Under the pieces are notes generated by a model, which was given only the letters and a program-made list of their open reading frames with translations, was not told the origin of the DNA and made no database searches. Of a stretch of DNA of 64,000 bases, positions 1-64,000 are shown in pieces. Source of the stretch: Diprion similis (taxonomy: Eukaryota > Arthropoda > Insecta > Hymenoptera > Diprionidae); contig NC_060114.1 of the NCBI RefSeq assembly GCF_021155765.1, positions 22,488,501 to 22,552,500 of the forward strand, in the 5' to 3' direction. The position numbers were made by a program, and so were the translations under genes. Positions within the stretch are counted from its first letter, which is position 1; every line of letters begins with the position of its first letter.

Positions 1-859
1 AATATATCTAATTAGAGCTACGCAGATTTTTGCAAGTCCTGGATCACCCGGAGAAGTTTACCAGGAACGTACCATATATGCGAACAATAATTCCGCAGCC
101 CGCGATGAAAGCGAAAAAATTGATCTCACGATAGTTTTCGCAAAATTTTGTTGGGCGCCTGGCGTAGTTAACAATGTTAACATGCCTTTCAATCGTCAGC
201 TACGCTAATCCTCGGCTGTTCTTCTACACCTGATAGCTCAGTACCGCAGAGAGGGGAGGGGCAATTTTGCGTAGAGAAAGAACGGACACTCGACACGCTA
301 CGAAATTTAACAAAACGAAATAAAATAATATATTTTTTAATAGAAACAATAAAAAAAAGGAAACAAAATACTTAACTCGCTCTTCGCAATTTCGAAAACA
401 GAATAACAATAAAAATTAAAAAAATAATAATCTTCAAAAAATCTCAAGACTAATTGCGCTAGTCGAATAACTAGCTCGCGAAAAACTATTCATTAATGTG
501 AGAGCTACGCATCGTCATAAACGCGTGAGTATACCGGCGTAGGGGAAATTTCTTAGAACGTTTGTTCAATTGTTACTCGTGAACTGCATTATTAAACACC
601 CAACAACGAACAACAAACGATTGCCTGAAACGGGGATTTGAATTCCGACGCAATTTACAGTCAAAGAGGATCTGTCATCGTTTCGATGCGCTACGTCTGG
701 TTACACTTCGGGGATTAATACCTTATTACTATTGTTTCAATTTTTGCGAATCAACAATCGACCATCAAATGTCCGTATTGCATTGTTCAACATCTATAAA
801 CGAGAAACAAACGATTGCCCCACGCGAAATAGAATGTTGATGCAATTTTCATTTAATGA
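1..859. other. No gene seen, AT-rich intergenic DNA
   Basis: No open frame in this stretch looks like a protein family, and I see no splice-bounded exon. It is AT-rich with short A and T runs. It leads into the palindrome that starts near position 860. Confidence 0.5.
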
Positions 860-947
860 TACTACGGTAGCCAGGCACTAGTTTCGAGAGTTTGTCCATG
901 CGCGCGATTGGACAAACTCTCGAATCTAGTGCCTGGCTACCGTGGTA
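860..947. repeat. Near-perfect hairpin palindrome, 39-bp arms
   Basis: Positions 860-898 and 909-947 are reverse complements over 39 bases with two mismatches, separated by a 10-base loop (tgcgcgcgat). As RNA or single-stranded DNA it would form a long stem. It abuts the left end of the hAT-like element that follows. It may be a very short foldback element; no coding content. Confidence 0.85.
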
Positions 948-1343
948 TAAGTACACATGGGGTGCGTTCCGAAATTAACTGGTAGCGCTAAAAACTCCCT
1001 AAGACAGAGACAGAGCTAGTCACGAACTTGGCGGTGCAAAAGAGATGAAAGATTTATGACAGCACTGAGAACTAATATCGGAACGCACCCATGATGTGCC
1101 CAGGAGTGCAGCTTCTTTCTCCAAAAAAGTATCTCACTCGCGCTGGACTAGATTTAAGTAAGTGGCATATGTGCTACATGTGTGGCATTACTGAGCAGGG
1201 TGGCGTTCGCCAGAAAAATAATTCCCTAACAATATATAGGGATTTCTTTAGACAAATGGTACACATCTTACTTAAAGGCTTTCATCTCGGAGAAAAGGGC
1301 ATGTCGTAGAAGTTTTAGGCACACCATATATACTCACACCACG
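941..1343. mobile_element. hAT-like MITE, copy 1, carrying a nested MITE
   Basis: The ends (cgtggtataagtacacatg on the left, ggcacaccatatatactc then cacaccacg on the right) are inverted and match the element at 8972-9332, including a shared stretch reading cagcttctttctccaaaaaa and the internal block before the right end. The left terminal repeat is interrupted by a second inverted-repeat element at 961-1090. No transposase frame is present, so it is non-autonomous. The hAT assignment rests on the 8-bp target duplication of the second copy. Confidence 0.7.
958..1091. mobile_element. Small MITE with 14-bp terminal inverted repeats
   Basis: Left end tggggtgcgttccga (958-972) and right end tcggaacgcaccca (1078-1091) are inverted copies. 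The element is about 130 bp, has no open frame, and is flanked by atg on both sides, consistent with a 3-bp target duplication. It lies inside the left terminal repeat of the larger element at 941-1343, so it inserted later. Confidence 0.7.
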
Positions 1344-2194
1344 CCAGAGACCTAGCAAAATGGCGCCAAATTCAAACGAACGTTTGGAAAAACCGATGGT
1401 CATTCCAACGAAATAGGGTAAGCTTTGAATTACTCTTTACTTGCTCCTAATTATTTTATCGAATCAACCCCTGTACCTGTAACTCCACAGAAACTCACAT
1501 TGAGTAAATAGATTTAACGAAATTAGAAAAATATCTTTCATACCGGACAATAATCCATTACCATCTAAGAATGCGTAAGCAGGTTCCTGTGTAGATTATC
1601 TATTCGGTTGCTATCTAGCCGCAGACCTCACAAGGGTTCTTCGGTAGGTAATCTGAATTTATCAATATTATGCTGAAAGCATTGGACTTGAGTCTTGATA
1701 TGCTTAAACAAGCAGCAAACCGAATATTGTTAAGTGGCAATGTATTTTCCAAATGATGTCACTTTCCATGATCTAGGGTGCGACTACATACAATCGACGA
1801 GCTGTATATCTGTATACGTATCTATCTACAATTACAATTCATGAAAAGTTTTTATTTCTGCATAATGCTCACCATAAATATGTAACCACTGTACACAATT
1901 GATGTGAAATAGCTCCAAGGGCTCGACGTGCTTCCCATATACAGAAGGGATAAATAAATTACCAGTAACAGTAATGTTAACAGTGATGCATCAAATAATG
2001 ATCATGTATCACATAAAACTTCATGGTATTTCAAAAATCAGACAATGTTTACATTAAATCCATACCACTATATTCTATTATGTATGAGTACATTCATTAT
2101 ATACGTTGGTGTCAACATACATGTGTACTTGTCAACGCCAAGCATTGGTTCTCTCTATTTTGTCAGCATTTACTTCGTTTCACCGTTGCACCTT
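1344..2194. other. Intergenic DNA downstream of DNAJC2
   Basis: No coding exon was found. This is where the 3' untranslated region and polyadenylation site of the minus-strand DNAJC2 gene should lie. Open frames near 2023-2443 on the plus strand have no recognisable domain and overlap the antisense of the last DNAJC2 exon. Confidence 0.45.
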
Positions 2195-2245
2195 TTATTT
2201 ACCCACTTGAGCTGCCTTTTTTGCTTTAACAAGTTCGACCAGTTC
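2195..2245 (-). CDS. DNAJC2: DNAJC2 terminal mini-exon (51 nt)
   Basis: Encodes [16 protein letters not shown] and a TAA stop, preceded by the acceptor ctatccatag. It continues the second SANT domain after RRYK at position 2889, where the donor is AAG|GTATAC. The homologous human stretch is [16 protein letters not shown]. Without this exon the large exon would read seven unrelated residues (VYLKVY-like) into intron and stop at 2868, so a simple open-frame call gives the wrong C-terminus. Confidence 0.88.
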   Translation of the reverse strand, partial: ELVELVKAKKAAQVGK

Positions 2246-5200
2246 CTATGGATAGAAATGAGTAAACATGTGAAAATGTTGCTTCAAATTATAAGATATT
2301 TTGGCACGAGTACGAAACGATACAAGTTTGATTGCTGTTTAGAGGTCCGTGATGTGATATTTTGTACGGTTACCACCTTGACCACTATTCACTTTCATAA
2401 AGTTCATCGATCTGTGGTAGGCAATGTATCATATACAGGGTGAGTTTTCTCTGGTGTCCCACTGGGAGGAGCTTGGATGTGCCGAGACTCGTGGAGACAT
2501 GAGCAGTCTCAGCACATCCATGCTCCTCTCACTGCGACAACAGAAAAAACTCCTCCTGTATATGAACGGTAGCCCAGCGGATAAAGTATTGTTTGCAATT
2601 CAAGAGTGACTGGGCCAAAATATCCAAAAAAGTGGCATTTTTTTACAATTAACAATCCATTTACAACCACATACAACAGGAGAAAATTAGTCGCTATAAT
2701 CGCTGTATAATAATGAGTTGAATCGAGACCAACATTTTTTCCGCATCATATTGTCAATTTCAAGTCTCGAATGATGCTTCGTTTCACCTACATCTAAACC
2801 GAATGGACAAGCTATACTGTATTTATTGACTACTGACAAAAAAAAAAGAAAGACAACGAAGGAAAGGTCAATACACTTTCAGGTATACCTTATATCTTCT
2901 CATGCACTGCTTTTTCGTTCTGCTGGGTATACAAGCAGCAATGTGATCCCATCTGTCTGGTACGGTTGCTGAATAAGTTTTCAGGGCCTGTTCCAAAAGC
3001 TTCTGTTCCACTGGTGTCCAAGACAGAGCTGTATCCTTTTTAACCTCCTTTTCTTTGGCAAAGGTTTCTTCATCTCCGACACTGCAATTCTGTGTTGAGC
3101 TGTGGTCAAGGATTCTGGTACTAGAATTACCATTTGTTAACGGATTGTCATGGCGCTCGGTAACTGGTGGCATTCTATCATCAATACCATCCTTGCCCTT
3201 CTTTTCAGCAATAAAGTTATCAAAAGCCTTTTTATTGGCTTGATCTTTGAGGCTAGACTTACTGAAATCAGTTGTCTGCAGGTCTTTGGCTTTAGCCAAC
3301 ACCTCTTTAGCAGTTCGAGTTACATTTGAAGATGCATTACAGTGTTGATTAATAAAGTTAGCGACAACATCCCATCGTTGGTTGGTACCAGCTGGAAATA
3401 AATTCACAGCCTTGATCAGTAGCTGAAGGTCATTTTCAGTCCAGAGGACTGTGGTAGATTTGGCATTTCTCTCAGGGGTGCAACTTTTTCTGTCATTAAT
3501 TTCTACCCCAGCCCGGCGTTCTTCCTCGATTTTGCGCTCTGTCTCCTCAACAACTTCGAGGAATCCCTTCCGACCTTCACTTTGTAACTTTTTCGTAACT
3601 TCCTCCAGCCTTGCAAGCTTAAACAGCTCGCAAATCTTTTCAACGCTTTCCATATGCTTGAGACTTTCACTAGGGTCACTAGTATAATAATCATTTCCCT
3701 TGCAGAGGTCCCGGATTGCCTTTCGTTCACGACGAAGGGCTTTCTTCTGTGCCTCGCGTTCTTGCTTCAAAGCATCGTTACGTGCCTTTTCCTCGGACTG
3801 CTTCCTCTCACTTTCGAGACGTTCCCGTTCTGCTACTTCTCTCAACTGTCGTTCTTCTTCGAGTTGTCTTGCTCTAGCCGCTTCCTGTTTAGCCCGCTTC
3901 GCAGCCGTCTTTCTCTCCTTGTCATCTCGCTGAAACTTCTTTATTCGGGGGTCTAAACTATAGGCGGTATCGACCAACGAACGAATTCGGGTCATTTCTT
4001 CTTTCTTTCGCTTCGCCCGTGTGGCCTTGTTTTTTTTTTCTATCCACTTTCGCATGTCTCGGCTGAAGTTAAAATACAAACCATGAGTCATGTATGGTGA
4101 TACATATAACAAACCGATAAATGGTAATCGAATTTTTTATCGATGCCGCTATAGTTTTGCATCGTACCAAGGACCCAAGGGAGTTTCGTGTTAAACCGGA
4201 TGGTACAGAGCAAGGCTATTCTGCCAAACCACAATGAAAGAAAAAAGGGTGGAGGTTTGAATGTCAGGAAGCGACCCATGCACATAAACACAATTCAAAT
4301 TGGGTGGCAGCAGTGCCGTGTACGGTTGGGTAATCTCTAGTCCTGCATTAATTCGATGGATTTGAGTATCTTGGCTGGGGTATCTATCTGCAAGGTTTCT
4401 AATGCAACTCCAGGGAGAGGAAAGAAGGATTGGTACTAGATTCGCAACACAAAGCACTACACTCCTCACAATGTTAGAACCAGCGGTAAACCGCAAACGA
4501 CTAATTCCAAGTTAAAAATTAGTGGCAACCCGTTATATTTATGGCACATGTCAAAATTAACATCATCTTTTTAAAATGTTTATATCACAATATGTATGCA
4601 TCATCTGTCTGGTCTAACAGCACAAATACCCTAGATGGTAAGAATGTGTAGTCTGTAAGTTCACCAGGGCGTTTTGCGTACATGCATGCTTGCGAGCGCT
4701 TCCTCCCCACTCGTATACCTCAACGGGTGTTCAAACATTGACTAGTAATGAGTGTAAAAAGAAAAAATAGAACTACCCTTGGGCTCGCTCGGGACCTGCC
4801 AAATTTGTCATGCCGATTGCATGGTGTAAGGAGTCGCAAATAAATTTTCTCAGAAGATGTCAAAGTTAGAGGTTCTTACTCTTGACCGCTTTCTTTGTCC
4901 TCTTCGTCAAGGTACGAGTATTCACGCCAAGACTCAAATTCATACCAAAATGAATAGAAACGTTCAACTTTTTCTCTAGGCGTGTCTGGACCTCCGAGTT
5001 GTGGCACTGGTTTCTTTTCTGACCACCTTGAATTATCCTGAAACGCTTTTCCCATAACCTGTAAAAAGAAAATCTGAGTTCTTGAATAATGTAACATTAG
5101 TCTGACTTGCGAATAATTTATGAGCAAAAAAGTCCATGCTAAAGACATTGAATAATGTCAACTGCATACCAACTCCTTTCGTGTACCTCATAAAAATTAT

Positions 5201-7178
5201 TTTTAGCGTCCTTCTCCTCTGGGATATCGTCATTGAAACGGGGATCAATGCTATCGTAACTTCGTCTCTTTACAGGATTCCCTAACATTTCCCAGGCACG
5301 AGTTATGCAGGTAAAATAATCATCGTCTCTACGAATCTCCTCACCTATCGCTTTACGTTTGTCTGGATGGTGTTTCAAAATTTTCTGTTTATCTGTAATG
5401 GAATCGTATATTACAAAGATGTTGGGCAAAAAGGGGCTATACTAACTGAAGAAATTAATGTCCCACATAAATACACGCCTGTACAAGGTCATTTTGTGGA
5501 AAATCCCCGAAGGGAATGTAGCCTTCCATTGCCACAAATGGACATACTAACCCGAACTTTGACTTTGAGCAGAAATATTTCTTACGGCATTGTTAAAAAT
5601 TTTATTAATGACCGCATATGGTATTGATTTTAGGCACTGTCTATAAGGGAATGTGCAATCTGACTGAGCGAGAGCACCAGTTCACATTTGGCTACCGTAA
5701 AAAATGTATGTAAGATTAAATTGGCCTGATTGTGAGTGTGACAAACACGTTTATGCTTCATATTGAGCGCGATGATTTTTTTTTTCAGAAAAGTGACCAG
5801 AAAAGAGCTAATTATACAGATTTTGTGGTAAGTGATTTTTATTTGTGTAAAGTGCACTAAGACAAATAAATTAGTGAAATATAAGATAATGCTTATTAGA
5901 GAATAAAGTTCAAAAACTTTTGAATGATGTTCTTTCAATAGAATATAACTTTTGCAGTGACAAAACGCGAGTTTGCACGATTTTTGAACAGTGTGGTAGA
6001 ACTACGTCGGTGCATGCGCATAATTGAAATGTTATATTTTCCACAACAGGGCTTTCTTTGGTGCAAGCGCGGTTTCGAACACCTCAATTTTACGAATTGT
6101 CATAAAGCGTAAGTTGTCTAACCCGAAGTTATCGTGCTGAGTGGCATCTTTGGTGCTTCTCGAGTGAAGCTTTCCTTCACAAGTGTTGCAAAAATACTAT
6201 GTGTTACACATACGAAAAGGCAATATGTGACTCGTACTATTGCAGCACTCGCCTTTGATTTGTGGAGCCAACTTTACACTCGTATTTGTGTCAATGGAGC
6301 TCGTTAGTATCACTCATTGTCCAAATTTGTAACACAGTATTTTAATTTTCAAAGCCCCGCCATAAAAAAAATTTGATTTTTTCGTATCTCAGTTACACTG
6401 CCACAAGTTTTGACTTTGAAATATTGATAATGCAGAAAATTGAAGTTTTTTGAGCTATGAAACTCTCTCTTTTAGCTAAGATTTCTAACTTTTACGCCTC
6501 TCGCAAACAAACATAAAATGCTTTATACTCGAAGCTGTGAATATATGTACAAAAGGAGTGTGTCGACATAAAATAAAATAAAAATCTAAGATCGAATGTA
6601 CGTAACAAGTACGTAAAAAGTCACCTTACTTTTTTAACAAAATTCGTATGCGACTGTTCGATCACAGTACGATAGAGGCTTGAGAATCTTTACTACTTAC
6701 CAGTTAATGTTAGAACTATGCGATACTTCCTCTTGTCTATGCAGGGAAAACAAAATCAGCATTAACAAAATTATATCTATCAACCTACAGGCTCGCTTAA
6801 TGTCATCTTCCGTAGCTCGGTGTCTGAGATCTGCCATTCCTAGGACGGCATAATGATCCTGTTCTTTCCATTCTTTAGGATCCAGCGATCGCAAATATTC
6901 CAAGTCATCTTCAAATTTATACTCAGTCGTATCCTCATCGTCGAAGGACTCGGAATCCTGGGCTGACAACAGATCGTTTCGCTTGAACGAACCATCCAGT
7001 TTGGTATGAGATACCAAGAAAAGAAAGACTGGCCCCACAGCCTCCACAGATATTGTCTCGAGAGCTGTGAAACAAGACCAATATCATTTTACCAGACCAT
7101 TCAAGCATTTTTCAACGCGACACAGAAATGCCTGAACGATTATGTACAGTTTGGTTTTTCAAATATACCTAGATTCAT
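2195..7178 (-). CDS. DNAJC2: DNAJC2 / zuotin / MPP11 ribosome-associated J-protein
   Basis: J-protein of the ribosome-associated complex, which stimulates Hsp70 at the polypeptide exit tunnel; in animals it also has nuclear, chromatin-linked roles. Minus-strand exons: 7169-7178 (tentative, MNL), 6789-7064, 5187-5392, 4880-5058, 2889-4062 and 2195-2245. All junctions are GT-AG and in phase, giving about 631 residues, close to the 621 of the human protein. The J domain spans the 6789/5392 junction and holds KHHPDKRK with the essential HPD. After it come the zuotin-homology region ([20 protein letters not shown]), a long charged helix, and two SANT/Myb domains starting at [20 protein letters not shown] and [18 protein letters not shown]. 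The last exon adds [16 protein letters not shown]. The first exon is the weakest part: the second exon has no in-frame ATG after its upstream stop, so a start must lie further upstream. Confidence 0.92.
5393..6788 (-). other. DNAJC2 intron 2 (about 1.4 kb)
   Basis: Intron splitting the J domain between helix II residues (GCC T|GTAGGT donor, attacag acceptor). It restores [15 protein letters not shown] when removed. AT-rich; no embedded gene or clear repeat was seen. Confidence 0.7.
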
Positions 7179-8320
7179 GTGTCGCACTAATTTGAAACTA
7201 CATAGAGTGAGGACCAAGATATACGGTTCAAGAATATAACTAAAAGCAAAAATTCTTTTGACATTTGTGAGTGCTAAGAAATTATTGAAAACAATTATAG
7301 TTCAATAACTTAGTAAAGCGGTCGAAGTATCATCCATCTGTCATAACGCCGTTTCTCCTTAATAACGAGAAACTATACTCTGCTCGCTATAGGAAACTTT
7401 ATTAGAATGTACGCGATGATTTATTTTAGAGTCTGGGGAAATCTGACCGACCTAAGTTAACCTCTCATGTCAGAGAGTATCGTAACTTATCCACACTTAA
7501 AACTATAATTATAGGATTGTTTTTGAACGTTAAGTCATGAAGATATTACGTGATATCGTGCTAAGGACAATACAATCTCCGGATTCTGGAAGCTCCATAA
7601 TTTCAAGGAAACCGAAATCGAACTGTCGACGAATAGACCACGGAGATTTATGTGGACCCGCGGTCCTCGCGGCGATTAGATTTCAAGGCAGATTCTTCGT
7701 GAGAAAAAAAGACGCTAAAATTACTTCAGTTACGAACAAGCACGGAGTACGGGGCTCAGCTATGAAAGGTAGAGAGAGCGCACGACAGTCTAAAGGACGG
7801 TTTAAAATGTCCGCTACCGTAACCATGACCGTTTCATGAATCATGTGGTCCCATATAGGGCCGTATCGCCGGAATCCAGAATCAAAGAGTATAAGACTCT
7901 TTGTCCAGAATGACGAAACGGAACGCAGACAAAATCTAGTGGATTTCCGAGTCCGTTCCTAGACTCGAAATAAAATAATAAACGAATGACGGAGCGGGGT
8001 GGATTTATATTTGTGCTATTCGGCTCCTTCAGTCTGTTTAGATGAAGATTCTGTATTATTATATATAATCTATCTAATTAGCTTTTATGTTAGATTAAAT
8101 TATGTAACTATAATTTATTATTTCACAAAATAAAAGTCAACCCTCCGGCACTCTGTGCCGGAATTCGGATGCATGGAAGCAGGGAAAATGCAGTTAGACG
8201 GAACGGAACACGGAACTTGTCGTATTCACCTACGTATGCAACAAGTGTAATTGTAAACATACTGATGGGATGGCATTCATTAGCACTCATGTTATATATA
8301 AATTATCACTCATATCTGAG
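7179..8320. other. Intergenic DNA upstream of DNAJC2
   Basis: Expected to hold the DNAJC2 promoter. One plus-strand frame of 100 residues (7537-7839) is open but shows no domain, signal or homology that I recognise, so I do not call it a gene. AT-rich stretches with several AATAAA-like strings near 7971 and 8126. Confidence 0.4.
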
Positions 8321-8495
8321 TTAGTTTAATGGTAGTGTAGTGCGGAAGTTTGAAAATACGAATACCATGCGGGCATTCATAACCGTTTATTGTAGTGGTA
8401 TACCACTTATCGTAAGCGCTCGCATGGATTAGTAATTTCAAACTCCTGCAGTGCACTGCAGTGCACTACCACTGCCCCTACCACTACACTACTAA
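8321..8495. mobile_element. MITE-like inverted repeat element
   Basis: Left end ggtagtgtagtg with gtttgaaa, and right end tttcaaac with ccactacactactaac, are inverted copies. Inner blocks ccatgcggg and gctcgcatgg also pair, and the centre tgtagtggtataccact is itself palindromic. The right arm contains a small internal duplication (gcagtgcact twice). No coding capacity. Confidence 0.55.
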
Positions 8496-8679
8496 CGTAC
8501 TAAGTCAATTGTGAATGATACTTAAGTTCTACGACACTCATGATTAATAATCCTACTGTGTATAACCTCTTCTTTCGTATTTATATATATACTACTCCTG
8601 CAAACTCCGTAAACAGAATGTTATAATATGTGGATACTGGACGGAACCACCATTCCGTAAACATAGTAGTTATATGGCT

Positions 8680-8890
8680 TTGCCACGTATACAATTCATA
8701 TCGCCTTCTTGGAAATCTTATAGAGCTTTATACAGAGTTGATATTGTTATATTTCGTTTCCAGAATGTTTAATGCTTCAATAATAATCCATTTATCATTA
8801 TGGTGTATGGATTGACCTTTGATTACTTCCCCCTAAAGAATCATCCTGTGAGTCACTTTACCTTCGGTATTGTATTTCAATACCATGAGT
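8680..8890. repeat. Fragment of a dispersed repeat shared with 58.8-60.0 kb
   Basis: Two blocks here match the right part of the window: tgccacgtatacaattca near 8682 recurs near 59938 and gaatcatcctgtgagtca near 8838 recurs as gaatcatcccgtgagtca near 58824, each followed by taccttcggt or ggaaatctta. The two copies are decayed relative to each other. The family is probably a retroelement or long MITE; no intact frame survives. Confidence 0.6.
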
Positions 8891-8971
8891 ATTATGTAAT
8901 CAACGGAACACAATAATATTTTGAGTAGCTTTATTTCATAACGCAGGTATCCAATTCCGAGCGGGTGTTAT

Positions 8972-9332
8972 CGTGGCGTGAGAATACATGGTGTGCCTAG
9001 GAATACAGCTTCTTTCTCCAAAAAAGTATCCCTCTCGCGCTGGACTGGACTTAAGAAAGATGTGTAACAACGGTTTCAAAATATCCTAAATCGGGGGCGA
9101 TTAATTGTTGTAACATTGAATCTGCATGAGGAAAAATGAACGGGGCTTTAAATCACACCGCTACTATACATGATTGCATTGCCGAGAGGGGTAGCGTTCG
9201 CCTGAAAAATAGTTCCTTTACAATATAGGGATTTCTTTAGACAATCGGTATACATCTCACTTAAAGGCTATGACCTCGAAGAAAGGGACGTGTCTTAAGA
9301 GTTCTAGGCACACCATGTATACTCGCACCACG
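8972..9332. mobile_element. hAT-like MITE, copy 2, with 8-bp target duplication
   Basis: Terminal inverted repeats of about 30 bp (cgtggcgtgagaatacatgg at the left; the right end complements it, ending cgcaccacg). It is flanked by ggtgttat (8964-8971) and ggtgttac (9333-9340), an 8-bp duplication with one mismatch, the length typical of hAT transposons. About 360 bp and non-coding. Related to the copy at 941-1343. Confidence 0.75.
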
Positions 9333-9340
9333 GGTGTTAC

Positions 9341-10303
9341 CGCGTCGGATCGCGTATTTGGTGAACCAGATTTACTGACTGAAATTACTGACTGTGCGTC
9401 TAACTGTGCTTTCACGATCGAACCTAGTATCTAGCATCTGAAAATCGTCATAGCAGCTCCGCGTGTACAGAAAATGCAGTGGAAGAGTGAGAAAGAGAGG
9501 TATATGTTGATTACAATCTGGCCTTCTCGCTCTCTACATGATTAGCCGATACGTTTCCTCTCTGCTAATCGAATGCAGAGTGAGAGAGACGGAGTAACCT
9601 TGATATACCGTATATCTCTGTCCCTTATAACTTCGGCTGCATATTTCGCGAGGTCAATGGAATGGGTAACTCCCTGCAATAGTATAGGTATGCTTTCATA
9701 ACGTAAAGGAACCCTTATACGTGCTGAAAGTTTTTATTGCCGACGTAACTGGCGGGGGAGACAAATTAGCTATCACAGAATTAATTCAAAATAGATGAAA
9801 AAAAATGGATCCGAAAGTTATTCATTCGGCAATGTTGAAATTACTAGTAAGTGTCAGAAACCTCCTGATCCGGCATAAAAAAATTAAACCCAACGACAAA
9901 TTGCGACGGTGTGCCGGTGTGCCGGTTCCACCAAAACCTGACAAAATGCTATTAAGGAATTCCAAATGTTGTAACTCTTGAATTCTGTCCGTTGTTCCGT
10001 GATCCCTTAATTCGTCGTTGTCATGAATCGGATCATAGCCAAAATATGTGACATTTTACTCGGTCAGTAAAGAATGACTACAGTATCTTCCTAGATCTAA
10101 CTGTAAGATATACCGCATATTCCGTTTGTAACTTTGGTATCATTGTAGGAATTCGCTGCTCATGAAAACTCGCCCATGATTCTGGATTATATCGGGACTC
10201 CGCACCGATTCACACGTTCACCCGTTTTTTCACTGTTCGTATCACGGTGTACGGTGTCTCGCATTTTCGTTAGTTAAACCGGCACCGAGTTAATCTTTCC
10301 CAG
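9341..10303. other. Upstream region of the squid-like gene
   Basis: No coding exon seen. The segment 9470-9620 contains purine/pyrimidine-rich inverted stretches (gagtgagaaagagag and ctctgtccc-type blocks) of no clear function. The last 150 bases are the likely proximal promoter of the gene at 10541. Confidence 0.4.
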
Positions 10304-10311
10304 TATAAATA
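10304..10311 (+). promoter_or_regulatory. Candidate TATA box of the squid-like gene
   Basis: TATAAATA lies 237 bases upstream of the ATG at 10541. No ATG occurs between it and the start codon, so a transcript starting about 30 bases downstream would have an uninterrupted 5' leader. The transcription start was not located precisely. Confidence 0.5.
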
Positions 10312-10540
10312 GTCATCGCCAAAGAAACGAAAAAGCAAACTGGTCTCCCGTTCGTCCAGTGGATCGGCCAGCTTCTTATATTATACATCCGCAAGTCGTG
10401 AAAATATCACTGCATATTGTGTATTCGCGTGGGTAAAATCGCCGAGGTTCCATACAACGAGAATCCGCCAAGTTGCGTGAAAAAGAGAAGAGCTTGGAAC
10501 CACTCCGGACAGCTAACGTGACAAAGTTGGAAAGGACAGA

Positions 10541-11431
10541 ATGGCCGCCGTCGAGTATTATCAGAACGAGAATAACGAGGAAGAGGAAACGACGCCGCCG
10601 ACGACGATGATACCCGGTGGTGGAGGTGGTCTCGGTTCGAACGCGGTCGGCGGCGTTGGCCAACACCAGCAAGGTCAACAGGCGACCGCCGGTATACCGG
10701 GACGTGATGACGAACGAAAGCTTTTCGTTGGCGGCCTGTCGCGTCACACGACCGACAAGGAGCTCCGCGATCATTTCGGTAAGTTCGGCGAGATTGAGAG
10801 CATATCTGTGAAGATAGATCCGTATACCGGTGTATCACGTGGCTTCGCATTCATGGTTTTCACCAATCCCAAGACAATTGACAAACTTCTTACATCCGGT
10901 GAACACTACATCAACAAGCGAAAGGTTGACCCTAAGCGGGTCAGCAAAAAAGCACAGCATGGCAAGATATTTGTTGGTGGTCTTACCCCAGAAATTACAG
11001 ACGATGACATAAAGACTTATTTCGGTCAATACGGTACAATCGTCGAACTTCAGGCACCTTTCGACAAGCTTAAGAACCAGCGCAAGGGTTTCTGCTTTGT
11101 GACATTTGACTCGCGGGAAGTTGTTTATAAATTACTGAAAACACCCAAGCAGATAATTAATGGAAAGGAGGTAGATGTAAAAAAAGTCAAGGTCAACCCG
11201 GAAGCCAGCCGTCAAGGGTTTTGGGGTAATCAGGGATACGGCTATTACGGGGGTGGTTATGGTTACATACCAGAATACGCCAATGGATACCAGGGTGGAT
11301 ATGACGATTCCTACGCCGCCTATGACTACACTGGTTACGAGGGCTATGAGAATGCTGGGTATTCGACACAGGCTAAGCCACGAGGCAACGGGCAGGGGCC
11401 GCGCCAGTTCCAGAGACACCAGCCTTATTAG
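10541..11431 (+). CDS. sqd: Squid-type hnRNP (two RRMs), single exon
   Basis: An hnRNP A/B-D family RNA-binding protein, 296 residues, acting in nuclear mRNA processing and in mRNA export or localisation. A flexible acidic then Gly/Gln-rich N-terminus (1-60) is followed by RRM1 (about 65-140: KLFVGGLSRHTTDKELRDHF, RNP1 SRGFAFMVF) and RRM2 (about 149-225: KIFVGGL, RNP1 RKGFCFVTF). The tail is Tyr/Gly-rich and ends RQFQRHQPY, the ending I associate with insect squid proteins. The start is the first ATG after a clean leader (gacagaATGG). The frame has no intron, whereas squid genes I know of are split, so it could be an expressed retrocopy. The tail is also poorer in RGG boxes than fly squid. 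Confidence 0.9.
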   Translation: MAAVEYYQNENNEEEETTPPTTMIPGGGGGLGSNAVGGVGQHQQGQQATAGIPGRDDERKLFVGGLSRHTTDKELRDHFGKFGEIESISVKIDPYTGVSRGFAFMVFTNPKTIDKLLTSGEHYINKRKVDPKRVSKKAQHGKIFVGGLTPEITDDDIKTYFGQYGTIVELQAPFDKLKNQRKGFCFVTFDSREVVYKLLKTPKQIINGKEVDVKKVKVNPEASRQGFWGNQGYGYYGGGYGYIPEYANGYQGGYDDSYAAYDYTGYEGYENAGYSTQAKPRGNGQGPRQFQRHQPY

Positions 11432-12308
11432 GCATAAGAGGCAACGTGCGAGAAGTCAGCCGAACTGCGGGGCAAAGGCGACATCAAATGCCCTATAAAT
11501 ATTAATCGATATAAGAGTATACTCTCGACAGTGAGCAGGGTTGGATTGTTTTTTTCCAAAGAGACGGATGCAATGGTTCTATTCTCCTTTAGGAGAACCT
11601 TGCCAACTTCTTTTTCATCCCTCGCCACATACCCATCCTTGTTCCTATGCAACGGACAGCGTCTACTTCTATACCCGATTGATCCACCTAGAGGAACTAA
11701 TTATCACCAAGTTCTTTTCATTCACCTAATTATTAAATTAGCCAGGCTGTACTATCAAACATAACGACCGTAAATTCTGTGTAAAAGAGCACAGTGTATA
11801 ATTTCTTAAGGTATAATTTGATTCAATTTGGAAAAAGAAACCAAGTGAGTTAAAATCGTTTTCAATCAACTAACACTAAATCAATGCCATGGCAAAAGCG
11901 CAAGAACCACATGTTGATGTCACTTTGCTCGTGCCCTTGAAACTTTCCATCTGAGAATATAAAACTACCTATTGAAGGCCAAATCAACCCCTCGAAAGCA
12001 TAGTTTTTAACTCGTCGAATGAATAATATTCACCGAAAAATCAGTCAAGCACTGCAGGGTAACTTGTATAATTAGTTTACGTAACTTAGGTGCTACGGTG
12101 GAAAATTGAAATGTTTCGAAAGAAATATGTTTATATATGATATCAAAATTTATGTAAAAATTTTGTCAAAACAAAATAAGGCAAGAGAGGAGAGGGGAAG
12201 TAACTGGATTATCTCGCCTGCTAAATAAGCTCCTTGCGTAGGCATTAACAAAAGACAATATATAATTGAAAATATCATGGTATTAAGAAATAGCAGCTCC
12301 CAAATAAA
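11432..12308 (+). other. Likely 3' untranslated region of the squid-like gene
   Basis: A long AT-rich stretch with no competing exon. The first clean AATAAA hexamer is at 12303-12308 (others further right near 13355 and 13490), so the 3' end may lie shortly after 12320. This is inference from the hexamer alone. Confidence 0.4.
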
Positions 12309-14460
12309 GTTGTAGAGTTATGTTAAAGAATGAATTTGATTCACCATATCCGATAACACAATGAGAGAAAAAGAGAAATCGATTTTCGAGTGTGAATGCA
12401 CATCTCTATCTTGATACTTCTGGATGCTCATGCATATATGTGAATTTGTTGAAACAATCTAAAGTGCACGCACACAAAATGACGGAATATGAATGGGTTA
12501 CTTCATTCATTTGTTGGTGTACGTACAAGGTGTGCCTCTATTGCTAGGACATATGAGCATGTAATATAAATTAATACTCATTTAGAAATATTTCTCTCTT
12601 TCTCTCATTAACTCTCTCTGTATGTAATTCATAAACTTTGCGCAATTATCTTAAAATTAAGAAATTGAATCTTTGTATCGTCAACGGCTACAGCGCGACT
12701 TAGAATACGACATAAGAACAAAATATTGAATTTTTTTTTATTTAATTCAAAAAACTGATGATGTAAATCACGAATTGTTATATTAAGCTTCGAAGTAAGA
12801 GCTTTGATTAGTCCCTCGGGTTTTTATAATCGACAGTCACGTTTTCAAAAAACTACCAGTGGTGTTAGACGATGATATATCGTACGTAAATAGACGGCAG
12901 TGGCGTTGAGTAAACGTAACAAATTTTGACATAAAATCATATGAAAAATACAATCAAATACCGCAAAACTGTGTTATGACGATTGAGCAATGTATTATTG
13001 TCGCGTCTGGTAGGGTAAAGGGAATGATGTGAAAATTGATGAAAAGGGGAAGAAAAAAGACACAAACATAATTAAAATTACATGTTGAAAGTTTGGGTCG
13101 TAAGTTTGTAAGGCTGACAAAGCTTTAATTCTCGTAAAATGGTTGCTTTGTGTAATACAAAAGCAACAATATATTTGACTTGGATCAAACATGACATTAA
13201 TAAAGTCGCGTTAGACGCGATCCATGGAACACAAATATTCCATTCTGAAATATTCCAAGTCAAATTATGCTTTTGAAATTAATCATGTATACTATGTATA
13301 CCGTATTCTTGAAGTGTGATGCAAATTCATTTAAAAAATTATATATCGAACGCAGAGAAAAAATAAAATAATAATAATTGTAGTGAAGAGATGCGTGTTG
13401 AAAGAAATGAAAATGATGCAAATATTTTGTTACTATTAGTTACTATTTCGCTTGTTTCACCATGACAATGTATATTTTAATTATAACAAAAATAAAATAC
13501 AGATTGTTTGAAACGTGAATAATGCAATTGTAGAGCATATTGTTATTTCAGTTATCTCAATTATCTGATGTTCTTTGTCTTAGCCATGTCGGTCCAGTAT
13601 ATACCACAATTAGGCACATTCGTATTCTTAAGTTTATACCTTAGTTCAACTACTTGCGCATCACAACAGACAATAACAATATTATTACAGCCTTCTATTG
13701 AATACGACCAACGCTATCCCTCTGCGATGACCTGTGTGAGCTCAAGGATGGGTTAGCAGTTTGTAAGGGAAAAAATCGAAACAAAACATGAATTGAATCT
13801 AGTTTCACAGGTGCGACTGAAGTTAATTATGCTGATATCAATTGATTAATATCGTCGTCTGTGTTGAAAATAAAAAATTCCTGAATGTGGACTGATGAAA
13901 CGCAGGCACTAACAACTTTTGAAATGTAGTAGATTTTTGCATAACGTACTAAATCCGAGGAAATGTATTCCACCAATTTTCATAACCTACAATTTACTGA
14001 TTTGTTTTAAAATGAAGAAAATATAGTTACGAGAAAGGAAAAATAACGCTTTCGGTCCAGAAATCGGCCTAGTGAAATAGGTGTAGAATAACCTAAAATT
14101 CAGCTCAAAAGTTGGCACCCCTGCGACGACACAACCTGCGAGCTGTGTCGACCATAGAGATATTAAATAGAGTAGACAAGGTATAGAGCTTACTTTTCCG
14201 CACAGCGCACTTCCATATATCAATGGTACAGCGCCGTTAGTGTAGATTACCGTAGATTATGCAGAGTAGTCGCCTCTGGTGGTAAAAATCGGGAACAGCA
14301 TACCGACAGACCCATAGACATAGAGCATTTGCCTCGGCCATCACCGTGCTTGACGTGGGACTTTATCCTCCGTCTTTCTACCTTCCATGGATGTAGAAAT
14401 GGCCAGTTGATTTTTTGCACTGTAGCGACAACTTCACATACGCATTCCAGCGATTCATGT
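12309..14460. other. Intergenic DNA, nothing coding seen
   Basis: AT-rich, with a weak inverted repeat around 13158-13276 (caaaagcaa ... atttgacttgga paired with tccaagtcaaat ... gcttttg). No exon with domain content was found on either strand. Confidence 0.4.
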
Positions 14461-14545
14461 GCGCCAGTGATGCGCGCGCGTGGTATAGATGCGTATGTGT
14501 GTGTGTGCAGCGCGTGCATGCGCGTGTGTACACGCACGCACGCGA
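14461..14545. repeat. Alternating purine-pyrimidine tract, GT/GC-rich
   Basis: A run of gtgtgtgtgtgcagcgcg type followed by cgcgtgtgtacacgcacgca gives nearly 80 bases of alternating purine and pyrimidine, the class of sequence able to adopt Z-DNA. It lies about 1 kb upstream of the first recognised PI3K regulatory exon and could mark a promoter region. Confidence 0.6.
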
Positions 14546-15499
14546 CATCGTCGCACTCTACCGCGAGTGACCGCGGGCGAGCAGCCACGAGCTCTGAAGT
14601 AGATCCGGAGTTTTCCTCATTCCAATTCTTATTTTCGCTCTCCGTAAAATCGGGGCTAACTGATCGTACCGCAAATGTTGTGGCTCCGTACTAAGCAATC
14701 GATTCCAACCCTAGATGGGGCGCTGATTAGGAAAATTGCAAAAATGTGTAAATATACTGTGCCTAAGTGTTTCGTAGGTTAGATAGATCAATTCGGTCCT
14801 TTTGAACCTGTGCGGATTACTAACATTTGTAATCTTGCAATACTAATAAAGCAAAAGGTGATGGACGCTGTTACGTTGCAACAAATTGAGTTGATTGATC
14901 AGCATCGCGCCACTATTTTTTAATGTTCGTTTCAGAGTGGCAGTAATGATGCACAGTGCTCTATGTAATCAAGATTAAATTCACTTTGATTACTTTAATG
15001 ATTTGTTCACGTAGCTTTAAAAGGCAACTTTAAGGAAAAAAAGGAATCGCCGACAATACTGGAAGTGCTTCTGCTTATCCCTCATACCAGATGCCGGAAT
15101 CGTTTGGCATTATATAGCCAAATGTTCTTTGATAACAAAAAAACGTTGAGTTTCAAGAAAATTATGTATAACAGTAATATTAAAGTCACTTTCAAATACG
15201 GCAACCTTCTGCTTGGTTAACGAGAAATAAGCATCTTAAAAGAATACACAAGCTTACAATCAAGTGACTTGTTTAAGCTCCATTGGTGGAAATCCACCCA
15301 TGTCTCGAACTTGTGAATCTGTTACACAGAGCGTGAAAAGTTATTTCTCAGTAGAAAATACCGGACGTCGAGCTATTTGCTTCATCAAGTTTTTAATTCG
15401 GTAAGATATTCTTTAAGTTCTGTGACTTCTCGGTAATCTTACTTTGTCTGATATTAATAGTAAAGGCTAATAATTCCAGGTACTATTGTGGAAGTCCTA

Positions 15500-18400
15500 A
15501 TGCTGAAAGAAAGTATCTCGCAGTACACAAACGTCCGCATAGACGAAGAGCCCTACATTAGGCTCAACAATGGATCAGATGGTAAAGTAACCATTCATTT
15601 CAAACGTGTATAGATTAGCTGGTAATATACCTTCCGGAGTTTGAACAGGAAATGTTCCATTCTCTTGAATCATATTAGTTATCTCTCCTTCCCTTTAACA
15701 ATCGGGAAATTTTCAAAAAGAGATTTTGATTAATTAATCTAAAGACAATAACAAAGCCACCTTAGTGCACAAAGAGTTATCCATCATTTATTTTGTTACA
15801 GCTTATGTAACAGAAACAGCAGGTGCCACGGAAGCTCTGAATTACAACCACACTATATACGATGTTTATTTTGTGACTCCTATACTCTGCATCCATTGTA
15901 AGTATTTTCTTGTTTACAGAAAGCTGCGGCTAGGCTAAAGTATCAAATGATTAATCGGTTACCTACTTTCAACTGTCTCATTTCCTATATTTAAGGTAAC
16001 GATTATATTTGGGGGACTGGAAAAGTGGGAGTCAAATGTAAAGGTAATATACCATATGATAATTTGACATATTGTTTACAAACACGCATATAGAGTCTGC
16101 GTAAATTCGCCAAAAATAAGCATGTGATCCTATTTTAGTCGTCTCATTCAAATCTACATGTCTGCCATTTTTTTTTTTTTTTTTTTGTTTACACAGGCAC
16201 ATAATTGTAGGATGATAAATTTCAAATAGTAAGCTGCATGGCAATAGTCAGTTTAGATTTATATTCTGTCACTGAATGTGTATCAATGGTGTACCTATGA
16301 ATCCGAAAGAACTAACACTCTTTCATCTTATCTTATGTTGCCTCATACGGTCACACTATGACTGCGTACCTGTGACAGCTTAGAGTTCTGTGAGCATCAT
16401 ATACATATTTATCATTTTATTTTTTTTTAATCTATAATTGCGAGCAGAGAGTCCATTCGATTATGACTATTGAGTCATGTATATTTTGAGCCAGCTTGTA
16501 GACAGTTCTTAGGATGCCTTCTTATTGCACATTGTTTATATCATTGTTCGAAAGATTGACCCTATAGCCTGATTCTGATTTTGTTTTCCCTTGTGCATGC
16601 GGCAATAATTATCATTTAGATCAATGGGAAAGCAAATACAACCGAAAAAAAAACGCCTCGATTATCCCTCGTACACTTCTAATATACAGCATAGAGCTGA
16701 GTTGCCAAGCATGGTTTTAAACTACTTTTCGAATACTATAAACCAAGTCATCTGAAATCGCCAAATGATGCATTGAATAAATTAATGATTGTATGAATTA
16801 CCAGAACATAATGTATGAACAACGTTTGAATTGTTGACAGATGAGTAAAAAAATATAGGGATACCTAGACGAACGTTGGCATTGTTGCAAGTGATGAAAA
16901 ATTCATCCTGGAGTACTCGCATTCATGCACATTACACGATCTACCGAAGTTCTTCTATTCCAAATTATATGTACCGCAATCACTGTAGTATAGAACTATT
17001 ACTAAATTCAAAATTAGGATAAATAGGCAACATTCTTTTAAGTACACGTGCAGAAATTGATTCTGCGATAGCTAATTTTTGTTGCTAGTCGATTACATTT
17101 GCAATGGAGAACTTCAGCCCCTAGCACGCCGCCCAAGCGATAAGCAGCGACATATTGAAATTCTCCATTCACAACGTAACTGGCCAGGTAGAAAAACTAG
17201 TCGCAGAATCAATTTTCGTTTGTGTTCCTAAATATTCTCAGGTGAATTCTCTTGAAAGAAGCTAACGGAGCGCATAAGATAGCCCTGTAATTGCTAGATT
17301 TGATTTTCCCTACCGGATAGAGTGGTGCATGTCCCACTCACACAGCGTACACTGCACTTTCCCAATGGAGACAGGTGAAAATAGACTGCCTGAAAATGAA
17401 ATTATTTTAAATTGTTTTCATCAATTACGTTTTTGCGATGAACTCTCATCTTTCTAAAAACCTAGACTCTGGCTTGTTTCAACAGTTTTCAAAACCTTGC
17501 CCCAATTCTGTTGTAGATTAAAAAATTGATTTTCAGGAGAAAACTGATCAAACTATATGTTTCATTGTACAATAATTGTTTGTTAATGCCTTGGGCTTCC
17601 GGCTAACTTGTTTTCGGTCCGAAACTAAATGAGAGTTCAATCACTATATCAATTATGTGACTATGACTCCCAATCTCACCTCGGCTGCATCGCCGGTCAT
17701 TCTCACATAATCCGTATAGAACGGAGCTCGCATTCTGTTTCGGACTGAAAACAAGTTAGGCGGAAACCCAAGATATTGAGGGGGTATCTAGTCGATTTTG
17801 ACGTTATCGTTTATATTCTCCACATATCGGAATCCCCTATCTCAAACGCGAGAAAGGGCTCAACAGTCCATTCTATGTGCATTTCTGAACAAAAACACTC
17901 AAATACATTTTCATTCGATGCAGAAATAACGAAATGGTATGGTTTCTACCAAATCGCAATTGTAAATTCGTGGAATTCGTACCGTTTCGCACCTCCTTAA
18001 TGAACATTACTACACGTATTTACATACATACACGTCTTGTTGTGCGCCACTACGGCGTTGTACAACGTTTCTTTATATCCTGCGGTTAATTAATGAAAGA
18101 TCTCTGCTCATTATTTTCTCGCGAATACGCACAACAATTTCATTCATTAATCATTTATTCTAGTGAGGCAACTGGATTGGTATTTTTGCATGTTATCTTC
18201 GTGATTTGGCTAAACATGTGAATGCATACATATATATAGGTGTGCAGATATTTGAGCGCTGTTTGTGAGAAAGATGCGGATATGAGAAAGGAAATTTGCA
18301 GTGTTCTGCAATTATCGACTCGACCTGAACACGAAATAATTCGGTGAAGTCGAGAAAACTGGCGCATTATCTCATTATCAGTCACGCCGTGTGCGGCCGC

Positions 18401-21400
18401 CGAGCGAAATGCTCTTACGGTTCACGTATCGCGCTCTACCATTCGGGGATCGTCGTGTCGCGTTTATCTAACCGGCTTTTCAACATTATAACTGACTACG
18501 CTTGCTGCGTACCCCGTGAAATTTTTATACTTTATCCGTCTTTTGGTTTTTGGCAAATGCGAGGGGAATTGCACTTGCTGCGCAACGAATGGAACCAGTT
18601 GAAAAAGCTGTATGTCAGTCACCCTTTTCCACGCTTTTGTCCTAACCCGGCCTTGCTGTCAGCTGGGCACGATTATACCCGAGCACGAGGCGACAATGAC
18701 CGAGTAACACATTCTTGTCGTATGATCGGCTAGCTGTCTATTGACTGAACCACGACTGAACTTTTCGAACCGGCCGGTCTAGCTAAGGTCGTACCGTCCT
18801 ACACAGCGAGCCGTCGTTGGGCGATTCTGTCGTGCGTGTGTGCGCTCTTCATTTGCGACCGAATATCCATAACCACACGCCCGCATCCACCGCACTATCT
18901 CATGTACACACGCGCTGCTCCATCTCTCGCCGACCATTCTATGGGCATGTGTGTAATACAAACATACACGTGCATACATAGGCGGGCTGATTAGTGAACG
19001 CAAACCCCCCTTCCCTCTCGCCGATTCCTTCATCCTCGCATCTCTCCACCCGTCCACCCTGCCCGTCTGCCCGTTACGTTCGTACTCCCTGGCTGTCGCG
19101 CTCCCACTCCCCATCATTCTTTCTTCGTCCTCTTTCCCTCTCTCTATCTCTCTCTCTCTTCATCTCTCTCTCTGCCCCACGTCTCTCGCCTCTGTTAGAT
19201 ATCAAACGCCCTCGGCCACGCGACTGGTTACCGCTCGGCGCCTGTATTATTTTCAACTCGATGAGCTGTTGAACTGTACGAATTTACACGGAAATCCTGC
19301 GCGGGTGTTACTATCCTTGGTCTGTCTCTAACTGTGCATCTCTTACTTTGGCCCTGTTATTGTTCCTGAGACATAAAATTAATGTCGGACTCACCTCGAA
19401 CGACAGATATGTTCATATTATACGTGTATATCTACACTCGTATCGTGCATGCGTGTCCGCGGTTCACACATTGATTATAAATGTATGTGCATAATACGGC
19501 TTACACGGAACCGCCACGGAGCACTACGGACGTATGTAGTACAATTATACAAGCACCGCTCCCCCCCTGAACAAGGAATGGAATACACCACATCAGTGCC
19601 CACGATATTGCATCAAATAACTCACAAGGGGGAAAAATAGAACTTTGAAGGAATGTATATCGATGTTATTATAACAACACCAGTACGGACAGCAAGACCT
19701 GACAGTATAAATTGCCAACGAAAAAATTCCAACAACATACACACATACACCGCGATACGGACAAATACTGCCAATGTTTAACAAGGTCCGGCGGAATGAT
19801 GACCGGTGGGCGACACAAGTGAAGTATGAAAAGGAAGTGTAAAGTTATCAATCAACGCCTGGTTTACACACGCGCCCATGTATAGGTAACTTGGAGGGAA
19901 CAATGAGTGTCGGATGCAAGTGTTGAATTGTGTCCACATCTAGGAAGATTTTTCGTGAAATGATATGGTGAGAAAGCGAGATAAATCAGTTGGGAAACAT
20001 GAGATAATCTTTCAAAACCCTGCGACTCCAAGGTTTCCAGCATTTCTGAGATAACTGCTCCGAACTCACGTGCAAAAGCATCGAGTGGCAACGGACCGTC
20101 CATGCTCTTCTGGTTCTCCTGTAATAACGAAATACCTAATCAAACCTATACCTCTGAGCATAAGGTTCGCTTGGATTGCGGAAGTATTTTCAGCTGATTT
20201 ATTCAGTTTAACAGCCATGACGATAATACACCAAGAGAGTATTATCTTTATTTCACCCGGTGTAAGGTAAATTTCACCATTGAATCACGATTACCTCTAC
20301 TATTTGTTGTATGTTAATGGAAATTCAATGGATATCTGAATTCATGTCAATTAACGACAAGAATTATCTCCGTCGTTCTTACGATTCGTATAGCGTTGCG
20401 TCGATTACATGAAACATAAAAAGCAGCGGAGGAACTTTAGTTGAGTTTCGCAATGAACCAAGTTAATAGCACAACTGCTACGCAGTCGCATTCCGGGACT
20501 GTGACAAATACGCGCAATAAGGATGGTAACATCGATCCGGATGACGACGACGAAGATGGCGATAATCTGGCAAACGACAGTCCTAGTCTCTTGGCGACCG
20601 AACTTAAGTCCGCACCGGTAAGATCCAGGCTTCTTACGGTCGATTCGGACAATTATATGCTGCGTCAAGGTCCCAGGGACCATCAGCTAGGTAGCGATAC
20701 AATCATTGAGAATGGTGGCAACCTAAAAATAACTTCACGAATGTTCGGCAACACAAACGGTGAGAATGTAATCGGTAAACCGATACGATCCCTTGGATAT
20801 GCCAATCTCAAGCTGTCTCCGACCATTAGAAACCCACGAATTGAGTCAGAGACCTTGCCAACCTACGACGTCCAGGCGTGTTATGCCGCGACGTGTTTTA
20901 ATACCGGAGAGGGCGATAAAGATGATTCGGCAAATACTGTTACTAACACAGCAACCCAGTTCAATAGTCATAACGATGAAATCCCGTATGTCCTACCTGG
21001 TTCAGGTCGAGTCAGCTGTGCTCGTCCTCTGTCCTTTCACCGTGTTGTATGCTGGTGCGGTAGTTTAGAGGATCTATCGAAAGCGCAATGCCGAAAAATG
21101 GACAATGAAGAATCAGATGCGTCTGTGAAAGGCGCGAGGACGTTGGAGTATCCTAGTGCTAGTAATAACAGTAATAGTAGCGTTAAAGGTAGCGATGCAG
21201 TGCGTAATCACACTTCGATTAATAACAGTTGCAATAAAATGGGACTACTCAAGGTATCCGCTAATGTGACAAATCTTTGTTGTTGTATGTGCGGTTCTTT
21301 GTGCCCAACAGAGTGCCACGCATGTTTTCACCTTGTCTGCGCCGAGTACAACGAACAACATTTATGTCAATGGATAGACAAGGATCCGGCACATTCCGGC

Positions 21401-24400
21401 ACTACGTACGATAAAGAAAAGGTTAGGATATTACCTTGAAGCGCAACTTTGATCTATTTCGTTCGTGCTTGTAGCCTTGACGAAGGTAACTCACCGACTC
21501 TACTTTCTGTTGTAGCCGGTCAGCGAGTGGACTGCCTCAAATGTGGTCGAATGGATGTCAGCCTTGAACCTTTATCGTTACGCAGACGTCTTCAAGTCCA
21601 AGGATATCAAAGGGAGTGACTTGTTCAACTTGGACCGGGAGAAGCTTGTGGTAAGCGGCAATCTCATGTCTTATACTGACAAATATACTGCAAACTTGCA
21701 AGTGTTTTGTATTATGTATTACGTATGTCCCCGCCCAGAATATGGGAATAAAGGATGAGTTTCACCAGAAGAATATATTGCTGTGTATCGAAGAATTATG
21801 TCATTCTGTACCACAAAATTCAACACCAACTGCTAATATACAACAAACGACACCTGGAGAGACGGCCCAGAATACCCCTGGTTCGACATCACCCTCAACG
21901 ATAACACAGAGCGGCATTCGTCATTCGCTCGTACCCCGTAGCTTCAGTGTTCTCGAAAGATGTGTCAAATGTAACAAGTATCTGCGCGGGTTGCTGCATC
22001 AAGGTTTCTTTTGTCAAGGTACATAAATTTTTTGATTTTCATCGTACCTGCGTTCTTTGACTTAATTAACAACCATTTCTGAAATAATCATGTTGACCTT
22101 TTCCAATTCATATGCGCCGGACACATCTAGGTACACGTACAGAGGTGGCTTCTGACCAATTCAAGGCCAACGGTACTATCTGCCACCGTCTATTTAACCA
22201 ACGTAGCAGACGACACGGGTTGCCTCAAATCGATCGGAATCCACCTCTGTAGGAGTACTATACTCGATACAGTTTGGGTCAGACGTGGAATAAATAATTG
22301 TGAAATTTTTCCCCCCACAGCGTGTGGACTGGTCGCTCACAGAACATGTTCTGCTACTGGTTTACCATCCGATTGCCTACCACCGGATGGAGATACCCAC
22401 CGTACCAACTTCAATGCAGGTGATCAGATATTTCTAACGTAGCTTGTCACAGATTTAGCGACAAACAACTATGTTTGCATACTTAATGCAACCACCCACC
22501 TGGTTTTACTTTTCCAGTCTTTGGTCTAGCATTGTGCTCCCAATTTGACACAACGACGCACACAGCGCCGATCTTGGTTGAAAGGTGCACCCATGTACTC
22601 GAGGATCATGCTTTAACTGACAATACTCTGGATTTGTACAAAGTTTATCAAAGTACACCTCCCAATGAGCAAATGCTTGAACTTCGCCAAAAGATAATCG
22701 ATGGTGAGAATTTATCTACATACGAATCTGTACATTCTGTATCAATAAGTACACGTACAGTAGCAGAACTTACTAACGATTTGGTCTAGCATTCGCAGGG
22801 CTTGGAATTGTACAGTTGTAACTAAAGTAGGGGGTAAGCCCCTACTGCACGTAGCCAGAAGACCAGGGGCTGGTACTGGCCACTGTACGGTCAATAACGA
22901 AGTATCGGTATAAATAGTAACTATCTCGTGTAGGATGGAAAATTCGTTGTATTTTAATTGCTATGTGTATAGGATGAACGGAAGGATTCAGTTGATTTTG
23001 GTTCCATTCAACAGGGCTTTTTTCAACTCGAAACTGATTAGATTTTGGATCCGATTTGTACAGTAGTTTTCGAGTTATTGAAATGAAAAAACGAAAACGG
23101 CTATGATCAAATTCATTTATTAATGTTACGAGCAGGCATATGACAGTGCCACGAAGCTGTTCATAACGCGAAGTAAGAGCAGAGTCCCATACAAATATCT
23201 CAAGAGACTGGTGATAAAAATGTATTAAAAAAATTACAATTATTGACAACTTGAAAGAATCTCGTTACAACAGAGGGCTCACCGCAACTGGATCGTGAAG
23301 TGTGAAGATCAAATAAGGCGTTGTTTTTTAAACTTCTTTTACTTCGGTCTCACTAAGATGATTCAGTCGGTTATTTCAAGTCATCGACTCGATCATTAAA
23401 TATTTCGCAATACAGACTTTTGGAAGCCGATATAGTCAATACGGAATTTTGAACATTGTAATTTAGCCTAATTAATGTAACTAAGCTAGTAAACATGCGT
23501 GTGAATAATATTCCTTTTTTTCACAGATGTGAGTAATGTAGATCTCTCAAACTACAGTCCTCAATGCATCGCAAGTTCACTTAAGAAATTTTTGCGAGAA
23601 CTACCAGATCCTGTAATACCCGTCCAGTGGTATGATACTTTTTTAGAAGCTTCCAGTAAGTATTTTTTTGGATATGACTAGTAGGAACTTCGCACTATTA
23701 GGAACCCTTGCATAACGATATAGCTTCTGGAGAAAGAATAAGGCAGTCTGCGGGGAAGGCATAGCCAAATAAGCTTTGTCTAAACATTGTTTGCATACGC
23801 TTACTCTTTGTTAAGTTTCATCTCCACTTGTGAAGGAACAAATTAAATATATATTTTTTATTTTTATTTTATTTTTATTTATAATCAACGGGTAGACCCC
23901 TTTACAGATAGATTGAAAATACAATATTTGAGTACATGGGTTTATTTGATATTGAGGCTGAGCAGTACTAATGATACCTATTAACTAAACATTTTAATGC
24001 TACTTTGAACTGAGACAAGCAATTTATGCTCGAGATACCAGACGGTATAACAACCTTGTTCCATTTTCGCCTTAACCGCGGAATCGTGGAGTAATAAATA
24101 TAGTCCCGGGCAGAGTTACGTTCAATATACTCCCTAAAGATTCTCAGATCATAACGAGAATCCCGTCTTTCAAATAGATTGGATGAGGCATCATCTTTTA
24201 CAAGGTTTGACTGAACTTTTTTTTACGAAGTATAGGTCATGATAAACATGCAGCGATTTTAGAGACTCTAGATTGAGAGAGGAGGCAAGAGCACTATAGT
24301 CGTGATCATCGTATTTGATTTTGATTCTCATTTTAAAAGCGATGTATATAAATATAATTTTGACCCGAAAAGTCGGGACAGAGGTCACATTGTTTTATCC

Positions 24401-27400
24401 TACTTTTCTTCGAGCTGCGCAAACTGAGCTATACTAATACTGGAAAGTGTGCTAACGATTCTCTTTCGTGCAGTAATAGGATTCTGAGAGAAATACCTTA
24501 CTTGCAAATCGATCGATATCTATATCTTCGTCTTACCGTGTCAGGCGTGCTGACGTCGAGGTATCGCATAGCATTTAAAAAAAAGTCAGTCTATGAACAT
24601 ATACAGCATCGCACTCGTGTAAATTTTCATAAAATAAAATTCAATTGTAACAAAATGAAATGTCAGGTTAGCGATGAATAACCCCCCGAAACTGTACAAA
24701 TGGTACCGTATTTTATGCTGCGACAAGGTAATGTACGTTCTTATTTCGCTCGAAGGAGTTCTCACCCTATAAATGGCTCGAAAAAGATCCAGATACGAAG
24801 AGTAATCACTGGCAGCCGTCTCTCTCAGCGTGGAACAAGATCGTCGTTGCGAGATCAAATATCGATACAGCGTAACGGCTCTCCACTGTGTGCTATTTGT
24901 AGGTCGCAGACATCGATATTTCCTCCATAGCAGCAGCTAATTTTGATGCTCGCTGCGCCAAGCCTGTGCCACCTATTATGTGTATCTGACCAAATGAATT
25001 TTACGGCTGTTACAGAACTTCGTAATGACGAACAGTGTACCAAGTGCCTTTTCAAATTAGTCGATGAACTTCCGGAACATCATAAAAGCACACTTCGTCA
25101 TCTAATGCTACATTTCTGCCGTATATGTCGATTACAACATGCTCGCGGCTACAGAGAACCACCGACAATTCTTATTCAAGTTCTTTGTCACATATTTCTA
25201 CGTCCGCCATGGGAGCGCATAATGTGAGTATAAGAAAATTCAATCGTTTCACCTGATGCCGTCAGAGGGTTCGAAGTATCGAATGTCATCCGTTTCACTC
25301 ACGGGTGGTATGCTTTTCAGCTGGATTCGGGGATTAAAATTTGGACAGAGGGTGATGTTTCGATAAAAACACTAATCGTTTTAGGGTTCCCGAATAATTC
25401 TTTGTCAGTGCCGTATAGCACACTGACGTCAAACCTCCTCCGTTTAATTTCATTGTAAATTCCTGTGTAAAAATTTCTGCTCTAAATGTACCCGCGCCAC
25501 TTTTTTTCGCGGTCGAAACGAACACATTGGGTGTTTTGTCAAAATTAAACATGTCATTGTCTAACTATTGACCAATATGACGTAGATTGACCTCCGAGCA
25601 TTCGTATGTGCTTCCGTGAAAATACATGAGGTACATGCGATTTTGAAAATACCTCCAGCAATCTCAAGATGTTTGCCTGGGAGTAAAAATGCATAACCGT
25701 TCTATGTTCATTTTTTCATATTAATTATTTGTTTAGGTGTGTAAAACAGAAACACTAGGGAAAAAGAGACGCGTTCCCCTTCCAAGAAGCTGACGCTCCT
25801 GCGTGCCGGGTTGATTTACTTACAGACTACGTATCGCTAACTATACCGACCAAGTTGAACATTCCGATGATATTACTGTTTTCTTTTAACATTTGAGATT
25901 TGGATGATTCAAGCATTTCCTTAACTAACAATAACACCGTTCGTGTCCCGTCACAATCCATTGTGTTCGATTATACTTGCAGTCAAGTCGTTCATAATAC
26001 GGAGGCCCACATTCGCATTATGGAGTTATTGTTGCTTCGCGGGGACTGGGGTGATAAACTACCAGAATTCGCAAGCGCACCCCAGTTACCTCCCCGCAAG
26101 GTATCAAGGCCACAGTTTCCCGTCGTCGATCAATTTTCTACTGTTACGACGAGTGACGACGATTGCTGTACAATCGGTAATGAGAAGTCGACGACAGATA
26201 GTAATGGCAAAGATCAGGTACAGCAGCATCAGCAACAGCAGCAGCATCGGTAAAAATTTTTGACTGGTTCAATATGATACGATTGTTTCGATGTTTGCTC
26301 AATACTATCGATTTTGTACAATTAGGCCTCGCAATCTCCAGGAAGCCGAATGGTACTGGGGCGATATAACCAGAGATGAAGTCAACGAACGACTGACCGA
26401 TTCGCCGGACGGCACATTTTTAGTACGTAACGCCTCGTCAAAGGATGGGGAATACACGCTCACATTGCGGAAGGGTGGTGCAAACAAGCTCATTAAGATT
26501 TGTCACCGCAACGGCAAATATGGTTTCTCGGAGCCTTTTAATTTTCAATCGGTAGTCGAATTAGTCGACCATTATCGAAACTGCTCTTTAGCTCAATACA
26601 ACTCGACATTGGACATTAAACTTCTCTACCCTGTATCGAGGTTTCAACAGGTGAGTAAGGCCAGCGGTGCATTCGTTTACCTGGTATTACGCATGAAATA
26701 TACAGTATTCCAAATGTTGCTTGCCAAAATTTAAAAAGATCCGTCATTCGCTATGTCGAGTGAATAATCATTAAATTCTAAGAATAGAAAAATTGGAGAA
26801 ACAATTCATTTTACCACTTATTGACTAAACTCACGTTATTCGTAATATGCTTAACGACAGGACGACGACATTGGCGGCATGACGGACATGAAGAATGTGA
26901 TCCAAAAATTTATCGAACTGGATAGGGAGTTGAACAATGCGATGAAGCAGTATGACGATTGCTCAGAATTATATTTACGGACGTCACATGAAGTGCAACT
27001 CAAACGACAGGCTCTAGATGCGTTCACGGAAGCCATCAAAATGTTCGAGGATCAAATGAGGCTACAGGAAAGATTTCAAAAGGAAGCTCAACCCCATGAA
27101 ATCATGACGTGAGTTATAACCGAATGTGTAAACTTGATAGTTGAACTGACACAAAATGTATACTCCTCACATAAATTATCAGGCCCTACCTGTTTTTTTT
27201 GTTTGTTTATTTATTTATTTATTTTTTTGACGAAAAATATTATTACCTATTTCAAAGTGCCGTAACTTTGCGAAAAATGTAGGTAGACGAATGAGTAAAA
27301 ATGCATTTTAAACTTTAGAACGTCTAATTCAAATCGCGTTTTCAACATTTGATTTACACCTATTCGTTCTAAATTATTTTTCCCATTAGTTCACAGAGTT

Positions 27401-30400
27401 ATGCTACTTTGAAACATCTTGTAACAAGTTTGTGGAACACGGTCCATCTTCTAAGTACCGCACGGGACGCGAATTTCGTCTCTTTTTTTTTTCTCGAACC
27501 TTGAAAAGCTTGAAAATTTTCCTTTAAATTGCTTTTCCGTAACACATGCATCGAAAGTCCCTCCTTTGCACACTTCTCAAGATGTGTCCGAGAAGTGGCA
27601 CTTTTTAGAAGGTTAGGCGCCGCACATGCATAGGTCGACTACAGTCTCTTTTGTACCTACTAGTTACTTTTTAGCACGCTTTGTTTTCAACCCGTACTTA
27701 CTTTTTTTGCACGCTACACAGGAAAAAGTGTGACTTTTTCTGCACTCTTTGCAAGAAGTAGCATGCGACACCCGCGCGAAGAAGCGAATTCTTGAGCAAA
27801 GTTACGAAGTCGGCAGCACACGGCTTTGGCTCGGGCAGCCAACATCGTAACTTTCGTTAAAAGTCAGCTCTCTTGCGCTACTGTCGCAAACTACTGTTAT
27901 GAAACTTTCTCTACAATTTTTTCTTGTCGAATTGTAGAGCATTGAACAAACTATAATGGACCATGCAACTTTTTTTTCAGCTTTGATTTCGTCGACAAAC
28001 GACCTTGTAAATTCATTAATTGTAATCTGAAGTTTGATTCAAAAAAGCTTATGTTGTAACGGTGATCCAGTTGGCCCCTCGAACCACATTGAAGTTTAAA
28101 AGATCCCCTTCAAATCTTGTTTCTAGCATTTGCGCTAAAACGCTCGTTCTTACCGAGATATTCAATCCTAAACAGGAATGAGCGCTTTCAATTTACCTGC
28201 GGCAATAGGGGGCCGTTTGTCAATTGACTCTCAGTCTCTTGCATTGACTCATTTCCTTCAAGATTGTTTCAAATCTTACTCTTAATTATAATACGCATTA
28301 TCCAAAGACTAAATAATTAATTTAAAAAAATCAAAAAAATCTTTGACGTATGTCAAATAATAACGTGTTTTAGCGTAACTGAACCGTTTCCAACGAAATT
28401 TTAACTATTTAACGCTTTTTAGGGAAGCTCAAGCTAAAATCTTACGTAAAAAGGGGAAGGGAAGGTCCGAGAAATCTTATATATTCTTACATGGGGGTGG
28501 GAGGTTGAAAATGGGCAAAATTCTCCTTAGGTAGTTAATGCACGGCCCCTAGCATCATCCAAGATGTACCATGTGGAGGTTGCACTGCAGGATTTACGCC
28601 TTGTGTACCTCTGAAAAATACTGATTAATTCAATAGAAGTACACTAAAAAACTGAGTCGTTATAAGTACATAATTTTTTCTTTACACTCATTCTACAAAC
28701 CCTCTCGCAGACAACGGAATAAAAATTTTCCATCCTGTACGGTAGTTTGAAGTTGGACCGTATTTCGCAAATTTGTCACAACTTGCTTCAAAGTAGAATA
28801 ACTCCGAAACAAATAGGTGTACGTCAAATGCTGAAAAAGCGATTCAAACTAGACGTTTGAAGCTTTAAAGTGTATTTTTAATCATCTCACTATGTACATT
28901 TATAACGGAGTTACGGCAGTTTGAAATACCACATTTTTTTTTTTTTTTTTATCGAAAAACAGGTAGTCTATTAATTTTTGTGAGGAGTATATAGTGTCTA
29001 TCTGGTATGGAATAAAATCACGCCACACCTATAAATGAAACAATCAATTTTGCGTCAGTACAGTTTGATGTCGCGACTTTGTTTCATTCGTCAAAATCAA
29101 ATGAATATGCATAGATTTGCAAATAACGAATTGGGGAAAAAACTGTAAGTGGAAAAGATTGGATCGTAGATACTTCGTTTTGAAAAAGTGATGTTGCGAA
29201 AATGATGTTTGACACGCGCTTCTACAGTAACGTATGACATAATTGGCCTATTTTTGCTTCTGTCGCAGAGTGAAATAATTAAACTTTACCACCAGGCAGT
29301 CCGGTCTAGTTTGCAATTTATTCTAATATACTCTTTTACCGAATTGCATCGGCACGTCAATAGATTGTATTATCGAAACATAATAATTTCATACGTACAA
29401 GGGGATGTGCTTAAATTTTTTCTTCCACATTTATGCAAAGATCGATTGATATTATCTGCTATAATGATGCCCTGCTTGGGTTTTAAAAAAAGTTCCGTGC
29501 CAGATCCGCCGAAATTCTAGTCGAGTAGTCTAAGGTGAATATTTAAATGAATTTGAACGTAATCTACATTTACAGCCTCACTACAAACGCCGAGGTATTG
29601 AAGCAGCGGCTGATATCTTTGGAAGAAAGCAAAGAGCAACTGGATGATAGCTTGAAGCAACAAATTGCATACCATAGAACTCTGGAGCGTGAGATGCACC
29701 AACTGAAACCAGAAGTAATTCAACTCAGCCGGCAGAAGGATAAACATCAACTGTAAGTGCAATATCTCGGACACCCGGCTGCCCTGTGCGTTAAATACAA
29801 AGTTAAACTCTGTGAAAAGACAGGATTACAGTGATCCTATCCGACTCGAATTACTTTTATCTCTTGGTTTTAACGAATATGGTCATATTTCCCTACAGAT
29901 GGTTAAAGAAGAACGGTATGAAACAGCAACGAATCAATCAGCTGGCATCTAACCATTCGTTGGCAAATACAGCCGTCGTCGCAGATTTACAAGAGTCCGA
30001 CTTGGAGGTGCACGCTGATGAAAAAACGTGGTTGTTTCTTGAAGTGACGCGAACCGATGCCGATCGGTTCTTGGCTGGTAAACCGGATGGGACGTTTCTT
30101 GTTCGACGATCCACCACGGGACAATACGCTCTTTCTATCATGTGAATAATCTTTTATTACCTTTCTCCTTTTCCTCTTTTCAATCATGCTAGAGATATTT
30201 ATTGCTAATCAATAAGTATCGTGTTAATACTTTTGAAACATTTTCTTCAGGTGCAACGGCACGGTGAATCATTGCATAATATATGACACCGAACGAGGAT
30301 TTGGATTTGCCGAACCCTACAATATTCATGAATCATTGAAGCATCTCGTTCTGCACTACGCTCAGAATTCTCTGGAGGAACACAACGAAAGCTTAAAGAC

Positions 30401-30470
30401 TACGCTGGTCTACCCAGTGTTCGCTTCGCCGACCGCCCTGAGTCGGCTTCAAGCACAAATGCAGGTATAA
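15500..30470 (+). CDS. PI3K class IA regulatory subunit (p85-type), long isoform
   Basis: Adaptor that binds and restrains p110 and recruits it to phosphotyrosine motifs. Exons: 15480-15581 (ATG at 15500, tentative), 15802-15897, 15996-16043, 21312-21421, 21516-21650, 21739-22018, 22321-22419, 22518-22703, 23527-23655, 25016-25223, 25983-26249, 26326-26650, 26861-27108, 29576-29752, 29899-30141, 30251-30470. All junctions are GT-AG and in phase, giving about 950 residues. Order: C1 zinc finger (H-x12-C-x2-C-x13-C-x2-C-x4-H-x2-C-x8-C), SAM, second C1, RhoGAP-like domain ([11 protein letters not shown]), nSH2 ([20 protein letters not shown]), inter-SH2 coiled coil (p110 binding) and cSH2 ([15 protein letters not shown]). 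No SH3 is present. The first residues before the C1 could extend into unseen exons. The arginine-finger position reads LYKVYQS. Confidence 0.85.
17051..17219. mobile_element. MITE-like inverted repeat in PI3K intron
   Basis: Left arm agaaattgattctgcgatag and right arm ctagtcgcagaatcaatttt pair, with an inner pair caatggagaa / ttctccattc. About 170 bp and non-coding. It sits in the intron upstream of the alternative first exon. Confidence 0.65.
17590..17772. mobile_element. MITE with 36-bp terminal inverted repeats
   Basis: Positions 17590-17625 and 17737-17772 are inverted copies with about three mismatches (left begins cttgggcttccggctaactt, right ends acaagttaggcggaaaccca then ag). The 183-bp element has no coding capacity. 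No obvious target duplication was seen. Confidence 0.8.
19139..19182. repeat. CT-dinucleotide rich tract
   Basis: Polypyrimidine run of ctctctctat and ctctctctct blocks within the GC-richer segment upstream of the alternative PI3K exon. On the opposite strand it would be a GAGA-type sequence, which in insects can bind GAGA factor; that role is inference. Confidence 0.6.
20453..21421 (+). CDS. Alternative first coding exon of the PI3K regulatory gene
   Basis: An ATG at 20453, just after an in-frame TAG, opens a frame of 323 codons that runs without a stop to the donor AAAG|GTTAGG at 21421 and is in phase with the SAM exon. The first 286 codons are specific to this exon: acidic ([10 protein letters not shown]), Ser/Asn-rich, with no domain that I recognise. 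The last 37 codons are the same exon used by the long isoform through the internal acceptor at 21310-21311. The product would be about 1161 residues: this N-terminus, half of the first C1, then SAM to cSH2. The length of the open frame argues for real coding. A Cys cluster (CCCMCGSLC, residues 276-284) precedes the amputated finger. Confidence 0.7.
22138..22251. mobile_element. Small MITE in PI3K intron
   Basis: Perfect 11-bp inverted ends, tacagaggtgg (22138-22148) and ccacctctgta (22241-22251), around about 90 bp of non-coding sequence, between the exons that encode the two halves of the second C1 finger. Confidence 0.65.
27160..28993. mobile_element. 1.8-kb foldback element in the PI3K inter-SH2 intron
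   Basis: The left end (atactcctcacataaatta near 27160, then acctgttttttttg) is the inverted copy of the right end (aaaaacaggtag, then tgaggagtat near 28985). The arms extend inward: aaacatcttgtaacaagttt and taactttgc near 27260-27430 pair with acaacttgcttcaaagtag and related blocks near 28770-28920. Arms are about 230 bp and the interior about 1.3 kb, with no long frame. It lies between two exons of the p110-binding coiled coil and must be removed by splicing. Confidence 0.7.
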
Positions 30471-33400
30471 AGTCGTACGCTGTCGTCTCAACCGACCTTG
30501 TTACGGTAAACGTGGGAGGTGTAAACTATGACTATAAGATATCCAGTTGCGACAAACATGTATGGGACGTGAAACACACTGTTCGGTTTTTCTTTGCTGT
30601 GATTGCCAATGTCCGGTCATGCCCGCAGACTTGAATTTGCTTTACCCGAAACAATTGCGTATAAAAGTACTCGAAGCGACGGACCCGGCTACGGTCGTCG
30701 AAATTTAACAGAACGACAATCTGAACTATTTTCCTTACGACCATCCAACGACACTGATCTGCGCCAGTTTTCACTTTTGTTATATTAACAATAGCGCAGA
30801 ATTACACACCTTTCAAGTGCAGGGTAATCTGCCCCCGGTAAAATATCATATGTACGTTGCGAAGCAAACTGATTATCTTTTATTCAAATTCGGCGAAATT
30901 TTGAACCTGTATGTAACTGAGCTGTTTGACAGTGTGTGCCGAAGTCCCGAAATTGTGATCCTTAGTTTATCACAGCTTTATCGAATGCCCAAAGACTGTT
31001 GAATTATGGAGTAACGGTGTACGAGCGTACACAGAACTACTCGGTGTGATCAATAAACCCAATTTGTTTATTAGCGAAACATATTGACACGGCTGCCAAA
31101 ATGATCGGATGCCCTTCTTTTCATTTTGTCCAATTGTCAACTATGCGCGCGTGTGTGTGTGTGCGTGCGTCCGTGTGTGCGTGCGTGTGTACCGATCTTC
31201 GCGTATCAAAAACTTGTCGGGTCATGCAGACAACAATAGTCCATGGTGGACGATAAGTTAGATACCTAAGTAGGGTACGGTATGATTGACTATATAAAGA
31301 TGAAATATGTGATGAATAGCGTTGGATACTAGGGAGCCCAAAACATGAGGTCTTGCCAAAGGGTCGCAGGGCCCGTGCGGCTCAAGTCCGTGTGCCACCT
31401 CTGCTTTTCTTTTCTTTTTTCTTCTTTCTCATCTGTAAACAATATGTTAGATATATTTATTACATCTAACTCGTTCGTGCTCTATCATTCAAGAGATGTC
31501 AAACTCGTTGGACGACTTATGTTGGAGAATTTTGTGACCACAGAGCGGTCGGTGGTCGTAAAATTGTGCCAGCTATATACGAATACGTATGCATAGGTAT
31601 AACGAGTTGATTCTTTCATTGCATTTCACTCTGTTCACGGGCATGGACTCATAGTGTGTACAGTTGACGAGAGATATTTATCTTGGGAAAGCATAATTGT
31701 GCGACTGTATCCGTTGAACGACAAACGCTGCTTGATTTTATTTAGTTTCTAATAACCTCTGAACAGGAGGACCAAGATTTCATAAACCAATCCCCCACCT
31801 TAAAAATTATGTGCATTATCTAAATTGCCTGAAAGGAATCCCTTGTAGCCAGAGCACCCGTTGAACTCGCCTGTCGCTGATTTAATCAAGAATTGAATTT
31901 TTCTCAATTGACAATAAAGGAGTGTCGATATTACTTGCTCTTCGAAAATATTATAATTGGTGTTTATAAATGATTCAACAACAACGAGCAGACCTTCCAG
32001 ACGTTTCAATGTCAAAGTGGCGCAATTGTAATACCAATCGTCACCGCAGTGCCGCTTTTCAATTATCAAGGCTTGTCGTTGATCGATACCGATGGAAATA
32101 ATGCTAATGTCGATCCGTTTATAACAACGGAACTTGCTGTAAGAACATAATTAGAATTTTTATCCCTGAAGTCTGCCGTATCTTGGTCACCCTGTGCAGT
32201 AAACAATAGCAATAGTAAGCTATGCGCTAAATTGCGAAAATTTTATGCGATATACGATATGCGAATTATTGTGTATTTCATTAATGCCTAAAAAAAATAT
32301 GCGAGCAACGAAGAGGCAGAAAGTGATTAAAAAATGACTTGCGCTTGAGCGAGCACCTCTCGAAACAGGACTCTTACATAGGCTAAGGAGACATACTTAT
32401 ATTGGTTAGGGCGAAGCATGGGGTCGTTATGGCTCGATTGTCCTCGTTGAAAATATCCTCATGTTATGTATATAATTTATATGTATAAATATACACATGA
32501 AAAAGTAATCCAGCGATATGCAAAGTACGTCCAACAATTGGATGAAGTTGTCAAGATATAACGCCGTGTGCGTAAGAACGATGAATTGTGTATAAAAAGT
32601 GTACTTTTATGCAAATGTTATGTTTAACATAATTATATTATAATAACATGCGAGGCTCTTTGGAATTGCAGCGGCATTGTTTTTCTACATAACAACACGG
32701 CCGTTGAAAAGTCCATTCAGTGTGGGCATCTGGTGTCATTTCACCTATCGGAGGCTAACAATATCACACCTGTTTGATTCGCACGATCGAATTAGAAATA
32801 TCCGTTTATCACCCATAATATTTGCTCGTAACCGGAGTAAGGGCAAAGTGTTGAAAATTTAAACTATATTGTAAGATTTCTGATATTTTTACTGCACAGC
32901 AGGGACAATAACTATGACAAGAATCAAATTTTAAATCTTGTGAATTCGCTAATAGAGCAGCAGGTCAGGGACAAGTCGGAGTCTATTGTACTTCAGGATT
33001 ATAATTTTCGTCAGTGAAAGTGAAACGGACGCGGTCGCAGATCTCGATGGTGGCGATACCGATGCCACAGACGAACGACCTACCGTTTTGTTGCGAAGCT
33101 ACATTCCGGGACAAGCGAACGGACGCTCTGCGAGATATACGTGTTGGATCTCTACGTTGCCGCTACACATTTCGCCACTTTCGAGATTAGCGTTCCGATA
33201 TGCCAAGAAAATGTTCGGCCCTCCGTCTAGACCGGTACAGGAAATGTTGAAGAGTATAGTCGCGAAAGGATCTCGCCCATCCGTTTTCCTGATCCGGTTG
33301 GTTAACGTCTTTCGTTATGCTTAACAATATTCAATCCTTAAACATACTAATTCAAATTCGTGACAATATCGATCTATCCAAGTCCAATGAGAAAAGCGTG

Positions 33401-34491
33401 GGTGTCATCCGGACTTCTATCCCTGACGAACAATTTTCGATTCAATCTGAAAACTAGTAAGGTCCAACATTGTCGCTAGTATACGGGATCATTTATTTGT
33501 TACCGAACGGGAAACCTGCTTGAGAAAGAGCTACTTATGCGGGTGTCGAGTAGAATCGCCGAGTCGGTTGTACTTGTGTTCGGCAAAGAATAAATGACAC
33601 TGTATGTATAATAATACTTGTGTAACTCATAAACCGATTTATCACAACTCACGGTACGTACGTTGATTGTTGTGCCAGCAAAATAATAATCGTGTCGGTG
33701 AATTGAAATGAAAAACTGGTTTATAAGAAGCAGTCTACGAATGTGAAGGAAAGTACGAATTTTCACTATTGCAGCGGATGTGCGTAGGCCTGTAAACTGA
33801 CTTCAGATGCGTACGTTGCCGGACTTGAAATAATAATGTAAATAACACTGACAAGTAGTTTCTCAAAACATGACCTTCGTGGAAATCAAATGACAGACCT
33901 TAATTGATTTCTGTTCGAAATATTTACAAAATTTCACCGCGAACTCGCTCACGTGTTTTAGTTTCTTTTCAACTTTTGCTCATCCTGCATACGTTTGTAT
34001 CGGATCGGGACCTAGCTTTGTCCGATCGCGCGAGCGCTGGCTGGCGCGCTTATGTTTCGATTGATTATACATGAATTGGTAATCACGCTGCATAGTATAA
34101 TATATGTTTGTCGAACTTGTTGCTTTCTAGTATACCTATGTAATATCTTATTGCAACAAAAACAAAAAAATGTGAGATTTTCTAATTTTAAATATAGTCA
34201 GCATAGGATGTAACAAACAAGAGGATCATAAACCTATTATAGCAAATATTTGTAATGTGATTCAAGATAGGTATATCATAAATGTAAGAATTAATCTCAC
34301 TTGCTTTCAGTTTTGTACTTTACTATTTTTCTAACATCTCGCTAATGATTACGAAAAGTTTCTTATAAATATTGCAAGCTTAGAGATCCGCATTTATTGT
34401 ACATACATGTACATACATATTACATATTGATTTTACGCATGTGTCTATCCAGAATAAATCGCAAAATTGTGAAATTAAGAAATATAACAAG

Positions 34492-34545
<54 letters not shown>

Positions 34546-35057
34546 ATAATATAATATAATACGTGTCGATCTTTTGTCATGTTGAAAATGTTATTATGTA
34601 GCAGTATCTCAACTTTGACCCATGATTATCTGACTTCTCATAGAGTTGTGTCTGGAAATCTGGAATTTCCTCGAAAATTAATTTTAATAAGGGAGATGAA
34701 GGGAGGGTCAAGTACAGATGTTAATTAATGATACAGTGAATAATTCATTTTTGACAAGAATGTCAGTCCTACCTCTTTTTGGAGCCGATACTTTGTTCAG
34801 TTTCAGATATTTAGGCATCTACTGTTTACCTATACTTGCAAATTGTTTGATGCAAGTATATTCGTAAAGAGTTCGTTCGAAGAGCAGCTCCTACTGAAAC
34901 AAAACTCGTTCTTACAGGGAGATTATGCGGTATCGAATCGCAACATCCACCTTTCCATAAGAAATTATTGGGTCGTGTACATGGATGCTTGCTCGCAAGC
35001 AGATCCTATGATTCGATTCCATGTAAGCTCCTGGTAGATATCTCGAATTCGAAGGCT
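30471..35057. other. PI3K regulatory 3' region and intergenic DNA
   Basis: Begins with the presumed 3' untranslated region of the PI3K subunit. A plus-strand frame at 32986-33324 is open for 112 codons and GC-richer than its surroundings, but I recognise no domain. GT-rich alternating tract near 31147-31192 and a TA-dinucleotide run at about 34494-34540. No gene is supported. Confidence 0.4.
34494..34540. repeat. TA dinucleotide microsatellite
   Basis: About 23 uninterrupted ta units in AT-rich intergenic DNA between the PI3K and mRpL17 genes. Confidence 0.9.
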
Positions 35058-35214
35058 TTGATTAGGTATTTGAATGAAAACCTCCGTTAGGTTTGTCGGA
35101 TAGAATCTCGAAAAATAATTGAGACGTGTTTTTTCTTCTTTCAATTATTTCAAGACATTCTATCTAAAGAATCTAATGGAATATTTCGAAATTATTCGTT
35201 CAAATACCTAATCG
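35058..35214. mobile_element. MITE-like palindrome
   Basis: Left end ttgattaggtatttgaatga pairs with right end ttcaaatacctaatc, and an inner pair (gatagaatctcgaaaaataa with caattatttcaagacattct) extends the fold across most of the 157 bp. It lies about 0.5 kb downstream of the mRpL17 stop codon. Non-coding. Confidence 0.75.
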
Positions 35215-35685
35215 ACGAAGGGTTCTGAGTGGTGATAAAAATTTAAGCGACAGAATAGTCATGAGCGTCGCGACCAATTATCCATTTGCAGCTGTGTCTA
35301 GTATTTGGCAAATTTCGTTCAAGTTGTCAGAATCTTAAATTGCAGTTTCAGCTCCGAGTCAAATGTCGGTGAAATGTCTAGTCATGGAGTCGATATGTGA
35401 CTGTAAAAGAAAATCACGTGTGCCTGTTAGAATAGATTTTACATGTATGGCAGGTAGTTGTAATTCGTCACGTTAGGTTATGAATTCAGAAAACATATGA
35501 AGGCTGAATTTTGAATTGGCCAGTCCTGGAAATTTTGTGATCATGGGAATGGGATTCGAATTGCTTTTGAAGTTAAATGTGAAACACTGCACGAAAAATG
35601 TCAAGTTTTCGATTCAATTGTACGATTAGTTTATTTATTATTAAAACACGAACAAACAACTCATTTTATTCGATAATTAACGTTC

Positions 35686-37659
35686 TCACTGTTTGAAATT
35701 GTCAACAATTTCGTCATATTTCTTCAGACGAAATTCCTTCCTTGCTTCGTCGAGCAATACATTGTGTAGCAGGTTTCGCTTTTGAGAATATTCCTGATGC
35801 AAGCTTGGGTACACGTTCCCTGAAATGAAAGTCGTTACTGTCTCTGCTTAATTTTTTCCTTCTGGGTTTTCCTTTTATCCGTCGTCCCTCTTAAGCCAAC
35901 GCGTAAAGCTGACTCAACTAAAATCAACCTGTGACACTGAATAGAATAGCAAATAAATTGCGCGTATATTTTTTGATGGTGTCACCTGTACAATGAAAAA
36001 AATTGAAAGGGAACCATACAAATTTAACAACGAGAAAGCACCTCTAAGGAAACAAAAGTTATATCTTGGTGCTTTTCTATCGAGTCGCATGTATTACTAT
36101 TATTATTATTATTATCGGTGACAGCGGTAAGATTAACTTATGGTACTGTATCTTTCCTTCGCGACACTGGCACAACGGCGTTGCTGTTTTCAATAATCCT
36201 AGACACATATTACTACATTCTCGCAACAATAATCAAAATTCATCAACAATTAGAATGTTATGGAAGAGCTATTTACGAGAGTGTGCCTCTCTTGAAAACT
36301 GTTTGACGCGTGCACTTTGCAATTCCACGCATATGCCAAAACTCGACATGTTTTAAAAAGTATTTGTTTCTTTGTGTTGTCACCTTCTTTTCAATTTCTT
36401 AGTCTGCATGGGTTTAATACCTTTTAACTCCAGTACAGATTTTTTATAATACATTCCAGGATATAAACGTGGCGCGTTGTACATCTTGGTGTAGGAACTA
36501 GTGAAGTTTTCGTATCGGGGTACCAGAACCTTGAATAATTTGTGGACGTACTGCTTTTCCAAAATCCAGAAATCTGCCAGTTTCATTGTTTCGTGGTGAG
36601 TCGGGCCATGTCTCAGGGCTTCCGATATGAGCTATATCAATATATTTAGAAACATTGGTTAGTTGCGAGTTATTATTAAATTAATTTGTTGCACCAGTGC
36701 ACATTGATTGTAAATCTAGCATTTAGCACCACGCCGTATACTCTATTAAAATTTGCTTATCCTAAAATTGACTCAAGTATAATATGATAGCACCGGTATG
36801 TATTTATTTTACCATACCAAGTTGGGGACAAATATTTTTTTCATAGGTTACATTATGCACACTGCACTGGGCTGAATTCTTCAAGGATTATTGGTAGCTT
36901 TTGACGAGCGCGATGCATTAACATGTAGCTCTATATTTGAGATTGTGTACTTAGTAAGCTTAGACCATAGTGCGATAAGGTGCTGTCGTTGTCAGTGTAT
37001 TATACATAATGTGTGTGACGAAAAAGCAATACCTAATTGAGCAGATTTCAATTAAATTCTAGGTTTCAGAAAAATGTATTCAAATACTGAATCGGAATTA
37101 TGTGGGCAAGTTGAAGACATAAATTGTAGTAAGTATTTCATGGAGTTGTAGATCATAGATCCAAGACAAGTTCAGGATATTCTTAACGTCCACTAGTTCA
37201 ACAGTGAAGCTTTTCGAGTGTGAGAGAATTTCAAAATCGCAAAGTTTTTTTTGAGACAATAACAGAAAACTCTCATGCCGAGCGAAAAAGTTGGCGAAAG
37301 AATAAAACGTGAGTACACAAAGACTTCAAGTTGAGTTATGGATCACAAAGATTGTCGACGAGTATACGAATTTCCGGCCGGATTACTACAGAGCGCCTAT
37401 CAAATTATCACAATACAAATACCGAACCAAAGGTTACTACACTGCTTTCATGATTACGTACGCGCTCAGCGTATCCCCTCGCTTCTTCGCCTCTATTGAA
37501 ATTCAATTCGAGTCGTTCGTATTTAATGAGAGCCGTCACGGTTTTTCTCAATTTCAACAATCGCCCCTCTGGACCGGCTGGATTCTTGAGCCGTCGGGCT
37601 TTCGGTCGAACGAATATATTGAGTTTGGATACCAGGTTAGATATATTTGCTTGATTCAT
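35686..37659 (-). CDS. mRpL17: Mitochondrial large-subunit ribosomal protein L17
   Basis: Component of the 39S mitoribosomal subunit (bL17 family), 180 residues, comparable with the 175 of human MRPL17. Minus-strand exons: 37462-37659, 36421-36631 and 35686-35819, joined in phase (CGC|GTACGT with gatatag; AAAG|GTATTA with tttcag). The start is the ATG at 37659, with an in-frame TAG a few codons upstream. Diagnostic stretches: RLLKLRKTVTALIKYERLEL and EEARGYAER in exon 1, KLADFWILEKQYVHKLFKVL with PRYENFTSSYTKM in exon 2, and NVYPSLHQ with RNLLHNVLLDEARKEFRLKK in exon 3. The N-terminus has basic residues suited to mitochondrial import. It diverges from RSK, with 2.6 kb of repeat-rich DNA between them. 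Confidence 0.93.
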
Positions 37660-37986
37660 TCTTGCCAAGTTCTAGAACTGTTCGATTTCCTAGGAACAGA
37701 ACTGCGTGGTGGTGGATTACAATCAATTAATCCACGATTTTCATGATTAACTTGAAATTTAACGAACTTTAAATACGTTGTTTGAGGTTACCCACGCCGT
37801 AGTACGCAACACGGTCTTATAACATAACATGGTTCTGTGGCGCTGCAATAGTAAGAGATCGGTATGCGACAAGGATAGGCATAGGTTAACTCTCTCACTT
37901 TAAAAACGCATGCGCAGAATCTTCCCTGGTAGAGTCTCAGATCGGGCACGGTTTCCATTCAATGTTTCCATTTTGAAGTGCCGAGA

Positions 37987-38288
37987 CCATAGACATATAT
38001 TATAAGAACGGACCGAGGGAGTACAGAGGTAGCCCGATCGTGAATGCGATAGCGCAATAGAAAGAGAAAGCTGCATGTAGGACCAGAGTGGTAGGACCCC
38101 TATATCCTTGTCCGATGCGTTCTTTGTCTCGTAGTGGTATGCGTGCCCCGCGCATGCGCGGTTAGACGAAGACAGAAAGATCCCCATATCAACATTCCAT
38201 AGTGGTCCCATATCCAACCTTCTCTTTCTATTGCGCTATCGCATTCTCAGCCCGGTCACGCAGTCTATTCTTATAGGTATGTCTATGT
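37987..38288. mobile_element. Foldback element A of the 38-40 kb cluster
   Basis: Left arm ccatagacatatattataag pairs with ttcttataggtatgtctatg, and inner arms gatagcgcaatagaaagaga (38047) and tctctttctattgcgctatc (38221) pair exactly over about 20 bases. About 300 bp and non-coding. Confidence 0.75.
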
Positions 38289-38299
38289 CCAGACCGCAG

Positions 38300-38755
38300 T
38301 AGTCGCAGTCAAGGCCGGAGCACATAAAATTACAGAGGCCATAGGTAGAATACAGAAGCCATAGCACATGCGCAATTGCAAAAGTTTAATCCATTATGGA
38401 TTTTTAATCTATATATTACATACATAAAAATCCGCAAGTTATAGTGCATGGCATAACGAACGAGAAGCCTACAAGTTGTCTGTGGAAGCGTCTGTAATTG
38501 TAAATATTGTTGTCTACCGGTAGTCAACAATATTTACAATCACAGACGCTTTCACAGACAACTTATAGGCTTCTCGTTCGTTATTTCATAGGCTATGGCT
38601 TATGGATTTTTGTGTAGATTGAAAATCCATAAGCCATGGGCAGAATGCAGAAGCCAAATGGCTAGACTAGACTTTTGCAATTCCGCATGCGCTACAGCTT
38701 CTGCATTTTGCCTATGGCCTCTGTCATTTTACGTGCTCCAGATTGCAGTCGTTGT
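38300..38755. mobile_element. Foldback element B, near-complete palindrome
   Basis: The whole 455 bp folds on itself around position 38520: cgaacgagaagcctacaagt ... aatattgttg pairs with caacaatatt ... ataggcttctcgttcg, and the outer ends (ggagcacataaaattacaga, ccatag) pair with ctatgg ... tctgtcattttacgtgctcc. It includes two further internal repeats of aaaatcc(a/g) ... ataagccat type. No coding capacity. Confidence 0.85.
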
Positions 38756-38890
38756 AACATCATGAATTTCGTGATGTCACTGACTAGCGGCAGTAAGTTG
38801 TCGTACGATTTCGGAACGCGGCTGCGGGTACTTGCAGTACTGCAAGTATATTTCGGAACGCTCCCCAAAGAACGTAGACCACGGTCTTAC

Positions 38891-39196
38891 CATAGACTTA
38901 TAAGATAGACTGAGCGCTCTTATGAGTCGCTTGAAGCAAGGGTCATATAAAGGTCAGAGATATGTCCGGAGTATTTCTCTCTCTGTCTGGCGATATTAGT
39001 GGCGGGGACTGAGTAGAGGAGAACGAGGAGAAATACGCATACGACAGGCGCAAAGCTGTTCCACTTTCACTGCTCCGTTGTCTCCCACCATGACGCCGAT
39101 TGAAAAGAGAGAGCAGTACTCCCGGATATCTCTGTCCTTCATATGTAAGCGTCAGTGCCTCTTATAGAAGCGCTCGGTCTATCTTATAAGTCTATG
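38891..39196. mobile_element. Foldback element C with 8-bp target duplication
   Basis: Ends catagacttataagatagac and gtctatcttataagtctatg are exact inverted copies. The element is flanked by ggtcttac on both sides (38883-38890 and 39197-39204), an exact 8-bp target-site duplication. Removing the element and one duplicate rejoins the left arm of a larger inverted repeat whose other end is at about 39940-39951, so C is a later insertion into it. Confidence 0.9.
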
Positions 39197-39202
39197 GGTC
39201 TT

Positions 39203-39568
39203 ACATACAGGTCTGGGGACTCGTCGAAATTTGCGTGGTGGGGGAAGTACGCTTACGCTGCAGTTGTTTTTCAGCGCTACCGCTAGTTGGCACTAATGGT
39301 AAAGTAATGTTCGCAAACATAACCTCAAATTTCTCAAACAATAAGTGGTGTGCGATGCTTTAAAAATATATAACGATGTACGATTTATGCGATTTCCACT
39401 ATTTTTACGTACATACATTTGGACCACGTCATTTGCAAAGTTTGAGAAATTCGAGGTCATGTTTGCGAACATTACTTTACCATTAGTGCCAACTAGCGGT
39501 AGCGCTGAAAAACAAAAACTATAGCGTAAGCGTACTTCCCCCACCACTCGAGTCCCCAGACCTGTATG
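39203..39568. mobile_element. Foldback element D
   Basis: Arms of about 150 bp: catacaggtctggggactcg on the left pairs with cgagtccccagacctgtatg on the right, and gggggaagtacgcttacgct, gctaccgctagttggcacta and taatggtaaagtaatgttcg have inverted partners between 39425 and 39545. The centre is about 60 bp of AT-rich sequence. Non-coding. Confidence 0.85.
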
Positions 39569-39951
39569 CAGCCCCCTGACACTGGTTAAATATTCCTATG
39601 CGATTATTGGAGAAGCGCTTTGTCGCTTCGTATTAGTTCCGTCAATCCCCACTGGTAGCGCTGGTTGTCTTCTGATCATTCCATTCCATTTATTATTTTC
39701 CTGTCTATACCTCTACGGACTGCTACTGAATCATATTGCACCTTTCAAAAAAGTTGCATTTTGTGAAATTATTTCCTCTCAATCACAATCTTATTTGAAT
39801 ATTTTCAATATTCAATATATAGCCATATACCGCAATCGACCGTAAACAGAAGACAGAAGGCCAGGAGACTGCCAGCGCCACGCTGCGACGGTTACAGATA
39901 ACGGACTACTTTCCTCCGCCTGTGTCAGGGGGCTGCCTGTATGTAAGACCG
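39559..39951. mobile_element. Foldback element E
   Basis: Left gcagccccctgacac and right gtgtcagggggctgc are exact inverted copies, with weaker inner pairing (tagcgctgg, gtcttctg with cagaagac, ccagcgcca). Its right terminus, cctgtatgtaagaccgtgac, is the inverted partner of the sequence that element C interrupted at 38883. D and E therefore seem to be parts of one older, larger palindrome. Confidence 0.7.
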
Positions 39952-40304
39952 TGACGTAGACGCAACGAGTGGCGAAGTTCGGTACTACTAACGCTGCGCC
40001 AAGTCTGGCCTAATTTTGTATTCAGAGGTTCGTCTCCTTCCCTCGTACCTCCTGGTACTATATTTGAAGCATTGGAGTGTCGCCCCGCTGATATAGTCTG
40101 TATTATCCGAAAACACTTCTCACTTTTCAGAATTGTTCATAGTGCTCAACAGTGTTCAATGTGCTGTCTTGCAGGGCGCTAGTTGTTCAATAGTCCTTGC
40201 ACGTATGTACACACATACATACACTTAACAAGATGATGCTTAGTGGCAACAAAAAATTAGGATCTCGACAACGGTCTGTACGTCAGTGATTCAGTCTGGA
40301 TATA

Positions 40305-52917
<12,613 letters not shown>

Positions 52918-53412
52918 TGTTGAACAAGTATCGAATATAATACATATATTTTCAGCAGAGGTAATTCAAAAATTAGAGAAAACAATCTCGTTCATGAAAT
53001 GTAAACTGTACAAAACATCGAGGAAATAAATTCTTACTATCTAAAATGGAGCAACTGAAAACTAGCAAAAACTTCATTGCCTTACAGAAAAGAGAAAACT
53101 GGAATGGCTCAGATCCGTCAAAATTAATGCTACTAAAAGGTCCGAAACAAATTACTTGATTCAACATTGCAAATTTTATACAACTCTTGAGATACGTCCG
53201 ACACGAATAGTACACACTATTCACTAGTATTCGCTATTTTCCAATTTAGGCGAAATCCACGCACTCGTACCTACATTCTCTCTCTCTTCCTGCCCTCCGA
53301 ACTTCTCTCTTTATCCTCAAGTTTCCACTGTTGCTCACGACACCAAGCTCATGATTTCAGGTGCCGCCTGTCTTCCCAGTTGTTGCATAGGGTCCGTGTG
53401 TAACATTCGACC
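52918..53412. other. 3' region of RSK
   Basis: Follows the TAA at 52915. An AATAAA lies at about 53024-53030, a candidate polyadenylation signal. No further exon seen. Confidence 0.45.
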
Positions 53413-53578
53413 GGAAAACATTCCAATATATTTTCATTTAACGTAGTAATAAAGAAATGGCACGGATTCTACGAAATCACAATAGTAAACTCATAGAATT
53501 TATGCCATTTCTTTATTTCTGCGTTAAATGAAAATACTATATTGGACTGTTTTTTGCCAGAATTACGTATAGAACGGA
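53413..53578. mobile_element. MITE-like palindrome
   Basis: Left arm (ggaaaacattccaatatatt, catttaacg, aataaagaaatggca) pairs with right arm (tgccatttctttatttctgc, gttaaatgaaaata, atattgg). About 165 bp with a 15-base loop. A segment at 17880-17960 in the PI3K intron (acattttcattcgatgcaga, then aataacgaaatgg) resembles one arm, so the family has at least one more member here. Confidence 0.75.
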
Positions 53579-54389
53579 GCTGTTAAGCCCGTTTTTGCAT
53601 TTGAAACACGTCCACTTCGGTATTCGGAGGTGTATATGTCAACGTCAAAATCGAGCAGGGCACCTTCTCAAGTATACGTGCTTGGACTTTCTGCTTGTCC
53701 TACAACCTATTCAGGTTACGGCCGAAATAAACGTGTTGCCATCTACCTTTTCCACCCCATTTGCCTCCAAAAAGTCGCTCACACGTCCCTCTCTCTTCCT
53801 CGGTCAGGCCACAAATGCCCGGATGCACGTGCATTGTCGTTCCAAACATGTGTACTATGGTACAGTATGAAACGGATGCAGTAAAATAAAATTTCCCGCA
53901 TCAAGATGAACAAGGAAATGATTATAGTTGGTTATGGCCCAGAATCAATTGAGCTTACCGTCTCTCCCTCACCTTGCGAGTTCAACTCCAGACCTCGGTG
54001 AAAATCATTGTGAAGCCTCTAGTATCTAGTATCCATTTATAGATAGAATACTCATAGAAGGAAGAACGAACAGAAATAGTGTGTTGTCAAAAGAGGCAAA
54101 CGTCAAGTTAACTTGTGTGGAGAAAAAAAATAATGATTACGATTATTAATAATGATTAAAATATTATTATGCCCATCGTATTTATTTTGTCCAATTTTCG
54201 GTAACCGATAATTTTGTGCAGATCTGTGTCAAGTGAACTTTGATCTCACGACCAAGCAGGCAGTTTATTTTTGAATGATTCAACAGCCTCAGATAATAAA
54301 TTTTGCCAGCAGCCAAGTGATTCTGATGGGTCAGGATTAAGGAATATTGAAATAATATTACAGTTGTAAAATACAACAGTTTCATTTAA
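53579..54389. other. Intergenic DNA between RSK and ALG14
   Basis: Convergent intergenic stretch; RSK ends from the left and ALG14 ends from the right. Two overlapping frames at 53595-53884 have no recognisable content. AT-rich near 54120-54180. Confidence 0.45.
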
Positions 54390-55022
54390 TTATAGGTACA
54401 CGGTCCGGCGATACAAGTAGGTGTTCAAATACTTCCATCTCACTATGACAAAGTCTGCTAGATAGTACAACATCTTTCCACTTAAAGACAGTGTCTTGAC
54501 TCGACAGAAACTCTCGATGAATATTATTCGTGCATTTGTGAGAAACATCAACTTAAAAAAAAAGATAACAATGCACAACGGTACACAGGTTCCTGGACCG
54601 TTGCATAAAATTAAATCAGGATTCTGAGTCCATACAAGGGGGATAGAGTCGAAGGTAGCAAGTAACGTCGTGATAACAGAAGCCGAGTAAGACTGACGAA
54701 CCTCTCGGCTACGGCGGATGTCAAATACTTGATAATCGGTTGCAGTTCCCTCCAAAGTCCTGACTTTTGCTTCGCTGATGGTGTCTGTACTAGCCCGAAC
54801 ATAGATTCTTGGAGAATAACGTTCCAATTTCATAGTAGTTATGATACGTAGAATCTCTGTGGTGTGACCACCGGACCCTAATACTATCATTGTTCGGACC
54901 GGATGCCGTCGCGATTTCACTTTCGGTATGCGTCCGTTCAGCCAAAGGATGACATATAGCATCCTCAACAGCAGTGCGACCAGAAATGCACACGAAGCTC
55001 CGAGTATATGGGCTAAATACAT
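54390..55022 (-). CDS. ALG14: ALG14, membrane anchor of UDP-GlcNAc transferase
   Basis: ALG14 anchors catalytic ALG13 to the cytosolic face of the ER, where the pair adds the second GlcNAc to dolichol-PP-GlcNAc in N-glycan assembly. The 210-residue frame starts at the first in-frame ATG (55022); an open extension to 55055 lacks an ATG. An N-terminal membrane segment (about residues 8-28, LGASCAFLVALLLRMLYVIL) is followed by the family motifs MIVLGSGGHTTEILRI (about 45-60), NPDLILCNGPGTCVPLCIV (about 133-151) and IFIESFCRVKTLSLSGKMLY (about 166-185). A second hydrophobic stretch (IVIFFFKLMFL) precedes the last. The length matches the family. The C-terminus (RRTVYL) stops a few residues short of the usual YxGxL-type end, so a tiny last exon cannot be excluded. 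No intron otherwise. Confidence 0.93.
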   Translation of the reverse strand: MYLAHILGASCAFLVALLLRMLYVILWLNGRIPKVKSRRHPVRTMIVLGSGGHTTEILRIITTMKLERYSPRIYVRASTDTISEAKVRTLEGTATDYQVFDIRRSREVRQSYSASVITTLLATFDSIPLVWTQNPDLILCNGPGTCVPLCIVIFFFKLMFLTNARIIFIESFCRVKTLSLSGKMLYYLADFVIVRWKYLNTYLYRRTVYL

Positions 55023-55492
55023 CACACCCTGGCTGTTGACAGGCGATGCAGACAATCGAACCCAACAACGTTATCCCCGGTTACTGTACGGTAGGTGATT
55101 GCTTATAATCGTTGCAATCGAATTCACCTCATTCAAAGTAGAGACGTTGGACATACGCAGGGGATATAAGCTAGTCTAGAAATAAGAAAAATTATATGTA
55201 AACACGGATATGAAATAACTCTTTTGGATCAATATATATTCATAGAGTATTCGTTACACATTTGCATCGCAGAGGTTTAATCAATCATGAATTACTCGCG
55301 AAAGTACAGATTGTCAAGTTACAGAAAATCAGTAGAGGTTATGTTCTTTAAGCCATTGAGTAACCATTGTGCGGAGGGTAGAGAGAAGGAGGCCCAACTC
55401 GGCGCTACCACGTGATGCCAAAACTGAAGGAAATAGTAACTCTTCTTTTCGCCGCTAGGTGGCGCCCACAACACCATTTCTTGATGTATATT

Positions 55493-55740
55493 GTGACGTC
55501 CTAACGGTTGATTCCGCACAACTTCACGAGTTAGACTCGAAGTTGAGTCGCGAAAATGAACTGGGACATCACTAAAGTGAAATGGGCAACATTGATAAAT
55601 TCGCGTATTGGGGTCTTGGATGATTTGAAAGGAATTCAATATAATGGAAATTTAAGTCAACTTACCCTTGTTGCTCGAATTTGGTGGTACTGCGCAACAG
55701 GTAGCTTCGTGGAGCGGCGAAGGACCAGGTAGTTGAGGTG
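55493..55740. repeat. Retroelement-like repeat, copy 1
   Basis: Starts tgtgacgtcctaacgg and continues with cgagttagactcgaa and gagtcgcgaaaatgaactgg, which recur in the same order and orientation from 57519. The pair is separated by about 2.0 kb. This could be two long terminal repeats or two copies of one repeat; the homology fades after about 250 bp. Confidence 0.65.
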
Positions 55741-56760
55741 TTTTAATTAAATTGAATGATTTTGATTTTTAATGCACTTAAATGTTTATTAGTTTATGTT
55801 ATAGTTACAAATACACAAGATAAGGCTCTCAGGTGGAGCGACAAAGTATCAATTACAAAGTTAAAATAATGCTCTGGGGCAGAGTGACAAAGTGACGGTT
55901 ACAACTTATGGAAAATAATGCTCTCGGGCGGAGCGACAGGGTGACGGTTACAAACTTATGAAAATTAATGCTCTCCGAGTCCAATCTGCACCCGTTTATA
56001 TAGGGCAAAATCTCCTATGCTTCTGTACAATTTTTGGGTGACAGATTTATTACATTGAGTCACCAGTGAAGATTTGGGGCGTGGCTGGACTGTGTTTGTT
56101 TCCGATCAAGGTGACCTAATTAGCGTCTTGGTTGTTACCTTATATGGTTTGCCTTGCGAAGCCCGGCTAGCTTCTAGCTGGCTACCAAAGCTTTCTTTGT
56201 TCGGTTTTATAATATTTAATAATTGAATTTTGGATGTTTTTCGCTGGTGGCTTCATGTAAGGACTCAGAATTATTTATAGTTAAAAATGTCCTTAATATT
56301 AGATGAGCGATAGCTGTTTGGTTGATTATTGAATTATAATAATTATGTAAAAGGAGCGCACAGGTGTGCAAGATTGAACAGGTGTTTGGGGGTGTGTTGC
56401 GTTTAAGTATGTATATAGTAACGTTTGCGGGGTTGCTTCACCTCCAGGGTTTATTCATAATGTTTAACATTAAATATTGAAGATAAAGTAATATCGGCTG
56501 ATAGGCTTTTTCATCTACGATTGAATATATCCCTCAAGGCTCTGCAACGTTGCCAGTGCAGCGCACTGATTCTGAGAATTTGAGTTGCGTCACCTAGCCT
56601 TAGGTTGACGGTGGTGCGACATGGTATATGAACTAGATTCGCCCGCAGTACAAGCTTGTAATATTATTTGGAATCAAAATTGTTTTTTTACCTTAGGTTT
56701 GGCTTATAGTATTTCTTTGATACGGGAAAAAGCGTAATAATTTCCAGATACTTAGATTTG
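55741..56760. other. AT-rich repeat-flanked DNA without genes
   Basis: Contains an imperfect triplication near 55830-55970 of a unit with aatgctct(c/g)gg(g/c) then gagcgacaaagtgacggtt. No coding exon was recognised. Probably the interior of the element bounded by the repeats at 55493 and 57519. Confidence 0.4.
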
Positions 56761-56770
56761 TAAGAATAGT

Positions 56771-56972
56771 GGATTGATAGTAACAATTCAAATATGATTG
56801 TAATTTGGATTAATAGTAACAATTCAAATATGATTGTAATTTGGATTAATAGTAACAATTCAAATATGATTGTAATTTGGATTAATAGTAACAATTCAAA
56901 TATGATTGTAATTTGGATTAATAGTAACAATTCAAATATGATTGTAATTTGGATTAATAGTAACAATTCAAA
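56771..56972. repeat. 36-bp minisatellite, about 5.5 units
   Basis: Tandem units of 36 bases containing aatagtaacaattcaaatat then gattgtaatttggatt, nearly identical to each other. Because 36 is divisible by three, the array is open in frames on both strands and gives artificial 12-residue repeat peptides. I do not regard these as genes. Confidence 0.95.
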
Positions 56973-57221
56973 TATAATAATATTAGTAATAACGCAAGTA
57001 ATATAATAATTTGATCATTTAAGAAGAATGTTTTGGTTTAGATATTTTGAGATATTGAGATATAAATTGATAAAACTTGATATTCTGATAATATAAAAGA
57101 AACAAGTATATATGTATATATTTATACGTGTATGCAAGCAATGAATATAAGTATAGATGTGAGCGTAGCTACATTTAATATTATATAATATACATAATAT
57201 TATACTCATATTGTAGATATT

Positions 57222-59461
57222 GTAACATCCGACCGCCCCACCACAATTTTTTCCCTTTCTATCCGATAAACTAACTAACCACGCCTAACTTCAGTACAAG
57301 AATCCTGCGACAAACCCAAAAGTTACTAGATATTACCTAGTTACACACATCTAACTACCCTTTATTAATCGAAGGGATATACTTACCTCAAAGGTCGCGA
57401 GATCCTTTTACAGAACCTCAGTAATACAACAGCTATCATTCAAACCGTTGAAAGTATTATTTAGCATTGATCAAGTCTACAAAAACCCCTAGAGTAAAAC
57501 TACCAGGAGAGCAAATGTGACGTCCTAACGGTCAATTCCGGACAAGTTTACGAGTTAGACTCGAAATTGAGTCGCGAAAATGAACTGGGGCGTACAATCA
57601 GTAGTTGTGGGTCGCCAAAACCGATTAATCACAAAAGTGAAATGGAGAACTTGATAGAATTCGCGTAATTGGGTTAATACGGGGAGTCGGAAATTGTTAT
57701 AGATTATTGAAATAAAGTTTACCTTACCTTTTTGAGATGTTTTCTTCTTGATGCTGTTGGAGGGATGTGACGAGGAACTTGTTTTTGAATAAGCACTGAA
57801 GTTATATTGAAATTGGTTTAAATAGAATATATTTCGATTTAGCACAGAAAATAAGAGTGAACAATTGGATAATGAATCCGGCAGAGATTCGTCGTTGCAA
57901 TGCAAATGCTAGAGGATTTTACCGCGAGGATCTACTGCATGAGTACTAGTAGTTACTGGAGATAAAACCCAAGAGAGCGAATGATCGCTGGGTGCTCGTA
58001 CTTATTCAGATCGGTAGCGGTAGGGGTGTGAAATCCTCTCTTCAAGCATTGCCCCACAACAACGCATTTCTTTCCGTTATTCTAAGAATTAAAACTGGGT
58101 TGGCATGCTATGCTTTGGGATTTATTGGTGCCGAGTGCAAAGTTGGACTTTGGACTGTCCCCCCAACTCTTTGCCCCATACCACCTCTCCTTACAATTAA
58201 TCTGAAACTGAAAACTAGAGTGGTGTTCATCTTTTAGGATTTAAATTAGTGTATGTTATGGGTATGAGTTTCATGTATACCCATATGTGTTGGTGCAACG
58301 CGCTAGTGTATTTGTCAATAGGCGCGCGGTCCCTTGATAACTGTACTGAAGGAGTAGGGATGTAACACAACTTTATGGGGTGGCCTTCGGGCGCGTAACG
58401 CGCGTATGCTCGAGACCACGGCGTGGACTTAGATCGCCGTTTCCTAGGGTTGAATCCGTGTGAGCCTTACCAACACCATTATGTTGATTTTGATTTTATA
58501 CAACGTTGGCGTCCTCGAGCGTACGAGGCGTTATATTACGAGCGTAGTTTTACTTATAGAATGTTCTAGTGTGCTAAAGAATATAATGAAGGATTATATA
58601 GAAGATAATTGATTAATTTGCTTGCTTAATGTTAAGCTGCGATACAAGAGCGTTTTATAATATGATATTTGATATATTTTATCGAAGTACGAAGATAATT
58701 GATTCTGGAACATTTTTATAACTCGTCTCGAAAAATAATGTGAATGTTTTTGATTTTGATGATTTAATAATAGTCTATTCATCATTATTTTCCCAGGTTG
58801 CCTTTTGATTGCTTCACCCTGCAGAATCATCCCGTGAGTCAGTTTACCTTCGGTGGTTTTGTTATTATGTTACTGATACACTCTTCAGGTGGCGTTCTAT
58901 ACGGTTCTGCAATAGCGGTCTACGTTACCTCCAAAGTTTGGGCGTGTTGCCTACAATACGGCGTTTTGGAAGTGATTCTATAATTCATGTTGGATAATTT
59001 GTATTTACGTTTTTGGAGGTATCGCAGTCCCTGGCCTTGATAGTTTATTTCGGTAATGTTATTAATTTTATATTATATTGATTATATATCTTTTGCGTTA
59101 TGGTTTTATCTACCTCTCAAGCTGTAAGGTGTATCGTAGGTTGGCTATAATGTGGCTCTAAACTCCATGTTTGCAACTAGGTATTGTATAGTATTTGGAT
59201 ATAATGGTATTAGTATATTGTAATAATAAAATAATAATATCATAGTTTCCTGTAATGTGAGGATCCTGGAATACGGTTTCTGGACTCTTGATTATTGATA
59301 ATTATTGTTATACCTCATCTAGGGGCATTCAGATGGTTAGGCAGTTTCCTTGAATGACTTTCTTACAGAGTTCTCACATTTAGAGTGATGGTTAGTTGGT
59401 ACTAATGTTAGGGAATAGTCATAAGCAATAAAACATACAGACGTTTCGGTCGGATGTTACA
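57222..59461. mobile_element. Element with 15-bp inverted ends tgtaacatccgaccg
   Basis: tgtaacatccgaccg at 57222 and its exact complement cggtcggatgttaca at about 59447-59461 bound 2.24 kb. TG...CA ends with short inversion fit a solo long terminal repeat or a retroelement remnant; the second copy of the 55493 repeat lies inside. No polymerase or transposase frame remains. No target duplication was seen. Confidence 0.5.
57519..57760. repeat. Retroelement-like repeat, copy 2
   Basis: Matches the repeat at 55493 (tgtgacgtcctaacgg, acgagttagactcgaa, gagtcgcgaaaatgaactgg, then aaaagtgaaatgg) but carries an extra about 35-base segment after aactggg. Same orientation as copy 1. Confidence 0.65.
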
Positions 59462-60000
59462 CTAGGCTCGCACGCCTGGCCGTATCTGCGTGCCGTGATT
59501 GGTGGACTTCAAACGGCTCTAACTCAATAACCGTTGCTGTAAAAAAAAAAAATTGTCAGTAGAAGTTTCAGTCTTATTTCTTTGGAAGGAATACGTCAGT
59601 GCCTGATGGTCCGCGGGGGTACTGGATCATCCTGTGTAATCCTATTCATACGTTATAAATAAACATGGGTTGTTGTTGGACTGAATTGTATGGATTGTTT
59701 AATAATGTAACAGCATTATTAGAGTTGCTGCTATTCATTCTAACGATGGGTTTCTAATTTTATCGGTACAGATTCGGTTTTATAAATTGAATATTCCAGT
59801 GTTAACTGATGATATTTCTAGAAATTTTACCGGCGTATAGGGGATGATGAATTTCCTTGACAATCAGGAATTATTAGCCTTGCAAGATTTCTGAGGATCA
59901 TTCTAGTAAGTTGATTGCTAGCTGTAGGTATAGCGTTGCCACGTATACAATTCAGATCATTTTTTGGAAATCTTACTGACTTTGTTTGGAGGTAAAGACA
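58795..60000. repeat. Dispersed repeat related to 8.68-8.89 kb
   Basis: Shares tgattgcttcaccctgcaga-like sequence, gaatcatcccgtgagtca, taccttcggt, and near 59938 tgccacgtatacaattca then ggaaatctta with the left-hand fragment. Order and spacing of the blocks differ between the copies, so insertions or deletions have occurred. Confidence 0.55.
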
Positions 60001-60149
60001 CCCACGACAGTGACTGAACCACCTGAATGGTTGGAATAATGAGGTCAGCCTCCCGAAACCGCAACGCACTCATGAGTACGTGCCACCAACCTACGGTTTG
60101 ACAGTTTTTTTTTTCTCTTCCTGTTTGATTTGTGTTACAAAATTAAATT

Positions 60150-60780
60150 TTAGCACCGTACATGAACACCAAAGGACAACCCAGGCGTCAAGTAGCGTAG
60201 CCTCGGTATCGTTCTGTAAAAGACACGGTCGAAAAACCGTACACGCACACCAAAGGGTCGAGCCAGGTATCGGGCATGTGGTATCGACGTTCTCCAGTCG
60301 AAAAGATGGTCAAAGCCCCGTACGCACAACAAGGGGTAAGACAAGCGTCGGGTACTCTAGTCTGGCAGCTTTCCGAGCGGAGCGCTGCTGCGCTACAATC
60401 GCGCTTGAGACCAGTTAGTTCTGAGCGCCCGCGCTGTGCCCGCGTGGCGCTGTAAGCGCGCAGCGTGCGGCTGGTTGGGTGGGGGAAAAGCGAGCACGAG
60501 TAGTGAGCAACCAAGTTCGGAGGGAGGAGCCCGGCAAACGGGTGCGTCGTCGCGAGAGAATCGGTTCGCTTTCCGCCACATATGTCACAGTAGGGAAACC
60601 GCAAAAGGTGACCGTGGCGCCGGAAAGTCAGAATAAGCTCGGTCATCTCACGACAGTGACGCTCCAGACGCGAATCGATCCAAAATCGCCCTGAAAAGTT
60701 TTGGAACATCCGGAAGACAAATCCAGCCACCGCGGTGAAGAAATGTCCTTTGAAGCACCTAGCCGAACGAAGGACTCGGA
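60150..60780. repeat. Diverged copy of the 62.7-63.3 kb satellite
   Basis: Contains gaaaaggtgaccgtggcgcc-like sequence then ggaaagtcagaataagctcgg near 60604, matching cgaaaggtggtcgcggcacc then ggaaggttggaataagttcgg in the 63-kb tandem array. Near 60680-60770 it has caaaatcgccctgaaaa and gcggtgaagaaatgtccttt, matching caaaatcgccccggaaaa and gcggtgaaaaaacctcctt at 62700. GC-rich compared with its surroundings. Long open frames on the minus strand here reflect base composition. Confidence 0.65.
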
Positions 60781-61212
60781 GGATATTGACAGTCAGAATA
60801 AAGCGAATTTGAATGTGTCTAGTGTGTAGTGGGTGCTGCTTTCCGAAACGCTTACGCACAGGCGGGTGCAAAAAAACGGCCAAGGAGGCCGTGGTTCGCG
60901 TATGTTTGGTACGAGTTCGGATATCCGCGACAGTGGCTAATAGGAGGTTGGATTGAGCTCAGGGACTTCACCAACTCAGCTGGGGTTCAGGCACAACACA
61001 AATGTGAGTACGTGAAAGTATAATATGTTTACGGCAGACAAAAGTTGACATAAGGTGAGCCTTTCCGGAACAATGGCATCATGAGGTGAGAATCATGATA
61101 GCTTTCCCGAAAAAGTCGCAGCCCAGGGTTAGAATTCATTCAGGTTAGTCCATGTCAAATCACAATCACGTCGATCATTATAAGTGAAGAGTTATCACCT
61201 TCGGTCGACGAT

Positions 61213-61500
61213 TTCAATCGGTAGTCTGGTTTAGGTCAGGTTTAGGTCAGGTTTAGGTCAGGTTTGGGTCAGGTTTGGGTCAGGTTTCGGTCAGGTTTCG
61301 GTCAGGTTTAGGTCAGGTTTAGGTCAGGTTTAGGTCAGGTTTAGGTCAGGTTTAGGTCAGGTTTAGGTCAGGTTTAGGTCAGGTTTAGGTCAGGTTTAGG
61401 TCAGGTTTAGGTCAGGTTTAGGTCAGGTTTAGGTCAGGTTTAGGTCAGGTTTAGGTCAGGTTTAGGTCAGGTTTAGGTCAGGTTTAGGTCAGGTTAGGTC
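61213..61500 (+). repeat. Telomere-variant array, TTTAGGTCAGG units
   Basis: About 26 copies of an 11-base unit (ggtttaggtca). Early units vary (ggtttgggtca, ggtttcggtca); later ones are uniform. Each unit equals a 6-base plus a 5-base telomere-like word (ggttta + ggtca). The array grades through ggttaggtca directly into pure TTAGG. Confidence 0.95.
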
Positions 61501-61605
61501 AGGTTAGGTTAGGTTAGGTTAGGTTAGGTTAGGTTAGGTTAGGTTAGGTTAGGTTAGGTTAGGTTAGGTTAGGTTAGGTTAGGTTAGGTTAGGTTAGGTT
61601 AGGTT
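61495..61605 (+). repeat. TTAGG telomeric repeat array 1
   Basis: About 21 perfect head-to-tail copies of TTAGG, the insect telomere unit, with the G-rich strand reading left to right. It is followed by the unique boundary ttatagccatgaccaccggt, the same boundary seen after the second array at 63567-63642. Confidence 0.97.
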
Positions 61606-61990
61606 ATAGCCATGACCACCGGTCGACTTCCGGTTTTTGAGTGAACTTTTTCGGATTTTTTCCGCTCTTTCCAATGCCGCTAATTATTCCAAAATCTACC
61701 GGGCCGTTTTTGAGATTTTGAGGGGGGGGGGGGGGGCAAAAATGGGGGGGGGGGGGCTAGGGGGGGGGGGGGTGGGTCGGGTGCAGGATCCCCCCGCCCG
61801 TTATGTCCCCCACGGCCCCCTCCCCCCTCCCCCATTTGACCCCCCCCGGGGGGGGTGGGGGGGGAACGGTTGCTGGACCTATTTGGTCCTGGCATGAACT
61901 TTTCAGCCCTTGATTTATCGAAAAAAATGAGCCCCTAACCAACCCTCTCCGTAGCTTGGTTCAAAAGATAGGCGTTTTTCGAAAAATATC
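61600..61990. repeat. Satellite block with extreme G and C runs
   Basis: After the TTAGG array comes ttatagccatgaccaccggt, then G-runs up to about 15 long (61722-61772), then C-runs and another G-run (61788-61865). Several G-runs on each strand are close enough to form G-quadruplexes. The whole block recurs at 63637-64000 with small differences in run length. Open frames across it are artefacts of the homopolymers. Confidence 0.9.
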
Positions 61991-62250
61991 ACCCACCTAA
62001 CCTGACCCGACCCAACTCAAAAAGTGATGGTCGGACGCATAAAAGTTCTGCGCACCCGTTTCCGATGTCAGACTGACACCCCCCCTCAAAACCCCCCCCG
62101 CGGGGGGCGTGGGGGGGGAACCGTCGCTGGACCTAATTGGTCCAGACATGAACTTGGTAGAGCTTGATTTATCGAACAAAACGAGCCCTCAACGAACCCT
62201 CTCCGTAGAACGGTTCAGGAGATATGAATTTTTGAAAATTATTTCGCACC
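61835..62250. repeat. About 255-bp diverged tandem pair
   Basis: Sequence from ggggggggaacggttgctgg (about 61857) recurs from ggggggggaaccgtcgctgg (about 62111), each followed by ggacctaattggtcc-like, gatttatcgaa(c/a)aaaa(c/t)gagcccc and ccctctccgtag. Two units at perhaps 75 percent identity. Confidence 0.75.
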
Positions 62251-62339
62251 TAACCTAACCTATGTCGGAAACAACGGAAATTTTCTAAGTTTTTTTTCGA
62301 AATTTTCGTCACACAGAAACTTGTTTTTTAGGCGTTTCA

Positions 62340-62680
62340 AACGATTCTGAGCCGATCTGTACCTATTTCGCGGGAACTTTTTTTTTTTTTTTTGAACGCA
62401 CAACCCCAAAAACTTTGAAATTTTTCGAATTTTGAAAAAAAAAAATGTTACTCAGAGACTTGTTTTCTACGCGTTTCGAACGATTCTGAGCCGATCTGTA
62501 CCTATCTCGCGGGAACTTTTTTTTTTTTTTTTGAACGCACAACCCCAAAAACTTTGAAATTTTTCGAATTTTCAAAAAAAAAATGTTACCCAGAGACTTG
62601 TTTTCTACGCGTTTCGAACGATTCTGAGCCGATCTGTACCTATTTCGCGGGAACTTTTTTTTTTTTTTCTTCCTAATTCC
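62340..62680. repeat. 138-bp tandem repeat, about 2.5 units
   Basis: cgattctgagccgatctgta, cctat(t/c)tcgcgggaactttt, a T-run, gaacgcacaaccccaaaaac and gtttt(c)tacgcgtttc recur with gggaac starts near 62372, 62511 and 62649. On the minus strand the units are open and give a Lys-rich repeat peptide, which I take as an artefact. Confidence 0.9.
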
Positions 62681-62999
62681 ACCGCCCAACTCAAAAACTT
62701 CAAAATCGCCCCGGAAAATTCCGAAAAAATTCCAGGGGACCAGAGCGGTCATCGCGGTGAAAAAACCTCCTTGGAAGCATGTCGCTAAATCTCACGGTTC
62801 GGATTTTACAGCCGGCGTTTCCGCTTTCCCGGCGACCGACTTCCGATTCGACACCACCATCGCGTTTAGATGGCCATAATCCAGCGGGGACCCGCGGTAA
62901 TTCAAATTTCAAGTCAATCGGATCGATTTCAGAAAAGTTAGGACAAGTTCGGCCCTCCGAGACATTGGATTCCGGACGGTTGGAATATGTTCGGCTTCC

Positions 63000-63300
63000 G
63001 GATTCTGCGGCGGCCGGAAGGTGAGAAAGGGTTCGGCTTCCCGAAACCACAACACACACGAGGGTACGAACAACGCGAAAGGTGGTCGCGGCACCCGGAA
63101 GGTTGGAATAAGTTCGGCTTCCGGATTCTACGGCGGCCGAGAGGTTAGGAAGGGTTCGGCTCCCCGAAACCACAACACACACGGGGGTACGAACAACGCG
63201 AAAGGTGGTCGCGGCACCCGGAAGGTTGGAATAAGTTCGGCTTCCGGATTCTACGGCGGCCGAGAGGTTAGGAAGGGTTCGGCTCCCCGAAACCACAATG
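63000..63300. repeat. 123-bp tandem repeat, about 2.5 units
   Basis: Units start at gttcggctt/cccgaaacca near 63031, 63154 and 63277 and include acgaacaacgcgaaaggtgg and aagttcggcttccggattct. Because 123 is 41 codons, the array is open on both strands. A diverged relative lies at 60.2-60.8 kb. Confidence 0.93.
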
Positions 63301-63566
63301 CACATCTATAGTTCCAAAACCGTACACTTTTCAGGGGTACTTGATATCAAGTTTTTTGACCGCGACAGCTTGCCCAATTTTTTTTCAGAATTTTCTCAGA
63401 TTTTTTCACTGATATTTTGAAATTTTTGGAACAGGTACAAAAATGAAAAAAACGTCTTCGAAAGTTACCCTGGGTCGTCTCAGAATCGCCTAAAACGCCT
63501 AGAAAACACTTCTCCCCGTGACGAAAATTTCGAAAAAAAACTTTGAAAATTTCCGACGCTCTAGAG
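63301..63566. other. Spacer before second TTAGG array
   Basis: AT-rich, with sequence resembling the 62.27-62.35 kb spacer (gacgaaaattt, gaaaaaaaac, cgcctagaaaac as reverse complement of parts there). No gene. Confidence 0.5.
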
Positions 63567-63642
63567 TAGGTTAGGTTAGGTTAGGTTAGGTTAGGTTAGG
63601 TTAGGTTAGGTTAGGTTAGGTTAGGTTAGGTTAGGTTAGGTT
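63567..63642 (+). repeat. TTAGG telomeric repeat array 2
   Basis: About 15 perfect copies of TTAGG in the same orientation as array 1, followed by the same boundary sequence ttatagccatgaccaccggt. Confidence 0.97.
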
Positions 63643-64000
63643 ATAGCCATGACCACCGGTCGACTTCCGGTTTTTGAGTGAACTTTTTCGGATTTTTTCC
63701 GCTCTTTCCAATGCCGCTAATTATTCCAAAATCTACCGGGCCGTTTTTGAGATTTTGAGGGGGGGGGGGGGGGCAAAAATGGGGGGGGGGCTAGGGGGGG
63801 GGGTGGGTCGGGTGCAGGATCCCCCCGCCCGTTATGTCCCCCACGGCCCCCTCCCCCCTCCCCCATTTGACCCCCCCCGGGGGGGGTGGGGGGGGGAACG
63901 GTTGCTGGACCTATTTGGTCCTGGCATGAACTTTTCAGCCCTTGATTTATCGAAAAAAATGAGCCCCTAACCAACCCTCTCCGTAGCTTGGTTCAAAAGA
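63637..64000. repeat. Second copy of the post-TTAGG satellite block
   Basis: Repeats 61600-61963 almost base for base at a distance of 2037 bases, apart from shorter G-runs. It continues beyond the end of the window, so further copies may follow. Confidence 0.95.

Follow-up and report, generated by a model that had tools for sequence, protein, structure and literature searches.

The window, a stretch of 64,000 nucleotides of the Diprion similis genome, carries on its plus strand a gene for the regulatory (adaptor) subunit of PI3K, an enzyme of growth signalling; its coding region is split into sixteen exons:

15500-30470, plus strand: whole gene, coding exons 1 to 16, encoding 950 amino acids followed by a stop; an in-frame chain in which 15 of 15 introns are GT-AG
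15500-15581, 15802-15897, 15996-16043 and 21312-21421, plus strand: coding exons 1 to 4
21516-21650, 21739-22018, 22321-22419 and 22518-22703, plus strand: coding exons 5 to 8
23527-23655, 25016-25223, 25983-26249 and 26326-26650, plus strand: coding exons 9 to 12
26861-27108, 29576-29752, 29899-30141 and 30251-30470, plus strand: coding exons 13 to 16

Several other features were recognized in the window. On the minus strand at 2868-4136, an exon holds a Zuotin homology domain, a RAC head and two Myb regions (Pfam), and presumably belongs to a DNAJC2/Zuotin-like protein. The PI3K gene is preceded, at a distance of 4 kb, by two RRM stretches encoded on the plus strand at 10517-11431, in what we take to be an hnRNP-like protein. 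Three open frames at 44719-52720, also on the plus strand, contain pieces of protein kinase domains, one of them under the Pfam cut-off, and we assume that they may form a gene of the S6-kinase type with two kinase domains. An Alg14-like gene lies on the minus strand at 54393-55070 (Pfam, 6e-60). The long open frames at 60191-63311 lie where the window is richest in G+C; the two that were scanned gave no Pfam match, peptides are repeated at 62.4-63.3 kb, and the region is perhaps a tandem repeat rather than a group of genes.

Exon structure and a candidate alternative first exon

The exon chain agrees with the sixteen in-phase exons that a preliminary description of this locus had proposed, with matching phases at the joins. 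Two donor choices at exon 5 and two at exon 6 make four in-frame variants of the model possible. Of those possible we took the better donors, 21650 (GTAAGC) and 22018 (GTACAT). The donor at 22018 is preferred because it keeps Cys249 of the second C1 domain (C1-2), which the alternative at 22012 drops, and all zinc ligands of C1-2 are retained in the chosen variant. The RhoGAP match described below covers exons 8, 9 and 10, and the alignment with the BH domain of p85alpha reaches the proline-rich linker by way of exon 11; homology thus backs two junctions of the preliminary description, 22703 to 23527 and 25223 to 25983.

The 5' part of the model is less secure. The start codon, Met at 15500, is provisional, since the open frame extends 5' of it (15464-15613) and an AG is present at 15478-15479, so that a coding exon further upstream is possible. 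Codon bias gives no support to the joined exons 1-3, which score 0.038 in their own frame and 0.061 in another, and these exons stand on their match to the first C1 domain (C1-1). The weakest join of the model connects exons 2-3 to exon 4 across 5.3 kb. In a splice search against PKC-beta C1A, a reference picked after its match had appeared, the real sequence scored 87 at this join, against 27 for the best of 40 simulations in which the simulated upstream regions had equal freedom of splice-site choice; the best 80 last exons were kept for each sequence, real and simulated. The Cys/His spacing is by itself not decisive for C1-1, as 4 of the 30 upstream regions that were simulated contain it.

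Exon 4 also lies inside a long open frame that would offer a second way into the gene:

20453-21421, plus strand: candidate alternative first coding exon, 323 amino acids, running through exon 4; open frame, in phase with exons 5 to 16

The frame extends over 332 codons (20441-21439), has a Met at 20453 and passes through exon 4 in frame. Joining 20453-21421 to exons 5-16 gives an open form of 1161 amino acids, which would have other sequence in place of the first half of C1-1. The segment is single copy in the genome, and GC-rich stretches lie 5' of both first exons, at about 14.2-14.8 kb and 18.4-19.6 kb. We regard 20453-21421 as a probable alternative first coding exon of this gene. The frame could instead be open by chance or be a piece of another transcript, an explanation that we do not favor but that has a real chance of being correct. 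Its codon score of 0.126, the best in its own frame, is borderline when compared with the 95% point of the background (0.124; background maximum 0.189), the second half of the frame on its own receives no codon support (0.019, versus 0.020 for a reverse frame), and no Pfam family matches it. However, no open frame exceeded 240 codons when 64-kb sequences were simulated 60 times, and the candidate crosses exon 4 in the right frame, yields the open 1161-residue form and lies downstream of a GC-rich stretch.

Domain content and genomic relatives

When the 950-residue product is scanned with Pfam, the domains come out in the order C1, SAM, C1, RhoGAP, SH2, iSH2, SH2, which is the order proposed in the preliminary description for a PI3K regulatory subunit:

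15849-21367, plus strand: C1-1 (residues 44-94), over exons 2, 3 and 4; Pfam C1_1 29.4 bits, PKC-beta C1A 7.3e-10
21522-21798, plus strand: SAM domain (residues 115-177), exons 5 and 6; Pfam SAM_1 1.2e-12, DGK-delta SAM 7.3e-12
21922-22376, plus strand: C1-2 (residues 219-269), exons 6 and 7; Pfam C1_1 38.6 bits, beta2-chimaerin match
22568-26034, plus strand: RhoGAP/BH domain (residues 301 to about 475), exons 8 to 11; Pfam RhoGAP 1.4e-22 (residues 301-429), p85alpha BH 8.8e-14
26351-26575, plus strand: N-terminal SH2 domain (nSH2, residues 556-630), exon 12; Pfam SH2, p85alpha alignment
26645-29944, plus strand: iSH2 coiled coil (residues 654-812), exons 12 to 15, p110-binding by homology; Pfam PI3K_P85_iSH2 1.6e-54
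30029-30419, plus strand: C-terminal SH2 domain (cSH2, residues 841-934, approximate, placed by eye), exons 15 and 16; second Pfam SH2 stretch, p85alpha alignment

In the scan of the whole product C1_1 (6e-12) and SH2 (9.2e-35) each match in two stretches, and both C1 domains lie above the Pfam cut-off of 26.5 bits when they are scanned as separate pieces. The p110-binding coil is present, with 184.3 bits for PF16454 (cut-off 31.5), and the two SH2 domains that flank it align with p85alpha (PDB 5m6u, which we take to be the human protein) over 388 residues with an E value of 1.8e-117. The RhoGAP/BH domain, recognized both by Pfam and by its match to the p85alpha BH domain, precedes nSH2. Judged by these homologies, the product is a class IA PI3K regulatory subunit of the p85 type. 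An N-terminal SH3 domain, which marks the vertebrate form but is not shared by the whole family, is absent among the Pfam matches to the 950 residues with E values up to 1, and one might lie in an undetected upstream exon. C1-2 and the RhoGAP domain together match beta2-chimaerin (1e-19), which is the best solved match to that stretch.

The genome that we searched comprises 269 Mb in 60 contigs. An exon-by-exon search for iSH2 returned five candidates, two of which were matches, both of them exons of this gene, and one p85-binding site of a p110 was found. Within the limits of this search, in which the iSH2 count is a lower bound, the gene appears to encode the sole class IA regulatory subunit. 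The corresponding search for C1 domains, whose count is likewise a lower bound, gave at least 22 matches, none of them within the window; the two C1 domains described here were missed because introns split both. Elsewhere in the genome (G000:C12:7041771-7043300, plus strand) a complete RhoGAP domain lies about 1 kb from a C1 domain, perhaps in the RacGAP1 orthologue, and the pair provides an in-genome comparison for C1-RhoGAP tandems. With the nSH2 exon, no relative was confirmed in prokaryote and viral collections: two pattern searches gave 118 and 8 matches, and tblastn gave none. Conservation in other eukaryotes was judged from published papers.

Residues of the C1, SAM and RhoGAP domains

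According to passages of PMC9110374, the C1 consensus contains, in addition to the zinc ligands, four strictly conserved positions (P241, G253, Q257 and G258 in PKC-delta C1B), and the QG motif is essential for agonist binding. At these positions C1-1 has P, G, V and G, with V70 replacing the Gln of the QG motif, and C1-2 has L, G, Q and G, with L229 replacing the strict Pro; C1-2 also has Arg at two cage positions. Neither domain thus has all four strict residues of a DAG-sensitive (typical) C1. As it lacks the QG-motif Gln, C1-1 should be insensitive to DAG or respond weakly, and DAG sensing by C1-2 is doubtful on its sequence; weak or joint DAG binding by the two domains may occur.

These substitutions bear on the proposal, made in the preliminary description, that the C1 fingers could bind DAG and bring PI3K to membranes independently of phosphotyrosine. 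In both C1 domains the seven zinc ligands examined are intact, as are three of the strict positions, C1-1 resembles PKC C1A, two weak C1 domains could act jointly, and in passages of PMC12817958 the authors of a study of shrimp p85alpha speculate that C1 and SAM may aid its recruitment to the plasma membrane. However, each domain has lost one of the residues in question, and the same passages report that in High Five cells shrimp p85alpha stays mainly in the cytoplasm when no partner is co-expressed, which, as no DAG stimulus is stated, argues against constitutive recruitment only. Co-expressed with the viral protein IE1, shrimp p85alpha co-localizes with it at the plasma membrane, and the co-precipitation of the two is stronger with Src64B overexpression and weaker with a Src-kinase inhibitor (PMC12817958). 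The shrimp data fit recruitment led by tyrosine phosphorylation, DAG stimulation lying outside that experiment. The proposal of DAG-driven recruitment is weakened by these observations, and we consider it improbable for this protein.

The SAM domain finds its nearest solved relatives in DGK-delta (28 of 72 residues identical) and Shank2. The SAM domains of these two proteins polymerise; many other SAM domains do not self-associate. The preliminary description was right about the presence of a SAM domain, and its suggestion that the domain could oligomerise is plausible because of these nearest relatives, similarity being the one argument for it. In vertebrate p85, N-terminal dimers are driven by SH3-PR1 and BH contacts, as described in a passage of PMC7458397. 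By analogy, the SAM domain could take over the dimerising work that SH3-PR1 performs there.

The RhoGAP domain has no finger-loop arginine, the residue expected of a catalytic RhoGAP. Residues 318-345 contain one Arg only, R340, which is part of an LRQ segment aligned to human ELRQ. The finger arginine, presumably R151 in human p85alpha, is faced by K in the alignment with chimaerin, whose finger-loop motif is LYRVSG, or by Q328 in the alignment with the p85alpha BH domain. R451 occupies the place of human p85alpha R274, which a review describes as the arginine finger of p85alpha towards Rab5. Ranked by similarity, the nearest relatives of this RhoGAP domain are p85alpha, Myo9b and RacGAP1, and those of the human p85alpha BH domain outside p85 are Myo9b, ARHGAP15 and N-chimaerin; these rankings are not a tree and give only a hint on the descent of the C1-RhoGAP tandem. 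To our knowledge, ARHGAP15 has no C1 domain. The missing catalytic residues and the alternative first exon are the parts of this locus that are worth following up.

Recruitment, descent and known relatives

We favor, with a probability of roughly 75%, the reading that the gene encodes a p85-type subunit with a C1-SAM-C1 head that serves as an adaptor, and that its recruitment is led by phosphotyrosine. The gene structure, the domains, their homology and the missing residues are read directly from the DNA, and from them we infer p110 binding, self-association, GTPase binding and an order of recruitment. By homology, the iSH2 coil would hold p110, and the SH2 domains would take the complex to phosphotyrosine sites. 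The C1-SAM-C1 head, a kind of head known from a shrimp, would stand in for the vertebrate-type SH3 region and act mainly as an adaptor, with the SAM domain providing self-association, the role of the SH3-PR1 contacts in vertebrate p85. The RhoGAP domain and the C1 domain beside it would form one structural unit, in which the RhoGAP would be catalytically weak or inactive and would bind small GTPases. Phosphotyrosine would remain the main driver of recruitment to the membrane, to which the C1 domains would contribute no more than a weak contact.

A reading as two neighbouring genes, one for C1-SAM-C1 and another for p85, which were joined on paper only, would fit the length of several introns but is very unlikely, because the exons of C1-2 and RhoGAP are 98 bp apart (22420-22517) and jointly match the C1-RhoGAP of chimaerin, the exons of the RhoGAP domain run on to the p85 linker, the only Met of exon 8 is residue 336, within the RhoGAP domain, and a similar combination is published for shrimp (PMC12817958). 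The exon chain and the domain order of the preliminary description are confirmed at the level of sequence, and the head and the p85 core very probably belong to one gene.

On the origin of the head we offer a tentative suggestion that may well prove wrong. The C1-SAM-C1-RhoGAP arrangement might be the old animal form of the PI3K regulatory subunit, derived from a chimaerin-like C1-RhoGAP tandem, with the vertebrate SH3 and the headless fly forms as later replacements; in Diprion similis a second promoter would produce an isoform in which half of C1-1 is exchanged, and the choice of isoform would thereby switch C1-1.

Models of PI3K recruitment rest mostly on vertebrate p85 and fly p60, and neither has a C1-SAM head. 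The gene described here is a complete example of such a head, and our search of its genome found no other iSH2 gene. With the residues missing for DAG sensing and for GAP catalysis named, the role of the head can be tested by defined mutants, and does not have to be guessed from domain names.

The build itself is not of a new kind. Passages of PMC4617754 (2015) list C1 domains in the N-terminal part of p85 homologues from Mollusca, Cnidaria and Ichthyosporea, and SAM domains in those from Mollusca, Arthropoda and Choanoflagellida. For Penaeus vannamei, PI3Kp85alpha is described with a pair of C1 domains together with a SAM domain in passages of PMC12817958 (2025). The architecture was thus already known in arthropods, and the evolutionary interest of the gene is moderate. 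The insect subunit is named P60 in PMC8075199, in passages that leave C1 and SAM unmentioned, and among titles and the beginnings of abstracts in the openly licensed literature we found no report of an insect p85 with both C1 domains and SAM.

Of the closest known systems, the P. vannamei protein is likewise a p85 subunit to which a SAM domain and two C1 domains are added; its SAM domain is called N-terminal in the passages of PMC12817958, and the likeness is one of domain content as described there. The class IA subunits from Arthropoda, Mollusca, Cnidaria, Choanoflagellida and Ichthyosporea in PMC4617754 share the RhoGAP and SH2 core with an N-terminal SAM or C1; for Arthropoda the passage lists SAM and not C1, whereas the D. 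similis gene has both. Human p85alpha (PIK3R1) has the same RhoGAP/BH domain, proline-rich linker, nSH2, iSH2 and cSH2, but carries an SH3 domain where this protein has C1-SAM-C1, and its finger-loop Arg is absent here. Drosophila Pi3K21B/p60 consists of the SH2-iSH2-SH2 core that is also found here, without RhoGAP, C1 or SAM. Chimaerins, as does this protein, place a C1 domain directly before the RhoGAP domain; however, their order is SH2-C1-RhoGAP, whereas in the D. similis protein the SH2 domains follow the RhoGAP domain and flank the iSH2 coil.
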